A stretch of DNA of 64,000 nt from contig NZ_KE386569.1 in the NCBI RefSeq assembly GCF_000427625.1, forward strand, positions 2,167,754 to 2,231,753. Direction: 5' to 3'. A program made the position numbers and the translations under genes. Below are positions 1 through 64,000 of this stretch, one piece after another. The notes under the pieces are model-generated. The model did no database searches and was not told the origin of the DNA. It worked only from the letters and a program-made list of their open reading frames with translations. This DNA is from Methylobacter luteus IMV-B-3098. Lineage in GTDB: Bacteria > Pseudomonadota > Gammaproteobacteria > Methylococcales > Methylomonadaceae. Position 1 is the first letter of the stretch. Each line of letters begins with the position of its first letter.

Positions 1-303
1 GTCATGATCGGGATGATGATTGGCAGCAATGAACCGAAACGCCACTGAATCGTAGGTTGCCCGCTCGATCTTGCGACTGGAGAACGTGCCGGTCGCATAA
101 CCATAGATCAGCAGGGCCAACAGCAGTGCCGGATGATAAGCCGCTGAACCCCGTCCAGAATAATGGCCTGTCAGTTTTGATAGATCGAGCTGATCGATCA
201 CTTCGACGATAAAGCGTGCCAGGTGGTCTTCCGGCAACCATTCGTCCACGGACGGCGGAAGCAAATACTGTTGGTTACGATCAAACTGAATAAAGCGACT
301 CAT
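1..303 (-). CDS. IS1182-type transposase, N-terminal part (runs off window)
   Basis: Reading the minus strand from the ATG at 303 gives an open frame to the window edge. It begins MSRFIQFDRNQQYLLPPSVD and continues with WLPEDHLARFIVEV and YHPALLLALLIYGYATG. This is the conserved N-terminal domain of IS1182-family DDE transposases, with the usual start about 65-90 bp inside the element end. Only 101 codons are present, so the catalytic domain lies outside the window and its integrity is unknown. An overlapping minus-strand frame at 2..241 is a shadow of this gene. Confidence 0.75.
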   Translation of the reverse strand, partial: MSRFIQFDRNQQYLLPPSVDEWLPEDHLARFIVEVIDQLDLSKLTGHYSGRGSAAYHPALLLALLIYGYATGTFSSRKIERATYDSVAFRFIAANHHPDHD

Positions 304-365
304 CAGAAATCATGGCGGTAAAATGATTGAACTCATCACTATTTTACAACTGATGAGATTTAAAT

Positions 366-390
366 GCTGATAAGTCCGACAGACTCCTAG
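366..390. repeat. Probable terminal inverted repeat of the IS1182-type element
   Basis: About 65 bp upstream of the transposase start is a sequence whose reverse complement begins CTAGGAGTCTGTCGGACTTA, which resembles IS1182-family ends. The partner end lies outside the window, so the boundary is inferred. Confidence 0.45.
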
Positions 391-405
391 AGATCATAAT
401 TCAAC

Positions 406-684
406 TTGGTTTATCTCCGTGACCGCAGAAAAAGCCAAGCAATACGAGAAATCCTGTCCAAAGTAAACTGCAAAGAAGCCAGAAATTTTGGTCAACGCCT
501 TCACAAAAGAAACGTAATCCTGTGGACATTTCTGTCAAAAATTGAAGCGTTTTTTGCCGCAAGCCATGAACACTTCTTGGCCAGCAACTATCAGGCTATG
601 CTTGGTTTCGTGTCTATTGTCATCCACCTTATTGAAAACCCACCAGCCTTTTTAACATATTCAATTTATGGATTACATGATTAA
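406..684 (+). pseudogene. Possible IS5-type transposase C-terminal remnant
   Basis: A 92-codon frame has no recognisable start context. Its stretch from LSKIEAFF to NYQAMLGFVSIVIHLIE loosely follows the C-terminal pattern of IS5-family transposases (an E-x-FF...RY...N-x-A-M...SI-x-IWL type end), with the catalytic residues absent. It abuts the IS1182-type end, as expected of nested insertion debris. The match is by eye and weak, and a chance frame is possible. Confidence 0.25.
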
Positions 685-2384
685 ACATCAAACTGCAAGC
701 GTGCGAGCCTGGCGTAAAGCCCGCTCTGTTGGCGTAAATCTTCCGGCGCGCCAATTTCGACGATACGACCCTGGTCCATCACGATAATACGGCTGACCTT
801 CTTCACCGTAGCCAGCCGATGAGCAATGATCAGGGTCGTACGCCCCTGCATGGCCGCATTCAATCCCTCTTGTACGAGAATTTCGGATTCCGCATCCAGT
901 GCGCTGGTGGCTTCGTCGAGCAGCAAAAGCGGTGCATTTTTCAAAATCGCACGGGCGATGGCAATGCGCTGGCGCTGTCCACCGGACAAGCGCGTGCCGC
1001 GTTCACCCAGAAACGTCTGATAGCCTTCCGGCAGGCGGTATATGAATTCTTCCACCTGCGCTGATCGGGCGGCGGCTATGACTTCGTCATCGCTGGCAGT
1101 GGGACGGCCGTAGCGAATATTATCCAGCGCATTGGCCGAAAAGATCACCGGATCTTGCGGCACAATGGCAATTTTGTCCCGTAAGTCATGCAAAGAAACC
1201 TGGCGGATATCCTGCCCGTTGAAGCGAATGTTACCCTCTGTTACCTCGTAAAAACGCAATAACAGCTGGAACAGCGTCGTCTTGCCCGCACCGGAAGGAC
1301 CGACCAGCGCGACGCTTTCGCCGGAGGCAATGTCGAGCGTGATGTCATCAAGCGCAGCCACCTGAATGCGCGACGGGTAACGGAAGGTGACCTTCTCGAA
1401 TTGAATTTCTGCTTTTCCGGGTTGCGGGACAGGCTGTCGCGGGTGAGCATCGGTAATGGTAGGCCTGGTATGGAGCAGTTCGAGCAAGCGCCCGGCTGCG
1501 CCTGCCGCCCGCATGACATCGCCCCATACTTCTGCCAGGGTGCCTGACCCACCTGCCACCAAAGCCGCATAGAGAATAAAAGAAGTGAGTTGTCCGCCCG
1601 TCATGAGGCCTGCCTGCACTTGGTTCGCACCGATCCACAGCACAAAAATAATGACGCCCATCACCGCCGTGATAATGAGCACAGTCAGGGTCGCACGCAC
1701 GCGGGTACGCCGCATGGCTGTGATGAAGCTTATTTCCGCGCGGCCGGCAAAGCGTTGGGTTTCCCGCTGCTCCTGAGTATAAGCCTGAACCGTCGAGACC
1801 GCGTTGAGAATCTCGCCGGCCAGTGCTGAGGCATCGGCAATTTTGTCCTGCGCTTCCCGGGAGAGCTTTTTCACTTGGCGGCCGATGACCAAGATAGGCA
1901 GCATCAGCAAGGCCATCAGGCCCAGGTTCAGAGAGAACAGATAAAAACTGGTCACCGCCAGCATGACCATGCCGCCGACCAGCTGGAACAGGCTTCGCAA
2001 GCCCATCGAAACCGAGCTGCCGACCACGGTCTGGATCAGGGTGGTGTCGCCGGTCAGGCGTGACAGCACTTCGCCGGTTTGCAAGGTCTCGAAAAATTGT
2101 GGGGTCTGCGCCAGCACCCGCGCATACACGGCACTGCGCAAATCCGCCGTAACCCTCTCGCCTAGCCAGGTTACTATGTAATAACGCGTCGCGACGGTCA
2201 ATGCCCACAGGGCCGCCAATCCGGACAGAACCGCGAAGCGCCCGTTTAAGCTTAGCGAACTTAATAGCCCAGTGTTGGCGTTTTGCCGTTGCCCAAAACC
2301 AGCATCGATCAGGTCGCGGAATGCCAACGGCACCAAGAGGATTGTGGCCGAACCAAGACACAGCAGGATAAACGCCAGAACCAT
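681..2384 (-). CDS. ABC exporter, fused membrane and ATPase domains (MsbA/ABCB type)
   Basis: A half-transporter of the ABCB/MsbA type (COG1132), expected to work as an inner-membrane homodimer. Residues 1 to about 300 hold the transmembrane helices. The ATPase follows with Walker A GPSGAGKTT near residue 360, signature LSGGQRQR near 470, Walker B LLLLDEATS near 487 and the H-loop IIAHRL. The substrate cannot be told. The start is odd: the frame stays open upstream and encodes LKGLWPFLRPYRGR, a typical N-terminal elbow helix. Between the in-frame stop near 2512 and the ATG at 2384, however, there is no ATG, GTG or TTG. Either translation starts at 2384 without the elbow, a rare start is used, or a small indel has broken the front of the gene. 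Confidence 0.8.
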   Translation of the reverse strand: MVLAFILLCLGSATILLVPLAFRDLIDAGFGQRQNANTGLLSSLSLNGRFAVLSGLAALWALTVATRYYIVTWLGERVTADLRSAVYARVLAQTPQFFETLQTGEVLSRLTGDTTLIQTVVGSSVSMGLRSLFQLVGGMVMLAVTSFYLFSLNLGLMALLMLPILVIGRQVKKLSREAQDKIADASALAGEILNAVSTVQAYTQEQRETQRFAGRAEISFITAMRRTRVRATLTVLIITAVMGVIIFVLWIGANQVQAGLMTGGQLTSFILYAALVAGGSGTLAEVWGDVMRAAGAAGRLLELLHTRPTITDAHPRQPVPQPGKAEIQFEKVTFRYPSRIQVAALDDITLDIASGESVALVGPSGAGKTTLFQLLLRFYEVTEGNIRFNGQDIRQVSLHDLRDKIAIVPQDPVIFSANALDNIRYGRPTASDDEVIAAARSAQVEEFIYRLPEGYQTFLGERGTRLSGGQRQRIAIARAILKNAPLLLLDEATSALDAESEILVQEGLNAAMQGRTTLIIAHRLATVKKVSRIIVMDQGRIVEIGAPEDLRQQSGLYARLARLQFDV

Positions 2385-2412
2385 TCGCCCTCGATAAGGA
2401 CGGAGAAAAGGC

Positions 2413-2694
2413 CACAGTCCTTTCAGGGAAGATAGATACCGAGTAGAGTCAGGTTGGATTGATTTCGAGATAGATAGCCCCGGTCGTGTTGGTTGGCATG
2501 TGTTTCATTTTCTCAATGTTAAAGCATTAAAATGAGAAAATATTTGCATAGGAGAATTACTATTTTTCCGTAATAGCCGCTATTAACTGTGCAAAAACCA
2601 GAGTGCTTTGAATATTAACAGGCATGGCGCCGGCCAAAGACGTAGACTTATTGAGTTCGAGATCCATTGCTTCTCGTATTATTCAAATAGCTAT
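2413..2694. other. Intergenic gap, no gene seen
   Basis: Apart from the non-initiated upstream frame of the ABC exporter (to about 2512), this AT-rich stretch shows no coding frame with a ribosome site and no clear hairpin. It is the upstream region of the ABC exporter. Confidence 0.4.
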
Positions 2695-3744
2695 CTATCC
2701 AGCATCGGTCGGAACCAGAGAGCTTGGCTCAGGCAAGTCGATGTTGACCACAACCTGTCCATGATCTGTCACATAAACTGGTTTTTTATCCATTGACGTT
2801 TTATCGTCGATGACATGGTCATTGTATAAGCGGACGTCAATTATCCGCCCAATTCTTTTGGAGTTTAAATCGGCAAAATGATTGCTGACAAAAATATTGT
2901 CCAGGCTTTCATAATGCCCATTATGAATATATGTGTATTGATAATTCTCAATGCTTTTTCGTGCCTGAATGTCTCTGCAGTTTTGAAAAACATGCGTCCA
3001 TCTTTTTATTCTTTCCTCTGGCAGAAGCTTGCGAAAGGGCTCTTCTCCAAGAATAACTTGGCTAGTCACGGCAGTGTCGTTGTCGTTCAAGTCGCCTAAA
3101 ATAAAAATCGGCTTTGACTCGTCTTTATTTATTTCGTCTGACAGAATTTGTCTGACGCCACAGGATTCAATTGACCTTCTGATTAAAGACCGGATACAGC
3201 CTTTGGCCAATTCAGGATAAGTTGCTGTATCGCGATCAATGCCATCAGGCAATATGGGCCTTTTTGATTTTAAGTGCAGAACAATCACTAAAACTGAAAA
3301 ATTTTCATTGATCTTGAGTTCTGCATTTAAAACGCCTCTTGAAAACTTTTTCAAAGGGATATTGACCGGAATACTTTCTAAAGGCGCAGTCATTTCTTTG
3401 TCATCAAAAAAGTCAAAAACGAACGGCAAATGCTCAATCACCTCCGTTTCAACAATGGGAAATCTACTTAAAATAGCATTCACAGGGTATTTGCCAGTAG
3501 GGTTGGCAACAAAAAAGGGCCAGTTTTCCATGCAAGTTCCCGTCAAACAGTCTCTGAGCGCTTGTTCTTCAAAGATTTCTTGAAAGCCAATAATATCGGC
3601 ATTCATTTTCAAAAGTTGATTCCTTATCCAGTCTGTTTTTCTCTGGTATTGATCCTGATTGTAATGAGGCCAGGACTCGTCATAAATTGGTTTATCTGCT
3701 GTGATAAGGTTTTCTGCATTAAATGTAGCAATTGAGATTTTCAT
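2695..3744 (-). CDS. Endonuclease/exonuclease/phosphatase-fold protein
   Basis: A 349-residue protein of the EEP (DNase I-like) superfamily. It starts MKISIATFNAENL. The catalytic motifs appear in order: FNAENL (metal/phosphate Asn), GFQEIF (metal-binding Glu), LHLKSKRP, GDLNDN (catalytic Asp/Asn) and TDHGQVV (terminal Asp-His pair). The fold hydrolyses phosphodiester or phosphomonoester bonds, and the substrate here is unknown. No signal peptide is seen. The ATG at 3744 is preferred over an in-frame TTG at 3756. The gene is noticeably AT-richer than the housekeeping block and lies among insertion-sequence debris, so acquisition by transfer is plausible. Confidence 0.75.
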   Translation of the reverse strand: MKISIATFNAENLITADKPIYDESWPHYNQDQYQRKTDWIRNQLLKMNADIIGFQEIFEEQALRDCLTGTCMENWPFFVANPTGKYPVNAILSRFPIVETEVIEHLPFVFDFFDDKEMTAPLESIPVNIPLKKFSRGVLNAELKINENFSVLVIVLHLKSKRPILPDGIDRDTATYPELAKGCIRSLIRRSIESCGVRQILSDEINKDESKPIFILGDLNDNDTAVTSQVILGEEPFRKLLPEERIKRWTHVFQNCRDIQARKSIENYQYTYIHNGHYESLDNIFVSNHFADLNSKRIGRIIDVRLYNDHVIDDKTSMDKKPVYVTDHGQVVVNIDLPEPSSLVPTDAG

Positions 3745-4189
3745 TTTATTGTTCAAGTCATAGTTGAATCGTTGTTATGCACGGGTTGTTTGCCCCATTA
3801 GCACACGCTGAATACCCCCGTCGAAAACCAGGCACGGCAAAAGCCAGCGACAGCCAGAGGTTTCTTCTTTAATGGCTTTCTTTTGACTATACAAAAAATG
3901 ACTCGCTTATTGAGGCGAGAGCCCGGTTTAAATAACCGCCACGTTGACGACACGCTATTGAATCAATCTCAATTCGGCTAAATGCTTGGCATTAGGATAT
4001 TGTTCCGTTTTTACCCGGCATAAAATTGGTACAAATACTTAAGTCATACGCTGTAACGACCGCCCGTTTCAAACAGTTCCGCAGCCAGGGACATTCTCAA
4101 TCATATCTAATTCGCTCCTCAGCCAGTGTATCTTGGCGGGTATTTGGATTTAAATAATGATGAAACGTACAGTGATCTTGTAGTGATCT
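3745..4189. other. Gap without recognisable genes
   Basis: About 440 bp with stops in all frames and no RNA gene, strong promoter or long hairpin that I can support. It separates the EEP gene from an IS3 remnant and is probably decayed mobile DNA. Confidence 0.4.
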
Positions 4190-4541
4190 AGCGGAAACTC
4201 GATTAAGAAAGCAATCTCCAAACCCGAAGGGCAATCATTCGAAGATCAAAAGCTTCAATAAGCTGCAATGGTGCGGCTCAAACGAGAAAACGCCCGCCTG
4301 GAAGAGGAAGTGACTTTTCTGAAAAAGCGGTTGCGTACTTTGCGAGGCCGTCAAGGTGAAATACGTCATGATCAAGGCTAACGAAAATCAATTCTCCATT
4401 GGCCTGATCTGTCGTCGCATGGCATCGGTTTCGCTCAGTGGCTATTCCCACTGGAAACATAGGCCGGTTTTGGATAAAACCAGGCCAATCAATTGCTGAC
4501 CAAAGATATTAAAGGCATCTCTGTTGCTTATCTGTTGCACT
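4190..4541 (+). pseudogene. IS3-family transposase remnant (OrfA end, OrfB start)
   Basis: At 4268-4381 a frame reads MVRLKRENARLEEEVTFLKK, the leucine-zipper tail of an IS3-family OrfA. Overlapping it in another frame from GTG 4356 is VKYVMIKANENQFSIGLICR followed by SLSGYSHWKHRP, the standard OrfB N-terminus. A TGA at 4497 ends that frame, and the sequence goes on in a third frame (LLTKDIKGISVAYLLH). The integrase-core DDE residues are absent. The order and overlap match IS3 elements, but stops and a frameshift make it inactive. Confidence 0.65.
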
Positions 4542-4727
4542 AATCTACTGAAGCGGAATTTCAAAGCAGAGGCTCCCGATTAAAAGTGGCTATCGGATAT
4601 AGCTACTATTTGGACGGAAGGATTATATTGATCGAACCCGGTCTTTCGCAAATGATGCAGTTCGGCCAAAACCAAACAGGCAATTTCTTTCCATAAAATT
4701 ACCATAATCGGCTCAGTGCCTGATAAG

Positions 4728-4838
4728 TTAGACAGTATTGGCACGAATAGAAATCCAACCAAAAATATGAACAATAATTATTGCAAAAATAATGAAAATC
4801 CAAGGCAGTTCAGCATAAGTGATTAACCATCGTATCAC
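4728..4838 (-). CDS. Candidate 36-residue membrane peptide
   Basis: A short frame with a GTG start at 4838 encodes one strongly hydrophobic helix (WIFIIFAIIIVHIFGWISI) followed by a short polar tail. The upstream ribosome-binding context is poor, and decayed mobile DNA surrounds it. It may be a chance frame and is listed only because the helix is well formed. Confidence 0.15.
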   Translation of the reverse strand: MIRWLITYAELPWIFIIFAIIIVHIFGWISIRANTV

Positions 4839-4939
4839 TCGGTTTTTCTACTACGCTGTATGTCGTCGTTAGCTAGTTATCTAGCATATTAGGAACTGAT
4901 AGCACTAATTTTCACCATCAACAGAAAGGAGGGTTACTC

Positions 4940-5218
4940 ATGCATATTCAACCACCCGAGAGTGATCATCCAACCGGAACTTTCTGCGAGAGGACGGCGG
5001 AAGAAATTAATTCTTTGAAGCAAGCGATCAAAATCAAGGAGGGCGAAATTGAAAATCAAAGAGAGCACCTTAGTGAACTGCAACGCCAGCCTAATCCAGA
5101 TCCTGAACGAATCCAGGAGATTATGAGTGGAATTCAAGAGCTGGAGGATGAACTGGAAGCGGACCGGGAGCAACTCAACGTGCTCGAGGAAGAATTTCAT
5201 GCAGAATGCTCGCCGTAG
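4940..5218 (+). CDS. Small coiled-coil protein of unknown function
   Basis: A 92-residue acidic protein starting MHIQPPESDHPTG, with a very strong Shine-Dalgarno (AAAGGAGGG) ending 6 nt before the ATG. Residues about 20-85 are rich in E, Q, K and L in heptad-like spacing and contain no proline except in a central NPDP turn, so a two-helix coiled-coil hairpin is likely. No signal peptide or membrane helix is present. I do not recognise a family. The clean ribosome site in an otherwise decayed region argues that it is expressed. An antisense frame at 4934-5200 is a shadow. Confidence 0.6.
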   Translation: MHIQPPESDHPTGTFCERTAEEINSLKQAIKIKEGEIENQREHLSELQRQPNPDPERIQEIMSGIQELEDELEADREQLNVLEEEFHAECSP

Positions 5219-5240
5219 ATCATCGCTATATTATTGATCC

Positions 5241-6309
5241 GGCCCCTTGAAGTTTTAAGCGGCATATTTTACGTGTTTGTCCTGGAAAAAGCTCCGAACC
5301 CGTTCAGGAGCGTTTTCTAAACCAGTCATATATTCATTGGCCGCATCACGCAACTTAGCCTTCGTTCTCACAGGTACTTTTTTACCTATGGCCTGTTTGA
5401 GATCAGCATTCAAACGTTCTTCCGGATTCAGTTCCGGACTATAGCTGGGCAGATAGAACATTTCGATTTTGTCGACCTGTTCGGCTAACCAAACTTTAAC
5501 CGGCTTGGCATGATGTACACGTAGATTGTCGACAATCAAAAAGACTTTTTTGCCTGTATCCTTGATAAGAGCTTGCAGGAACTCAATCAGTTTGGTCGCA
5601 TTGAAGGCTTCGTCAATAATCATCCAGCGGGCTTTCCCCTGATTGGTCACCGTGGCAATCATCGAAAGTTTTTCGCGTTTTCCGCCCGGCGCATAACTTC
5701 GCCCGCGGACATCGGTGTTCGTCAATGCAGTTTCATCGCCCCAATGAATTTCGCCGCCTTCGGCTTTTGCTCTAGCGGCAATCACAGGATAGGTTTCTTC
5801 AAGCCAAGCCTGCACCGCTTCGGGCCGCTGTTCATAAGCTTTTTTAATCGGCTTCTGAGGGGTAAAGCCCCAGCGGCGCAAATATTTGCCGACTGTTCTG
5901 ACAGGCAATGTGATGCCATAGTCCTGTTCAATCAGTTGCATGACGGCGGCACGACTCCATAAACAAAAGTCCATCTTTAATTGTTCCGGGCGTTTATCGA
6001 TGATCGCATCTTGAATTTGTTTTTCTTGCTCCGGCGTCAACAGACGGCCTTGACCGGTTTCACGACCACGACTGGCTGGCTTGATCGCTTTCCAGCCACC
6101 TTGCTCGTACAGAGCCAGCGTGTTTCTGACCGTTGGATAGCTCAACCCCGTCAGATCGACAATTTTCATGACCTTGATGCTTTGTTTATGTAAGCGCACA
6201 ACTTGCTTTCGCCTTTCGTGCAATTGTTCCAGTGTTTGATATCTTGCGTCTTCTTTATCCATAGCTCTGCGACAGGCTCAGAATTAAAAAGTTCAAACTT
6301 CATTGGGCC
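5241..6309 (-). mobile_element. IS630-type insertion sequence
   Basis: A transposase gene is bracketed by imperfect inverted repeats of about 19 bp. The left end at 5241 starts GGCCCCTTGAAGTTTT, and the reverse complement of the right end (6291-6309) starts GGCCCAATGAAGTTTG. The repeats may extend a few bases further out. I could not fix a TA target duplication with certainty. The transposase appears intact, so the element could still be mobile. Confidence 0.7.
5255..6262 (-). CDS. IS630-family transposase
   Basis: A full-length 335-residue transposase. The N-terminal half holds helix-turn-helix segments for binding the ends (RHKQSIKVMKIVDLTGLSY region and the second HTH around YGITLPVRTVGKYLRRWGF). 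The DDE triad lies in IHWGDET (first Asp), FLIVDNLRVHHAK (second Asp) and SPELNPEERL (Glu), the IS630/Tc1-mariner pattern. One frame, no frameshift, start ATG at 6262. It moves DNA by cut-and-paste into TA sites in this family. Confidence 0.9.
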   Translation of the reverse strand: MDKEDARYQTLEQLHERRKQVVRLHKQSIKVMKIVDLTGLSYPTVRNTLALYEQGGWKAIKPASRGRETGQGRLLTPEQEKQIQDAIIDKRPEQLKMDFCLWSRAAVMQLIEQDYGITLPVRTVGKYLRRWGFTPQKPIKKAYEQRPEAVQAWLEETYPVIAARAKAEGGEIHWGDETALTNTDVRGRSYAPGGKREKLSMIATVTNQGKARWMIIDEAFNATKLIEFLQALIKDTGKKVFLIVDNLRVHHAKPVKVWLAEQVDKIEMFYLPSYSPELNPEERLNADLKQAIGKKVPVRTKAKLRDAANEYMTGLENAPERVRSFFQDKHVKYAA

Positions 6310-6393
6310 GTATCTATAGAAAGTCTCCAAAACAATACGGGTTAAATTATCCGCAGCAGCCAACCATTTGGAAGGATCCAAGAGCATACTCAC
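6310..6393 (-). pseudogene. Start of an ORF cut by the IS630-type element
   Basis: From the ATG at 6393 the frame reads MSMLLDPSKWLAAADNLTRI and on to YRYGPM just outside the right inverted repeat. It then runs into the element in a non-native frame. On the far side, upstream of 5241, I found no obvious continuation. It may be the 5' end of an interrupted gene of unknown function. Confidence 0.2.
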
Positions 6394-6521
6394 TTAACCG
6401 TGCCGGTTTTTTATATCTGATGATCGGCAAGTATTACAGAAAAAACTGTTTGCCCGAGAGTTAGTCTGAAAGAGATTTTTTGTATTTTTGATTTTATTGA
6501 CTTTTAAAATCATTGATTCAA

Positions 6522-6599
<78 letters not shown>

Positions 6600-6689
6600 A
6601 CGTATTGAAATATAGATAGTGTCTGAGAAAGGATTGCGAACACAACCCCTAGCTATTCGGCAAATTGTACTACATTTGCTATATTAAAT

Positions 6690-7043
6690 CTATTTAAGTA
6701 ATTCTAAAATATCTTCGAGTTCGCCAATCAACTGATGAATCAACTGCTTGGTGCGGGTTGAATCTTCTTTGGCATCATCACTGGATAGATGAGCTCTGGC
6801 GCCACCGATCGTGTAACCTTGCTCATATAAAAGAGACCGGATTTGCCGAATCATCAGCACGTCATGGCGCTGATAATAACGGCGATTGCCACGTCTTTTA
6901 ACAGGGCTGAGTTCAGCGAACTCTTGCTCCCAATAGCGAAGCACATGTGGTTTTACACCACATAATTCACTGACTTCACCTATAGTGAAATACCGTTTGG
7001 CCGGTATGACCGGCAGTTCGTTATTATTACTCGGCTCCAGCAT
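6690..7043 (-). CDS. MerR-family transcriptional regulator
   Basis: A 117-residue DNA-binding protein. Residues about 17-85 form the MerR winged helix-turn-helix: [20 protein letters not shown], then WEQEF and [13 protein letters not shown]. The short C-terminal tail ([19 protein letters not shown]) is a dimerisation helix, and no cysteine-based effector site is seen. This lone MerR gene directly after ihfA is a common gammaproteobacterial arrangement. Its first codons overlap the end of ihfA by 17 bp, so translation is probably coupled. Targets are unknown. Confidence 0.9.
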
Positions 7044-7323
7044 ATGCTTCTACTCGGGCTTTAAGTTTTTGACCTGACCTGAATGTTACCACACGCCGAG
7101 CGGTTATGGGAATCTCTTCACCTGTTTTCGGGTTTCTGCCAGGACGGCTATTTTTATCGCGGAGTTCGAATTTCCCAAAACCGGAAATTTTTACCTGCTC
7201 ACCATTTTCCAAAGAACCTTTAATTTCTTCAAAAAACAATTCGACCATCTCTTTTGCTTCGCGCTTGTTTAAGCCAAGCTCGTCAAACAGCCTTTCGGCA
7301 AAATCAGCTTTGGTTAATGCCAT
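7027..7323 (-). CDS. ihfA: Integration host factor alpha subunit
   Basis: A 98-residue HU/IHF-family protein that pairs with IHF-beta to bend DNA at specific sites. [20 protein letters not shown] is the N-terminal helix pair, followed by the dimer core ([14 protein letters not shown]) and the intercalating arm containing [14 protein letters not shown]. Length and sequence match IHF-alpha rather than HU. It starts 4 bp after the pheT stop, completing the rplT-pheST-ihfA operon. IHF is also an accessory factor for sigma-54 promoters, such as the one proposed near 29040. Confidence 0.95.
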
Positions 7324-7327
7324 TAAA

Positions 7328-9703
7328 TCAATCTCTCAGCTTTGCACTAATTTTATTCATTACTGTGTCTAACACTCTGTTAAATATAGTATCTATTTCA
7401 GAATCTGTTAGCGTTTGTGAATAATCTTGTATGGTTAAACTTAAAGCCACACTTTTGTAACCTTCTTCTACGCCTTTGCCGCGATACACATCAAAAATCA
7501 CTATGTCCTGCAGAGCCTGTTCATCACGACCTTTAATAGCATTAATGATGTCATTGGCCGAGATCTCTTCTTTGACAATCAAGGCTAAATCGCGACGTAC
7601 CGACGGATATTTCGACAACGGCTTGAACTCCGGAATCAGCTTATTTAACAATAAGTTCTGATCCAATTCAAACAAAAAAACCTGAGTATCAAAACCCAGC
7701 TGTTTTTCCAAATTTGGATGCAGCATGCCGATCCAGCCTATCCTTTCACCTGCCGGAGTCAGAATTTCAGCCGTCTGCCCAGGATGTAACGCCGCTTGCT
7801 TTGCCGGCGCAAATTGTACGTCACACCCCGTCAATGCAAACATGGCTTGCACATCGGCTTTTATGTCGAAAAAATCGACTTTTCGTGTTTTCTCGCCCCA
7901 TTGCTCGGCATAGGCGCTTCCCAAGACCAGGCCCGCCAACATTTTTTGCTGATGGATTTCCCCATCTTGATTAATGAAGCGCAGACCGGTTTCAAACAAA
8001 CGCACCCTGTTCTGCTGACGATTGGTATTGTGTAATGCGGCATTCAATAGACCACACCATAACGTGGTGCGCATGACCGACAATTCCGAAGAAATCGGAT
8101 TTTTTAAACTGATAAAAGTGTCATCAGGCGCCACTGCCTTCTGAATGTCTTCATCAACAAAACTATAAGTAATGGCTTCCTGATAGCCTCTATCAACCAA
8201 CAGGTCTTTAACCCGATCGATGTCCAGCACAGTCTCTGTCGCCTTGCCTAATTCAGAGCGCATTAACAAACTGCTGCTCGGCAGGTTATTGTAGCCATAT
8301 ATACGCGCTAATTCTTCGATCAGGTCCGCTTCGATGGCTATATCAAAACGAAAGCCCGGCGGTGTAATTTGCCAGCCGTCGATCTGAGCTTCTACGGACA
8401 TGCCCAGACGCTGAAAAATCGCTACGATTTCTTCATCAGCCAAGGAGATACCCAGTATCTTTTCAATGCGTTGACGTCTGAGCAAAACTGCCGGACGCTT
8501 CAGCAATGCAGATTTAGCTTTTACCTCGGCTATAGGCCCGACGCTGCCGCCTGCGATTTCAACGATCAGTTGGGTAGCCCGCTCAATCGCCCTTTCCTGC
8601 AAGGTGGGATCGACGCCACGCTCGAAGCGGTGAGATGAATCGGTATGGAGACCAAATCGACGTGCTTTTCCAGCAATACTCTGCGGCGCAAAAAACGCAC
8701 ATTCCAGAAATACGCTTTGCGTTTCGTCGCTGACGGCCGACTCGCTGCCCCCCATGACACCGGCAAGCGCCAGTGCCTGTTGATCATCTGAGATTACCAA
8801 CGCTTCAGGATCCAGCGTAATAACCTGGCCATTCAATAAAGAGAGTTGTTCGCCCGCTTTACCCCAGCGCACGTTAATGGCGCCATTTAGCTTAGAGGCA
8901 TCGAAGGCATGTAGGGGCTGGCCCAACTCGATCAATACGTAATTAGTGACATCAACCAGAGGCCCCAAACTTCTCAAGCCGGAACGACGCAAGCGTTCCT
9001 GCATCCACAAAGGTGTTTCAGCTTTGGCGTTTACGCCCTTGATTAAGCGTCCCAGATAGCGCGGACAAGCCTCTGTGGCATCGACATTGACAGCCAATGA
9101 GTCCTGATGAGTTACTGCGACTGTTTCAACATGAACCGGTGACCAGTTCATGCGGTTTAATACCGCCACTTCACGCGCAATGCCTTCCACGCTCAGGCAA
9201 TCTGCTCTGTTAGGCGTTAAATCGACTTCAATAATGGTGTCATTCAGTGACAGGTATTCACGAATATCTGTGCCTACAGGAGCATCAGCCGCCAGCTCCA
9301 TTAGGCCGCTGGCATCAACCGCCAAGCCCAGTTCTTTTTCCGAGCACAGCATGCCGAACGATTCCACACCCCGCAGTTTGGATTTTTTAATTTTAAAATC
9401 GCCGGGCAGTACGGCACCAATCAATGCCGCCGGTATTTTTAGCCCGACGCGCACATTACTGGCGCCACAAACAATTTGTAAAGGCTCTGCTTCACCGACA
9501 GCGACTTTGCACACTCTTAGCCGGTCAGCATCGGGATGCTGTTGCATTTCCAACACTTCACCGATAACGACACCGCTGAATACGGCAGCCGCAGGCGTCA
9601 CGGAATCGACTTCAAGGCCTGCCATAGTCAATTGCGCGACCAGTTCTTCTGTGTTTATGGCCGGATTGACGTAATCTCTTAACCAGGCTTCACTAATTTG
9701 CAT
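7328..9703 (-). CDS. pheT: Phenylalanine-tRNA ligase beta subunit
   Basis: The 791-residue beta chain of the alpha2-beta2 enzyme that charges tRNA-Phe in the cytoplasm. It has an N-terminal EMAP/tRNA-binding domain (residues about 40-150), B3/B4 editing and B5 domains in the middle ([20 protein letters not shown] near 270; [14 protein letters not shown]), and a C-terminal FDX-ACB domain ([15 protein letters not shown] onward). The length is normal. It follows pheS by 26 bp in the same operon. Confidence 0.97.
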
Positions 9704-9729
9704 GATTCAAGCTTTCCCGTAACTGCAAC

Positions 9730-10896
<1,167 letters not shown>

Positions 10897-11259
10897 TCAA
10901 AGTGGACTTTGATTTGCTTTAGCGATTTTCGCTATTTCAGCAAAAGCTTCCATATCACGTACAGCTATGTCTGCTAAAACCTTGCGGTCTATCGCTACAT
11001 TCGCTTTGGTCAAACCATTGATCAAGCGACTGTATGACATACCGCATAATCTGGCTGCCGCATTGATACGGACGATCCACAACGCACGAAATTGGCGTTT
11101 TTTCTGCTTACGGTCACGGTAAGCATATTGACCTGCTTTGATTACCGCTTGCTTGGCAACGCGATAAACGCGACTACGCGCACCGTAGTAGCCTTTCGCT
11201 TGCTTTAAAACTTTTTTATGTCTTGCTCTGGCTGTTACGCCGCGTTTTACTCTAGGCAT
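10897..11259 (-). CDS. rplT: 50S ribosomal protein L20
   Basis: A 120-residue basic ribosomal protein that binds 23S rRNA early in large-subunit assembly. It begins [20 protein letters not shown] and contains the conserved [16 protein letters not shown] and [11 protein letters not shown] segments. It has a strong ribosome site (AAAGGAGCGG) and lies 15 bp after rpmI. In E. coli L20 represses its own operon, and a similar control is plausible here. Confidence 0.98.
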
Positions 11260-11274
11260 TATTCCGCTCCTTTA

Positions 11275-11472
11275 TTAGCTGTAAGGCATCATGCGTGCTG
11301 CCATGCGCACATCTGATGGATGAATAGTTGCCGGCTTGCGTAACTGTCTTTTTCTTTTAGTGGTTTTCTTAGTCAGAATATGACGTTTATGCGACTGACC
11401 ACATTTGAAACCGCCGTTGCCTGTGCGTCTAAAACGCTTGGCCGCGCCACGGTTGGTTTTTATTTTTGGCAT
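11275..11472 (-). CDS. rpmI: 50S ribosomal protein L35
   Basis: A 65-residue basic protein, [20 protein letters not shown] onward, ending MMPYS, which is the standard length for L35. The open frame continues 30 codons further upstream to 11562, but only the ATG at 11472 gives the family N-terminus. It is the middle gene of the infC-rpmI-rplT operon. Confidence 0.98.
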
Positions 11473-11634
11473 TTGTTTGCTCCAATAATTATAAATACAG
11501 AATCCCTGAGAAAATAACCCAGCAAGGCAAAATGCATGGCCCTGAAGAATTATGCGCATCATAGAATGACGCCTTCAGCAGCACATCTTGTGCTGCCTGA
11601 TATCTTTAAAATGTCTAATGGAAAAGGTGGCGGT

Positions 11635-12159
11635 TTATTTTTTCTTCTTCGGCGCCATGACCATGACCATTTGACGACCTTCCATCTTAGGAAACTGCTC
11701 GACGGTGGCTAACTCTTCCAAATCTTTTTCTATACGCTTCAACAAATCCATGCCGATTTCCCGATGGGCCATCTCGCGTCCGCGATACCGCACGGTAATT
11801 TTGGTTTTGTCGCCATCGTTCAGGAACTTAGTTAAACTTCTAAGTTTAACTTGATAATCCCCTTCATCAGTTCCGGGCCTGAATTTGATTTCTTTAACCT
11901 GGATCTGTTTTTGTTTTTTCTTGGCAATCGCCAGTTTTTTGTTTTGCTCAAACTGGTATTTGCCATAGTTCATTATCTTACAAACGGGAGGATCCGCGTT
12001 TGGCGATATTTCCACTAAATCCAAGTCCGCAGCATAAGCAATCTGTTTGGCTTCGTCTAACGAGATAATGCCCAATGCTTCACCATCTGCTCCTGTCACC
12101 CTCACTCGTCTTGCAGTGATGGCATCATTCAGGCGCGTTTCATCTTTTTTAGCAGCGAT
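11635..12159 (-). CDS. infC: Translation initiation factor IF-3 (ATC start)
   Basis: IF-3 binds the 30S subunit and checks start-codon pairing. The C-terminal domain ([47 protein letters not shown]) is complete. A GTG at 12105 would give only 156 residues. In the same frame, family-like N-terminal residues ([17 protein letters not shown]) continue upstream to an ATC codon at 12157-12159. That codon is preceded by GGAGG with 8 nt spacing and by an in-frame TAA two codons before. E. coli infC starts with AUU so that IF-3 represses its own translation, and an ATC start would serve the same autoregulation. This gives 174 residues, normal for the family. Confidence 0.9.
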
Positions 12160-12180
12160 ATCTTAATCCTCCAAATATTG

Positions 12181-14088
12181 TTAACTTCTGTCTTCAATCT
12201 CTTTTTTTAACCGTTCGGTAAATGCACTAATTGACAGACTACCCAAATCTTCACCCTTTTGCGTGCGCACTGAGATGGTTTGATCTTCCAGTTCCTTATC
12301 CCCGATAATCAAAAGATATGGCACGCGCTGCATTGAATGCTCGCGAATTTTAAACCCGATCTTCTCATTTCTCAAGTCTATTTTCACCCTGAAGCCTTGT
12401 TTACCGAGGTTTTGCGCAAGTTCTGACGCATATTCGGCGTGTCGATCAGTAATAGTCATCAATACGGCCTGCACCGGCGCCAGCCAGACCGGGAATGTGC
12501 CGGCATGTTGTTCGATCAAAATACCGATAAACCGCTCTAACGAACCAAGTATAGCTCTGTGCAACATAACCGGAACTTGCCTAGATCCATCTTCGGCGAT
12601 GTAAGTAGCGCCCAGCCGGCCAGGCATGGAGAAGTCAACTTGAATCGTGCCACACTGCCAGACACGACCGATACAATCTTTTAATGAAAATTCAATTTTA
12701 GGCCCGTAAAAAGCACCTTCGCCCGGCTGCAGATCCCACTTCAGGCCTTTGTTGTTAAGCGCCAGCTCCAGCGCATTTTCAGCCTTATCCCAGACTGCAT
12801 CATCACCTACACGATTTTCCGGGCGGGTCGATAATTTGATGATGACTTCCTCAAAGCCAAAATCCCTATAAACATCAAACAGCAAGTCAATAAAAGTCGA
12901 TACTTCATCCTGAATCTGACCTTCCGTACAAAAGATGTGCGCATCATCCTGCACGAAATTTCTGACCCGCATCAGACCATGTAAAGTACCCGAAGGCTCA
13001 TTGCGGTGACAGGAGCCGAATTCCGCCAGACGGATCGGCAAGTCCCGATAGCTTTTAATACCCTGATTGTAAATCTGCACATGACAAGGACAATTCATGG
13101 GCTTAATGGCGTAGTCACGATTTTCCGAATGCGTCGTGAAAATCATATCGCCGAATTTATCCCAGTGTCCGGATTTTTCCCATAAAGAACGATCCACAAC
13201 TTGCGGGGTTCTCACTTCTCCGTATCCGTTAGTACGCAGTTTCTGCCGGATATACTGCTCAACCTGCTGATAAATGGTCCAGCCTTTATCATGCCAGAAC
13301 ACCATGCCGGGCGCTTCATCCTGCGAATGGAACAAATCCAGGGTTTTGGCCAGTTTACGGTGGTCACGCTTTTCGGCTTCTTCCAGACGATGCAGATAAG
13401 CCTGTAATTCTTTTTTATCGCTCCACGCCGTCCCGTAAATACGCTGCAGCATCTCATTGTCGGAATTACCACGCCAATAGGCGCCGGCAATTTTCATGAG
13501 TTTGAAGGCTTTTAATTTACCGGTACTCGGCACATGGGGACCACGGCACAAATCGGTAAATCCGCCCTGCTCATACAAAGATAAATCTTCGTTGGCGGGA
13601 ATGGATTCGATGATTTCGGCCTTGTATTCTTCGCCCTGATTTCTGAAGAATTTTACTGCTTCATCCCTGGGCAATACAGAACGCTTGACCGGATAATCCT
13701 CATCGGCCAGTTGCTGCATTTTTTTCTCGATGGCAGCCAGATCATCGGGAGTAAAAGGTCGTTCGTAGGCAAAATCGTAATAAAAGCCGTTTTCAATAAC
13801 CGGACCGATAGTGACTTGCGCCTGAGGGAATAATTCTTTGACAGCCTGGGCCAAAAGGTGTGCAGTGGAATGACGAATGACATCGACACCGTCTTCGTCT
13901 TTTGCCGTGACGATTTGAAGAGTGGCGTCGTGATCGATTAAGGTACTGGCATCGACGAGTTTTCCATCCACCCTGCCCGCCAAAGTCGCCTTGGCCAATC
14001 CGGAACCAATGGACTGGGCAACATCCATCACTGTAACAGCTTGGTCATACTCGCGATGAGAGCCATCAGGAAGGGTAATTACCGGCAT
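12181..14088 (-). CDS. thrS: Threonine-tRNA ligase
   Basis: A 635-residue class II synthetase. Its parts in order are a TGS domain (residues 1-61), the editing domain with [12 protein letters not shown] near 75 and [15 protein letters not shown] near 180, the catalytic core with the zinc ligand segment [13 protein letters not shown] near 335, and motifs 2 and 3 ([36 protein letters not shown]). The C-terminal anticodon-binding domain follows. It ends 21 bp before the infC start, the usual thrS-infC arrangement. Confidence 0.98.
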
Positions 14089-14123
14089 TTTTCGTCAACT
14101 ATAGTTTAGTTAGTACAATAAAA

Positions 14124-14146
14124 AAAGCACCGCCGAGCAGTGCTTT
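14124..14146 (-). terminator. Rho-independent terminator after tRNA-Val
   Basis: On the minus strand, AAAGCAC-tgctcggcg-GTGCTTT is followed by a T run (TTTTTTTATTG). It lies just downstream of tRNA-Val and upstream of thrS, so it would end the tRNA transcript. Confidence 0.75.
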
Positions 14147-14154
14147 ATAAAGTC

Positions 14155-14231
14155 TGGTAGGCGCGATTGGACTCGAACCAACGACCCCCACCATGTCAAG
14201 GTGGTGCTCTAACCAACTGAGCTACGCGCCT
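14155..14231 (-). tRNA. tRNA-Val (anticodon GAC)
   Basis: The minus-strand 77-nt cloverleaf begins AGGCGCGTAGCTCAGTTGGT. The acceptor is AGGCGCG/CGCGCCT, the anticodon stem is CCACC/GGTGG around TTGACAT (anticodon GAC), the T arm has GGTTCGAGTCC, and CCA is encoded. Confidence 0.95.
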
Positions 14232-14290
14232 GAAGCCTGTGTAACTTCAGAGCCGGCTATTATACTGACAGAATTTTATTATGCAACTTT

Positions 14291-16297
14291 TTAAACTAAC
14301 ATTTCCTCCTGGAGCGCCTTAATTTCATCGCGGATTTTTGCCGCCTGCTCAAATTCAAGGTTCTTGGCGTGCTGATACATAACCTCTTCCAACTGCTTCA
14401 TCTTTTTGCCCAGTTGCTTAGGCGTCATAACCTTATAATCCGCCGCCAGCTCTGCGACCTTTCTCTTCTCGCCACCGAACGAGATGCCGGCGCCGGGAAT
14501 CGACGTCTGCATGATATCGGTCACGGATTTGTAAACAGTGGCCGGCTCTATATGATGCTCGGCATTGAAGCGGCGCTGTTTTTCACGGCGGCGGTCGGTT
14601 TCATCGATCGCCTGCTGCATGGATTTGGTCATGCGATCGGCATACAGAATAGCCTTGCCGTGGACGTTTCTGGCGGCGCGACCGATGGTTTGCACTAACG
14701 ATACGACCGAACGCAAAAAACCTTCCTTGTCGGCATCCAGAATGGCAACCAGGGATACTTCCGGGATATCCAGTCCCTCGCGCAACAAATTGATGCCGAC
14801 CAATACATCAAACTGCCCCAGGCGCAAGTCCCGGATAATCTCGACACGCTCCACCGTATCGATGTCGGAATGCAGATAGCGCACACGCACGCCGTGTTCC
14901 AGGTAATATTCGGTCAGATCTTCGGCCATCCTTTTAGTCAGCGTCGTCACCAGCACGCGCTCCTTTAACTCAATGCGCAAGTTGATTTCCGACAGCAAAT
15001 CGTCAACCTGCGTGGTGGCCGGGCGCACTTCTACTTCAGGATCAAGCAACCCGGTCGGCCTGACCACCTGTTCGGCGAATACGCCGGAGTGTGCTTTTTC
15101 GTAGGGACCGGGCGTTGCCGATATATAGATGCGCTGCGGCGATTTCGCCTCGAATTCTTCAAACATCAACGGTCGATTATCGAGCGCTGAAGGCAATCTG
15201 AAGCCGTATTCTACCAGCGTTTCCTTGCGTGAGCGGTCACCTCTATACATTGCGCCGATCTGCGGCACCGTGACATGACTTTCATCGATAATGACCAGCG
15301 CGTCAGTCGGCAGATAATCAAACATAGTCGGCGGTGATTCGCCGGGGCCTCTGCCCGACAAATGACGCGAATAGTTTTCGATGCCGGAGCAATAGCCGAC
15401 CTCCAGTATCATCTCAATATCGAATAATGTCCTTTGCTCCAGCCGTTGCGCTTCGACCAGCTTGTTTAACGAGCGCAGTTGCTCCAGGCGCTCTTTGAGC
15501 TCGATCTTGATCGCATCGACGGCGGATAACAATTGCTCGCGCGGCGTGACGTAATGATTTTTCGGATAGACCGTATAGCGCGCCACGCGGCGTAAGACTT
15601 CGCCAGTCAGCGGATCGAACAGTGACAGACGCTCAACTTCATCATCAAACAATTCAACGCGCAAGGCTTCCTGATCGGATTCGGCAGGGAAAATATCGAT
15701 GATTTCGCCGCGCACGCGGTACGTAGAACGACGCAGTTCCACATCATTACGCGTATACTGCATTTCTGCCAGACGGCGCAAAATGGCACGTTGATCAATC
15801 ATATCGCCCTTGACCAAATGCAAGACCATTTTGAAATACGATTCCGGCTCACCCAAGCCATAAATCGCTGACACAGTCGCGACCACAATTGTATCTTGCC
15901 GCTCGATCAGTGCTTTGGTGGCAGACAGGCGCATTTGCTCGATATGCTCGTTCAGCGAGGCATCCTTATCAATAAATGTGTCTGAAGCTGGCACATAGGC
16001 TTCTGGTTGGTAATAGTCATAATACGAGACAAAATATTCGACGCTGTTTTCGGGAAAGAACTCTTTCATTTCGCCGTATAATTGCGCCGCTAGCGTTTTA
16101 TTCGGCGCCATAATCATGGCAGGTCGCTGGACCTCGTTGATCACATTCGCGATCGTAAAAGTCTTGCCGGAACCCGTGACGCCCAACAGTGTCTGGTGGA
16201 CTTCTCCGTCATTCAAGCCTTCAACGATCCGCCTTATGGCTGTCGGCTGATCGCCGGCTGGTTTGAATCGACTTTGAATTTTAAATTGTTTTTTCAC
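14291..16297 (-). CDS. uvrB: UvrABC excinuclease subunit B
   Basis: A 668-residue helicase-like damage-verification subunit of nucleotide excision repair. It has Walker [11 protein letters not shown] near residue 40, the damage-clamping beta hairpin ([20 protein letters not shown]), the DESH Walker B box, SF2 motifs V and VI ([23 protein letters not shown]), and a C-terminal UVR motif ([20 protein letters not shown]) that contacts UvrA/UvrC. Full length. It is divergent from the aminotransferase gene across a 108-bp promoter region. Confidence 0.98.
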
Positions 16298-16339
16298 TCA
16301 ATACTTCTCAAGAAATTAATCATTTTTAATAGCGGACTA

Positions 16340-16368
16340 TTAGCAAGCCATTATACATAGAGTATAAT
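16340..16368 (+). promoter_or_regulatory. Sigma-70-type promoter for the aminotransferase gene
   Basis: TTAGCA (4 of 6 match to -35) is followed after exactly 17 bp by a perfect TATAAT at 16363-16368. The predicted start near 16375 leaves a leader of about 30 nt before the ATG at 16406. Confidence 0.55.
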
Positions 16369-16405
16369 TCTCGTTATTTTTGACATTGATTTTACACGGC
16401 GGAAT

Positions 16406-17587
16406 ATGAGCATCAAACTATCTGATAGAGTGCAAGCAGTTAAACCCTCTCCTACTCTGGCCATTACCGCCAGAGCTGCGGAAATGCGCGCTGCAGGCAG
16501 AGATATTATTGGCCTAGGTGCAGGCGAACCGGATTTCGATACGCCGGATCACATCAAAGCAGCCGCGGTCAATGCACTAGACAACGGTTTTACCAAATAT
16601 ACTGCAGTGGATGGCATTCCAAGCTTAAAAAAAGCCATTATCAATAAGTTTAAAAACGACAACGGCCTCGATTACCAGCCCAAGCAGATCCTGGTTTCCT
16701 GTGGCGGCAAGCAAAGCTCGTACAATCTGGTTCAAGCACTGATCAATCCCGGCGATGAAGTCATTATTCCGGCACCGTTTTGGGTCTCTTATCCTGACAT
16801 GGTGCTGCTAGGAGACGGCGTGCCGGTCATTATTGAAACCACACAGGCACAGCAATTTAAAATCTCGCCGCAACAGTTGCGCGCGGCCATCACCGACAAG
16901 ACCCGGTTAATGTTCATCAACAGCCCGTCCAATCCGTCCGGTATCGCCTACACGCTGGATGAACTGAAAGCCATCGGCGATGTGCTCAAGGACTTCCCGA
17001 ACATTATTATCGCCACTGACGATATGTATGAGCATATCCTCTGGGAAAAAGGCACGTTCGTTAATATCCTGAATGCGCACCCTGAACTGTACGATCGTAC
17101 TGTCGTCATGAACGGCGTCTCGAAGGCCTACTCGATGACCGGCTGGCGTATCGGCTATGCCGCAGGACCCGTCGACCTGATCGCTGCCATGTGCACGATC
17201 CAGTCGCAAAGCACTTCCAACCCGACCTCGATTTCGCAAGTCGCCGCCGAAGCGGCCTTGAGCGGCGATCAATCGTTTATCGACGACATGCGTATCGAGT
17301 TCAAAAAGCGCCATGACTTCGTTGTCGCGGAATTCAATAAAATGGACGGCATCGATTGCATAGGCACAGACGGCACGTTTTATGTATTCCCGAATGTAGA
17401 AAAGCTGATTGCGAAACTCGACAACATCAATGATGATCTTGAGTTTGCCGAATACCTGATCGAACAGGCTGGCGTCGCGCTGGTTCCCGGTTCCGCGTTC
17501 GGCTGCCCCGGCCATATCCGCATCTCCATTGCCACCAGCATGGCCAATCTGGAAAATGCCCTGGAGCGGATCAGAAACGCCATCTGA
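16406..17587 (+). CDS. Class I aminotransferase, aspartate aminotransferase type
   Basis: A 393-residue PLP enzyme of the AspB/AspAT-Ib type, probably moving the amino group from aspartate to 2-oxoglutarate. Visible features are the substrate loop GLGAGEPDFDTPDHI, the PLP-contact segment NSPSNPSG (near 172) and TDDMYEHI, the Schiff-base lysine in NGVSKAYSMTGWRIGY (near 235), and the carboxylate-binding arginine in HIRISIATSM near the end. No signal peptide. It is a single-gene unit with its own promoter and terminator. Specificity could also cover aromatic or prephenate substrates. Confidence 0.9.
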   Translation: MSIKLSDRVQAVKPSPTLAITARAAEMRAAGRDIIGLGAGEPDFDTPDHIKAAAVNALDNGFTKYTAVDGIPSLKKAIINKFKNDNGLDYQPKQILVSCGGKQSSYNLVQALINPGDEVIIPAPFWVSYPDMVLLGDGVPVIIETTQAQQFKISPQQLRAAITDKTRLMFINSPSNPSGIAYTLDELKAIGDVLKDFPNIIIATDDMYEHILWEKGTFVNILNAHPELYDRTVVMNGVSKAYSMTGWRIGYAAGPVDLIAAMCTIQSQSTSNPTSISQVAAEAALSGDQSFIDDMRIEFKKRHDFVVAEFNKMDGIDCIGTDGTFYVFPNVEKLIAKLDNINDDLEFAEYLIEQAGVALVPGSAFGCPGHIRISIATSMANLENALERIRNAI

Positions 17588-17615
17588 AAAATTAATTCAT
17601 GTTAATACCTGTTAG

Positions 17616-17647
17616 GGCGACTGCATAAGCGCAGTCGCCTTTTTTTA
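17616..17647 (+). terminator. Rho-independent terminator
   Basis: GGCGACTGC-ataagc-GCAGTCGCC is a perfect 9-bp stem followed by eight T residues, 29 bp after the aminotransferase stop. Confidence 0.9.
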
Positions 17648-17755
17648 TACCGAACCCATATGGATTAAACAGATTTAGCGTCAATCAGCTTCGGTTAAAC
17701 CCAGAATAACAGATGCTTATACTGGACAAGCGAATCGATTAACTTCCCAATTCAG

Positions 17756-18391
17756 TCATCTATGCGTCGATCGATCACCGACTACGCTCCAGTTCGAACC
17801 TATCGGCCTTTCCTCCTGCACATCAAACCCCAAAACACCGAGCCACCGAGTCACCATCAGGTTGGAATTATGCCAAAGTGTGTAGGGTTCAGGGTGCGGC
17901 ACAAAGTCCAGATCCATTTTCGCATTGTAGACCCGCGATGCCAGCCCCGCGTTGAACAAATTATCCAAATCGTCACGCAATCGGCTCGCATCCGATGCTT
18001 CTGCATGCAGTTCGAATAGCTGCTCGATTCCTATGCGTATCAGGCTGCGTACGTTTGCTGCGGTCTGCGGACCCGGCAATTCGCGGCGGCCCAGCGCTCC
18101 CGGAGTCTTTCTGAACAAAGCCTTAAAGCCAGTAAACAGATCAGTCTGACCCAGGGCGTAATACCGCCAATCGCCGTAGGAATATCGTACCAACCCTCCG
18201 TTTTCGCCGGGGAGCACAAGACTGGAATGATGCCCATGATCCAGCAGAAACACGGACACGGGTTCACTCAGTTGCCGTGGCGGCGCCACACGCGTCGCAC
18301 ACCCGCTCATCAGTCCTATCGACAGTACGAAGATCAGGCAAATTGCAAAACGACATTGCAGATGCAAACAAGCGGCTTGTATTCTCATCAC
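17756..18391 (-). CDS. Predicted lipoprotein, DUF2459-like
   Basis: A 211-residue protein with a lipobox signal peptide (ICLIFVLSIGLMSGC), so it should be lipid-anchored in the envelope. The mature part has an HGHHSSLVLP segment followed by SYGDWRYYALGQ. This recalls the His-rich HGWHTGIVLP and WGDRxFY pattern of DUF2459 proteins, whose function is unknown. The match is by eye. It faces the aminotransferase gene tail to tail. Confidence 0.65.
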   Translation of the reverse strand: MMRIQAACLHLQCRFAICLIFVLSIGLMSGCATRVAPPRQLSEPVSVFLLDHGHHSSLVLPGENGGLVRYSYGDWRYYALGQTDLFTGFKALFRKTPGALGRRELPGPQTAANVRSLIRIGIEQLFELHAEASDASRLRDDLDNLFNAGLASRVYNAKMDLDFVPHPEPYTLWHNSNLMVTRWLGVLGFDVQEERPIGSNWSVVGDRSTHR

Positions 18392-18517
18392 GCTAAACGA
18401 TTATTCCAGCAGAACATACGTCTTCTGAAGAATCCTTCTTTATCGTTTAGCATCTAACCCAGAGAATGGCGTATTTCAATAGGAAAACTACTGATAATCC
18501 ATTTGAGACCAGATAGC

Positions 18518-19069
18518 CTAAAGCCCTCCGCCATTTGCCTGACTGTAAAGATTGTTAAACAGGCGGATTACGACAGCGATCATGGTTTGAGTGGGCTTGA
18601 TGGCCGGAACCCGGCTAGGGCTTTCCGAGGCATAATCATCGATCACTTCATTCATGAGCTTGACCAACCCTATCTGAGGAGTATCCTCGACTGCCCGACT
18701 TGCGAATCTATCCTGCAGCTTGGCTCTGATCTTGTCATCCATAGGATTTTCCCTGATCAACGATTGCAGTTCCGCGTCCAGAAGCAGCGCCTGCTTTGCC
18801 GCCCAGTCAAAATCCATGTCATTTTGAGAAGGCAGAGGACCGAAGGCTTTTTGAAAAACGCAAAGCACATCGAAACACAGGTCCATGAACAAATAAGACA
18901 TGTCCTGGTTTTCCCTGGCAATAATCGGCGGAAATATGCCGAAAATGGTCTGGGCGAGCGCGGTCTGATCAAGCTGGAATTGCTCAAGCATTTTCCTGCC
19001 CGTGTCCTCGTCAATGCTCTTGGCATATTCCAGGGCTTGGTAGAGTTCTTGGTTGGTAAGTTCTTGCAT
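18518..19069 (-). CDS. Hypothetical helical protein
   Basis: A 183-residue, acidic, mostly helical cytoplasmic protein starting MQELTNQELYQALEYAKSID. The ATG at 19069 follows GAGGTG closely, so it is preferred over one 15 bp upstream. The segment QDMSYLFMDLCFDVLCVFQK is the most hydrophobic part but too broken for a membrane helix. The opposite strand carries an equally long open frame (18503..19090), but its composition looks like a shadow. No family recognised. Confidence 0.55.
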   Translation of the reverse strand: MQELTNQELYQALEYAKSIDEDTGRKMLEQFQLDQTALAQTIFGIFPPIIARENQDMSYLFMDLCFDVLCVFQKAFGPLPSQNDMDFDWAAKQALLLDAELQSLIRENPMDDKIRAKLQDRFASRAVEDTPQIGLVKLMNEVIDDYASESPSRVPAIKPTQTMIAVVIRLFNNLYSQANGGGL

Positions 19070-19084
19070 AGTCACCTCAATCAT

Positions 19085-19622
19085 TCATAGCTTGCCGGAC
19101 CGCTCCATGGAATCCGGCAAAAAATGAACGAATCATATCAGCCAAAGCTAGAGAAAGCTTTCAATTTCTCGAAAGCGCGCGCTCTGAAAATCAAATGATG
19201 TTAAGGACAGTCTTTAAAACTGATTCAGGTTAAGAATTTGCCGTAATCGGTAATGAACAAACGCTTAATGTGGGCTTTCAGCACGAACAAAAATAGTTGC
19301 CTCAGTTGAACACGCTGTCGCCATCGCAGGCATTAACCAGCACAGGACGGTATCAGGGCAATGAAAAAGGACAGGCTCAGCAAGCAGATCTTAAAAAGAC
19401 GGTTTTGTGTATCCATGCAGCAGGTTTTCACTTAAGTCTTAAGCGTCACCACATCCATCAAGCTGCTCAACCTGAAGACGAGGACCGGTTGCCAAATTTG
19501 TGACAGGCCTCGCAGTTTATGCATGAAAAATATTGCCTGTCGACTAAAATCACCCGGTTGTACTCAGCATTTTAAGAGCCTTGTTTAATAAGCCAAGATA
19601 AAAAATCGGCCTATTTTTATCA
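19085..19622. other. Gap with traces of decayed minus-strand coding sequence
   Basis: There is no intact gene. On the minus strand, MDTQNRLFKICLLSLSFFIA with a following ALIPSCAG looks like an orphan signal peptide ended by TAA. A little upstream, another frame encodes a heme-type CxxCH (FSCINCEACHKFGNR). These could be pieces of a degraded secreted protein, or chance. Confidence 0.25.
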
Positions 19623-20975
19623 TTACAAAAGCACTAAGGAATGAACCAACCCTATGACGGCACAAGCGGCAATTACCGAAACGATGCCGACTTTAAACCG
19701 GAACAAGGCGATAAAAGCGCTAGCCCCGATCAGGCACGATAGCCAATCGAATGCACCATCCAAGCCCTGTGGCCATAACACATGGTAGGCGAAAAAACAG
19801 GCGAGATTGACGATGACGCCGACAACAGCCGCGGTAATGCCGGTTAACGGAGCCGTGAACTTCATATCATGACGTGTCGCTTCCACGGAAGGTCCGCCCA
19901 GAAAAATAAGCAGAAAGGAAGGCAAAAAAGTGAATAGCGTCGCGATCGCCGCTCCGGCCATGCCTGCCCATGGCAGCAATTCCGGACCGAAAATTTCCTT
20001 GGTCCAGCCGCCGACAAAGCCAACGAATGCAACAACCATGATCAAAGGCCCCGGCGTAGTCTCGCCCAAGGCCAGCCCATCTATCATCTGCGTACCGGTC
20101 AGCCAGGCATATTGCTCGACACCGCCCTGATAGACATAAGGTAGCACGGCATAGGCACCGCCGAAGGTCAGCAAGGCCGCCTTGGTGAAAAACCAGCTCA
20201 TTTGCGTCAACGTGCCTGTCCAGCCATAGCTTGCGGCCAATGCAGCGATCATAGCTCCCCATATTAAAAGCCCCGTGCAGGCAAACAGCAGGAGCCGGGG
20301 CCACTTAAAGCGCATATGATCCGGTATGGGCGTATCATCATCGATCAGAGCGGGACCATACGACTTGTGTGCAGCGGCATGATGGCCGCCCGCCTTGAAC
20401 GAGTCGGGCGCTATGCGCGAACCCAGATAGCCGATCAGTCCGGCCGCGCCGACGATCAGAGGGAAAGGCACATCGGCGGCGAAGATCGCGACAAATGCCA
20501 GCAGGGCAATGGCACGCAGGACATTGTTCCTGAGCGCGCGACTGCCGATCCGGTGCGCGGCAACGGCAACAATGGCCGTCACGGCCGGCTTGATGCCGTA
20601 CAGAATGCCGGCCACGGCCGGCACATCGCCGAACGCCAGATAAATCCAGGTCAACGCGCACAAAATGAATAGCGACGGCAAAACAAACAGCGCGCCGGCC
20701 GCGATGCCTCCCCAGACGCCGTGCATCAGCCAGCCGATATACGTTGCCAGCTGCTGCGCTTCAGGGCCCGGCAGCACCATCGTGTAATTCAAGGCGTGCA
20801 GAAAACGGTGCTCCGATATCCACCGGCGCTTTTCGACCAGCTCCTGGTGCATCATGCTGATTTGTCCGGCCGGGCCGCCGAAACTGATAAAACCCAACTT
20901 AAGCCAGTAAAAAAAAGCTTCCCGAAAAGAGACGGGCAACGGCCGCTCACTGACTGTTTCTGAAATAATGGACAT
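19623..20975 (-). CDS. chrA: Chromate transporter, CHR family
   Basis: A 450-residue inner-membrane protein of the long-chain CHR family (two homologous halves, about 12 helices). The first half has FISFGGPAGQISMMHQELVE, HALNYTMVLPGPEAQQLATY and GALFVLPSLFIL. The second half repeats the pattern with LLTFGGAYAVLPYV, DGLALGETTPGPLIMVVAFV and FLPSFLLIFLGG. The family exports chromate. No chrB regulator is adjacent, so inducibility by chromate is not shown. Confidence 0.93.
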   Translation of the reverse strand: MSIISETVSERPLPVSFREAFFYWLKLGFISFGGPAGQISMMHQELVEKRRWISEHRFLHALNYTMVLPGPEAQQLATYIGWLMHGVWGGIAAGALFVLPSLFILCALTWIYLAFGDVPAVAGILYGIKPAVTAIVAVAAHRIGSRALRNNVLRAIALLAFVAIFAADVPFPLIVGAAGLIGYLGSRIAPDSFKAGGHHAAAHKSYGPALIDDDTPIPDHMRFKWPRLLLFACTGLLIWGAMIAALAASYGWTGTLTQMSWFFTKAALLTFGGAYAVLPYVYQGGVEQYAWLTGTQMIDGLALGETTPGPLIMVVAFVGFVGGWTKEIFGPELLPWAGMAGAAIATLFTFLPSFLLIFLGGPSVEATRHDMKFTAPLTGITAAVVGVIVNLACFFAYHVLWPQGLDGAFDWLSCLIGASAFIALFRFKVGIVSVIAACAVIGLVHSLVLL

Positions 20976-21044
20976 AGGAAAATTTGATCGCCGCGGTCTG
21001 AATTTCAGCTGCGGACCCTAGGATTATGTACCGGAAATTTCATA

Positions 21045-21485
21045 TTACCAGCTGCCTGTGTTTTGCATGGAAAACCATGGCTCTTCAGGAGCCAGCGCAT
21101 GGCCTTTTTGCAACAATTCGATGGAGATGTTGTCGGGTGAACGCACGAATGCCATATGGCCGTCACGCGGCGGACGGTTAATCGGCACCCCCGCATCCAT
21201 CAGTTTCCGGCAGGTTTCGTAAATATTGTCGACTTCAAACGCCAGATGACCGAAATTGCGCCCGCCGTCATAGTCCTCGGCATCCCAGTTATAGGTCAGT
21301 TCGATCAGCGGCGCATGGTTCTTGGCGGCCAGTTCGGCATCGCGCGGCGCGTGCAGATAAACCAGCGTATAACGGCCGTTGTCGTTGTCTATCCGGCTGG
21401 ATTCGACCAGCCCCAGCTTGTTGCAGTAGAAATCGAGCGATTCGTCCAGGTCATGGACCCGGACCATGGTATGTAGATAACGCAT
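21045..21485 (-). CDS. gloA: Lactoylglutathione lyase (glyoxalase I)
   Basis: A 146-residue metalloenzyme that converts the methylglyoxal-glutathione hemithioacetal to S-lactoylglutathione. The four metal ligands of the E. coli-type enzyme are in place: His5, Glu62 (LIELTYN), His80 (NFGHLAFEV) and Glu123 (SIELLQKG). The short form without the eukaryotic insert suggests Ni/Co preference. A strong ribosome site (AAGGAGAT) precedes the ATG. Cytoplasmic. A second VOC-fold gene lies at 25709. Confidence 0.95.
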
Positions 21486-21532
21486 AGCAATGATCTCCTT
21501 CTAAATGGATTAAACGGCTTGGGCCATGCTAC

Positions 21533-22399
21533 CTAATCTTCCAAGGCGTGGCCGCAGTATTTGCAATAATCGGCATCGAAATCATGTCCTGTCTGACCGC
21601 AATCGGGACAGGCGTCATTCCTGACTTTTCTAGCCGTGTACGTTCTGATCAACTCGGCGCTATAAATGCCGGTAGGCACCGCGATAATGCCATAACCCAT
21701 GATCATGATTGTCGAAGCGAACACTTGACCCAGCGGCGTCTGCGGCGAAATATCGCCATAACCGACCGTCGTCAGTGTCACGATAGCCCAATAGACCGAT
21801 GTCGGAATACTGGTAAAGCCCGCTTCCCTGCTTTCCACGGCATACACCAATGAGCCGAACACAATCGCGAGCATAAACACGGAGTAAAGAAACACCATGA
21901 TTTTACGCGAGCTTTTGCTTAATGCCGTCATCATGATTTCGGCTTCGTCCATGTAGGCCGATAGCTTGAGAATACGAAAAACCCGCAGCAGCCGTAAAAT
22001 GCGTATAGCGAGCATGGCCTGAGCGCCCGGAAACAGCAGGATCAGATAGCTGGGCAATATCGAGATCAGATCGACCAGGCCAAAGAAACTCTTGAAATAC
22101 AGCCAGGGCCGTCTCACGCTGGTCAAGCGCAGCCCGTACTCCAGTGTAAAAAGCAAGGTAAACATCCATTCAATAATATACAAGGTTTGCGCGTACTGAT
22201 TTTGGACCGTTTCAACGCTGTCAAGCATGACCACAATCACACTGAGCACGATGCTGATGCTCAAACCGATATCGAACGCCCTGCCCATGGGGGTCTCGGA
22301 GCCGAAAATAACCGTATTGAGCGATTCCCGCCACGGCGACAGCGCTTCGCCGACATTGTAATGATGATAGGTTGTTCTTGATGCTTTTCGTGCACGCAT
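21533..22399 (-). CDS. Voltage-gated-type K+ channel with C-terminal zinc ribbon
   Basis: A 288-residue six-helix ion channel. S1-S4 occupy residues about 45-165, with a basic S4 (AIRILRLLRVFRILKL). The pore has the K+ selectivity signature TVGYGD, followed by S6. After the pore a short cytoplasmic tail ends in CPDCGQ...CKYCG, a four-cysteine zinc-ribbon-like motif. The ATG at 22399 lies 8 bp after the tag stop, and longer in-frame starts would overlap tag. The pairing with tag suggests co-transcription rather than a shared function. Confidence 0.88.
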   Translation of the reverse strand: MRARKASRTTYHHYNVGEALSPWRESLNTVIFGSETPMGRAFDIGLSISIVLSVIVVMLDSVETVQNQYAQTLYIIEWMFTLLFTLEYGLRLTSVRRPWLYFKSFFGLVDLISILPSYLILLFPGAQAMLAIRILRLLRVFRILKLSAYMDEAEIMMTALSKSSRKIMVFLYSVFMLAIVFGSLVYAVESREAGFTSIPTSVYWAIVTLTTVGYGDISPQTPLGQVFASTIMIMGYGIIAVPTGIYSAELIRTYTARKVRNDACPDCGQTGHDFDADYCKYCGHALED

Positions 22400-22406
22400 G
22401 AATTTT

Positions 22407-22964
22407 TTAGATTTGTCCGTATCTGAAACAATCGATCGTATGATCATTGACCATGCCGACAGCCTGCATATAGGCATAGCAGATTGTGCTGCCCACGAAT
22501 TTAAAGCCTCGCCGTCTTAAATCCTTGCTCATTGAATCGGATGCCGGCGTCGTCACGGGGATTTGGGCCGCGCTTTTCCAGGCATTGCGCACAGGCCGGC
22601 CGTCAACAAATTGCCAGATATACTCATCGAATGCGCCGAACTCCTGCCGGACCTTTAAAAACGCCTGAGCATTGCTGACAGCGGCATGCACCTTCAGTTT
22701 GTTCCTGACGATTTCCGGGTTGCTCAATAGCGTATCGATTTTTATAGCGTCATAGCCGGCCATCGCCTCGGCATCAAAATCATCGAAAGCATTTCTATAG
22801 CCGGCGCGTTTTTTCAAAATCGTGGCCCAACTCAAGCCGGCCTGCGCGCCTTCCAGTATCAGAAATTCAAAAAGCAGCCGGTCGTCATGCACAGCGACGC
22901 CCCATTCAAGATCATGGTATTGTTCTTCCAGGGGGCCTGCCAGTGCCCATGCACATTTTTCCAT
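22407..22964 (-). CDS. tag: DNA-3-methyladenine glycosylase I
   Basis: A 185-residue base-excision enzyme removing 3-methyladenine from alkylated DNA. The zinc snap seen in E. coli Tag is exactly kept: Cys4, His17, His175 and Cys179. The core segment EGAQAGLSWATILKKR carries the substrate-pocket residues, and SDSMSKDLRRRGFKFVGSTI is the helix-hairpin region. Length is normal. Confidence 0.95.
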   Translation of the reverse strand: MEKCAWALAGPLEEQYHDLEWGVAVHDDRLLFEFLILEGAQAGLSWATILKKRAGYRNAFDDFDAEAMAGYDAIKIDTLLSNPEIVRNKLKVHAAVSNAQAFLKVRQEFGAFDEYIWQFVDGRPVRNAWKSAAQIPVTTPASDSMSKDLRRRGFKFVGSTICYAYMQAVGMVNDHTIDCFRYGQI

Positions 22965-23113
22965 GTATGTTCCCCAAAATTAAAAGGCAAAGTAAAGCGC
23001 ATGATAGGACTTGGCCGGAGCCTATGCAAATCCCGAATCCGATCATTCGTTTGTTGACATTAGCCAGCCCAGATCGCATCATCGACCCCACTATCTGACT
23101 GAACAGTTGATCC

Positions 23114-24649
23114 ATGAGTACCGATACCTTACAAATACGCCGTATCGCCATCGATACCTATCACGAAAACGTCGCCTATATGCATCGCGAATGCGGCATT
23201 TACCGCGCTGAAGGGTTCCAGGCTCTGTCCAAAATCCTGGTCAGCACGGATGGCGCCAAGGTGGTTGCCGTGCTCAATGTCGTCGACGATTCATCGATCG
23301 TGCTGCCGGACCAACTGGGCTTATCCGAGCAGGCGTTCGCGCAACTGAATGTCGCCGCAGGCAGCCTCGTAACAGTTGATCATGCCGAACATCCCAAATC
23401 CATGGATGCGGTGCGCCGCAAGATCAATGGCGAGCGGCTCGATCAGGATGACTTCATCGGCATTACCACCGATATCGCCGCAGCCCGCTATTCGAAAATG
23501 GAAATGGCCGCCTTTCTGGTCGCAACGGGGCAAAATAATCTGGACCGCGACGAACTGTTCTACCTGACCCGCGCCATGCTGCAATCAGGCGAAAAAATCA
23601 ACTGGCAGGAACCGCTGGTCGCCGACAAGCACTGCATCGGCGGCATTCCCGGCAACCGCACCTCGATGCTGGTCGTGCCGATTGTCGCCGCGCATGGCAT
23701 GCTGATTCCGAAGACATCCAGCCGCGCCATCACCTCGCCGGCCGGCACGGCCGATACCATGGAAGTGCTGGCCGAAGTCAATCTGTCGCCCGATCAGATG
23801 CATGAAATCGTGCGCCAGGAACGCGGTTGCCTGGCCTGGGGCGGAACGGCCAGACTGGCGCCGGTCGATGACATGCTGATTTCCGTCGAACGCCCGCTGG
23901 GCATCGATTCGCAAGGGCAAATGGTGGCCTCGATCCTGTCCAAGAAGCTCGCCGCCGGCTCCACGCATCTGCTGATCGATATTCCCGTCGGCCCCACGGC
24001 CAAAGTCCGGCACATGCGACAGGCCCTGGCCCTGCGCAAATTGTTTGAATTCGTCGGCGACCGCCTCGATATCCATCTGGAAGTCATGATTACAGACGGC
24101 CGCCAGCCGATAGGCCGCGGCATAGGTCCGGTGCTGGAAGCCCGGGATGTCATGCAGGTATTGCAGAATGATCCTGATGCGGCGACGGATCTGCGCCAGA
24201 AAGCCCTGCAACTGGCCGGCCGGATTATTGAATTCGACCCCGACGTGCGCGGCGGCCAGGGCTACGCCATCGCCCGCGATATACTGGAATCCGGCCGGGC
24301 CTGGGCCAAGATGAACGCGCTGATTCAGGCGCAAGGTCCCAAACAGATCGACCTGCGTGTCGGAAAGCTGTGTCATGAAGTCTATGCCGACCGCGACGGC
24401 TTCATTACCAATATCGACAACTTCCAGATGGCCAAAATCGCGAGCCTTGCCGGCGCCCCCATGCTGAAAAGAGCCGGGGTCGACTTGTTTAAGAAACTGG
24501 GCAATGCAGTAAAAAAAGGCGATGTTTTATACCGCATCCATGCCGAATTCCCTGCCGATTTCACCTTCGCCAAGAATCTGTCCACGCAGAATAACGGCTA
24601 TACCATTGGCGATGACGAACTGGCCCTTACGTCGCTGATCGCCTTCTAA
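23114..24649 (+). CDS. Archaeal-type nucleoside/AMP phosphorylase (thymidine phosphorylase family)
   Basis: At 511 residues it is about 70-80 longer than classical DeoA. It has the extra N-terminal domain seen in archaeal AMP phosphorylase (residues 1 to about 95), then the glycosyltransferase core with [15 protein letters not shown] (phosphate loop), [20 protein letters not shown] and [18 protein letters not shown], and a C-terminal alpha/beta domain. AMP phosphorylase makes ribose 1,5-bisphosphate and adenine from AMP and phosphate. Bacterial members are usually only called thymidine phosphorylase. The next gene, 14 bp on, is PRPP-synthetase-like, so the pair probably acts on ribose phosphates or nucleotides. 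Confidence 0.88.
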
Positions 24650-24663
24650 TCCGGAATCCAACC

Positions 24664-25539
24664 ATGATCATACTCGCCTTCCCCGATTATCTGAGCCAGG
24701 CACAACGGCTTGCCATTCGCCTGAATGCCGAACTGGCCGAAGTCACGGTACACCACTTCCCCGACAGCGAGAGCTTTGTTCAGTTGCCGTCGCCATTGCC
24801 GGAACACGTTATCGTTTGCCGCAGCCTCAATCAGCCCAACGGCAAACTGATCGAACTGCTGCTGTGCGCCTCCACGGCCCGCGAACTGGGCGTCAAACGC
24901 CTGACCCTCGTCGCGCCTTACTTGAGTTATATGCGTCAGGATTTCGCCAACCAACCCGGCGTGGCGGTCAGTCAACGCATCATCGGCAAGATGCTGGCCG
25001 GCCTGTTTGATGACGTGCTGACCGTCGACCCGCACCTGCACCGCATCTCATCACTGGCTCAAGCAATCCCGATCAAAAACGCGATCAGCCTGACCGCGGC
25101 CGATGAGATCGGCCGCTTCCTGAAGAAGCAACTCGATTACGCCGTACTGCTGGGGCCGGACAGCGAATCGGAACAATGGGTCGCCGCCATCGCGCGGCAA
25201 ATCGGCTTCGACTATGCGATCGCGCATAAAGAGCGACTGGGTGATAAACACGTTGAAATGACCTTGCCGGCAAACAACTACGACAACAAGCCCGTCGTCA
25301 TCATAGACGACATGGCCAGCACCGGCAGAACGCTGACCAAGGCGGCCCGATTGCTGAAGGAGGCCGGCGCCAGCAATATCTATGTCGCCGTCACGCATCC
25401 GCTGTTCTGTGGCGACGCCGAAACCCACATCCTCGAAGCCGGCATCAAAGCTATCTGGAGCACGGACAGCATCGATCATCCGACATCCTGTATAAACCTC
25501 GACGCCTTGCTGGCCGATGCGATCAAAGCGATTATTTAA
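24664..25539 (+). CDS. Ribose-phosphate pyrophosphokinase-like protein
   Basis: A 291-residue member of the PRPP synthetase family, slightly shorter than housekeeping Prs (about 315). Visible motifs are the ATP/ribose loop (VTVHHFPDSESFVQLP), VAPYLSYMRQD, the metal-binding VDPHLHR and the PRPP loop VVIIDDMASTGRTL. The catalytic flexible-loop lysine/arginine may lie in AHKERLGDKHVEM. It is co-directional with the AMP phosphorylase-like gene and likely translated from the same message. It could be a second Prs with a salvage role. Confidence 0.88.
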   Translation: MIILAFPDYLSQAQRLAIRLNAELAEVTVHHFPDSESFVQLPSPLPEHVIVCRSLNQPNGKLIELLLCASTARELGVKRLTLVAPYLSYMRQDFANQPGVAVSQRIIGKMLAGLFDDVLTVDPHLHRISSLAQAIPIKNAISLTAADEIGRFLKKQLDYAVLLGPDSESEQWVAAIARQIGFDYAIAHKERLGDKHVEMTLPANNYDNKPVVIIDDMASTGRTLTKAARLLKEAGASNIYVAVTHPLFCGDAETHILEAGIKAIWSTDSIDHPTSCINLDALLADAIKAII

Positions 25540-25551
25540 CGGGAATTGGCA

Positions 25552-25696
25552 GGGTACGCACTGCGTACCTTTTGGGGCTACAAAGCTTCCGTAGGTGCGA
25601 ATTCACTTGTGCCCTTTGGGTATTCGCACTGAATGACAGTGACACGACGTTTTAATAATAGCAGACGTTCCTCGGGTCGAATTAATTCGACCCTAC
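25552..25696. repeat. Cluster of three REP-like palindromes
   Basis: Three palindromes follow the PRPP synthetase-like gene: GGTACGCA-c-TGCGTACC (25552-25569), a GTAGGTGCGAATTC...ATTCGCACT element (25591-25630), and CGGGTCGAATTAATTCGACC with CTAC after it (25673-25696). The same three cores recur at many other intergenic sites in this window. Confidence 0.85.
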
Positions 25697-25708
25697 GGCA
25701 GGCGCCAA

Positions 25709-26098
25709 TTAATGCGCGACATCAGGGTCCTGAATCAGCTCCACGGCATTGCCGTCCGGGTCGCGGCAAAACAGGGCCGGCCGGCCCGACCTGCTCAAAG
25801 TATACTTAATGCCCTGCTGCTCCAGCTTGCGCCGAGCGGCCTGGAAATCATTGACCAGAAAAGCGGTATGGCGATCCAGACCGCCGTGTTCAGGCGCTAT
25901 TCTGCCCTGATCGGGATTGGGCAGTTCGATCAGATGAAGCTGCTGCACGCCAAGCTGCATCCAGGCGCCCGGAAACGGCAGATTAGGTCGCTCGCAGGTT
26001 GTCAGGCCCAGCACTCCGCTGTAAAACGCCAGTGATTTCGCCGTATCGGCCACAATAATACTGACGTGATGAATTTTTAATTGAATAGTTTCAGGCAA
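25709..26098 (-). CDS. VOC-family (glyoxalase/bleomycin-resistance fold) protein
   Basis: A 129-residue single-domain VOC protein: IHHVSIIVADTAKSLAFYSG, LHLIELPNP, HTAFLVNDF and the closing FCRDPDGNAVELIQ. Metal-ligand candidates are His10, Glu/His in the middle strands and Glu in NAVELI. The substrate is unknown. The only plausible start is TTG at 26098, preceded by AGAGAAG. It is distinct from the true glyoxalase I at 21045. Confidence 0.75.
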   Translation of the reverse strand: MPETIQLKIHHVSIIVADTAKSLAFYSGVLGLTTCERPNLPFPGAWMQLGVQQLHLIELPNPDQGRIAPEHGGLDRHTAFLVNDFQAARRKLEQQGIKYTLSRSGRPALFCRDPDGNAVELIQDPDVAH

Positions 26099-26160
26099 GA
26101 TAATCTTCTCTTTTATGGTCTAAGGTATTTTGTGCCGGTAAACTTCTTAGCAGCACTGTT

Positions 26161-26652
26161 TCAAACTATCGGTTCATGGGCTTGCTGGCCGGCATGATAG
26201 GCCGTATAGACATACACCGGAATATCAAGTTCGCCCAGACTGTTCTCGATAAGCGGCCAGACGTCGTCCCAGTCCAGATCGCCCGTGCCTGTCGCCAGTC
26301 GCGGCAGGGCGATCGATGTTATTTTTTCTTTTGAAATGATTTTCACCAGGGCATCCAGGGCATGCTTCACATTGCCGAGCGTCGCCTTGCCGAAATGATG
26401 TTCGGGAGAATCCACGTTTTCCTGCGTGATCAGATGGATGATACGGGCATTATCGGGTCCGACCCACAGCCACGCCTCGCCGGGCCTGGTATTGTGCTGA
26501 TGGCACCAGCGCTCGAAATCCTTCCGCATGGTTGGATGCCGGGTGTGCAGCGCCAGCGCCAGGCCTTTGTCCATCGGATCATTGAGACCTACGCCATGTG
26601 CCATGGCATGTGCCTTGCTCAACAAAATATCACCTTCGACTTGATATATCAT
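26161..26652 (-). CDS. Macrodomain protein (ADP-ribose binding or hydrolysis)
   Basis: A 163-residue lone macrodomain. It has the N-terminal strand GDILLSKAHAMAHGVGLND, the loop IHLITQENVDSP, and the phosphate-binding PRLATGTGDLDW segment. The pattern resembles the TARG1/DarG-type branch, which removes ADP-ribose from DNA or protein. No toxin partner (DarT) is adjacent, so it is not a visible toxin-antitoxin pair. ATG at 26652 with GAGGG upstream. Confidence 0.75.
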   Translation of the reverse strand: MIYQVEGDILLSKAHAMAHGVGLNDPMDKGLALALHTRHPTMRKDFERWCHQHNTRPGEAWLWVGPDNARIIHLITQENVDSPEHHFGKATLGNVKHALDALVKIISKEKITSIALPRLATGTGDLDWDDVWPLIENSLGELDIPVYVYTAYHAGQQAHEPIV

Positions 26653-26734
26653 AATACCCTCTCATGGTTCTTTATTGTTATACAACGCCTGGAGGCAATG
26701 GACATCAGTCCTGTCTATAGGCCAGCCTTAAGCG

Positions 26735-27130
26735 CTAATAGTTGTCACAGACATGACCTTGTTTTTTATCGCCGTAATCTTTTGCAAGATTCATTTGCGG
26801 CATTGTCTGGACCATCTCCTCGCCGCATTTTTTCATGGCTTGCATGCCTTCATCATTCATTATCTCCTTCCCATAGGCCATGGCCCGTTCCTGGGCGCCA
26901 TCGCGATCGCCGCTTTTGCACAAGGCTGAAATCTCGGCTTGCAAAGCCTCGCCCTGTTTAGCCATTTTTTCCATGACCGCCGGATCGATTTGGCTGACAC
27001 AAGCCTGCATCTTCTGGGCCTGTTCCATCATTTTCTGCATCTGTTCTTCAGTCATGTTAGGGTACTGGGCATGGACGGCAATGGGCATCAAAGCCAATAG
27101 TGCCAAGTGGCGTAAGATATTTTTATTCAC
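26735..27130 (-). CDS. Secreted or periplasmic helical protein, unknown
   Basis: A 131-residue protein with a signal peptide (LRHLALLALMPIAVHA then QYPNM), starting at GTG 27130 with AGGA upstream. The mature chain is helical and Met/Gln-rich (MTEEQMQKMMEQAQKMQACV), with four cysteines (QACV, ALCK, KKCG, HVCDN) that may form two disulfides. The family is not recognised. Methionine clusters can bind Cu(I), but nothing else here shows that. Confidence 0.6.
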   Translation of the reverse strand: MNKNILRHLALLALMPIAVHAQYPNMTEEQMQKMMEQAQKMQACVSQIDPAVMEKMAKQGEALQAEISALCKSGDRDGAQERAMAYGKEIMNDEGMQAMKKCGEEMVQTMPQMNLAKDYGDKKQGHVCDNY

Positions 27131-27355
27131 GTAATTGTCCTATTGATTAAATTCAGCGGATTGTGCGGGATTATCATAGCGCTTTCCGGTCCGATTTTCC
27201 TCTATCAGATCAATTTTGGCACGGTATTCAGGCTAAAAATGAATGCCCGGTAACGGGCGGCGCCAAATTATATTTTTCCTCACAACGTGCGGCGTAAAAA
27301 CTTTCGACTATTGAGTAATATCAAATACTTGCCATGACCCTGGGATTGTAAACAT

Positions 27356-28432
27356 ATGAGCATTGCCATCCAGTTGATTGCCGGTTTTTTCTGCCTCGTG
27401 GCGGGGGCTGAGTGGCTGGTAAGAGGCGCCTCCAAACTGGCGCTGTCCATTGGAGTCTCACCGCTGGTCATCGGCCTGACCATTGTGGCTTTCGGCACCA
27501 GCTCGCCCGAGCTTGCCGTTAATTTGCAGGCGGCTTACCTGGGATCGCCGGACATGGCGGTCGGCAACGTGGTCGGCAGTAATATTTTCAACGTATTGTT
27601 CATTCTTGGCCTTTCCGCCCTGCTCAGCCCCCTCGTGGTGTCGAGCCAGTTGATGAGGCTTGATGTTCCGCTGATGATAGGCGTGTCTGTTCTGATGTAT
27701 GGCCTGAGTCTGAACGGTGCAATCAATCGACTGGAAGGCGGCCTGTTGTTCGCATTGTTAGTGCTCTATACCGTTTTTCTTATTTGGCAGAGCCGCAGGG
27801 AAAACCATGCCGCGCGCGAGCTTGAACACCCAATACAGGTTAAACCGGAGCCCTGGTTTAAAGACGTAGTGTGGATCGCGGCCGGGCTTGTTTTATTGGT
27901 CATGGGCTCCAGGTGGCTTGTCGAGGGAGCCGTCGCATTGGCACATGCTCTCGGCATCAGCGAGCTGGTCATAGGATTGACCATCGTCTCGATAGGCACC
28001 TCCCTGCCGGAACTGGCCACGTCGGTGGTAGCCGCCCTGAAAGGCGAACGCGACATCGCTGTCGGCAATGTCGTGGGCAGCAATACTTTCAATGTATTAT
28101 CCGTGCTGGGGTTGAGTTCCATAGTCGCGCCGGCAGGCATCGATGTGTCTCCTGCCGCCCTGAATTTTGACATCCCGGTGATGATCGCCGTCGCTATCGC
28201 GTGCCTGCCGGTCTTTTTTACCGGCTTTAGAATCAACCGCTGGGAAGGCTTTTTGTTTATGGCCTATTACGCCGCCTATACCTCGTACCTGATCATGGAT
28301 TCGATACAGCACGATTCGCTGCCGATATTCAGCAGGATCATGATGACGTTTGTGATGCCTCTGACCGCCGTGACCCTGCTTATCCTGCTGATTCGCCATA
28401 TTCTGGCCAAAAGAAAGCGGAAGCGTTCCTAA
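27356..28432 (+). CDS. Calcium/sodium antiporter, CaCA family (YrbG type)
   Basis: A 358-residue inner-membrane exchanger with two inverted halves of about five helices each. The alpha-repeats are plain: TIVAFGTSSPELAVNLQAA with VGNVVGSNIFNVLFILG in the first half, and TIVSIGTSLPELATSVVAA with VGNVVGSNTFNVLSVLG in the second. The acidic and polar residues that bind Ca2+/Na+ are in these repeats. Full length. It is convergent with nothing and followed by a long repeat-rich gap. Confidence 0.93.
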   Translation: MSIAIQLIAGFFCLVAGAEWLVRGASKLALSIGVSPLVIGLTIVAFGTSSPELAVNLQAAYLGSPDMAVGNVVGSNIFNVLFILGLSALLSPLVVSSQLMRLDVPLMIGVSVLMYGLSLNGAINRLEGGLLFALLVLYTVFLIWQSRRENHAARELEHPIQVKPEPWFKDVVWIAAGLVLLVMGSRWLVEGAVALAHALGISELVIGLTIVSIGTSLPELATSVVAALKGERDIAVGNVVGSNTFNVLSVLGLSSIVAPAGIDVSPAALNFDIPVMIAVAIACLPVFFTGFRINRWEGFLFMAYYAAYTSYLIMDSIQHDSLPIFSRIMMTFVMPLTAVTLLILLIRHILAKRKRKRS

Positions 28433-28615
28433 TGCTGTGTCCCCATGTCCGGATGGTTATCAAAATTCCGCCATGTAACCCCTGCCAGGCTCCCCTCTTG
28501 CATCCGCATGCGCTTGCAAGTACGGTAGGCTGGGTTGGAGCTTTAGCGGAAACCCGGCATAGGCAGCCCCGAAATGCCGGTTTTATCAACCCAGCCTACC
28601 ACGCATTGCAACTCT

Positions 28616-28692
28616 GTAGGGTACGCATCGCGTACCTTATTCAATGCCAACAATTTTTAACTTTCAAAAAAGGTACGCGATGCGTACCCTAC
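28616..28692. repeat. Inverted pair of REP-like palindromes
   Basis: GTAGGGTACGCATCGCGTAC plus C at 28616-28636, and its exact 21-bp reverse complement at 28672-28692, are separated by 35 bp. Each half is itself palindromic (GGTACGC/GCGTACC). The arrangement is like a bacterial interspersed mosaic element. Confidence 0.85.
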
Positions 28693-28720
28693 CAGACTGA
28701 TCCGCACACATCTACCCTAC

Positions 28721-28990
28721 AAAAAGTGCGGCATTTCACACATTTATTTTTAAGGATAACTCAATAAAAAATAATGTTCTTTGTAATCAACAAATTACAA
28801 ATACAAGCCGGTCGTATGTCATGCATAACCCCAAAAAAGTGATGCATTTCACACATTTATTCTTAAGGCACGACTCAATCAAAAAAATAATAATTTATTT
28901 TTAATTCAATTACTTATAACAAAAACTAAGTCAAATGCCACATACAATCCATAAAAAGTGCGGCATTTCACACAGTTTATTAAATTGCCT
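28721..28990 (+). repeat. Three tandem 113-119 bp repeats upstream of the first prepilin
   Basis: The core AAAAAGTGCGGCATTTCACA, then CATTTATT, starts at about 28721, 28833 (GTGATGCATTT variant) and 28952. Its GTG trinucleotides are 113 and 119 bp apart. AT-rich flanks also align between copies. The cores lie about 79, 198 and 311 bp upstream of the sigma-54 promoter, the distances expected of enhancer-binding sites for an NtrC/PilR-type activator. The binding role is inference. Confidence 0.75.
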
Positions 28991-29036
28991 TGTATCTAGA
29001 AATAATAATTTCTTAGTAATCCGTTGCTTACAACTC

Positions 29037-29051
29037 TGGCACAGCAATTGC
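29037..29051 (+). promoter_or_regulatory. Sigma-54 (RpoN) promoter
   Basis: TGGCAC-agcaa-TTGC has the full -24/-12 consensus, with exactly 10 bp between the GG and GC dinucleotides. It lies about 197 bp upstream of the prepilin ATG. Pilin genes in many proteobacteria use RpoN with PilR. No competing sigma-70 promoter was evident. Confidence 0.8.
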
Positions 29052-29153
29052 TCTATATGTGCTGACCATACGAGTTAATTCATTCCACGGATGGGCAGAG
29101 CCGGGATGGCGAGCTAAAGGAAGTTTGGGAGTGTGGGGGAAAGGTTACCCCCG

Positions 29154-29186
29154 GTTGGCGGCAGAGGGTCGAGCTCTGCCGCCAAC
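29154..29186 (+). promoter_or_regulatory. Stable stem-loop in the prepilin leader
   Basis: GTTGGCGGCAGAG-ggtcgag-CTCTGCCGCCAAC is a perfect 13-bp stem in the untranslated leader, 61 bp before the ATG. No T tract follows, so it is more likely a stability or processing element than a terminator. The preceding 70 nt are G-rich. Confidence 0.55.
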
Positions 29187-29247
29187 AACTTTGTTAATGG
29201 CAACTTTAAATTAATCATTAACTAATAAAAATAGGGAGTAACCCTTC

Positions 29248-30192
29248 ATGAAGCATTATAACAATATGGCTCGCCAGGCGGGTATGACTTTAATTGAATT
29301 GACCGTTGTCTTGTTGATCCTGATCGGCTTGGCGGGCTTGCTGGTGCCTTATGTCGGCAGCTTTACCCAGACCACCCATGACAGCACCAACTCCAATAAC
29401 CTGACGCAGTTGAACAATGCGGTGGGTCGTTACGTAACTGACAAAAATAAACTGCCGCCGCATGTGGACACGTTAATCAACGGTCTGGCTGATGCGGGCA
29501 GCGCTGGCGGTGCTTGTACAGGTGCAACAGCAGGCGCAGTCTATTGCGGCTTGGCGAATCCAGGCTTGTTCACCCCAGCGCCTTTTGCTGCTGACTCTAT
29601 TCAGGCACAATCGCTAGCAGCCTCCGGAATCAACATGGCGGTAGCAAACGATCCTAACGCCCAAAATAAAACGTTTGGCACCAGCACAGGCATGCTTATG
29701 CTTGGTGACCCGGCTGGTGGCGCATATTCTGACGGTTCTGCTATATTTGCAGCTGTTCAGGGCGTTGCAGGGGTCGGCGGTATGGTTGGTGGTATGCTTG
29801 ATTACACAGACTCTACTGAAGCTCATCTAGCACAAGCATTAGGTCGCGACGCTATGGTCTACAGCGACACTTGCTATGATTACATTGCTGTTGGTATTGG
29901 CGACAACAATGAATTGATCCAGTCCACGATGGCAGCTGCACCTGTGTACTTCCCTCAAGACGCTCAATTTGGCCCTCAGCAAGCTTACGGCCACTTCATT
30001 GCAATCTTGCAGGTAGATGCCGCTAACACCGGTAACGATGCGATCAATACTACCCGCGCGTGCTCCACTATCACCGAACCAGCGAAGTTTTTGGGCATAG
30101 TAGCTAACGTGCCAACTACTGAATCAGCTGCCTTGGTTGGTGTAAATACGCTGCTGGCTCAAGGCTGGAACAATAGAGCTGCTGCTAACTAA
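29248..30192 (+). CDS. Type IV prepilin-like protein (first of three)
   Basis: A 314-residue prepilin. A short basic leader ends in G, followed by MTLIELTVVLLILIGLAGLL, the hydrophobic N-terminal helix with Glu5 needed for assembly and for cleavage/methylation by a PilD-type peptidase. The globular part is large, Ala/Thr-rich and has four or five cysteines (GGACTG, VYCGL, DTCYDY, RACST). Ribosome site AGGGAG. It stands alone after a sigma-54 promoter and before the machine genes, so it is likely the abundant pilin. No PilD is in the window. Confidence 0.88.
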   Translation: MKHYNNMARQAGMTLIELTVVLLILIGLAGLLVPYVGSFTQTTHDSTNSNNLTQLNNAVGRYVTDKNKLPPHVDTLINGLADAGSAGGACTGATAGAVYCGLANPGLFTPAPFAADSIQAQSLAASGINMAVANDPNAQNKTFGTSTGMLMLGDPAGGAYSDGSAIFAAVQGVAGVGGMVGGMLDYTDSTEAHLAQALGRDAMVYSDTCYDYIAVGIGDNNELIQSTMAAAPVYFPQDAQFGPQQAYGHFIAILQVDAANTGNDAINTTRACSTITEPAKFLGIVANVPTTESAALVGVNTLLAQGWNNRAAAN

Positions 30193-30205
30193 TCCGTAGT
30201 CGCTC

Positions 30206-30240
30206 AGGTTGGGTTGCCATGCCGTCCGGCAGCCCAACCT
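30206..30240 (+). terminator. Stem-loop after the prepilin gene
   Basis: AGGTTGGG...CCCAACCT forms an 8-bp stem around a GC-rich inner loop shortly after the stop. No T tract follows, so termination may be partial and allow some read-through. A second stem, ATGGCCAA/TTGGCCAT, is at 30342-30364. Confidence 0.4.
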
Positions 30241-30633
30241 TAACCTCCAAGGCGGATTAGCGGCCAGCGAATCCGCCATATTTAAAAGCCAGGCAGAACG
30301 GGCACACACCTCTCGCGCCCGCTCCGCATCAGCTTAACAGAATGGCCAAAACATCATTGGCCATCTTATCAAACAGAAACAACTCCGCTAACCCGGGCCC
30401 TAGGCACCCCATACCGACGCCCGGCGGTTTCCGCAAAGGATGACGGAAAGATACCCAAGGAGATGCCTATCACGGATGACGGATGAAGAGGATACGGATG
30501 CCTCCTCATCCACCTCATACCCCTGCATTTTTCATAAGAATGCAGCGGTATGGGCATTAAGACACTTAGCCGTCCCGGCTGTGCGTCTTTAACGCTGTAA
30601 CGAACCCAAGGTTTTATTTGTAACTGCAAACCT
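30241..30633. other. Gap between the prepilin and assembly genes
   Basis: About 390 bp with a second stem-loop (30342-30364) but no gene I can support. The minus-strand frame crossing it is a shadow. A promoter for the assembly operon may lie here, but I could not identify one. Confidence 0.35.
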
Positions 30634-32028
30634 ATGAAATTCCCCCTGTTTAAAAAACGCCCGGCCCACAGCGTGCTGTTCATCACCGAGGCTAAAACCT
30701 TTCGTGTCGACGTCGATAAGGCGGGCGTACTGATCAACGAAATGGCCACAATAAATGTTAACTGCCCGACGACGGCGAAGCTGGCCGACTGTTTCGGGCA
30801 GATCGCCGGCAATGGCAGACCGTTGGGCCGTAAGGTCTGGCTGCTGTATATGCGCCTGCCGATCGCCTTGCTGAGCATCCCCTCCATGCAGGTGGAGGGC
30901 GTTGATGAGGCCACACTGCTGCAGGCGTTGCAATTCGAACTGGAAGGGCTGACCGGCCAGTCCGCAATGGACATGCAACTGGCCTATCACCTGCTCAGCA
31001 ACAAGGATGAAATGAGCACATACTGGGTGAGCCAGATCAATCAGCTGCATTTCGAAGACATCCATAAAGCCGTAAAAAAAACCGGCAGCCAGCTGGGCGG
31101 CCTGCTGCACCCTGCCGCCATGCCGCAATCACTGGCCAACCCGGCGCATGAGGACTGGCTGAGAATGGAATGCTGGTCCAACCAGCTGGTCGCGTTGCGG
31201 CGCCATCCCGACAGCGGCCTTTCCATGCAGCTATTCTCTTTTGACTATCGCCACTGGCATACGCAACTGGAACAATGGCTGAACGAACAAGGCGCGGCCC
31301 CGCACACCGAAACCCTGCTGAACAATAAAATCGAGTTATTGCCTGAAACCGCTTATACGCTGCACTTAGGCAATGCCGAGCGGATACCGGAATGGCTGGC
31401 CTTATGGGCCGGCACGCTAGTCAAGAAAACGCCGCCCCCGGTCCCGATGCTGCGCTATCAGTCCAGGCTCAACAAGGATCTGTTGCTGATGGCTTCCGGC
31501 GGCTCCGTGGCCGTACTGATCTGTATAGGCCATTTAAGCTGGCATCTGTATCAAACCCGGCATTTCACCCAGGAGTCCGAAGCGCTGAAAAAGGTCGAAA
31601 CATCGATAACCGCCTTACGCAAATCCATGGGCGGCGATCGCGACAAGCGCGACAAGCTGAAAACAAAACTCGACAAGCTTAAGGCCGACTCGGACACGTT
31701 GCCGCAAATGATCAAGGCGCTGCAGCACCGCCCCTCGCGATTGTTGGCCGCCGTTGCCTCGGGCCGTCCCGAAAATCTGGTGCTGGAGGAAATTATCGCC
31801 GAAAACGATGACATAAAAATTCGCGGCATCAGTCTGGATGCCGTCTCAACCAACAAACTGGCCGGTTATCTGGAGCTGAAACTGGCGGATCTTGGCTGGG
31901 AAATCCTGGCGCCGACCAAAAAGAACATGAACCTGCTTGAAGACGGCGGCCCCTGGGAATTTGAAATCGCCCTGCGCGATAAAGGCATCGAAGGGTTTCA
32001 TCATGAGCCGGATAAAAAAACGAATTAA
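30634..32028 (+). CDS. PilM/PilN-type fusion (GspL-like) inner-membrane assembly protein
   Basis: A 464-residue protein. The first 285 residues lack a signal peptide and read as a degenerate actin-like PilM/GspL cytoplasmic domain (EATLLQALQFELEGLTGQSA near 90). One membrane helix follows (LLMASGGSVAVLICIGHLSW, near 290), then a coiled coil (EALKKVETSITALRKSM) and a periplasmic ferredoxin-like PilN domain. This bitopic layout is that of GspL or of a PilM-PilN fusion. It is followed 7 bp later by a PilO-like gene. It would couple the ATPase to the periplasmic part. Confidence 0.7.
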   Translation: MKFPLFKKRPAHSVLFITEAKTFRVDVDKAGVLINEMATINVNCPTTAKLADCFGQIAGNGRPLGRKVWLLYMRLPIALLSIPSMQVEGVDEATLLQALQFELEGLTGQSAMDMQLAYHLLSNKDEMSTYWVSQINQLHFEDIHKAVKKTGSQLGGLLHPAAMPQSLANPAHEDWLRMECWSNQLVALRRHPDSGLSMQLFSFDYRHWHTQLEQWLNEQGAAPHTETLLNNKIELLPETAYTLHLGNAERIPEWLALWAGTLVKKTPPPVPMLRYQSRLNKDLLLMASGGSVAVLICIGHLSWHLYQTRHFTQESEALKKVETSITALRKSMGGDRDKRDKLKTKLDKLKADSDTLPQMIKALQHRPSRLLAAVASGRPENLVLEEIIAENDDIKIRGISLDAVSTNKLAGYLELKLADLGWEILAPTKKNMNLLEDGGPWEFEIALRDKGIEGFHHEPDKKTN

Positions 32029-32035
32029 CGCCTGA

Positions 32036-32728
32036 ATGACTATGACACCCGAACAACAACGAGAGCAACAGCTTAAACGCATCCTGCCGGCGCTGGGCGT
32101 GCTGGTGGTTTATTTTGCGATTATCAGCGGCTTTATCACGGAAAAGTCCAAAAAAGCCGAGCAACAATATATGGAGATGTTCAGTAAGGGCATCAACGCG
32201 GATTCGATGCCGGGCATGGAACAGGAGAAAAAACGGCTGGAGGAAGAGGTCACCCAGCTTGAACAGGAAAGTAAAGCCCTCCATGCGGCACTGGCGGCTA
32301 AAAGCGGTTTTTTATCTCCCGAACGCTCGACCAATGACGCCATAGACCGCATTACCGTTATTTTCGATGACAACCATTTGCAGATACTTGAAGAGATTCC
32401 CAATGACCAGTCGGGCGAAAAAAATCTGTCCAAATCACTTCAAAGTACGCGGAACTGGCTCAAGGATCTTCTAACGCCGGAAGAAACCGTCGATCCTAAA
32501 GCTAAAGATTCCAAAGCTAAAAAGCCCGTTGCCCCTGACGAGAAAAATCCTAAAGGGATTGCCATAAATATCAGAAATATCCGTTTTTCCGGCACCTATC
32601 TGGATACTTACCAGGCTCTGGCGACACTGGCCGATAGCAATATTAAAGCGCTGCCGGTATCGCTGACGATGAAATCCTACGCCAAGGGCACCGGCAAACA
32701 GGAGTGGCTATTGAAATTGTGGCTGTAA
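32036..32728 (+). CDS. PilO/GspM-like inner-membrane protein
   Basis: A 230-residue protein with a short cytoplasmic start, one membrane helix (ILPALGVLVVYFAIISGFI, residues about 15-33), a periplasmic coiled coil (EQEKKRLEEEVTQLEQESKA) and a ferredoxin-like end (IRFSGTYLDTYQALATLADS). This is the PilO/GspM/MshJ plan, the usual partner of PilN/GspL. Lys/Asp/Pro-rich linker near 150-170. Confidence 0.7.
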   Translation: MTMTPEQQREQQLKRILPALGVLVVYFAIISGFITEKSKKAEQQYMEMFSKGINADSMPGMEQEKKRLEEEVTQLEQESKALHAALAAKSGFLSPERSTNDAIDRITVIFDDNHLQILEEIPNDQSGEKNLSKSLQSTRNWLKDLLTPEETVDPKAKDSKAKKPVAPDEKNPKGIAINIRNIRFSGTYLDTYQALATLADSNIKALPVSLTMKSYAKGTGKQEWLLKLWL

Positions 32729-32897
32729 GCTGTATCGGATATGCGTTTTATGAACACCTGCGGGGGCAGGTTCACTCGCTCATGGCGGGTATTAAAACAA
32801 GCGCTTCAGGCGGGCTCCCTGGCTGTACAACTAAATAATAAGCAGACGTAGAGAATGCCAGAGCGCTCTCCACGCGATAAAAAATAACTATAAAAAC

Positions 32898-34685
32898 ATG
32901 AGACAAAAATCCTCAGAGCTTGAACGGCCTGCTTCCGGGCAAGGAAGCACAGAGCGCCAGCCTGTCAGCGGCTGGCGTGCGACCGTGTTTGTCGAAGACG
33001 GCGCCACGGTCAGTCATGCCGATGTCAAGGACGCATCCGAAAGCGGCGCCGGTCTGATTTTTGCGGGCCACGCCGGCCAGATCGATGATAACCAGACCAT
33101 CACGGTCAGCATCGAGGCACAACACCGGCGTTTTACACGCAAGGCCAGGGTGTGCCGGGTGCAGGCCGAAGGCGATGAACTGCAAGTGGCCGTCGAATAC
33201 ATCGATCACGTCGGCCTCGATCCCCGGACACACCAGCTCGATATCGGCCTGGCGCGCATCGATCCGGCCTGTGCGCTGAAGCTGCCCGCCAATATTGCGC
33301 TGCGGCAAAAAGCCCTGCCCTTTATCGAGCTGGACGGCGCCATGCATGTAGTTTGCCAGGATATTGAAAACCCGGCGCTGGCCAACCTGCTGGAACGGCT
33401 GCTAAAAATGCCCGTCCAGTTATGGGCCGGCGATGAGGCTTTGCTGGATAAAAAACTCAAGCAGGTCTACGGCGATAACCGCCATCAGGCTCAGGCATCG
33501 CCTAAGAGCACCGAGGTCAGTTCCAACGCCGTCAGCACCGGCGACGAGCTGCTTTACGCCGCCTACATGCGCCAGGCTTCCGATATCCATATCGATCCGG
33601 GTTTTAACGGCGCGACCATCCGCTTCCGCGTCGACGGCCAGCTGGAGCAGTACAGCCATATCAATGCCAACATTTACACCGAACTGGTCAGCCGCCTGAA
33701 AGTCATGGCCTATCTGGATATCGCCGAAAAACGCCAACCCCAGGACGGCCGCTTCTCGCATCAGTTCGTGTCCGGCGGACGGCGCATCGACGTGCGCGTG
33801 GCGACCTTGCCGACCAAATACGGCGAACGCGTCACGATGCGTCTTCTGGCCGTACAGACCGACTCGCTGACGCTGGAGCATCTGGGTTTCGATCCGGACC
33901 ACAGAAACAGGATCGAAGGCTTTCTGCGCCGCATCCAGGGCATGATGATCATGACCGGGCCGACCGGCAGCGGCAAAACCACGACGCTGTACGCAGCCAT
34001 CCGCATGCTGCTGGAGGAGCGGCACGTCAACATCATCACCATTGAGGACCCGATCGAATACGAAATCGGCGGCGTCGCGCAGGTCGAGGTGGATGCCGCC
34101 GACAAGGTGAGTTTCGCCAAAGCCCTGCGCAGCGTGCTGCGTCATGACCCCGATGTGATCATGGTCGGCGAGATCAGAGACAAGGAAACCGCCGATATCG
34201 CCATTAAAGCGGCGCTGACAGGGCACATGGTGCTGGGCACGCTGCATACCAACTCGGCCGCGGCGACCGTCACGCGTCTAACCGACATGGGCGTCGAGCC
34301 GTATCTGGTCGCGGCCGCGCTGCGGCTTGCCGTGGCCCAGCGTCTGCTCAGGCGCTTGTGCAAATACTGCCGCATCCCCAGGCCAATGACGGAGCTGGAA
34401 GCCGTATCGATCAGTCATCCGGAACTGGCCGGCCGGATTATCCATGACCCGTCCGGCTGCATTTATTGCGGAGGCAAAGGCTATGCGGGCCGTATCGGGC
34501 TTTACGAATTGCTGGAATTGCGCGAAGACTGGGCGCGCGCCGTTGCCGAAGGCGAAGGCGAAGCCGAGCTGGTGGTAAAAATGCGCGCGTCCGGCATCAA
34601 GAGCCTGCTGGACGATGCGGTATCCAAATTGATCGCCGGCGTCACGTCGGTCTACGAAGTCGTCCAGATCGCCTCGTCGTGGTAA
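32898..34685 (+). CDS. Secretion/pilus assembly ATPase with PilZ-like N-terminal domain
   Basis: A 595-residue GspE/PilB-type hexameric ATPase. The motor has Walker A GPTGSGKTT near residue 353, Asp and His boxes, Walker B DPDVIMVGEIRD near 416 and the zinc tetracysteine (CKYCR near 487, CIYCGG near 520), then GRIGLYELL. Residues about 25-110 are not the usual MshEN/GspE-N start. They resemble a PilZ domain, with DASESGAGLIF fitting the D/N-x-S-x-x-G motif, but a clear RxxxR is missing. Cyclic-di-GMP binding is therefore only possible. It powers assembly of the three prepilins. Confidence 0.88.
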   Translation: MRQKSSELERPASGQGSTERQPVSGWRATVFVEDGATVSHADVKDASESGAGLIFAGHAGQIDDNQTITVSIEAQHRRFTRKARVCRVQAEGDELQVAVEYIDHVGLDPRTHQLDIGLARIDPACALKLPANIALRQKALPFIELDGAMHVVCQDIENPALANLLERLLKMPVQLWAGDEALLDKKLKQVYGDNRHQAQASPKSTEVSSNAVSTGDELLYAAYMRQASDIHIDPGFNGATIRFRVDGQLEQYSHINANIYTELVSRLKVMAYLDIAEKRQPQDGRFSHQFVSGGRRIDVRVATLPTKYGERVTMRLLAVQTDSLTLEHLGFDPDHRNRIEGFLRRIQGMMIMTGPTGSGKTTTLYAAIRMLLEERHVNIITIEDPIEYEIGGVAQVEVDAADKVSFAKALRSVLRHDPDVIMVGEIRDKETADIAIKAALTGHMVLGTLHTNSAAATVTRLTDMGVEPYLVAAALRLAVAQRLLRRLCKYCRIPRPMTELEAVSISHPELAGRIIHDPSGCIYCGGKGYAGRIGLYELLELREDWARAVAEGEGEAELVVKMRASGIKSLLDDAVSKLIAGVTSVYEVVQIASSW

Positions 34686-34734
34686 AGCCAATGATTGAAA
34701 ACTTATGCCTGTTTAACAATCCGGCGGTCCGCTA

Positions 34735-35955
34735 ATGCCTGTATTCACCTATCTCGCCCGCGACCGCAGCGGCCAGCAACGCACTGACGCCATCGAAAGC
34801 GCGACCCGCGAATCGGCGATTCTGGCATTGCGCGAGCAGGGCCTGCTGCCGCTTAAAATCGAAGAGCTTAAAAAAGACGGCGGCGCCGTCAAATCCTTCA
34901 GCCTGAACCCGTTTGCTTACCGCGCGTTCAATGCATCCGACATCGAACATGAATTTCATCAGATCGCGGTCATGTTGCGCAGCGGCATCAGCCTGCTCGA
35001 TGCCTTGAGCCTGACCCAAAAGTTTTGCCGGCCCGGCGCGCGCGCCACCTGGGAAAGGCTGGCGAAACGCATCCAGCAGGGCAGCTCTTTCAAGGATGCC
35101 TTGTCCGAACACAAAGCCTTCAGCGAATTCACGATCCAGTTGATCCACGTCGGCGAACAGACCGGCCATCTGAGCACAGTCCTGGACGAGGCGGCCAAGG
35201 AAGTCAAATCCAGCCGCAAACTCAAAAAGCAGATCGTCACGGCCCTGCGCTATCCGGCCTTCACCATGCTGTTCGCGATCGGCCTGGTGATCTTCATGCT
35301 GACCAGCATCATTCCCGAGATTAAAAAACTGCTGCAAATCATGGGCAAGCCAATGCCGCCGGTGACGCAGGCGCTGATTAACACCTCCGACTGGGTGCTG
35401 GCCAATGGCCTGACCATTGCCGTTCTCGCAATCGCCTCGATAGTCGTTTTTATTGTCCTTTATAACTTGCCGTCCAGCCGCTGGCTGATAGACAAATGGG
35501 CGCTGAAACTGCCGATCTTCGGCTATGTCCTGCGCCTGTCCGGCACGGTGCTGTTCTCACGGGCCATGGGCCTGTTGCTGCGCAGCGGCGTGGTCATGGT
35601 CGACGCCCTGGAGACGATGGAAAAACTGCATGTCAACAAATACATGGCCAGCCGCATCGCCTTTGCGCGCAGCCGCGTTCTGCAAGGCTCGTCGCTGGCC
35701 GATCCGTTGGAAACCGGGTCCGGCTATATGCCCCTGTTACTGCAAATGACGCGCATCGGCGAAAATTCCGGCATGCTCGACGATATCCTGTTTGAAATGA
35801 CCGAATACCACGATGAACTGCTGCAACAGGCCATCGCCACGCTGACCGGCATGATCGCGCCGCTCATGACCATTTTTGTCGGCGCTCTCGTCGGCTTTGT
35901 TTATGCCGCTTTCTTAGTGGCCATGTTTTCCGCTGCGGGAGGAAGCCCTTCATGA
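34735..35955 (+). CDS. PilC/GspF-type inner-membrane platform protein
   Basis: A 406-residue platform protein with two GspF repeats. The first cytoplasmic domain has FHQIAVMLRSGISLLDALSL and LIHVGEQTGHLSTVLDEAA. The second repeats it with SRAMGLLLRSGVVMVDALET and MTRIGENSGMLDDILFEMTE. Membrane helices are at about 175-200, 220-250 and 375-400. Standard length. It starts 49 bp after the ATPase gene and overlaps the next gene by ATGA. Confidence 0.93.
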   Translation: MPVFTYLARDRSGQQRTDAIESATRESAILALREQGLLPLKIEELKKDGGAVKSFSLNPFAYRAFNASDIEHEFHQIAVMLRSGISLLDALSLTQKFCRPGARATWERLAKRIQQGSSFKDALSEHKAFSEFTIQLIHVGEQTGHLSTVLDEAAKEVKSSRKLKKQIVTALRYPAFTMLFAIGLVIFMLTSIIPEIKKLLQIMGKPMPPVTQALINTSDWVLANGLTIAVLAIASIVVFIVLYNLPSSRWLIDKWALKLPIFGYVLRLSGTVLFSRAMGLLLRSGVVMVDALETMEKLHVNKYMASRIAFARSRVLQGSSLADPLETGSGYMPLLLQMTRIGENSGMLDDILFEMTEYHDELLQQAIATLTGMIAPLMTIFVGALVGFVYAAFLVAMFSAAGGSPS

Positions 35956-36488
35956 AGATGCAATCGCTTAAACGGGCGGCGCTATGGCTGTTGTTTTGCC
36001 CTTCCCTGTCTGTCGGGCAAGACAACGCTGCGCCAGGCCTGGCGGCAGACGACCTGTCCGACCCGACTGCCATCAACAGTCAAATCGAGCAACGGTTGCG
36101 GCGGTCGCAGGAGCCTGCCGATCAGCACGAGCCGGTCAAGAAAAACAAACTAAAGGATGAGCTGCAGGACCCGACCCGTATGAACGAAAACTTCAGGGAT
36201 GCGTTAAAACACGTTACCAGCCGTTCCGCTGTAGCGGGCAGCGAAACCACCGTTTCCGCCGCCCCCAACCTGCCCGACATCTCGCTGGCCGCCAGCGCCT
36301 GCAACATGCACAAGGGCAAGAACCACGCCATGCTGCGCATTAACGGCAAGACCGAGATGGTGAGCGTCAACGACAGGATTACCTATATCGAGAAAAATCA
36401 ACTGATAGAAATCCACGTCTTGGAAATACAAAAAGATCATGTGCAGGTAAGGATCACCCCGAGCAACGAGACCATTATTTTACGCTGA
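35952..36488 (+). CDS. PilP/GspC/MshK-like periplasmic protein
   Basis: A 178-residue protein with a signal peptide (ALWLLFCPSLSVG), a long charged linker and a C-terminal beta domain of about 60 residues (HAMLRINGKTEMVSVNDRIT through RITPSNETIILR). That end looks like the homology region of GspC/PilP, which touches the secretin's N0 domain. Its position between the platform gene (4-bp overlap) and the secretin gene supports this. Sequence identity to named families is not obvious by eye. Confidence 0.65.
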   Translation: MKMQSLKRAALWLLFCPSLSVGQDNAAPGLAADDLSDPTAINSQIEQRLRRSQEPADQHEPVKKNKLKDELQDPTRMNENFRDALKHVTSRSAVAGSETTVSAAPNLPDISLAASACNMHKGKNHAMLRINGKTEMVSVNDRITYIEKNQLIEIHVLEIQKDHVQVRITPSNETIILR

Positions 36489-36516
36489 TGACGATTTGCA
36501 GCATGAGAGCGACCTG

Positions 36517-38934
36517 ATGCCGAAATCCTCACGACTGCAACGCCAGAATTCATTATTTATGCCTAAGTTTTTTTCAAAATCCCGTTTTACCGCCGCCGTG
36601 CTGGCCTTATCGTTGCTGCAGCCCGCTTTGCCGACAGTTGCGCACGCCAGCCCCGGGCAGGTTATTGAACAGATCGAATTCCGCGACATTACCGTAGGCG
36701 ACGCCCTGCGCATCCTGTCGGAGCAATCCGACCTGAATATCATCGCCTCCAGGGAAGCCGCCGATATACACGTCACCATGTTCCTGCGCCGCGTGACGTC
36801 CATGGAAGTGATCGAAGCCATCGCCAAAACCTACAACCTCTGGTATCAGCGCGACTGGAACTCCAATATCGTGCGCATTTACACGGTCAAGGAATATCGC
36901 CTGGAACAGGTCGAATTCAAAAAGGAGGAAACGGAAATCTTCACGATGAAGAACGCCAAGAATGCGCTGGATCTGGCCGAGACCATAAAGAACCTGTTTT
37001 CGGAACGCGTCACGTTGAGTTATGGAAAAAACGAGAAGGAACTCATGACGGATCTGTCCCAGCGCTTCCAGCGCTTTAACATGATCGATGGCCGCTCGAC
37101 CCTGACTTCGGCCCGAGGCGGCTCTGGCGGTGGCGGCGGCACTGGAAGCGGCAATAACTCGACCAGTATCAATGCCGGCAGCGGCGGTTTCTCAGGTAAC
37201 CGGGTAGGCGTTTCTGTCGAGGGGCAGGAACACAGTAACAGACAGATTGAAATGGACGAGCAGCTGCGGGTCAGCACCGAGATTTTGCGCAAATTCGCCA
37301 ATGAATCCAAAGACGGCGTACAGGGTCTGATAACTGGAGATGCGGCTCAGAGCAGCGGACTGCTGGATCAGACCATCCGCCACCAGGCGCCGATTTATGT
37401 CGGCGTGATCAAGCACCAGAACCGGGTGCTGGTCCGTACCCGCGACCAGGATGCGATGAATGAAATCCGCCAGCTGTACAAGAAACTGGACACCGAAAGC
37501 TCGATGCTGCTGATGGAGGTCAAAGTCCTGTCCATCGATTTATCGGACGGCTACAACTCGCTGTTCGATTTCAAGCTCAAAACCAATGACGCCAATTTGT
37601 CCACGCTGGATGCCGTCAACAGCATCGGGGCTCAGGAGATTTTCGATACCGGTTTGAGAGCCGCATCGGCGGCTTTCGATCCGTCCCTGCTGGCTACCGT
37701 GGTCAGCAATAATTTCGAGGCTCGTCTGCAATTGCTGGAACGGGAGGGCCGGGTCACGGAACTGGCCACGCCCATGCTGATGACCACCAATCAGGAAGTC
37801 AGCCGCGTATTTGTCGGCGAGGAAAGGCCCATCATCAGCGGCTATTCAGCATCGTCCACAGTGGCCGGCGGCGTCGGGCTCGGCACGGGAACCGTCGTGC
37901 AACAGCCGATTCTGGTCCCTGAAACCGACTTGCGCGCCATTGGCACTACCCTGCTGCTGACGCCCAACATCAATTCGGACAGGACAGTCGGCATCCAGAT
38001 CCTGGTCGAGCAATCCACCCTGTCGGCCGGCAAAGGCACGATTCCGGTGCAAATCGGCGATAAGCTTCAGGATGCCAATATCGACCTGGTGCAGGAGCGC
38101 ACGTTCAGCGGCACGATCGTCGCCAGGGATTCGACCGCGGTCGCCGTCGGCGGCCTGATCCAGGAAGCGGCCAGCAGTAGCGAGAAAAAAGTGCCCATAC
38201 TCGGCGACATCCCGGTGCTGGGCTTCTTTTTCCGGGAAGACGGCCAGTCGCGCACGCGCCGGGAACTGGTCATCATCATCAAGCCGCATATCATGGAAAC
38301 GCCTACCGAAGCGGCTGGCGTCAGCCACGAGGTGCTTGAGGAAAACAGCATTCATCCGAATGCGCTGGATGCCGGCACACTAGACATCTACTCCAACCCG
38401 GACAGGCGCCATAAAGGCTATGTGCTGGATCAGCCGTACAAGGAATACAGCAAACAGGATACCTTCGATAAATACCGTGGCCGCGGCGATTCCAGGGACT
38501 TTCCGGCAAACCGCAGGGCGGCAACGGCAGCGGCGGCGGCACCCTCGCCTGCCCAGCAGATTTATGTGGACCTGACCCGCTATGCATCGGAAGCCATCCG
38601 GCTGCCGCCCGAGCAGCGCAGGATCGATCCCAGGATCACGCCGGTCAGACTGAGCGAATTCGTGCCGGTCGACCTGACCTACGACTCCAGGATCAAGGCC
38701 CTGCCGATTGCCGGCTGGCGCCAGGGAGGGATTTATGTCACGGCCGTGGAACTGCACAATGTCTCGAATGATCGGGTGACGGTCGATTACCGCCACCTGA
38801 AAGGCCGCTGGCTGGCTTCCACGATCGAAAACGAAACGCTGGCCGGACAAAGTGACCAGAGCCATGCGACGACCTATCTTTACCTGATTTCCTCCCAGCC
38901 GTTCGAGGAAATTGTGACCCGTGCGGCTCACTAG
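36517..38934 (+). CDS. Secretin (PilQ/MshL/GspD-like) with DUF3438-like C-terminal module
   Basis: An outer-membrane secretin of about 805 residues. A signal peptide (VLALSLLQPALPTVAHA) is followed by an N0/STN-type domain (GQVIEQIEFRDITVGDALRI), N-domains with a Gly/Ser/Asn-rich linker near 195-225, and the secretin core (ELATPMLMTTNQEVSRVFVG near 413; VPILGDIPVLGFFFR near 558). The chain does not stop there. A 200-residue tail includes KALPIAGWRQGGIYVTAVEL and TTYLYLISSQPFEEIV, which resemble DUF3438/TraK-like proteins of integrating conjugative elements. Start sites at 36496, 36517 and 36559 are possible. GAGAG before 36517 favours that one. Confidence 0.88.
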   Translation: MPKSSRLQRQNSLFMPKFFSKSRFTAAVLALSLLQPALPTVAHASPGQVIEQIEFRDITVGDALRILSEQSDLNIIASREAADIHVTMFLRRVTSMEVIEAIAKTYNLWYQRDWNSNIVRIYTVKEYRLEQVEFKKEETEIFTMKNAKNALDLAETIKNLFSERVTLSYGKNEKELMTDLSQRFQRFNMIDGRSTLTSARGGSGGGGGTGSGNNSTSINAGSGGFSGNRVGVSVEGQEHSNRQIEMDEQLRVSTEILRKFANESKDGVQGLITGDAAQSSGLLDQTIRHQAPIYVGVIKHQNRVLVRTRDQDAMNEIRQLYKKLDTESSMLLMEVKVLSIDLSDGYNSLFDFKLKTNDANLSTLDAVNSIGAQEIFDTGLRAASAAFDPSLLATVVSNNFEARLQLLEREGRVTELATPMLMTTNQEVSRVFVGEERPIISGYSASSTVAGGVGLGTGTVVQQPILVPETDLRAIGTTLLLTPNINSDRTVGIQILVEQSTLSAGKGTIPVQIGDKLQDANIDLVQERTFSGTIVARDSTAVAVGGLIQEAASSSEKKVPILGDIPVLGFFFREDGQSRTRRELVIIIKPHIMETPTEAAGVSHEVLEENSIHPNALDAGTLDIYSNPDRRHKGYVLDQPYKEYSKQDTFDKYRGRGDSRDFPANRRAATAAAAAPSPAQQIYVDLTRYASEAIRLPPEQRRIDPRITPVRLSEFVPVDLTYDSRIKALPIAGWRQGGIYVTAVELHNVSNDRVTVDYRHLKGRWLASTIENETLAGQSDQSHATTYLYLISSQPFEEIVTRAAH

Positions 38935-38959
38935 ATGCACCGGCAACTCAAGGGAAATC

Positions 38960-40123
38960 ATGGTTAAGAAATGCAACTTGACAGGGATGGCTCCATTACT
39001 CGTCTGCTGTCCTTTGGCGGCGCAGGCAATGGGCATCGCATCAAACGCCGCGCCGGACATGAAAATGCATGTGTTTGAAGCCCCTGCCTACGAGCCGCCG
39101 CTGACCGACAGGCGCGAAAACGACGGCGGCCGCAACGGGCCGATGCACATGGTCATCTTTACCGAACCGCCCTCCGGCGGGCCTGCAACGACCGAGCGCG
39201 GCCAGACCATCGGCCTGGCCACCGACCGCCCGGCCGTCGTCGAAAACGATCAGGAACCGGAGCCTGCACCGGAATTCCAGATGGACTATTACCTTCAAGG
39301 CGGCTACCGGCAGGACGATCTGGACTGGACCATCGCCGCGCCGACAGGCTCGCCCGATGTCCTGTCCGAACTGCAATGGCAGGACGTGGAAAGCGCCATG
39401 GTTGAAACCGGCATCGATATCACCTATGCCGGTCACTGGCATGCGGAAGGCAAGTTCGCTTACGGCGAGATTGTCGAGGGCCGCAATCAGGATTCCGATT
39501 ACCTGCTGGACAATCGCCAGGGCGAATTCTCGCGCTCCAACAACGTGAACGACGACGGCGCAACGATCGAAGTCTCAGGCGCGCTCGGCTATCACTTCGA
39601 CATCGCCGGCAAGCGCTCTGCACCCCGCCTGCGCCTGACGCCCAAAATCGGCTACGCCTTTCACACCCAGCAGTTCAATACGACCAACGGCTTTCAGACC
39701 ATACCGGCACTGGGCCATTTCGGCGGGTTGGACAGCACTTACGAGGCGACCTTCTTCGGGCCCTGGGGCGGGCTGGAAACACAACTGTTCCTGACCGACC
39801 GCCTCTCCCTGCAGGGATCGGTCGAGTATCACTGGGTGGATTACGAAGGCACCGGCAACTGGAACCTGCGCGACGATTTCCAGCATCCCAAAAGTTTTGC
39901 GCACGAGGCGGAAGGCGAAGGCATTGTCGCCTCGGCAGGCGGCCGCTACCGCATCAACCCGGCCTGGGGGATAAGCCTGTCGGCCGACTATCAGAAATGG
40001 AAAGCCAACAACGGGGGCATCGACACGACCTATTTTTCCGATGGTTATGTCGGCGAAACCCGGTTCAACGGCGTGAACTGGGACTCCTACGGCTTCAATC
40101 TGGGCATGGACTACAGGTTTTAA
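38960..40123 (+). CDS. Outer-membrane beta-barrel protein, unknown
   Basis: A 387-residue protein. Start MVKKCNLTGMAPLLVCCPLA with AAGGGAA upstream, signal peptide ending AQA or QAMG. A Pro/Glu-rich spacer (to residue about 110) leads into repeated amphipathic strands with aromatic girdles (YYLQGGYRQDDLDWTI, WHAEGKFAYGEIVEG, LSADYQKWKANNGG). The final residues GMDYRF end in Phe, the classic barrel-assembly signal. It follows the secretin by 25 bp, so it may be an accessory barrel of the same machine. Confidence 0.65.
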   Translation: MVKKCNLTGMAPLLVCCPLAAQAMGIASNAAPDMKMHVFEAPAYEPPLTDRRENDGGRNGPMHMVIFTEPPSGGPATTERGQTIGLATDRPAVVENDQEPEPAPEFQMDYYLQGGYRQDDLDWTIAAPTGSPDVLSELQWQDVESAMVETGIDITYAGHWHAEGKFAYGEIVEGRNQDSDYLLDNRQGEFSRSNNVNDDGATIEVSGALGYHFDIAGKRSAPRLRLTPKIGYAFHTQQFNTTNGFQTIPALGHFGGLDSTYEATFFGPWGGLETQLFLTDRLSLQGSVEYHWVDYEGTGNWNLRDDFQHPKSFAHEAEGEGIVASAGGRYRINPAWGISLSADYQKWKANNGGIDTTYFSDGYVGETRFNGVNWDSYGFNLGMDYRF

Positions 40124-40196
40124 CATCGTAAAGCGGGCAGACCGCCTGGCGCGGATATTTCATGACAGCAACCGACAACCGGATACTCAACGGCTT

Positions 40197-41654
40197 ATGA
40201 ACAAAGCATCCCCCACCCTGGCCCACGGCTTCACACTGATTGAAATGACGGTCGTGCTGCTGATCATGACGCTGCTGGCCGGCGTCGCTATACGCGAAAC
40301 CAATAGCTTGAGTTTTCAGGTCCGCTACGAGCAGACCCGGGAGCGCCTGGAGCGCATCAGGGAAGCCATCCTCGGCAACCCCCGGCAGATCATCAACGGC
40401 CAGCAGGCGGTGAGCGGGTTTGTGGCGGATATGGGGCGGTTGCCGGTAGATTTGCATGAGTTGTTGGAGCAAAACTTTTGTTCTGATCGAACGTATTCAA
40501 CTCAAGCAACTTGTGAAGCGGCTGGCAAAATATGGAAACCCCAGCCAGATTGGGCATTTGATTCTGCTAGCGGCCTTTGGTACGGATGGCGCGGACCTTA
40601 TCTGAATATTTCCGGCAGCGCATTGGATGATGATGCTTTTGTTGACGGCTGGGGAAATGAAGCGGCGGCGAAGACTGATCAAAATTATGGCTGGTGGTTC
40701 TTTGATTTGTTCAGTCTTACAAGCAACGCATTAGACAGTGGCAATCTGATTGTTCAAAGCTTTGGTAAAAATCATCAAAAGGACAACTCTATTCCAACAA
40801 CTGAAGACTATGAAAATGATTACCCTTCTAATAATCACTCGAATGGTACAGTCTTTTACCCCAATCCTGTTGCGCGCCAACAGGATTGGCTAGTCAATAT
40901 TTCCGGAGGAGTTAATGTCAATTTCATAAAATCAACTGAAAAATTACCACCTGTTTCGGTTTGTTCAGATCCAACAAAAATAACTAAAGAAACTTGTCCA
41001 GAACCTGAAGCATGGTATGGAGGTTGTAACAAAGCAGGCTATTACAATAAATCTAGTTGCGAGGATCTATCAGTATCAGGAACATGGTCTTTTTGTTCCG
41101 AAGCAAGCTATATAACCAGATCAACTTGTGAATCAGCAGGTAAAATCTGGTATGGCGAAGGTTTTGGTTGTTCCGACCAATCCAAATCTAACAAAGCATT
41201 GTGTACTGGTACTTGGCGCAGTTGCACCGATGACGGAACAATAACAACTGAAAACGAATGTTTAAGCGCTGATCAAATATGGTATGGGAACAATATTTTT
41301 TCTATTAATACCTCATCCGATTTACGAATTTGTATGAAAATTTTCTATAGAAAATCAGATTCTTCTATCGGAGTACTGATTAGTGATGAAGATATAACCA
41401 ATGACGCAACAACTGTGAATTATGATTCCAAATCAATTATTGCAGATGGCAGTTTTCAAACAATCAGGTTTACAAATTTTAGAGACTCAAGCAGCAATAG
41501 CTTAGTTACAGATATACCGATTGGAACCAACGCTATAGGTATATATAGACACAATGGAATAATCTGCACCGATACACATTACCCCGCCGACCGCCAAAAT
41601 CCAATTCAGGTGGATTTCCACCCGCGCGCCGGTTTGCCGGTCATCAATTGGTAA
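40197..41654 (+). CDS. Chimeric prepilin with Cys-rich repeats
   Basis: A 485-residue protein. The leader ends in G before FTLIEMTVVLLIMTLLAGVA, a standard class III helix with Glu5. From residue about 92 the base composition drops sharply to AT-rich and stays so until about 41575, then returns to GC-rich for the last 25 residues. The AT-rich part encodes repeated units of the form C-S-x(4)-T-x(3)-C-x(3)-G-x-W (for example CSEASYITRSTCESAGKIW). The conserved ends suggest a swapped cassette inside a pilin frame. It may be a tip or adhesin-type pilin. Confidence 0.8.
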   Translation: MNKASPTLAHGFTLIEMTVVLLIMTLLAGVAIRETNSLSFQVRYEQTRERLERIREAILGNPRQIINGQQAVSGFVADMGRLPVDLHELLEQNFCSDRTYSTQATCEAAGKIWKPQPDWAFDSASGLWYGWRGPYLNISGSALDDDAFVDGWGNEAAAKTDQNYGWWFFDLFSLTSNALDSGNLIVQSFGKNHQKDNSIPTTEDYENDYPSNNHSNGTVFYPNPVARQQDWLVNISGGVNVNFIKSTEKLPPVSVCSDPTKITKETCPEPEAWYGGCNKAGYYNKSSCEDLSVSGTWSFCSEASYITRSTCESAGKIWYGEGFGCSDQSKSNKALCTGTWRSCTDDGTITTENECLSADQIWYGNNIFSINTSSDLRICMKIFYRKSDSSIGVLISDEDITNDATTVNYDSKSIIADGSFQTIRFTNFRDSSSNSLVTDIPIGTNAIGIYRHNGIICTDTHYPADRQNPIQVDFHPRAGLPVINW

Positions 41655-41685
41655 AATGTCAAAATTGGTCTTTAATTTTATATTT

Positions 41686-41769
41686 TAGTGCGAATGAATT
41701 CGCACCTACATGGTATGGAGCGCGCATGCCGTAAGGCATGTGTCCCGTAGGGTCGAATTCATTCGACCC
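41686..41769. repeat. REP-like palindrome pair before the RAYT gene
   Basis: TAGTGCGAATGAATTCGCAC with CTAC (41686-41709) and GTAGGGTCGAATTCATTCGA with CCC (41747-41769). They use the same two cores as the pairs at 25591/25673, 42296/42366, 55427/55469 and 58745/58829. Confidence 0.85.
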
Positions 41770-41802
41770 GAAACCCAACCGGTGTAAACAAGGAGTAAAG
41801 CG

Positions 41803-42234
41803 ATGGCATATGACGATTTGCGTAAAGGCCGGGTCAGCATCCCGGGCCAGATTTATTTCATCACCACGGTAACGGCCAACCGGGAACCATTATTCCGGTG
41901 TTTGTACACGGGCCGTTTGGTAGTCGATGAAATGCGCCGAAGCGAAATTGAAGGCCGTCTGACCACATTGGCCTGGGTATTGATGCCGGATCATCTGCAT
42001 TGGCTGGTAGCCTTGGGAGACCATACTGAATTATCGGCAGCGGTCAAAATCTTCAAGGCATCGTCGGCGCGGCGCGTCAATGATTTCCTGCAGCGACGCG
42101 GATCGCTCTGGCAAAGGGCTTATTACGATCATGCCCCGCGCGGCAATGAGGATATTAAAGAAATCGCGCGCTATATCGTGGCCAATCCGTTGCGCGCGGG
42201 TTTGGCCGAACACATTGGCGACTATGCCTTATAG
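41803..42234 (+). CDS. REP-associated tyrosine transposase (RAYT, Y1 family)
   Basis: A 143-residue single-strand transposase of the IS200-like TnpA/RAYT family. It has the HUH metal site in MPDHLHWLV (near residue 65) and the catalytic tyrosine in ARYIVANPLRAGL (near 125). The GQIYFITTVTANREPLF start is typical of RAYTs. RAYTs cut and mobilise REP palindromes in E. coli and Pseudomonas. Here palindrome pairs flank the gene on both sides within 120 bp, and the same cores are spread through the window. It separates two prepilin genes. Confidence 0.9.
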   Translation: MAYDDLRKGRVSIPGQIYFITTVTANREPLFRCLYTGRLVVDEMRRSEIEGRLTTLAWVLMPDHLHWLVALGDHTELSAAVKIFKASSARRVNDFLQRRGSLWQRAYYDHAPRGNEDIKEIARYIVANPLRAGLAEHIGDYAL

Positions 42235-42248
42235 GATGCGGTATGGTT

Positions 42249-42388
42249 GTAGGGTATTCGACCCGAGGCGGCACCTTCGCATTGACATTGACATTTAGTG
42301 CGAATACCCATAGGGCACAAGTGAATTCGCATCTACGTGGATTATCCGTGCCTCCGGCCAATTCTGTAGGGTCGAATTAATTCGACCC
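42249..42388. repeat. REP-like palindromes after the RAYT gene
   Basis: A degenerate GTAGGGTATTCGACCC at 42249-42264, a GTGCGAAT core element (42296-42336) with an internal ACCCATAGGGCACAAGTG spacer, and GTAGGGTCGAATTAATTCGA plus CCC at 42366-42388, just upstream of the third prepilin gene. Confidence 0.85.
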
Positions 42389-42404
42389 GAAACATAACTA
42401 CAAC

Positions 42405-43139
42405 ATGAAGAGCAATATGATGAAACGGTTCCATAAAACACTGCAATCAGGCATGACGCTGTTGGAAATAACGGTAGTGCTGCTGGTGCTGATCGCACTG
42501 GCCGGCCTTGTTGTACCTTATGTTGGCGGCACGGGCGGCGCAGCCATGTGTAAGGCGACCGATGCGACCCTGCAGGCCGTCAAGCAGGCGATCATGGGCG
42601 GCAAGGCGGGGCCTGGCTATTATGCCGATACACTGGGCACTTACCCTAAGGCCAGTCAGGCAAGCACTGACACTGCCTACAATCTGAAATATCTGTTCGA
42701 GAAAGGCTCATGGCCGGACTACAACCCCAAAACCGGCGTGGGCTGGCGCGGACCGTACCTGTCAACCGGCGGTCCCGTTAGCGGTACTCTCCTGCATGAT
42801 AGTTTCGGAACGGTTTTTAATCCTGCCGCTCCTGCAACCGATGCTTATGTGCATGTCGATATAACGACCGATACCGGCGAACATATTTTTGATGGCTGGC
42901 ACCGGCCGATTGTGTTGCAAATACCCTATTATGACGATGATGACGAGGGACCTAATACCGCTGATTATCATCCGGAAAATGCCAGATTGGTCTCCGCAGG
43001 CCCCGGCAACGGCCTCGGATCTGATGAAGCTGGAATTGATACCATCATTCAATCCCCTGACGCATCCGAGCGCGACGATGATCGCGTTTTATTTCTGAAC
43101 GGCCCCGACCTTGGCAAGAACAAGCCTTGTGATGAGTGA
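42405..43139 (+). CDS. Type IV prepilin-like protein (third)
   Basis: A 244-residue prepilin. The leader ends SG, then MTLLEITVVLLVLIALAGLV with Glu5. The globular domain includes WRGPYLSTGGPV, close to the WRGPYLNISGSA segment of the 40197 prepilin, a motif also seen in GspG-like pseudopilins, and acidic calcium-type stretches (PYYDDDDEGPNTADYHPEN). ATG at 42405, 42417 or 42420 could be the start. It was probably contiguous with the upstream prepilin before the RAYT/REP insertion. Confidence 0.85.
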   Translation: MKSNMMKRFHKTLQSGMTLLEITVVLLVLIALAGLVVPYVGGTGGAAMCKATDATLQAVKQAIMGGKAGPGYYADTLGTYPKASQASTDTAYNLKYLFEKGSWPDYNPKTGVGWRGPYLSTGGPVSGTLLHDSFGTVFNPAAPATDAYVHVDITTDTGEHIFDGWHRPIVLQIPYYDDDDEGPNTADYHPENARLVSAGPGNGLGSDEAGIDTIIQSPDASERDDDRVLFLNGPDLGKNKPCDE

Positions 43140-43173
43140 TAACCGCCAAGCCAACCAGTGCTGTCGTATGAAT

Positions 43174-43632
43174 CTACTCAGCGGTCGGAGGGTTTGACCT
43201 GGTTTCCTCTGTTCCCGCAGCATCGCCATAATAATCCAGCCCGGCAATCAGCCTCATGTTAACCTGATTGTGCGCTATGCCTAACCGTTTAAACGCGGCA
43301 TTCAGATCCATGCGTTTTATAGCGTCAACAGAGCCGTACCTAAAACTGAACAATTTGTTCTGCTTGCCGGCAGGAAAACCACGCATGATGGCGGCTATTT
43401 TCTCGTCGATGAGCTTGCGGGCGATCTTCAGCTCCGTTGCCGCCTCGGCTTTTAAGTCCGCTGGTATTTCATGATCGGCGTCAGTCGCTTCAACGGGCGG
43501 CGGCGGGTTCGCTTGTGCCTTGCGGCGTATCTCAGCCAGTTTTTTGCTGCCGCCCGGCTGCAAGACCAGACCTATTTCTTGGACCGAGGCCGCCGGCCGG
43601 CTTGATTCGGAGTTACTCTGTTTTTTATCCAT
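43174..43632 (-). CDS. Hypothetical cytoplasmic protein
   Basis: A 152-residue basic/acidic mixed protein without signal peptide or membrane helix. The first 60 residues look disordered (SNSESSRPAASVQE; NPPPPVEATDADHE). The rest is helical (ELKIARKLIDEKIAAIMRGF). No family recognised. It points toward the prepilin gene tail to tail. Confidence 0.5.
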   Translation of the reverse strand: MDKKQSNSESSRPAASVQEIGLVLQPGGSKKLAEIRRKAQANPPPPVEATDADHEIPADLKAEAATELKIARKLIDEKIAAIMRGFPAGKQNKLFSFRYGSVDAIKRMDLNAAFKRLGIAHNQVNMRLIAGLDYYGDAAGTEETRSNPPTAE

Positions 43633-43996
43633 CCTGTAGCCTGTCTATTAATTTTTCCTGTGCATTATAAACCACTACGGGGAAGGCAGAATGGCGTCTG
43701 GAACAGCAATCGAAGGCTCGAGGGAAAAATTCTCTTAATTCAAGCCCCGAAAGGTACGCACTGCGTACCCTACGGCTGTCAGGTGCAGTCCCATGAAGCC
43801 GGACGGGGCCTGCTGCCCCATCCGAAACGTTTGACGCTAGTCAAGAGCAGCCACTTATCCCAGACATCATGGAAACGTTAGGCCGGGGTTGCAAACCCCG
43901 GCCCGCTTGAAGGGGCCATATCGCCTTCGGAAAAGCCTGGCGGGAGTTTCGGGTCGAATGAATTCGACCCTACAGGTGAGGTCTGCGTGACTTCGG
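43633..43996. other. Gap with REP-like palindromes
   Basis: It holds GGTACGCA-c-TGCGTACCCTAC (43753-43773) and CGGGTCGAATGAATTCGACC with CTAC (43950-43973), the latter 24 bp after the end of the efflux-protein gene region. No gene is supported. The plus-strand frame at 43660-43881 crosses a palindrome and is not credible. Confidence 0.6.
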
Positions 43997-45427
43997 TTAC
44001 GATGCCTCCTGTGCGATTTCCGGCGACATGGCGTTCGCACCGCCCCCCAGCGCCTTGTAAAAGGCGATCAGATTCGTGGAAGTGTCCGCTTCGGAGCGGG
44101 CCAGCTCGATTTCGGCGGCGTACAGGGCGCGCTGGGCGTCCAGCACGTCCAGAAAGGTAATGACCCCTTCCTGATACCGCAACTGGGACAGCCGGACGGA
44201 TTCGCGCTGGTCCGCCACGGCGCGGGCCAGGGTTTGCCGGCGCACCTCTTCCTTCAGGTAGCGGGTCAGACTGGTTTCGGTCTCGCGAAGCGCTTCGAGC
44301 ACCGCCTTTTCATAGGCCAGATAGGCTTCCTTTTGCTGCGCCTCGGTCAGATCGATGCCGGCCTGGATGCGGCCGAAATTGAGCAGCGGCTGCAGCAGGT
44401 TGGCTGCGGTGCTGTAGGAGAAGGCCGCCGACTTGAACAGGCTTTCGATGTCGGTGTTGCGCAGCCCCAGAAAGGCCGACAGCGAGACTTTCGGAAACAG
44501 TTCTGCAATGGCCGCGCCTTGCATGGCGGTCGCGGCCGCGAGCCGACGCTCGGCGACGTGAATGTCGGGTCGCCAACGAATGGTTTCGGCTGGCGAAGTC
44601 AGCAGTTGCTGCGCCGGCGCCACCGGCAGTGCGGCTGATGCATTCAGTCCGCCGTCCAGTGCGCCGGGTTGCCGGCCGACCAGCACTTCCAGCTGCCTGA
44701 GCGTGGCAATCACCTCGGCTTCCAGTGCGGGAATCTGGGCGCTCGTGGTCTCGGCCTGAGCCCTCGCCCTCACTACGTCATGCCGCGTGCCGACGCCTTC
44801 ACTGAACAGTCTATCAGTCAGCTTCAGGGTGTGCCGCTGCGCTTCCAGGTTCGAGCGCGTGATCCGCAGCTGGTTCTGCAGGTTGCGGTATTCCACGTAA
44901 GAGCGGGCCAGTTCGGCCGTGAGCGTCACCAGCGCCTGGGCGTGTTCCTCCTTCGCCGCCTCCAGATCGGCGCTGGCCGACTCCAGTCGGCGCTGCAGGC
45001 GGCCGAACAGGTCGAGTTCCCATATGGCGTCGAAGCCCAGCTCGAACAGATTGAAACGGACACCTTTCGCATAAATGGGGGAAAGGTTCTGATGCCGCTG
45101 GCCGCCCGCACTGATGTCAATCTGCGGGAAAAGCTCGGCCCGGACCGAACGGCGATCGGCGCGGGCTTGATCGATGCGCGTCAGTGCTATCTTGAGGTCC
45201 AGATTGTCGGCCAGCGCCAGTTCCATCAGCCGATCCAGCTGGGGATCGCCGAAACTCTTCCACCAGCTCCTCAGTTTCTCCGGGGTTATGGGTTTCAGGC
45301 CCGCGCCGGCGTCCTTTTCAGCCTGCCAGCGATCCTGGAGGGCGAAAGAGGGTTCACGGTAATCGGGTCCCATGGTGCATCCGGCCAGACTGCACAGCAG
45401 CATTAAATAGCCGGCCTTAAGCGCCAT
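43997..45427 (-). CDS. NodT/OprM-type outer-membrane efflux lipoprotein
   Basis: A 476-residue TolC-superfamily channel. A lipoprotein signal ends in SLAGCTMGPDYREP, followed by two outer-membrane efflux repeats with long helices (QLDRLMELALADNLDLKIAL; RWRPDIHVAERRLAAATAMQ; RYQEGVITFLDVLDAQRALY). It forms the trimeric exit duct of tripartite pumps. Its ATG lies inside the last codons of the megasynthase gene (11-bp overlap), so the two are translationally coupled. This strongly suggests that it exports the pathway's product, probably with the HlyD/MFS pair at 55853-58516. Confidence 0.92.
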   Translation of the reverse strand: MALKAGYLMLLCSLAGCTMGPDYREPSFALQDRWQAEKDAGAGLKPITPEKLRSWWKSFGDPQLDRLMELALADNLDLKIALTRIDQARADRRSVRAELFPQIDISAGGQRHQNLSPIYAKGVRFNLFELGFDAIWELDLFGRLQRRLESASADLEAAKEEHAQALVTLTAELARSYVEYRNLQNQLRITRSNLEAQRHTLKLTDRLFSEGVGTRHDVVRARAQAETTSAQIPALEAEVIATLRQLEVLVGRQPGALDGGLNASAALPVAPAQQLLTSPAETIRWRPDIHVAERRLAAATAMQGAAIAELFPKVSLSAFLGLRNTDIESLFKSAAFSYSTAANLLQPLLNFGRIQAGIDLTEAQQKEAYLAYEKAVLEALRETETSLTRYLKEEVRRQTLARAVADQRESVRLSQLRYQEGVITFLDVLDAQRALYAAEIELARSEADTSTNLIAFYKALGGGANAMSPEIAQEAS

Positions 45428-48400
45428 AGTAGTGCCCTTCCGGAAGTTCCGGGCTGGAGCAGTGCCCGAGCTTCAGTTCTTTCAGCCATTGCGAGCAATA
45501 AGGTTCGGCGACGACGGAGAAATGGCCGCCGCCGGCATGGACGACCCTGACGTCGTCGTAGTAATCGTCCCAGCAGCCCGGTCTCAGCCAGCTCCCGCTC
45601 TCCTCGGCGATGATCAGCGTTGGCCGGTACGGCAATTTGCCGTGCGGATAGCGGTAATCGACGGCCAGCGACGTCTCGACCACATGCCACAAATCCAGAA
45701 AATAGTCGGGGGCAATGCCCATCGCCGTGTGCAGCAGTCTCGCCAATCCGGTTTTCCAGGCCGGATAAGGCTGGTTCTCCAGGATGGCTGTAATGGATGC
45801 CTCCTGGCCGGACGGATCGATGCCGGCATTTTCGAGAATCATCCGGCAGAAACCGATGACCGAGAGTTTGTCCATTTGCTTCGGCCAGCTGGCAATGCCG
45901 CTGTCTATCAACACCACGCTTTCGACCTGAATCCCGGTGTCCTGCAACTGCCTGAGCATCTCGTAAACCACGGTTCCGCCGTAGCTGTGGGCATAGAGCC
46001 TGATCGCGCCGCGCGGCTTAATGTCCCGGATCAGCGCGATGTTGTGGGCGGCCATTTCCTCCATCGAGCCGGCCGGCGCGCTGCCGGCGTAACCTTTCAT
46101 TTGCAGGCCGTACACCGGGCCGCTATCGCCGATTTGGGCCGCCAGTTGATGATAGCCGTCGCTCAGCCCCGGCATGCCCGGAATGATGAAGGTCGGAATG
46201 CCGTCGCGCAGTCTGGCGACACAGGGCGAGCCGGCCGGTTTTTCGCCGGCGTCGCCGATGCGGTCGGCCAGTTCGCGCACGGTCGGACATTGGATGATGT
46301 CGGCAACGCCGATTTGCGAGGACGGCAGTTGCTGATTGATTTTGTTGGCCAACTGTATCGACAGCAGGGAGTGGCCGCCAAGCTCGAAGAAGTTATCGTT
46401 GAGTCCGACGCGCGCAAGACCGAGCACGTCCTCCCAGATGCGGGCCAGTTCTCGTTCGACCGGGGTTTGCGGCGCGGCATAGTGCTCGCCGGCGTCGAAT
46501 TCAACCGGTGTCTGCTCCAGCTGCTTGCGGTCGATCTTGCCGTTGCTGGTCAGCGGCAAGGCTTCCAGACGGAAGAATCCGGCCGGCAGCATATAATCGG
46601 GCAGGCGGCGGCGCAATTGCTCGCGCAGTCCGTCTGCACCGATGGCCGCCGCGTCGGCCGTGTAATAGACCACCAGGCGGCCGTCGCCGGAACGGGGTCT
46701 TGCGATGACCGCTGCGGCGCTTTTCACGCCCGGCAACTCGGTCAGCGCATTTTCGATCTCGCCCAGTTCGACCCGGAAGCCGCGAATTTTGACCTGGTGA
46801 TCGGTTCTGCCCACATAGGCCAGCGTGCCGTCCGGCAGCCAGCGCGCCAGATCGCCGGTTTTGTACAGCTTGCCGGGCGCGTAAGGGTTGTCGATAAACT
46901 TCTCGGCGGTCAGCTCCGGATTGTTCAGATAACCCAGCGCCAGCCCCTCGCCGGCGATATGCAATTCGCCTGCTACGCCTATCGGCAATAGATCAAGGTG
47001 TTTGCCCAGCACATACAGGCGGGTGTTGGCGATGGGTTTGCCTATGGTCAGGCGCTGACCGGCGCCAAGCTCGGCGATCGCGGCATTGACGGTGTATTCG
47101 GTTGGGCCGTAGGCATTGAATAGCCTGACGCCGCGGTCCTGCACGGCTTGCAGCGTCGCCTCTGGCAGCGCCTCGCCGCCGAAGGAGATCAGGCGCAGCT
47201 GGCTGAATAGCTGCTGTTGCCGCTCCGGCTCCAGCGCGGCTATCACGCCGTAGAACTGCGGCGGGAGATTGAGTATCGTGACGCCGTTGTCGACGACGAC
47301 CCGATAGAAATTGTCCACTTCGATATCGGCGTCCTGACGGATCACGATGCCGGCGCCGGCCAATAAATACGGAAAGATTTCCTCCACCGACATATCGAAG
47401 CTCAGCGAGGCGAACTGCAGGATTCTGTCCTGGTCGGTAATGCCGTATTTTACGGTCATCGCATGGCAAAGATTCACCAGAGACCGGTGGGCGATCACCA
47501 CGCCTTTCGGGTTGCCGGTGCTGCCGGACGTGTAGATCACATAGGCCGGGTCCTGTGGACCGACCTCGCGGCGCAGTTCGATGTTACGGGGTATCTGATC
47601 GGTCCAGGCAGGGTCATCGACAGCCAGGGCCCGGCAGCCGCAGTCTGCTAATATGCCGGACAGATGCGGCTGCAGATGGGACTGGGTCAGCAAAAGGCTC
47701 ACACAGCCATCGGTCAGCATATAGCGGATTCTGTCCTCGCCGTTATGCGGATCGATGGGCAGGTAAGCCGCGCCGGCACGCAGCACACCCAGCACCGCAA
47801 CGATCATGTCCGCCGATCTATGCATGCACACCGCGACCAGCCGATCCGGCCCGATCCCCTGGGCTTGCAGGTAGATCGCCAGACGACGGCTGCGCTCCAA
47901 CAGGGCGCCATAGGCGATTTGCCGGCCGGCGAAAATCAGAGCCGTGTTGTCCTGCGTCCGGGCCGCCTGAGCTTCGAACAGTTCGTGAACGCAGTGCTGG
48001 CTCGGAAACTCGCTGGCGGTATCGTTGAAGCCATCCAGCAACAGGTTCAGCTCTTGTTCCGGCAGGCAGTCGTATTCGTCGATGCGCCGGCCGGGATCTT
48101 CGGCGATAGCCGCTATCAGCGTTTCCAGATAGCCCAGATGACGGCGGATCGTGTCGGCCTCGAACAGGTTGCGCTGGTATTTCAGATGCAGTTCCACGGT
48201 ATCGCGAAAATCGTAGACTTCCAGCATATAGCTGTCCATCGTTTCCTGATACACGTCGTAGCACAGCTCGACGCCGCCCAGCCGTTCATGGGTTCCGAGG
48301 ATGCCGTCGAAGATATTCTGGTAGGTAAAAGACACCGAAAACGGCACTTCGCTCGGGTTGAGCAGCGTGAGTCCCAGTTCGGGCATTATCCTGGCGAAAG

Positions 48401-51311
48401 GATAATGGGCGTGATCCAGTCCCTCGGCGAGGTTCGCGCCTATCTGTTTCACCAGTTGCAGAAAGGTATCGTCCGGGCGGATCCGGGTTCTGACGATCAT
48501 CAGGTTGATATAGCAGCCGATCGTATTTTCATGGCGCTGCATCGGCCTGCCGGCCACCGGCATATTCAGTGCGATATCGTCTTCCGCGCTCAGCCGGTGA
48601 ATCAGGATATTGAATACGCCCAGCAACAGCGCCGACAGGTTCTGGTTCAGCATGGACCCGAGATATTTCAGCGCGCCCAGCATGGCGCTGTTCAGCGTCA
48701 GCGTTTCGCAGCCCATTCCTAAATCGGGCAGACCGGGCTGCGGCAGGGTATCGTAAGGCAGGGCGATGGTCGCCGGTACACCGGCCAGCCGGTTTTTCCA
48801 CCAGGCCAGGTCGTCTTGGGCCCGAGCGCAGTTCAGATAAGCGCGTTCCCAGGCGATGAAGTGGAAAAAGGCCGTGTCGGGCGCTTGCGCGGCAGGCTTG
48901 CCGCCGGCGGCCAGGACGTGGTATTTGTCCCAGAACTCGTTGGCGAACAACATGCCGGAAAAGCCGTCGATGACGATGTGGTGTATGGCGAAGAACACAT
49001 AGTAGCGCTGGTCTGCCGGGCACTCCACGGTATAGAGCCGCAGCGGCGGGTCGGTTTCCAGATTGAACGGCTGCCGCAGCAACTGGCGCAAAAACGGCGC
49101 CGTCTGCTGGTTTTCGGGCAGGGCCAGGTGCTCGATCACAAGGTTGTCGGCGGCGCTGCCTGCCATTTGAACGACGTCTTCTCCCGATGATTGATAGCGG
49201 CAGCGCAGCAGCGGGCGCTCTTCCAGCACCGCAAGCAGGGCCAGTCGCAGGCAGGCGGGGTCAGCCGGGGCTTTGAGCCGGAAAATCAGCGGGACGTTAA
49301 AATCGGTGGACTCGGGAAAGGTTTCCTGGATATACCACAGGCCTTTCTGGGTTTCCGACAAGGGCTGCGGCGCCGCCAGTACGCTCGCCGCCGTTCGCGG
49401 CGTTTCAGGCGCAACGTTGTCCGTGTTGCGCGTTTGCCGCGCCAGCATGTCGAAAAATTCGCCGAAGTTTTTGGCGCCCATCGCCTGGGCGACCTTGATG
49501 TTTAAGCCCAGCCGTTCGTTCAGGCGTTTGATGAATTGCACCACCTGGATCGAATCGAAGCCGTAATGCACGGGCGATAGCGAACGGTCGATTTCCGGCA
49601 GGTCTCTGCCGAACACCTCGGCGACCACACTCGCTAACGCTGCCTCGACATCCCCGGTCAAGCCGGCGGCTTGCGCTGGCTGAGCGCTTATCGCATCGCC
49701 AAACGGTTGAGTGAGAGTTGCGCCTGAATCAACCGCCGCTTGTTCGCAATACTCCTCCAGCACGATGTGCGCGTTGACCCCGCCGATCGCGTAACTGTTG
49801 AGCGCTACCCGGCGCGGGCCGGCGTCGTTTTGCCAGTGCGTGGCGCTGTCTTGCAGAATCAGGGCATGGTCGCTCGGCAATTCGCGATTGATTTCACCGA
49901 GGCCGGCTATGCCCGGTATGGCCTGGTGCTCCAGGGCTTTGACGGCCTTGATCAGCGAGGCCATGCCCGATGCGACTTCCGGATGGCCGATGCTGGGCTT
50001 GATGCTGCCGACGAACCAGGTTTTGTCGGGATTCGCGCTCAACAGCCGGTAAGCGTCGCTGATGGCGGTCAATTCCAGGGCGTCGGCCAGCGTATTGCCG
50101 ATGCCGTGGGCTTCCACATAATCTATGGTATCCGTGCTGACGCCGGCCTGGGCGATGCTGGTCGTTATGGCGTGTTTCAGCCCTTGCACGTTGGGGGCTT
50201 CCAGCGAATAGCCGCGGCCGCCGTGATGCACTGCGCTGCTCTTGATGAGCGCCAGAATCCGGTTGCCGTCCGCCAGGGCCTGCGCCAGCGGCTTGATGAT
50301 GACGACGCCCGCGCCTTCGCTGCGGACGAATCCGTCGGCTTCCTCGCAGAAGCTGCGCGTCCGGTTACGGCTGCTCAGCAGCTGGTCGTAAAGACCATGC
50401 ATTGCCATGGACGCGAATTCGTCGGCGTCTATGAGGTTGACGGCGCCGACGATGGCTTGTCCGCATTCGCCGGAGCGGATGCTTTGCACGGCACGGTGCA
50501 GCGCGACGTGGACACTGGTGCAAAACGTATTGATCACCTCGCTGGGGCCTTTCAGGTCGAATTGAAAGGATATCTGGTTGGCGATGGGAACCCGATACGG
50601 CTGACTGCCATCATCGCGGCAACCCAGGCGATCAACGAACGATTGAGCGGCTATGAAAACGCCGGTCGTATCCGTAGAGAGCATCCGCCCGGTAATTTGG
50701 TAATCGTTCTGTACCTGCGCAAGAAGAAAGCTCAGAAGTTGCAGCTGGCGATCGGCGATGTCGGTGTCTTGGGACGGGGCGCTTTCGCCGATACTACCGT
50801 ATCCGAACGCGACTGCCGGCGCGCATGGATCCAGCTGCAGACATTCGCCGGCCAAGGCTTTCTCCCAGAGCGATTCCGCGTCATCGGCGCCGGGAAACAG
50901 TCCGGCTAGGCCGATAATGGCGATCGGTTGCGTCCGGGCCGAGGACAGCGGATCGCTGCTGATGGGCGGCGGCGTGATTGCGGCGACGGCCTCGGTTTGT
51001 TCGGACGGTGCCGTGTTTAACGGCAGGATATCGTCGATTAAATAGTCAACCAGCAAATCCATCCGAGGATGATCGAACAGCAAAGTCGTGCGAAGTGAAC
51101 AGGACAGATTCGATTCCAGTCTGGCTTTGAATTCCACGGCTTGCAGGGAATCGGTGCCCAGTTCGATAAAGTTTTGATCGGGCGTTATGTCTTCCGGACT
51201 GTCCATTCCGATAAAATTCGCCAGTAACTCGCGAATATAGGCGTTCAATATCGGCTTTCTTTGGATCGGCTGGGCTTGTTGTAACGTGGTGATAATCGAG
51301 CTGGGATACAT
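45417..51311 (-). CDS. Hybrid PKS-NRPS: ACP-KS-ACP-C-A-PCP-TE
   Basis: A 1964-residue megasynthase. Parts by residue: ACP1 with Ser55 (ELGTDSLQ); KS 129-520 with active Cys in NTFCTSVHVALH (near 263) and both His motifs (VEAHGIGN; GSIKPSIGH); ACP2 (GFDSIQVV near 584); C 650-1090 with HHIVIDG; A 1120-1600 with YTSGSTGNPKG; PCP (ELGGHSLLS near 1646); TE with AHSYGG and GGGHFSVV. There is no AT, KR or reductase. Aligned to GrsA, the A-pocket residues read D-M-E-N-I-F-A-V-N-K, close to ornithine/hydroxyornithine codes. An ATG at 51311 is chosen because the longer frame runs through a palindrome. Neighbours suggest an isonitrile lipopeptide synthetase with ACP1 in the ScoB role. Confidence 0.92.
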   Translation of the reverse strand: MYPSSIITTLQQAQPIQRKPILNAYIRELLANFIGMDSPEDITPDQNFIELGTDSLQAVEFKARLESNLSCSLRTTLLFDHPRMDLLVDYLIDDILPLNTAPSEQTEAVAAITPPPISSDPLSSARTQPIAIIGLAGLFPGADDAESLWEKALAGECLQLDPCAPAVAFGYGSIGESAPSQDTDIADRQLQLLSFLLAQVQNDYQITGRMLSTDTTGVFIAAQSFVDRLGCRDDGSQPYRVPIANQISFQFDLKGPSEVINTFCTSVHVALHRAVQSIRSGECGQAIVGAVNLIDADEFASMAMHGLYDQLLSSRNRTRSFCEEADGFVRSEGAGVVIIKPLAQALADGNRILALIKSSAVHHGGRGYSLEAPNVQGLKHAITTSIAQAGVSTDTIDYVEAHGIGNTLADALELTAISDAYRLLSANPDKTWFVGSIKPSIGHPEVASGMASLIKAVKALEHQAIPGIAGLGEINRELPSDHALILQDSATHWQNDAGPRRVALNSYAIGGVNAHIVLEEYCEQAAVDSGATLTQPFGDAISAQPAQAAGLTGDVEAALASVVAEVFGRDLPEIDRSLSPVHYGFDSIQVVQFIKRLNERLGLNIKVAQAMGAKNFGEFFDMLARQTRNTDNVAPETPRTAASVLAAPQPLSETQKGLWYIQETFPESTDFNVPLIFRLKAPADPACLRLALLAVLEERPLLRCRYQSSGEDVVQMAGSAADNLVIEHLALPENQQTAPFLRQLLRQPFNLETDPPLRLYTVECPADQRYYVFFAIHHIVIDGFSGMLFANEFWDKYHVLAAGGKPAAQAPDTAFFHFIAWERAYLNCARAQDDLAWWKNRLAGVPATIALPYDTLPQPGLPDLGMGCETLTLNSAMLGALKYLGSMLNQNLSALLLGVFNILIHRLSAEDDIALNMPVAGRPMQRHENTIGCYINLMIVRTRIRPDDTFLQLVKQIGANLAEGLDHAHYPFARIMPELGLTLLNPSEVPFSVSFTYQNIFDGILGTHERLGGVELCYDVYQETMDSYMLEVYDFRDTVELHLKYQRNLFEADTIRRHLGYLETLIAAIAEDPGRRIDEYDCLPEQELNLLLDGFNDTASEFPSQHCVHELFEAQAARTQDNTALIFAGRQIAYGALLERSRRLAIYLQAQGIGPDRLVAVCMHRSADMIVAVLGVLRAGAAYLPIDPHNGEDRIRYMLTDGCVSLLLTQSHLQPHLSGILADCGCRALAVDDPAWTDQIPRNIELRREVGPQDPAYVIYTSGSTGNPKGVVIAHRSLVNLCHAMTVKYGITDQDRILQFASLSFDMSVEEIFPYLLAGAGIVIRQDADIEVDNFYRVVVDNGVTILNLPPQFYGVIAALEPERQQQLFSQLRLISFGGEALPEATLQAVQDRGVRLFNAYGPTEYTVNAAIAELGAGQRLTIGKPIANTRLYVLGKHLDLLPIGVAGELHIAGEGLALGYLNNPELTAEKFIDNPYAPGKLYKTGDLARWLPDGTLAYVGRTDHQVKIRGFRVELGEIENALTELPGVKSAAAVIARPRSGDGRLVVYYTADAAAIGADGLREQLRRRLPDYMLPAGFFRLEALPLTSNGKIDRKQLEQTPVEFDAGEHYAAPQTPVERELARIWEDVLGLARVGLNDNFFELGGHSLLSIQLANKINQQLPSSQIGVADIIQCPTVRELADRIGDAGEKPAGSPCVARLRDGIPTFIIPGMPGLSDGYHQLAAQIGDSGPVYGLQMKGYAGSAPAGSMEEMAAHNIALIRDIKPRGAIRLYAHSYGGTVVYEMLRQLQDTGIQVESVVLIDSGIASWPKQMDKLSVIGFCRMILENAGIDPSGQEASITAILENQPYPAWKTGLARLLHTAMGIAPDYFLDLWHVVETSLAVDYRYPHGKLPYRPTLIIAEESGSWLRPGCWDDYYDDVRVVHAGGGHFSVVAEPYCSQWLKELKLGHCSSPELPEGHYYGA

Positions 51312-51390
51312 AACGGTTGATGGCTTATTGAAATGAAAAACCAAGGATAAGGTGAGAAATAACTTCCCTGAATTTTGATGAGCAACAGAT

Positions 51391-51452
51391 GTAGGGGCGA
51401 CTTTAGTCGCCCAGGGCGAATACCCGAAGGGCATAAATGAATTCGCCCCTAC
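51391..51452. repeat. REP-like palindromes between the FcoT-like and megasynthase genes
   Basis: GTAGGGGCGACTTTAGTCGC with CC (51391-51412), and a GGGCGAATACCC...GAATTCGCCCCTAC element (51414-51452). The core GGCGAA is a variant of the other families. It sits in the 292-bp operon gap and may affect message stability between the two genes. Confidence 0.75.
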
Positions 51453-51603
51453 ATGATTTCATCGACAAATCGGAAAGTTATTTTTAACCGAATCCTAAGG
51501 CCTTGAAGGAACGTGCAGCAACCGTCGCCCATTTTCCGCGCCTGAAATCGGGAGGGGATGGCCCCATTTCAGGTTTCATGGAAAACGGGCGAGGCTTCGG
51601 TCT

Positions 51604-52146
51604 TTATGGCGCCAGTACTGCGAGTGTCACTTCTCCCTTACTTCTGCCGTTGGCGTCATCGTGAAAACGGCAGTAGGTTTTGATGAACGTACAGGTGGAC
51701 GTCTTCTTAATGCTATTGATGCCATAAGTGCCGTAAAACTGCTTGGCGTTCAGTTGGCTCTGGTAGCTTGAGCTGAGTTTGGCAATCAAGACGTTAGGAA
51801 GCTGTTTCTCGAAAAACGTCTCCATGTCGTAATCTTCCGATAATTCCGGTATCAGGGCGTGTTTAATGCAATGCGCCATATGCACGTAACAAATCTGGTT
51901 GAAGCAGATATTGAACTCAACGGCGTTGAAATGCCCGGTATTGTCGATATAGCAGGACTCGGGTATCGAGAATTCTCCATTCATGACCAGGTCTTGCGAA
52001 TCATTGCCTTCCGATTGCAGAAACCAGGCGTGTTTCAGGTAACGGCTGTGGTTGAAGTAAGGCTCCAGCACCTTGTTCATGAAACCATCGTCAATATCCG
52101 AAACGATGACGTTTTCCAGCGGGTCGACCATCCTTAGCATACTCAT
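51604..52146 (-). CDS. FcoT/ScoD-like thioesterase-fold protein
   Basis: A 180-residue protein, as long as M. tuberculosis FcoT (Rv0098). From memory of that sequence the match is strong: LEPYFNHSRYLKHAWF, GEFSIPESCYIDNTGHFNAV, CFNQICYVHMA, LNAKQFYGTYG and the ending GEVTLAVLA all have direct counterparts. In isonitrile lipopeptide pathways the ScoD/FcoT enzyme adds glycine to an alpha,beta-unsaturated acyl-ACP and releases the acid. Its ATG shares one base with the stop of the oxygenase gene (TAATG), so it is translationally coupled. No signal peptide. Confidence 0.88.
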   Translation of the reverse strand: MSMLRMVDPLENVIVSDIDDGFMNKVLEPYFNHSRYLKHAWFLQSEGNDSQDLVMNGEFSIPESCYIDNTGHFNAVEFNICFNQICYVHMAHCIKHALIPELSEDYDMETFFEKQLPNVLIAKLSSSYQSQLNAKQFYGTYGINSIKKTSTCTFIKTYCRFHDDANGRSKGEVTLAVLAP

Positions 52147-53048
52147 TATTCAATCCCCACATAAAACGGCAAATCGTCGTAGATGCCGATGCGGTACATT
52201 CTGCTGAATTCGCCCGGCTTGGCCTTGGAGCCTTTATGGATCAATGTACGGTTTTCCCAGATAATCATGTCGCCTTCCTCCCAGAAATGCGTGTGGATGA
52301 ATTTCGGCTGCTCGACGAATTCGAACAGAGCCTTCATCACCCGCTGATTTTCCTCATAGGACAGGCCGACCAGTCCGCTGGTGAAACCGCTGCTGATATA
52401 AAGGATTTTCTCGCCGGTCACCGGATGTTCAATGACGGCAGGATGGGCCTGTGGCGGACATTCTGCTTTGAAGTTCTCGATGAGTTCCTCAATCGAACGG
52501 TCGATGTCACACGGTTGCACTTTATAGCGCGGCCAGGCTTCCTGCATGGCCATCCTGCCATCCACATAACGTCTCAGATCATTGGGGAGTTCGCGGTAGA
52601 CGCGGGCCATGTCGATGTACGAGGTTTCCCTGGCCGATTTGGGGAAGAAGATAGGGCGTACCGAGGTAAAGGACAGAGGATGTTTCTCGAAAGAGCAATC
52701 CGTATGCCAGTAGCGGCCTGTACCGGAAACACCGAATTTTTTGCCGTCTTCGTTGAGGTTGTTGGAAACGAAAATTTCGGGGTAATCAGGGTGGTGATAA
52801 TTCGGTTGAAAATAAACCTGAGGCCGGCCTACCGCCCTGGTGAAGTTGACTTGTTCCTGTTCGTTCATGTCAAGACGCTGACCGCGCATGACAACCAGTT
52901 TATTCCGGTAGAGTAATTGCCGGAGCATTTCCGCTTCGGGACAACCCGGGGTGAAGGTCGTAACATCCCAGCCATGCACCTCGGCACCGATTTTCCCTGG
53001 CGCGGCTTCGGTGATGGATACTTGATTTTCTGATACCACTGCGTTCAT
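52146..53048 (-). CDS. TauD-type Fe(II)/2-oxoglutarate oxygenase, ScoE-like (isonitrile-forming candidate)
   Basis: A 300-residue TauD/TfdA-family oxygenase. The iron triad is His115-x-Asp117 (GRYWHTDCSF) and His271 (TLIHKGS). The 2-oxoglutarate Arg286 (RMYRIGI) stands 15 residues after the last His, the same spacing as His295/Arg310 reported for ScoE. ScoE and Rv0097 turn an N-carboxymethyl amino acid into an isonitrile by oxidative decarboxylation. A taurine or alkylsulfonate dioxygenase role is less likely because an FcoT-like gene follows directly and no sulfonate transporter is present. Cytoplasmic. Confidence 0.9.
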   Translation of the reverse strand: MNAVVSENQVSITEAAPGKIGAEVHGWDVTTFTPGCPEAEMLRQLLYRNKLVVMRGQRLDMNEQEQVNFTRAVGRPQVYFQPNYHHPDYPEIFVSNNLNEDGKKFGVSGTGRYWHTDCSFEKHPLSFTSVRPIFFPKSARETSYIDMARVYRELPNDLRRYVDGRMAMQEAWPRYKVQPCDIDRSIEELIENFKAECPPQAHPAVIEHPVTGEKILYISSGFTSGLVGLSYEENQRVMKALFEFVEQPKFIHTHFWEEGDMIIWENRTLIHKGSKAKPGEFSRMYRIGIYDDLPFYVGIE

Positions 53049-53094
53049 GATTTATTGTTCCTTGTATGCTCTAGATTGTGAATTGACTGACTGA

Positions 53095-54684
53095 CTAACT
53101 AACCTGTCTGTCCTGGTCCTGCCAGAACGGCGCCCTCAGCACCCGTTTAAGGACTTTACCGCTCGGATTTCTCGGCAAGGCATCGACAAACGTTATCGAT
53201 TTAGGCACTTTGAAATCCGCGATACGGCTTCTGGCGAAATCAATCAACTCCCGTTGCTTGATGACGCCGCCCTGCCGCGGCACGACAAAGGCTTTTACAA
53301 CCTCCCCCCATTTTTCATCGGGTATCCCGATGACAGCGACTTCGGCAACCGCCTCATGCTCGCTTAGTACGGCTTCAATTTCGGCGGGGAACAGGTTTTC
53401 TCCCGCGTAGATGATCATGTCCTTGATCCTGTCGCAGACATAGACGTAGCCCTCCTCATCCATATAACCTACGTCGCCGGTATGTACCCAGCCATCGACC
53501 AGTGTTTGGGCGGTAGCGGATTCATTCTTCCAATAGCCCAGCATGTTGCTGGGCGATTTAATGCAAATTTCGCCGCTGCGCCCTGCCGGCAACGTCCGGC
53601 CTTGCCCGTCGACGATCTTGATTTCGACGCCGGGCAAGGGCTTGCCGGCAGCTTTCATCCTCGGATTGCCCTCCGGGCAATGATCGGTGGGGCGCAGACA
53701 CACCGCCATATTGCCGGTCTCGGTCAGGCCATATATCTGGAAGAAGTCGCAGCCGAAGATTTCCATGGCCTTGCGCAGCAGTGACGGGGAGATCGGCGAG
53801 CCGCCATAGACCAGTCCCTTGATTGACGATAAATAGGTTTTCGCGCAGCTGGGTTCTTCCAGCATCAGCTGGATCATCGATGGCACCAGCACGGCTTTGG
53901 TGACTTGGTGCTGCTCGATTAACTGTAAAGCCTGCCAGGCGACGAAGGCGTCGACGATGACGCCGGCAGCGCCGACCGCATAACCTTGCATGGCCCACCA
54001 GAGCCCGCCTATGTGAAATTGCGGCAGGGACAGCAGCAGGGTATCGCCCGGATTCAGCGACATCCACGGGTCGCCGGCCTTCCGCATGCCTTGCATCAGT
54101 CTGAAAAAACTGTAGTTTGCGAGCTGCACGCCTTTCGGCCGCCCGGTCGTGCCGCTGGAATACATCTGCACGGCCACATCGTCGGCGCAGTATTCGCAAG
54201 CGATCGGGGTAGCCGGTTTCGCCGTTTTCCAGTCCTCGTAGAGCGACCATTCCGGATGCGCACCGTCCAGGGCGACGATCGTCCGGACAGAGGCTAGGTG
54301 CGGAACCAGAGACTCCACTAACGGGAAAAACTCCTGCGCCACAAACAGCACTTCAGTTTCGCTGTCATTCAGGATATAAAGTATCTCAGGAAGGGCCAGC
54401 CGCCAGTTCAGGTCGACCAGCACCGCTTTGATCTTGGCGCAGCCGAACAGAATCTCATAGTGAGCGATGGTGTCCTTGCCGAGTATCGCCACTCTGGAGC
54501 CGGACTTAACGCCGGCCGCCGTCAATCCGTGGCCGACTTGATTGCTGCCTAGATCGATCTGCAGAAACGTTTGTCGATGGTTACCCGATAGGAAGGCGAC
54601 GGCATCCGGCCTCGCTTTGGCTTGTTGGATACACATCTCGGCAAGGGTCTGAAACTCACTGGATTTCATGGGGGAAAGACTCAT
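53095..54684 (-). CDS. Fatty acyl-CoA/acyl-ACP ligase (ScoC/FadD10-like)
   Basis: A 529-residue ANL-superfamily ligase. It has the AMP-binding loop YSSGTTGRPKGVQ near 175, the A5-type YGLTETGN near 320, GWVHTGDVGYMDEEGYVYV with CDRIKDMIIYAGENL near 410-440, and the C-terminal lysine in PRNPSGKVLKRVL near 515. It adenylates a carboxylic acid and transfers it to CoA or an ACP phosphopantetheine. As first gene of the operon, 46 bp before the oxygenase gene, it probably loads the fatty or isonitrile acid onto ACP1 of the megasynthase. ATG at 54684 or 54669. Confidence 0.88.
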   Translation of the reverse strand: MSLSPMKSSEFQTLAEMCIQQAKARPDAVAFLSGNHRQTFLQIDLGSNQVGHGLTAAGVKSGSRVAILGKDTIAHYEILFGCAKIKAVLVDLNWRLALPEILYILNDSETEVLFVAQEFFPLVESLVPHLASVRTIVALDGAHPEWSLYEDWKTAKPATPIACEYCADDVAVQMYSSGTTGRPKGVQLANYSFFRLMQGMRKAGDPWMSLNPGDTLLLSLPQFHIGGLWWAMQGYAVGAAGVIVDAFVAWQALQLIEQHQVTKAVLVPSMIQLMLEEPSCAKTYLSSIKGLVYGGSPISPSLLRKAMEIFGCDFFQIYGLTETGNMAVCLRPTDHCPEGNPRMKAAGKPLPGVEIKIVDGQGRTLPAGRSGEICIKSPSNMLGYWKNESATAQTLVDGWVHTGDVGYMDEEGYVYVCDRIKDMIIYAGENLFPAEIEAVLSEHEAVAEVAVIGIPDEKWGEVVKAFVVPRQGGVIKQRELIDFARSRIADFKVPKSITFVDALPRNPSGKVLKRVLRAPFWQDQDRQVS

Positions 54685-54894
54685 TCTTATAGGCCCGTTC
54701 TTGGAGGAAATAGATATTGCTTAACCTGTCAGCAATAGCTGTGCCAATCGACAATCCAACCCGGATTGCCGGGCGGAAAAACAAGCCGAGAGCCAGATTT
54801 GGCGGGGAGTGTACCGATTTTAAACAGCCCTGTTCGAGCATGAGTCGCACAACTTTATCCGGAAAATTCCCGGCGCATTCATCGATTTCCCGGC

Positions 54895-54918
54895 ATTCAT
54901 TAATTTCTATCAATGAAT
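54895..54918. promoter_or_regulatory. Possible operator: ATTCATT-N10-AATGAAT
   Basis: An inverted repeat with 7-bp arms lies in an AT-rich stretch about 210 bp upstream of the first biosynthetic gene. No Fur-type box was seen. No regulator gene is adjacent, and the role is a guess. Confidence 0.25.
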
Positions 54919-54960
54919 TATGTTATTTACCGCAATTGTTTTGGGTGATTTGACCGGATG

Positions 54961-55017
54961 AATAAATATAATCATTAAAAACAATGCGTTGCTGTGCCGC
55001 CAGTGCATTGGATTGTG
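54961..55017. other. AT-rich spacer at the divergent promoter region
   Basis: A short AT-rich piece between the biosynthetic operon leader and the decayed gene at 55018. The whole span 54685-55852 is the divergent regulatory region of the biosynthesis and export units. Minus-strand frame 54656..54913 and plus-strand frame 54984..55337 there are not convincing genes. Confidence 0.3.
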
Positions 55018-55191
55018 TCATTTGGCCTGCTTCGCAAATAATTGACGTGTATAGTCAAACAGTACCCGCTTCGAGGCGCCCGAAGATCCGCCGTCGACAA
55101 GGCTTTCATATAAGGTATCGATCCCGCCGCCGGTATCCCTGGCCTGCCGATATGCATGCGTTAGCCGTTGAAGACCGGATTGTTTCTCTAT
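55018..55191 (-). pseudogene. Orphan C-terminal coding remnant, unknown family
   Basis: A start-less minus-strand frame of 57 codons reads, in part, LQRLTHAYRQARDTGGGIDT, then LYESLVDGGSSGASKRVLFD and YTRQLFAKQAK before TGA at 55018. Its composition looks like a real protein end. Upstream frames break at stops, so it seems to be the 3' end of a decayed gene beside the biosynthetic cluster. I do not recognise the family. Confidence 0.3.
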
Positions 55192-55334
55192 TCACCCGAC
55201 TTGCAAAGCCGGCATTAACAGCCGGATGCCGGTGCGCCGGCCACGGAGTACCCGCATCGACTGGCATGGTATTTGCTGAAGTTTTCGATTGGGAGTATGC
55301 CTGTCCGTTGGCTCAGGATGCTATCGCTGTTACA

Positions 55335-55534
55335 TAACTGATGTTACGCACGGGCAGCTTTTTTATGCCGTTTGCCGCTCAATACAGCTCTTGAGCCGCC
55401 TTTACCGAAAACGATTCCATGCGCTTGTAGGTGCGAATTTATTCGCACTAATGACTGACAAGGCGTCCCGGGTCGAATTAATTCGACCCTACAGGCGCGT
55501 TTGACGCAGGGCAAATTGTCCGCGTAATCTGTTA
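55335..55534. mobile_element. MITE-like repeat, copy 1
   Basis: It begins TAACTGATGTTACGCACGGG, continues CAGC-T-run-ATGCCGTTTGCC, carries a REP-like palindrome pair (GTGCGAAT core 55427-55450; GTCGAAT core 55469-55492), and ends GGGCAAATTGTCCGCGTAAT then CTGTTA. A second copy with the same order is at 58650-58912. The left end is the inverse of that copy's right end (TGCGTAACATCAGTTA), so the element has terminal inverted repeats of about 16 bp. Confidence 0.7.
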
Positions 55535-55852
55535 CATAAGAAAGAAGCGCCCCCGGAAAACCACGGGGCCTGGTTTTTCAAGATAGCCGGGCCGTTTTCC
55601 CGTGAGTGTTATTTAAGGACTTTGGAGTTCTTCAGTGCCCTTAACAATTTATATATCTTTAAAACGCAGGAAAAAATTGTGCAAAAAATGGGATTGAAAA
55701 AATGTGAAGTCAGCAGACCGTCCGGCACCTGTGCCAGCAGCTTGATCCACTTAATCGCCGGATAACGACTGTCAACCCGGGCATCCGCTTTCGGGTTTGA
55801 CGGATTTCTGTTTTTTGGACTACTACACCGTTTGAAAAGGCAACGAAAGAAC
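55535..55852. other. Leader region of the exporter pair
   Basis: About 320 bp with no gene I can support. The minus-strand frame 55609-55971 (including IKWIKLLAQVPDGLLTSHFF) overlaps the HlyD gene start and lacks a ribosome site. A promoter for the exporter genes is expected here, but none is clear. Confidence 0.3.
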
Positions 55853-56878
55853 ATGCGCCTCTCCCTTTCTCCGAGAATAATCCTCACCGTTCTAATACTC
55901 GCGTCGGCGATAGCGCTCGGCATCATGTACTGGCTCAAGGAGATTCGCCCCTTCGAGACGACCGACAACACCTACCTCAAGTCGCATCTGAGCCTGGTCA
56001 GCCCCAAGGAGACAGGCTACGTCAAGGAGGTACTGTTCGAGGACAATCAGAAAGTGATGCCGGGCGATCTGCTCGTCGTCATCGACGATCATGATTTCCG
56101 AGCCAGGGCCGCCCAGGCGGAAGCGCAAGTCCTGATAGAAATGGCGCACATCCATACGCTGGAAACCGACAAACGCACGCAGAGCGCCAAAATCCGTCAG
56201 CAGGAAGCCAACATCGCCGCCGCGGAAGCCGATCTGGAACGCGCCGCGAAAGATACGAAACGTTTCGCCAACCTGGCCGCGGAAGGAGCGGTTTCGGCCC
56301 AGACCCGCGACGCCGCCGACTCCGCCCTCAAGCAGGCGGCGGCTCAACGGGAGAAAACCCTCTCGGCACGGCAGGAAGCGGAGAGCGAACTGGCCTCCCT
56401 GGAGGCACGGATCGACGAGACACGGGCCAAACTGAAGGCGGCCCAGTCCGCCCTGGAACTGGCCCGCATCGACCTGGAGAACACGCGCATTATGGCCCCC
56501 ATCGCCGGCATCATCGGTAATCGCAGCGTGCAGGTGGGGCAACTGGTCAAGCCCGGCAGCGTGCTGGCGTACCTGATTCCGACCGACGGCCTGTTCGTGG
56601 AGGCGAACTTCAAAGAAACTCAGATCGGACGCATGCAGCCGGGACAGCCGGTAGACATCCTGGTCGATGCTTATCCCGACATCCGGTTCGAAGGAACGGT
56701 GGACAGCTTCTCGCCCGCTTCCGGCTCCGAATTCAGCCTGCTGCCGCCGGAAAACGCGACCGGCAATTTCACCAAGATCGTGCGGCGCGTGCCGGTAAAG
56801 ATCCGGTTCAGGCCCGGCACTGACCTGAATCGTCTGAAGCCGGGCCTGTCCACGGTGGTCAAGGTCAGGGTCGGGTAG
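55853..56878 (+). CDS. HlyD/EmrA-type membrane fusion protein
   Basis: A 341-residue periplasmic adaptor. One N-terminal membrane helix (IILTVLILASAIALGIMYWL), a lipoyl half-motif (LKSHLSLVSPKETGYVKEVL), a long alpha-helical hairpin rich in Ala/Glu/Gln (residues about 90-195), the second lipoyl half (IMAPIAGIIGNRSVQVGQLV) and a beta-barrel domain (FVEANFKETQIGRMQPGQPV). It bridges the MFS pump to an outer-membrane channel, presumably the NodT protein at 43997. ATG at 55853 is preferred over TTG at 55832. The next gene starts 6 bp later. Confidence 0.92.
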   Translation: MRLSLSPRIILTVLILASAIALGIMYWLKEIRPFETTDNTYLKSHLSLVSPKETGYVKEVLFEDNQKVMPGDLLVVIDDHDFRARAAQAEAQVLIEMAHIHTLETDKRTQSAKIRQQEANIAAAEADLERAAKDTKRFANLAAEGAVSAQTRDAADSALKQAAAQREKTLSARQEAESELASLEARIDETRAKLKAAQSALELARIDLENTRIMAPIAGIIGNRSVQVGQLVKPGSVLAYLIPTDGLFVEANFKETQIGRMQPGQPVDILVDAYPDIRFEGTVDSFSPASGSEFSLLPPENATGNFTKIVRRVPVKIRFRPGTDLNRLKPGLSTVVKVRVG

Positions 56879-56884
56879 GCCGGC

Positions 56885-58516
56885 ATGGCAGCGGTAGTCA
56901 AGCCCGACCCGTCCCGGTCGCCGGCCCCCAACGAAAAGCCGCCCGAGATCGCGGCCTCGAATGATCCTGCCGAGAAGACCGTCAGCCTCCAGCAATGGAT
57001 CGGTTTTTTCGCCATGGTCTTAGGGATGTTCCTGGCGGTGCTGGATATCCAGATCGTCGCCAGTTCCCTGGAACAGATTCAGGCCGCGCTATCGGCGACC
57101 CAGGACGAGATTACCTGGGTGCAGACCGCCTATCTGATAGCGGAAGTGGCGATCATTCCCTTGTCCGGCTGGCTCGGGCGGGCGCTGTCCATGCGCTACC
57201 TGTTCGCCCTGTCCTGCGGCGGCTTCACCGTGATGAGCCTGTTGTGCGCGCTCGCCTGGGATCTGCCGTCCATGGTGACGTTCCGCGCCTTCCAGGGATT
57301 TTTCGGAGGGGCGATGATCCCGTCGGTGTTCGCGGTGACCTACACGCTGTTCCCGCGCCATCTTCAGCCCACGATGACGATCGTCGTCGCCATGGTGGTG
57401 ACGGTCGCGCCCACGGCGGGCCCGGTGCTGGGCGGCTATCTCACCGAAACGGCATCCTGGAACACGATGTTCCTGATCAACCTGGTGCCGGGAATACTGG
57501 TAACCGTGGCCACCGGACTGTTTCTGAGGCTGGACGAGCCGGACTGGGCGTTGCTTAAGCGGATTGACTTCCGCGGCATCCTGTATATCGTCGTATTCCT
57601 TGGAAGCACGGAATTCGTGCTGGAAGAAGGCGTGCGCGAAGAATGGTTCGAAAGCCGCGAGATCGTGTTCTTCACTCTGATCGCGGCGACTTCCGGCATC
57701 GCCATGTTCTATCGGGAACTGACAATCGAACACCCGATCGTGGACCTGTGGGCGTTCCGCAACCGCAATTTCGCCATCGGCTGCCTGTTCAGCTTCATTC
57801 TCGGCATCGGGCTTTACTCCATCATCTTCCTGATGCCGACCTATCTGGCCACCGTCAAAGGCCTGAACAGCTTGCAGATCGGCCAGTACATCATGGTCAC
57901 CGGACTGTTTCAGTTCGCATCCGCCTTCATCGTCGGGCGGGTCGTCAAAAAGCTGGGTCCGCGCCTGACGTTGGCGGTAGGGCTGTTCGGCTTCGGCCTC
58001 GGGACCTTGATGAACGGCAATCTGACCCATGAGGCCGGTTACTGGGAATTTTTCTGGCCGCAGGCGCTCCGGGGCTTCTGCCTGATGTTCTGCTTCCTGC
58101 CCATCAATTACCTGACCTTCGGCACGCTACCGCCTGAAGAAGTGAAAAACGCCAGCGGGCTGTACAATCTCATGCGAAATCTGGGCGGAGCCATAGGCCT
58201 GGCAATCGCCGATACGCTTATGATTCGGCTGAACAAGGAACATTACGCTCTATTGCGCGAGGCGGTGAAGCCCGGTTCGACAGCGACGCAAGCCCTGTTG
58301 AGCGGCTTACAGGAACGGTTCAGCACTGCGTCATTGCAGGACAACGATCTGGCCGCGCTGAAGCAGGTTTACGGTCTGGTGAGGCGCGAAGCGGAAGTGC
58401 TCACCGTCAATACCCTGTTCCATCACCTGGCCCTGGTTTTCTTCCTGGCATTATTGCTGATACCGTTGGTCAGAATAGCGCCGGCGGCGGGTGGCGCCGC
58501 GGCTGGCCGGCGTTGA
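56885..58516 (+). CDS. EmrB/QacA-type MFS exporter (DHA2 family)
   Basis: A 543-residue, 14-helix drug:H+ antiporter. The start is a Pro-rich cytoplasmic tail, then WIGFFAMVLGMFLAVLDIQI (motif D1), TWVQTAYLIAEVAIIPLSGW, FRAFQGFFGGAMIPSVFAVT and the antiporter motif C region APTAGPVLGGYLTETASW. Co-transcribed with the HlyD gene. Placed head-to-head with the biosynthetic operon, it likely exports the lipopeptide or protects against it. Confidence 0.93.
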   Translation: MAAVVKPDPSRSPAPNEKPPEIAASNDPAEKTVSLQQWIGFFAMVLGMFLAVLDIQIVASSLEQIQAALSATQDEITWVQTAYLIAEVAIIPLSGWLGRALSMRYLFALSCGGFTVMSLLCALAWDLPSMVTFRAFQGFFGGAMIPSVFAVTYTLFPRHLQPTMTIVVAMVVTVAPTAGPVLGGYLTETASWNTMFLINLVPGILVTVATGLFLRLDEPDWALLKRIDFRGILYIVVFLGSTEFVLEEGVREEWFESREIVFFTLIAATSGIAMFYRELTIEHPIVDLWAFRNRNFAIGCLFSFILGIGLYSIIFLMPTYLATVKGLNSLQIGQYIMVTGLFQFASAFIVGRVVKKLGPRLTLAVGLFGFGLGTLMNGNLTHEAGYWEFFWPQALRGFCLMFCFLPINYLTFGTLPPEEVKNASGLYNLMRNLGGAIGLAIADTLMIRLNKEHYALLREAVKPGSTATQALLSGLQERFSTASLQDNDLAALKQVYGLVRREAEVLTVNTLFHHLALVFFLALLLIPLVRIAPAAGGAAAGRR

Positions 58517-58613
58517 CCCATCATCAGTGAAACACGGAGGCCCAACGCCGCTCTTTTGAAATCAGAACGGCAAGATCAAAAAACACTTAACACTAATTTT
58601 CTTTATGCCAATA

Positions 58614-58641
58614 AAAAAGCCACTTAAAACAGTGGCTTTTT
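58614..58641. terminator. Bidirectional terminator
   Basis: AAAAAGCCACT-taaaac-AGTGGCTTTTT forms an 11-bp stem with A and T tracts on both sides. It serves the exporter unit on the plus strand and ssb on the minus strand. Confidence 0.8.
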
Positions 58642-58649
58642 ATATTCTT

Positions 58650-58912
58650 TACTGAATTACGCACGGGCAGCTTTTTATGCCGTTTGCCGCTCCCGGGCAC
58701 GACAGCGCTTGAGCCTACTTTACCGAAAGCGGCCAAATGCTCGCGTAGGTGCGAATTCACTTGTGCCCTCTGGGTATTCGCACTTAACAAGAGCCATACC
58801 GATTTCTGGAAAGCTTGGCGAGCGGTCTCGGGTCGAATACCCAGGGGGCACAAGTGAATTCGACCCTACAGGCGCTTGACGTATGGGCAAATTGTCTGCG
58901 TAACATCAGTTA
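58650..58912. mobile_element. MITE-like repeat, copy 2
   Basis: It has the same order as the copy at 55335: TACTGAATTACGCACGGGCA at the left, a REP-like pair (58745-58786 and 58829-58869), then GGCAAATTGTCTGCGTAACA and TCAGTTA at the right. Both palindromes here carry the longer ACCC...GGGCACAAGTG insert. The two copies bracket the HlyD-MFS genes. Confidence 0.7.
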
Positions 58913-58930
58913 CTAAAGTAAAATTCTCAA

Positions 58931-59371
58931 TTAAAACGGGATATCGTCATCATACGGCGCATCAAAATTATCGTAGCCTGCATCCTGTTGCGCGGATGAC
59001 GATTGGTTTGGTTTAGCCCCTCGCTGGGATTGCGGCTCGCTTTGTCTGCCTTCGGCGTTACGGCCGCCGACCAGATCCAGGATGTTGGCGTTCAGTTCCA
59101 GACTGGTTTTGGTGGAACCGTCATTGGCCTGATATTCCCTCAGCGTCAGTTCGCCGGAGACGAACACCTGCTGGCCTTTTTTCAGGTAATTCTGCAGCTG
59201 GCCTTCGGCGCGCTTGCCCCATAAGGCCACTCGCACCCATAACGTTTGCTGCTTGTCGCCGAAGCCGATATTGTTAGCGACCGTGACATTCAACACGGCC
59301 TGGCCCGATGGCAAATACCTGACTTCCGCGTCACGACCTACAGTCCCGTGAAATGAAAAAACATTTGACAT
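58931..59371 (-). CDS. ssb: Single-stranded DNA-binding protein
   Basis: A 146-residue OB-fold protein. MSNVFSFHGTVGRDAEVRYL is followed by LWVRVALWGKRAEG and GQQVFVSGELTLREYQ. A Gln/Ser/Asn-rich linker leads to the acidic tip DAPYDDDIPF that docks SSB partners. At 146 residues it is a little shorter than E. coli SSB, and its N-terminus differs from the commonest housekeeping form. It might therefore be a second SSB travelling with the neighbouring topB. GAGGAT precedes the ATG. Confidence 0.93.
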   Translation of the reverse strand: MSNVFSFHGTVGRDAEVRYLPSGQAVLNVTVANNIGFGDKQQTLWVRVALWGKRAEGQLQNYLKKGQQVFVSGELTLREYQANDGSTKTSLELNANILDLVGGRNAEGRQSEPQSQRGAKPNQSSSAQQDAGYDNFDAPYDDDIPF

Positions 59372-59394
59372 GTTTATCCTCTTATTTTCTCTAG

Positions 59395-60219
59395 TTAAAA
59401 AATCATAGACAATGTAGCGTTATCTTTTTCAAGTCTATTTTTTGCGTATCTATTTTTAGCAGCGGCTGACATTTTTGCTTTTGATTCTTCCGATATTATC
59501 TTTCCCTTATTACCCTCTGAAATTTTTCGCTTTGTTTCTTCTGAGTGTTGGTAATCAATGCGCTTGCCTATACGAGATAGTGCTATTTTTTGTTTTGTAT
59601 TCTCTGAATGTGATTTCCCTGTCATGCCAGTAACTTTATCAGCACGGCTTTTAGTAAGATTGTACTTTTGCTCTTCTGTTAGCTTCCTGCCTGTTAAAGA
59701 GGCTGATATTTTTGCTTTTGTGTCTTCTGAAATAATTTTTCCTTTTTGTTTTCCTATAAGAGAAGCTGATATTTTCTTTTTTGTTGCTTCAGATGCTTTT
59801 TTACCTAAGTTTGCATTCCTTAACTTCTGCTTTGTTTCTTCTGAAATAGGCCTTCCGATTCTTCCTTTCGTTGTTTTAGATATTTTCGCTTTAGTTTCTT
59901 CTGAAACAATAAAAGACCTGCCAAGCGTACCTTCTCCACCAGCGGTCAAATTGTATCCATTAGGTCCAAACGTATCATGTTCACGGATAGCCTCTATCTC
60001 AAGTCTTGGCAAATCGTCTGGATGAGCTATTGCAAGAACCTGCACTTCAAAAGAGTCCTCTCCATATTTCCTTATGGCGTTATAAATAGCTAACTTTCTG
60101 CCACTCCTTGAGGCACGGATATGTATTTTTATACGATGTTCAATGGAGTACTTAGTTATACCTATGTAAGACTTTCCGTTAGGAAATGTTAGCTTATAAA
60201 GTATTCCTGTTTCTTCCAT
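59395..60219 (-). CDS. GIY-YIG nuclease with NUMOD3 repeats (homing-type)
   Basis: A 274-residue free-standing nuclease. The GIY-YIG domain (residues 1-90) shows GILYKLTFPNGKSYIGITKY, the Arg in HIRASRSGR and the metal Glu in LEIEAIREHD. After it come at least six NUMOD3-type DNA-binding units of the form SEETKxKISxxxxGR. This is the architecture of phage T4 Seg and intron-encoded homing enzymes. It is distinctly AT-rich beside GC-rich ssb and topB, with an AGGTGA ribosome site. It lies 23 bp from ssb without breaking it. Confidence 0.9.
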   Translation of the reverse strand: MEETGILYKLTFPNGKSYIGITKYSIEHRIKIHIRASRSGRKLAIYNAIRKYGEDSFEVQVLAIAHPDDLPRLEIEAIREHDTFGPNGYNLTAGGEGTLGRSFIVSEETKAKISKTTKGRIGRPISEETKQKLRNANLGKKASEATKKKISASLIGKQKGKIISEDTKAKISASLTGRKLTEEQKYNLTKSRADKVTGMTGKSHSENTKQKIALSRIGKRIDYQHSEETKRKISEGNKGKIISEESKAKMSAAAKNRYAKNRLEKDNATLSMIF

Positions 60220-60328
60220 GATACATCACCTATAAAATCCGCTTAGACTGTGCCAGTAAAGCTGAATACGTTGCTCATCTTTATCTCTCGTGATTGATCA
60301 AGCAGCTATTATACCTTATATCGAGACC

Positions 60329-62650
60329 TCAAGCCGGTTTGCTGAAGTCCATCTGAACCTTGCCGTCGACGAATTTCAGATTGGCGTCGAAAGCGCTGCC
60401 TTTAGCCGATTTAAAGCCTTTCATTACGCCTGTCTGGCCGGTATTGAGCATTTTTTTCGCCATCGCGGCCGTGATTTTCTTGTGCGCGATGGTTTTCCAG
60501 ATCACGGCCTTGCAGCCGTTGCGCCATTCACTGCAACTGTAGGCCTTGGCCGTTTCGATGATCTGGCCGTTGCACAGCGGACAGGCGGCAATGGCTTCTT
60601 TTATGGCTGGCATCGGCTGACCCATGGCTTTGATATAGCCCGTCTCGCCCTGCCCGTTCAGGGTCAGTTGGGCATTGAACGCGTCATCGTCGATATGGAC
60701 GGCATGAGCATTCAGGGTCCGGCCATGCTGTAGCAACTGGCTAGCCAGCTCGTGCGTGATTGGCACGCCGTACACTTCCTTCCACAGCACGAACTGGCAA
60801 CCTTCTTTCCAGCCGCTGCAGCCGTAGCCTTTCCGGCCTTCAATCACCGGCTTGCGGCACAATGGGCATTCGCCCAGCCTGCCCGCATCGTAAAGCGGCT
60901 TGGTCGATTCATCCTTGATTTTTTGCGTGAACTGGATGATCTCGGCCATGAACTGTTCCGGATCATAGGCGTTCTGTTCAATTTTCTTGAGTTTGGACTC
61001 CCATTCGCCGGTCATAGCCGCCGACTTCAGCCGGTCATCGGCGATGATAGCGATCAGATGGCGGCCCGCTTCGGTGCTGCACAGGTTTTTCTTCTGACGC
61101 TCGATGTAGTTGCGCCTGATCAGCGTTTCAATGATCGCGGCCCGTGTCGCCGGGGTTCCGAGGCCTTTTTCCTTGAGCGCTTCCTTGAGCGTTTCGTCGT
61201 CGCAGGTTTTGCCGGCCGATTCCATCATGCTCAATAAGGTCGCTTCCGTGTACGGCTTGGGCGGCGTAGTCTTGCCCTGGCTGACCGAGGGCTGATGCGG
61301 CCCTGTCTCGCCCTGTCTGAATTCAGGCAGGATTTTTTGCTCCTTGTCCTTTTTCTCGTCGTTTTTGTACAGCGCCTGCCAACCCGGTGACACGATGACC
61401 GTGCCGGTGGTTTTGAATTTCACCTGATTGGTTTCGCCCTGAACCGTCGTGACCTGCTTGATGCAGGGCGGATAAAAGGCCGCGATAAAGCGTATGGCGA
61501 TGGCCTGGTAGAGTTTTTCCTCGTCGTAGGACAGGCTGCCGGGCAGCGTCGTGGTCGGGATGATGGCGTGGTGATCGGTGACCTTGGCATTATTGAAATA
61601 GCGCGCGCTCAAAGCGAGTTTGTCCAGGTCGAGCGGCGCTATCTGGGGCCCGAACGGTCCACGCAGTTTTTCCAGTAGCGGCTTCATGCCGGCTTTCATG
61701 TCATTAGTTAAATAACGGCTGTCCGTGCGCGGATAGGTGATATGTTTCCTCTCGTACAATTGCTGCGCGCAGGTCAGGGTGCGATCGGCTGTGAAGCCAT
61801 GGCGGATGCTCATGTCTTTTTGCAGATCGGTCAGATCGTACAGCAAGGGCGGGTTGACCGTTTCCTTTTTGCCTTTGACGGCCGTGATCTGAAACGGGTG
61901 CCCGTCAACCCGGCTCAGTAGTGCCTCGGCATCGGCCTGTCGATCGAAGCGCCCGCCGGCGTACTGAAAAGCCGTGTCACGGTATAGGGTCTGCAATTCC
62001 CAAAAGTCCTTGGGGATAAAGTGGGCGATTTCCATATCACGCTGCGCAATCAGCGCCAGCACGGGCGTCTGCACACGGCCTATGGTCCATAGCGTGCCGT
62101 GCTGGCCGAATTTCAGCGTGTAAAGCCGCGTGGCGTTTAGACCGACGATCCAGTCCGATTCGCTGCGGCATTTGGCGGCGCGGTAGAGATTGTCGTAAAG
62201 CCTGCCGTCCTGCAGTTGGGCGAAGCCTTTGCGTATCGCCTCGTCCGTCAATGAACTGATCCACAGGCGTTTGAACGGCTTGCTCAGGCATTGGCTCCAG
62301 GACAGGATGTAGCGGAAGATCAGCTCGCCTTCCCGTCCCGCGTCGGTCGCGCAGATGATTTCATCGGCTTCCTTGAACAAATGCCTGATCGTGTTGAGCT
62401 GTTTTTTAGCCGAAGCATCGCCGCGCGCTTTCAGGCCGAATTTTTCGGGGATGATGGGCAGCGCTTCCAAAGACCAGCGCTTCCATTCCTTGTGATAGTC
62501 GTCCGGCTCTTTCAGCTCGACCAGATGGCCGAAGGCCCAGGTGATCCGGTAGCCATTGCCCTCGAAATAGCCGTCGCGCTTGTTGCGGATGTTCAGGCAG
62601 CGGGCTATGTCGCGGGCGACGGACGGCTTTTCCGTTAAGATGACTTTCAT
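60329..62650 (-). CDS. topB: DNA topoisomerase III
   Basis: A 773-residue type IA topoisomerase. The TOPRIM domain has LTEKPSVARDIARCL and CATDAGREGELIFR (Asp/Glu metal site). The active-site tyrosine lies in ITYPRTDSRYL near residue 315. The C-terminus extends beyond E. coli TopB (653) and holds two zinc-finger-like modules, CPLCRKPV...GYGCSGWKEGC and CPLCNGQI...AYSCSEWRNGC. It decatenates DNA. The start is the ATG at 62650, not the in-frame ATG 33 bp earlier, because the family begins MKVILTEKPSVA. Confidence 0.95.
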   Translation of the reverse strand: MKVILTEKPSVARDIARCLNIRNKRDGYFEGNGYRITWAFGHLVELKEPDDYHKEWKRWSLEALPIIPEKFGLKARGDASAKKQLNTIRHLFKEADEIICATDAGREGELIFRYILSWSQCLSKPFKRLWISSLTDEAIRKGFAQLQDGRLYDNLYRAAKCRSESDWIVGLNATRLYTLKFGQHGTLWTIGRVQTPVLALIAQRDMEIAHFIPKDFWELQTLYRDTAFQYAGGRFDRQADAEALLSRVDGHPFQITAVKGKKETVNPPLLYDLTDLQKDMSIRHGFTADRTLTCAQQLYERKHITYPRTDSRYLTNDMKAGMKPLLEKLRGPFGPQIAPLDLDKLALSARYFNNAKVTDHHAIIPTTTLPGSLSYDEEKLYQAIAIRFIAAFYPPCIKQVTTVQGETNQVKFKTTGTVIVSPGWQALYKNDEKKDKEQKILPEFRQGETGPHQPSVSQGKTTPPKPYTEATLLSMMESAGKTCDDETLKEALKEKGLGTPATRAAIIETLIRRNYIERQKKNLCSTEAGRHLIAIIADDRLKSAAMTGEWESKLKKIEQNAYDPEQFMAEIIQFTQKIKDESTKPLYDAGRLGECPLCRKPVIEGRKGYGCSGWKEGCQFVLWKEVYGVPITHELASQLLQHGRTLNAHAVHIDDDAFNAQLTLNGQGETGYIKAMGQPMPAIKEAIAACPLCNGQIIETAKAYSCSEWRNGCKAVIWKTIAHKKITAAMAKKMLNTGQTGVMKGFKSAKGSAFDANLKFVDGKVQMDFSKPA

Positions 62651-62697
62651 AAAACAAAGGGGGCAAGACTGAATCCTGCCCATTGTACCAAATGCCC

Positions 62698-64000
62698 TTA
62701 TTTGATGACGCGATAACAGGGCGTATAGGCCTTGCCGGGCAGTTTCATGCGCTGTTGCGCGACAAACGACGCCAGCAGGGAATCCATCAGCGTCATGATA
62801 CCGGCGTCGCCGCGAATTTCGAAGTGGCCGTATTGCTCGACCGTACGAATGCCGTCGGCCTTGACGTTGCCGGCGACGATGCCCGAAAAGGCCCGGCGCA
62901 GGTTGGCGGCCAGCACATGCGTTTCCTGATTCTTGTGCAGGGCCAGATTGCGCATGTTTTCATGCGTGGGAATAAACGGCTGCTGGAAGACCGGATCGAC
63001 CTTCAATGACCAGTTGAAATAATAGGCATCGCCTTTTTCCTTGCGGAAATGGCGCACCTGCTTGATGCCCTCATGCATTTCGCGCGCGACCTGCACGGGA
63101 TTGTCGACGATAATCTGATAGCGCTGCTGCGCTTTCGGCCCCAGCGTGCCGCCGATAAAGCGGTCGATTTCATTGAAATAGTCGATGGCTGTGTCAGGCC
63201 CGGTAAAGATCAGCGGAAACGGCATGTCTTCATTATCGGGATGCAGCAGGACACCGAGAATATAGAGGATTTCCTCGGCCGTGCCGGCGCCGCCGGGGAA
63301 TACGACGATACCGTGACCGGTGCGCACGAAGGCTTCAAGACGCTTTTCGATATCCGGCATGATCACAAGATCGTTCACGATCGGATTCGGCGATTCGGCC
63401 GCGATGATGCCCGGCTCCGAGATGCCCAGATACTGGCCGCTCTTGATGCGCTGCTTGGAGTGGCCGACGGCGGCGCCCTTCATCGGCCCTTTCATCGCGC
63501 CCGGCCCGCAGCCGGTGCAGATGTCCAGGCCGCGCAGGCCCATTTCATGCCCAACCTGCTTGGAGTAATCGTATTCTATGCGGTCGATCGAGTGTCCGCC
63601 CCAGCACACGACCAGGTTCGGGTTGGTCATCGGGCGCAGGATGTTGGCGTTGCGCAGGATATGAAAAACGGCGTTGGTGATGCCGTCCGTAGTTTCCAGG
63701 TCGATTTTCGGATTGTCGTTAATCTCGTCGCTGATATAAACAATGTCGCGCAGCACGGCGAACAGGTGTTCATTGATGCCTTTGATTATCTTGCCGTCAA
63801 CAAAGGCATGCGCGGGCGCGCCTGTCACTTCCAGCTTGATGCCGCGCTCTTCCTGAACCACGTGAATATCGAACGACGCGTACCGTTCCAGCAGTTCCTT
63901 GCCGTCATCCATGGCGCTGCCGCAGTTCAGCACCGCCAGCGAACAGTTGCGGAATACCTGGTAGAGTCCGCCCTGGCTGGTATCCAGCAGTTTGCTGACT
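62698..64000 (-). CDS. ppnN: Pyrimidine/purine nucleotide 5'-monophosphate nucleosidase (5' end outside window)
   Basis: A LOG-family nucleosidase (formerly YgdH), which splits nucleoside monophosphates to ribose 5-phosphate and base. In E. coli it responds to (p)ppGpp. The catalytic core has CTGCGPGAMKGPMKGAAVGH and FPGGAGTAEEILYILG (PGGxGTxxE). The C-terminal domain DADYxFNWSL-type segment and AFSGIVAGNVKADGIR match E. coli PpnN. Upstream of an internal ATG at 63933 the frame continues with family residues (LYQVFRNCSLAVLNCGSA) to the window edge, so the true start is beyond 64000. Confidence 0.93.
   Translation of the reverse strand, partial: VSKLLDTSQGGLYQVFRNCSLAVLNCGSAMDDGKELLERYASFDIHVVQEERGIKLEVTGAPAHAFVDGKIIKGINEHLFAVLRDIVYISDEINDNPKIDLETTDGITNAVFHILRNANILRPMTNPNLVVCWGGHSIDRIEYDYSKQVGHEMGLRGLDICTGCGPGAMKGPMKGAAVGHSKQRIKSGQYLGISEPGIIAAESPNPIVNDLVIMPDIEKRLEAFVRTGHGIVVFPGGAGTAEEILYILGVLLHPDNEDMPFPLIFTGPDTAIDYFNEIDRFIGGTLGPKAQQRYQIIVDNPVQVAREMHEGIKQVRHFRKEKGDAYYFNWSLKVDPVFQQPFIPTHENMRNLALHKNQETHVLAANLRRAFSGIVAGNVKADGIRTVEQYGHFEIRGDAGIMTLMDSLLASFVAQQRMKLPGKAYTPCYRVIK

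What the first reader, a model, noticed from the sequence alone, without database searches (positions are those of the whole stretch)
45417..54684. Isonitrile-lipopeptide-type biosynthetic cluster in a gammaproteobacterium
Four adjacent minus-strand genes encode the five functions of the actinobacterial isonitrile lipopeptide pathway: acyl ligase (ScoC/FadD10), TauD-type oxygenase (ScoE/Rv0097), FcoT/ScoD-type protein, ACP (ScoB/Rv0100, here the N-terminal domain of the synthetase) and NRPS (ScoA/Rv0101). The FcoT-like protein keeps the TGHFNAVE...CFNQ block. The oxygenase keeps HxD, His and Arg with ScoE-like spacing. Such pathways make isocyano-acyl diamines that bind copper or other metals. 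I know of them mainly from Actinobacteria, so a gammaproteobacterial version with a different gene architecture would be new or little described.
Basis: partly seen in the sequence, partly recalled or inferred. Interest (0 to 1): 0.95.

Follow-up and report, generated by a model that had tools for sequence, protein, structure and literature searches.

The report
Methanotroph isonitrile copper-scavenger gene cluster
A methane-eating bacterium carries a gene cluster related to the one Streptomyces uses to make copper-binding isonitrile lipopeptides, but with a ketosynthase built into the synthetase; it is predicted to make and export a similar metal scavenger that likely returns through an outer-membrane receptor and is opened by a predicted exported enzyme, which would give methanotrophs a copper-gathering chemistry besides methanobactin.

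Summary
On the minus strand, 45417-54684 encodes an acyl ligase, a ScoE-like oxygenase, an FcoT/ScoD-like protein and a synthetase; the oxygenase falls on the ScoE side of a 100/99 split from TauD/TfdA and keeps ScoE's iron and substrate residues. The host is a Methylobacter-type methanotroph; FcoT occurs in 15 of 311 Methylococcales genomes. A sigma-54-type promoter site precedes the ligase in 13 of 13 Methylococcales loci, and export genes flank the cluster. In 8 of 15 carriers a TonB receptor gene adjoins a Tat-signal protein closest, among named solved proteins, to isocyanide hydratase; in Ca. Methylobacter oryzae this pair lies beside the cluster, and in two other loci the hydratase-like gene lies in it. 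Hydratase-like genes: 10 of 15 carriers, 14 of 296 others. I infer an isonitrile metallophore, probably for Cu(I), with re-uptake and ligand-destroying release; product, metal and release are untested. Against: ScoE's Arg195 is Gln here (R195Q gave no detected product in ScoE), and both key enzymes miss NCBIfam equivalog cut-offs. New variant of a known kind.

The parts
53095..54684 (-). acyl ligase (ScoC/FadD10-like), first gene of the operon
   Evidence: AMP-binding PF00501 1.5e-83 + PF13193; 45.5% identical to the ligase of the S. clavifer FcoT/ScoE cluster; FadD10 4ir7 among PDB hits, not the best
52146..53048 (-). ScoE-like Fe(II)/2-oxoglutarate oxygenase/decarboxylase, predicted isonitrile former
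   Evidence: NF049937 248.8 bits (cut-off 400), TauD 117.2; PDB ScoE 3.6e-59; residues; tree
51604..52146 (-). FcoT/ScoD-like enoyl-ACP glycyl adduct former
   Evidence: PF10862 9.5e-51; NF049938 137.8 bits, cut-off 250; PDB 5wsy 8.3e-29, Rv0098 2pfc 2.4e-19
45417..51434 (-). synthetase ACP-KS-ACP-C-A-T-TE (2005 aa in the longest frame)
   Evidence: Pfam domains; same order up to T in relatives
51024..51230 (-). ACP1 domain (residues ~69-137)
   Evidence: alignment
49710..50927 (-). embedded ketosynthase (residues ~170-575), Cys305, His443, His484 and Lys479 kept, no AT domain found
   Evidence: PDB neighbours AT-less/trans-AT KS
49410..49652 (-). ACP2 domain (residues ~595-675)
48039..49367 (-). 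condensation domain (690-1132), HHxxxDG present
   Evidence: motif read
46536..47978 (-). adenylation domain (1153-1633), pocket letters DMENSGAVNK by hand-anchored motifs
46257..46451 (-). carrier (T) domain (1662-1726)
45465..46190 (-). thioesterase domain (~1749-1990, end estimated), where the S. clavifer synthetase has a reductase
   Evidence: PF00975 7.3e-16; reductase PF07993 in S. clavifer NRPS
43997..45427 (-). outer-membrane efflux protein (OprM-type), overlaps the synthetase end
   Evidence: PF02321 7.7e-47; after the synthetase also in L002, L003, L006, L007, L027, not found in L005
55832..56878 (+). HlyD/EmrA-type membrane fusion protein, divergent
   Evidence: PF13437/PF16576; beside the ligase also in L002, L003, L005, L006, L007, L027
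56885..58516 (+). MFS exporter (EmrB-type)
   Evidence: PF07690 2.1e-46; same six loci
54732..54746 (-). sigma-54-type promoter TGGCACN5TTGC, 62 bases before the ligase ATG
   Evidence: exact match; 0-1 mismatch site 52-85 bases before the first in-frame ATG of the ligase in 13 of 13 Methylococcales loci with that stretch, in 0 of 3 other loci

Best explanation
This is a methanotroph cluster of the isonitrile-lipopeptide type that is predicted to make a beta-isocyanoacyl amino acid or peptide and to export it as a metal scavenger, likely for Cu(I). How it would work: (1) the ligase loads an enoyl (2,3-unsaturated) acid on ACP1 [inferred from ScoC]; (2) the FcoT-like protein adds glycine at the beta carbon [inferred from ScoD]; (3) the ScoE-like oxygenase oxidises and decarboxylates the glycine adduct to an isonitrile [inferred; catalytic residues shown]; (4) the embedded ketosynthase takes up the beta-isocyanoacyl chain and hands it to ACP2, by transfer or after one decarboxylative extension [position shown, reaction inferred]; (5) the single C domain acylates the amino groups of an ornithine- or lysine-like amino acid on T [inferred]; (6) the TE releases an acid or a ring instead of the alcohol made by the reductase type [inferred]; (7) EmrA/EmrB/OprM-type proteins export it [genes shown, cargo inferred]; (8) the TonB receptor brings back the metal complex and the Tat-signal isocyanide-hydratase-like protein hydrates the ligand in the periplasm, releasing metal near pMMO [genes and co-occurrence shown, function inferred].
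For: Enzyme identity. Tree: 7 TauD/TfdA rows split 100/99 from 20 ScoE-side rows. Residues in the 120 listed relatives (of 458 found): K176 and R140 120 of 120, Y79 and Y84 119, D117 and H271 120, H115 and R286 119, and never Arg at the TauD Arg266 position. Gene order kept. Sigma-54-type site before the ligase in 13 of 13 Methylococcales loci. TonB + hydratase-like pair beside the cluster in L006; hydratase-like gene in the cluster region of G392 and 27 bases after the synthetase frame in Rhodopirellula L009; TonB siderophore-type receptor beside the synthetase in Marinibactrum L008. Hydratase-like (E <= 1e-45) in 10 of 15 FcoT carriers against 14 of 296 others, Fisher p 2.4e-9; by genus 6 of 7 against 5 of 43, p 1.8e-4. 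S. clavifer cluster: ScoE, FcoT and ligase in one stretch with a heavy-metal P-type ATPase, PCu(A)C and a DJ-1/PfpI protein 39% identical to the own hydratase-like protein. Copper need: two AMO/PmoA-family loci; no MbnB over cut-off.
Against: No product, metal or expression data. Both key enzymes miss NCBIfam equivalog cut-offs (248.8 of 400; 137.8 of 250). ScoE Arg195, whose R195Q change abolished detectable product in ScoE (PMC7949033), is Gln here (16 of 16 rows; of 120 listed hits Q 101, T 13, R 4, K 2), and His299 of the proposed 2-oxoglutarate site is not kept. I saw no known copper gene beside the methanotroph clusters. In the own genome the TonB/hydratase pair is about 522 kb away, behind sigma-factor and FecR genes of a kind that usually serves iron. 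Five of 15 carriers (four of genus g287, one of g290) lack a hydratase-like hit at 1e-45, and 14 of 296 non-carriers have one. The KS has no AT in the cluster, and the Rhodopirellula synthetase has no KS, so the KS is not essential to every such cluster.
Confidence: 0.6

Rival explanations
1. The cluster makes the same scaffold but not an isonitrile: the oxygenase of this clade stops early or does another oxidation (for example an imine, formamide or hydroxylated glycine adduct), because the ScoE hydrogen-bond network is changed.
For: ScoE Arg195 is Gln in the window and in 101 of 120 listed relatives, and His299 is not kept; R195Q gave no detected product in ScoE (PMC7949033, Results part 2); family scores below the equivalog cut-off.
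Against: Y96, Y101, K193, R157, R310 and the iron ligands are kept in 119 or 120 of 120 listed relatives, Y97F still gave product in ScoE, and isocyanide-hydratase-like genes sit beside or inside related clusters.
Confidence: 0.2
2. It is an isonitrile product but not a copper carrier: an antibiotic, a signal, or an iron/zinc scavenger; the hydratase protects the maker and the TonB pair serves another siderophore.
For: The receptors of L006 and L008 score above the siderophore-receptor cut-off TIGR01783 (the own receptor was not run against it) and the own pair follows sigma-factor and FecR genes; papers give isocyanide hydratase a mainly defensive role (PMC10971408, PMC10792529 passages); only export genes flank the window cluster.
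Against: The pair recurs with the cluster and is physically beside it, or the hydratase inside it, in some genomes; methanobactin import in Methylosinus is also described with a FecIRA-like setting (PMC3621798 passages); the nrp diisonitrile cluster is induced by copper starvation and needed for growth in it in mycobacteria (PMC9600254 passages).
Confidence: 0.3
3. The embedded KS is a true elongation domain: it adds one malonyl unit, so the acyl chain is a delta-isocyano-beta-keto acid and the TE may close a tetramic-acid-like ring; the product would then be a different metal-binding class. (This can hold together with the best explanation, which leaves step 4 open.)
For: Cys, both His and Lys kept in 15 of 15 aligned KS sequences; closest solved KS are AT-less/trans-AT; Bacteroidota relatives have KS, DH and KR domains before the orthologous KS.
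Against: No AT, KR or DH in the window cluster; KS-catalysed transfer without extension is known in trans-AT systems (recalled); the N-terminal half of the KS is shortened (sequence).
Confidence: 0.3
4. The oxygenase and thioesterase are ordinary TauD and fatty-acid enzymes next to an unrelated NRPS.
For: Both belong to large families; database names of relatives include taurine dioxygenase.
Against: Tree, residue and profile results; gene order kept across genera and in two Planctomycetota.
Confidence: 0.03

Closest known systems
Actinobacterial isonitrile-lipopeptide clusters (scoABCDE, sfa, Rv0097-Rv0101; here read in Streptomyces clavifer plasmid L096)
   Same: acyl ligase, ScoE-like oxygenase, FcoT/ScoD-like protein, ACP and C-A-T synthetase together
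   Different: ACP fused; extra KS and ACP2 in the synthetase; TE in place of reductase; A-domain pocket DMENSGAVNK (S. clavifer reads DTEDIGTVVK by the same anchors, by eye); oxygenase clade with Gln for Arg195; Gram-negative export and TonB uptake genes
Methanobactin system (mbnABC, MbnT)
   Same: what it would work like: copper scavenger of methanotrophs with TonB import and, in Methylosinus, FecIR-type genes (PMC3621798 passages)
   Different: methanobactin is a modified ribosomal peptide; the own genome's MbnB hits are far below cut-off (best 54.1 of 325 bits)
Isocyanide hydratase (InhA/ICH, DJ-1 superfamily)
   Same: own protein L088:11850-12683 matches PfICH 3non E 7.7e-51; the nucleophilic Cys, and the Asp recalled as catalytic, are aligned
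   Different: has a twin-arginine motif and sits after a TonB receptor; best PDB hit is an unnamed ThiJ/PfpI protein (3ewn, 1.8e-65)
trans-AT PKS-NRPS hybrids
   Same: KS domain type
   Different: single KS between two ACPs, no KR/DH/AT, in a cluster with isonitrile-type enzymes
IsnA/IsnB isocyanide synthases (xanthocillin, rhabduscin type)
   Same: isonitrile product class
   Different: different enzyme family; none among the cluster's Pfam hits; own genome not searched for it

Membership tests
actinobacterial-type isonitrile-lipopeptide cluster | ScoE-type oxygenase (ScoE side of the TauD family, catalytic residues) | tested here: met
   but Arg195 is Gln and His299 not kept
actinobacterial-type isonitrile-lipopeptide cluster | NCBIfam equivalog cut-offs for ScoE and ScoD | tested here: not met
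   248.8 of 400 and 137.8 of 250 bits
actinobacterial-type isonitrile-lipopeptide cluster | FcoT/ScoD-family protein | tested here: met
   PF10862 171.9 bits, cut-off 27
actinobacterial-type isonitrile-lipopeptide cluster | acyl ligase, ACP and C-A-T synthetase together | tested here: met
actinobacterial-type isonitrile-lipopeptide cluster | terminal reductase domain | tested here: not met
   TE instead; reductase in S. clavifer
actinobacterial-type isonitrile-lipopeptide cluster | isonitrile product binding Cu(I) | not testable with these tools
   needs LC-MS and metal titration
TauD taurine dioxygenase | groups with TauD; TauD Arg266 for 2-oxoglutarate | tested here: not met
methanobactin system | MbnB above cut-off | tested here: not met
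   best 54.1 of 325 bits in the own genome
isocyanide hydratase (for the partner gene) | DJ-1/PfpI family with the Cys and Asp of PfICH | tested here: met
   the role of the Asp is recalled
isocyanide hydratase (for the partner gene) | hydration of isonitriles | not testable with these tools
   enzyme assay needed
trans-AT ketosynthase | nearest solved KS are AT-less; catalytic Cys-His-His | tested here: met
IsnA isocyanide synthase | IsnA-family gene | not tested
   own genome not searched for this family

The most novel reading that the evidence does not exclude
Methanotrophs of the order Methylococcales run a complete isonitrile copper cycle: a KS-containing ACP-KS-ACP-C-A-T-TE line makes an isocyanoacyl chalkophore under sigma-54 control, EmrAB/OprM exports it, a TonB receptor returns the copper complex, and a Tat-exported isocyanide hydratase destroys the ligand in the periplasm to free copper for pMMO; neighbours without the cluster keep only receptor and hydratase and take the scavenger from others.
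Probability: 0.3. Interest if true: 0.92.

Novelty: new variant of a known kind. Interest (0 to 1): 0.82.

Why it matters
Methanotrophs need copper for particulate methane monooxygenase, and how species without methanobactin obtain it is poorly understood (established knowledge). A second copper-scavenging chemistry, shared by enzyme family with Streptomyces and mycobacteria, would be directly testable by deleting one synthetase gene in a cultured strain. An exported hydratase that destroys the ligand would be a release step that I saw in no title or abstract start listed (20 of 40 and 20 of 28 papers); a 2018 paper on an isonitrile hydratase acting on diisonitriles in Streptomyces thioluteus is known to me from a reference list only and may touch on it. 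Genomes with only receptor plus hydratase suggest piracy among methanotrophs, which bears on methane removal where copper is scarce.

Tried and rejected
Considered and rejected: ordinary TauD plus unrelated thioesterase. KS as a dead remnant: Cys, both His and Lys kept in 15 of 15 (L009, whose synthetase has no KS, and the near-duplicate or partial L028 and L034 were left out of that alignment). Methanobactin: no MbnB over cut-off.

Led nowhere: AlphaFold2 of the oxygenase from 16 rows was poor (pLDDT 63.4) and is not used. A 16-base match between the FecI and HlyD upstream regions of the own genome is a repeated element (three copies in the window, one in L088, single copies in L002 and L042), not a regulatory link. 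A one-mismatch sigma-54-type site lies about 100 bases before FecI in the own genome and M. marinus, but none was found in the other stretches scanned (L093 FecI; TonB of L006, L092, L094, L095), and FecI of L090 and L091 was not located by the pattern: too weak to claim shared control. FcoT in samples of the class (1 of 369) and phylum (1 of 398) found only the own genome, so spread outside the order was not mapped this way. Harris et al. 2017 (PMC5502637) is not held. The chance figure for 13 of 13 promoters ignores relatedness and is not used. Distances to the ligase were counted from hand-set ends; one search recounts them. The ORF picker hid some genes under longer antisense frames; one search replaces it.

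Papers: PMC7949033 outline, abstract, passages and Results part 2 of 3; PMC9600254, PMC12914433, PMC10971408, PMC10792529, PMC13038864, PMC3621798, PMC11964084, PMC12810054 passages only; PMC12971057 searched, no term found; all others search listings only. Zhu et al. 2018: title in a reference list only.
Full report
Check of the observation. Pfam gives AMP-binding for 53095-54684, TauD for 52146-53048, FcoT for 51604-52146, and for 45417-51434 Condensation, AMP-binding, three carrier-protein stretches, both halves of a ketoacyl synthase and a thioesterase. NCBIfam's best models are ScoE (248.8 bits, cut-off 400; TauD 117.2) and ScoD (137.8 bits, cut-off 250). PDB: ScoE E 3.6e-59, TauD 8.4e-25; FcoT-like protein 5wsy 8.3e-29 and Rv0098 2.4e-19.

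Host. The window is part of a 5.03 Mb genome. Two loci match the AMO/PmoA family. FcoT is found in 15 of 311 Methylococcales genomes, in 7 of 50 genera, against 1 of 369 in a class sample and 1 of 398 in a phylum sample, the one being the own genome each time; it rang in 0 of 14 control genomes. Named relatives beyond the order are Marinibactrum, Rhodopirellula, Aquisphaera and a deltaproteobacterial MAG among 11 oxygenase loci, and Bacteroidota, Planctomycetota and Cyanobacteria among the 120 listed of 513 FcoT hits.

Oxygenase. Mapping onto ScoE: Y96, Y101, H132, D134, R157, K193, H295, R310 are kept; Y97 is Phe and H299 is Lys; R195 is Gln. In 16 rows (window and 15 relatives; the partial L011, and L009, L010, L012, L027 and L028 were not put in) the kept positions are invariant, and so are Phe80 and Gln178. 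In the 120 listed relatives (of 458) K176 and R140 are 120 of 120, Y79 and Y84 119; the Arg195 position is Q 101, T 13, R 4, K 2; the TauD Arg266 position is never Arg. PMC7949033 reports that K193 and R310 hold the substrate, that Y97F lowers and Y96F, Y101F and R195Q abolish detected product, and that ScoE lacks TauD's Arg266. So the site is ScoE-like with one changed residue that matters in ScoE. A 27-row tree of hand-chosen rows separates 7 TauD/TfdA rows from 20 ScoE-side rows at 100/99; the three Streptomyces rows are one group (100/100); the non-actinobacterial rows are not one clade in the best tree, because the deltaproteobacterial row falls outside (one clade in 10% of bootstrap trees); long branches are flagged.

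Synthetase. The KS shares Cys305, His443, His484 and Lys479 with 14 relatives (15 of 15; one Methylomonas copy has Ile after the catalytic Cys). Its N-terminal half is shorter than usual. Closest solved KS are largely AT-less/trans-AT domains by sequence and by a model of pLDDT 78.9. ACP-KS-ACP-C-A-T is kept in Methylomonas, G392 and Marinibactrum and in Aquisphaera; the Rhodopirellula synthetase starts at the second ACP and has no KS. Relatives named Bacteroidota or Pontimicrobium carry an extra KS, DH and KR in front: P0282, P0263. The window KS is 45-52% identical to the KS next to the C domain and 26-35% to the earlier KS domains (P0260, P0262, P0263, P0279, P0282). This places the window KS just after the carrier on which an enoyl chain would be made, which is where glycine addition and isonitrile formation would occur: the basis for step 4. 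One such protein, P0279, has the same longest-contig length (36,897) as FcoT protein P0064; for the other four I did not establish a linked FcoT. The A-domain letters are DMENSGAVNK in the window, L002, L003, L006, L027 and Marinibactrum, DMENVGGVNK in L005, DMENAGAVNK in L030 and L033; the pattern did not read the Methylomonas domains. They recall, from memory only, the hydroxyornithine-type code DMENLGLINK. The TE replaces the reductase seen in the S. clavifer cluster.

Neighbourhood. By tblastn over 19 loci, MFS-HlyD divergent from ligase-oxygenase-FcoT-synthetase is found in the window, L002, L003, L005, L006, L007 and L027, with the OEP after the synthetase in all of these but L005. Methylomonas-type loci (L028, L029, L031, L032) have two oxygenase genes; L029, L031 and L032 also show a second synthetase. 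G392 has a second synthetase running into an ABC ATPase, then ABC permease, hydratase-like gene, MMPL, LolA-like and DUF1302 proteins. A TGGCACN5TTGC site lies 62 bases before the ligase ATG. Sites with 0-1 mismatch lie 52-85 bases before the first in-frame ATG of the ligase in all 13 Methylococcales loci where that stretch was held, several of them close relatives, and in none of L008, L009, L010; L033 lacks the stretch. Such sites are rare (55 in 745,658 positions).

Uptake and release. Beside the cluster of Ca. Methylobacter oryzae (L006) lie a TonB receptor and a DJ-1/PfpI protein. The receptor passes the siderophore-receptor cut-off; the DJ-1 protein matches isocyanide hydratase 3non at 1.4e-53, and an unnamed ThiJ/PfpI protein 3ewn at 1.1e-71. 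In the own genome the same pair is at G000:C1:2744391-2747674, about 522 kb away, behind an ECF-type sigma factor and FecR. Adjacent pairs are shown in 8 of 15 carriers: G000, G447, G448, G449, G450, G425, G555, G624; in G458 both genes are on broken contigs, and in G392 the hydratase-like gene is in the cluster without that receptor. Over 311 genomes the hydratase-like protein (E <= 1e-45) is in 24: 10 of 15 FcoT carriers and 14 of 296 others, p 2.4e-9, and by genus 6 of 7 against 5 of 43, p 1.8e-4; relatedness is only partly removed by the genus count. Of the 24, 22 have a twin-arginine motif near the start, one does not (G537) and one is cut; the Cys motif is in 23 and beyond the cut in one. 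The carriers G530-G533 and G588 lack such a protein at this cut-off. In S. clavifer the FcoT/ScoE cluster stands with a heavy-metal P-type ATPase, PCu(A)C, a DJ-1/PfpI protein (39% to the own one), an MFS protein, a KAS III and an iron-type ABC importer.

What is known. The mycobacterial diisonitrile (nrp) cluster is induced by and needed under copper starvation (PMC9600254 passages). Isocyanide hydratases are usually given a defensive role. Searches of the held library listed no paper on such a cluster in a methanotroph, judged by title and abstract start: ScoE + Proteobacteria (2 of 2 listed), isonitrile lipopeptide/chalkophore (20 of 40), methanotroph + isonitrile (5 listed of 6), Methylobacter/NRPS/chalkophore (20 of 135), isonitrile lipopeptide/Gram-negative/genome mining (20 of 2,428), hydratase/chalkophore (20 of 28), copper acquisition/TonB/methanobactin/Methylobacter (20 of 20), methanotroph gene clusters (20 of 1,196), isonitrile/FcoT/phyla (15 of 5,250). 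Two methanotroph genome papers hold the word isonitrile 0 times in the main text. Subscription papers are mostly not held, so an earlier report cannot be excluded.

Judgement. That this is an isonitrile-type assembly line: about 0.75. That it serves copper: about 0.55. The mechanism as stated: 0.6 in outline, with steps 4, 6 and 8 the least certain.

Noticed in passing
L028, L029, L031, L032 (Methylomonas-type genomes): Two tandem ScoE-like oxygenase genes before FcoT, and (where the stretch is held: L029, L031, L032) a second synthetase; the two oxygenase copies differ from each other, so they may act on different chains or steps.
   Followed up: partly
L030/L037 (G392): Second synthetase runs from a thioesterase into an ABC ATPase, followed by ABC permease, hydratase-like gene, MMPL, LolA-like and DUF1302 genes: an alternative export route, perhaps for a lipid-like product.
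   Followed up: partly
L074-L087 (the 14 genomes without FcoT that have a hydratase-like hit): In 13 of the 14 loci a TonB receptor frame lies beside the hydratase-like gene with its Tat motif; L087 has neither. Possible takers of a foreign isonitrile scavenger.
   Followed up: partly
L096 (Streptomyces clavifer plasmid, 4373-22685): An FcoT/ScoE cluster on a linear plasmid with copper genes, a DJ-1/PfpI gene, a KAS III and an ABC importer.
   Followed up: partly
window 29037-29051 (+) and 29248-30192: A second exact sigma-54-type site about 210 bases before a pseudopilin-like gene at the head of a type II secretion/pilus-like gene run (about 29-43 kb; recognised by eye).
   Followed up: no
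window 42374, 25673 (-), 55469 (-); L088 7091: A 16-base repeat found beside a gene (41803-42234) that looks like a REP-associated transposase (recalled); likely REP-type elements.
   Followed up: no
window 59395-60219 (-): A repeat-rich protein that looks like a GIY-YIG/NUMOD homing nuclease (recalled), between a single-strand-binding protein and a topoisomerase-like gene.
   Followed up: no
L088 4556-5803: A PepSY_TM membrane protein near the own TonB/hydratase pair; such proteins are metal reductases in other systems (PMC13038864 passages), and similar frames lie near the pair in L074, L075, L089 and L091.
   Followed up: partly
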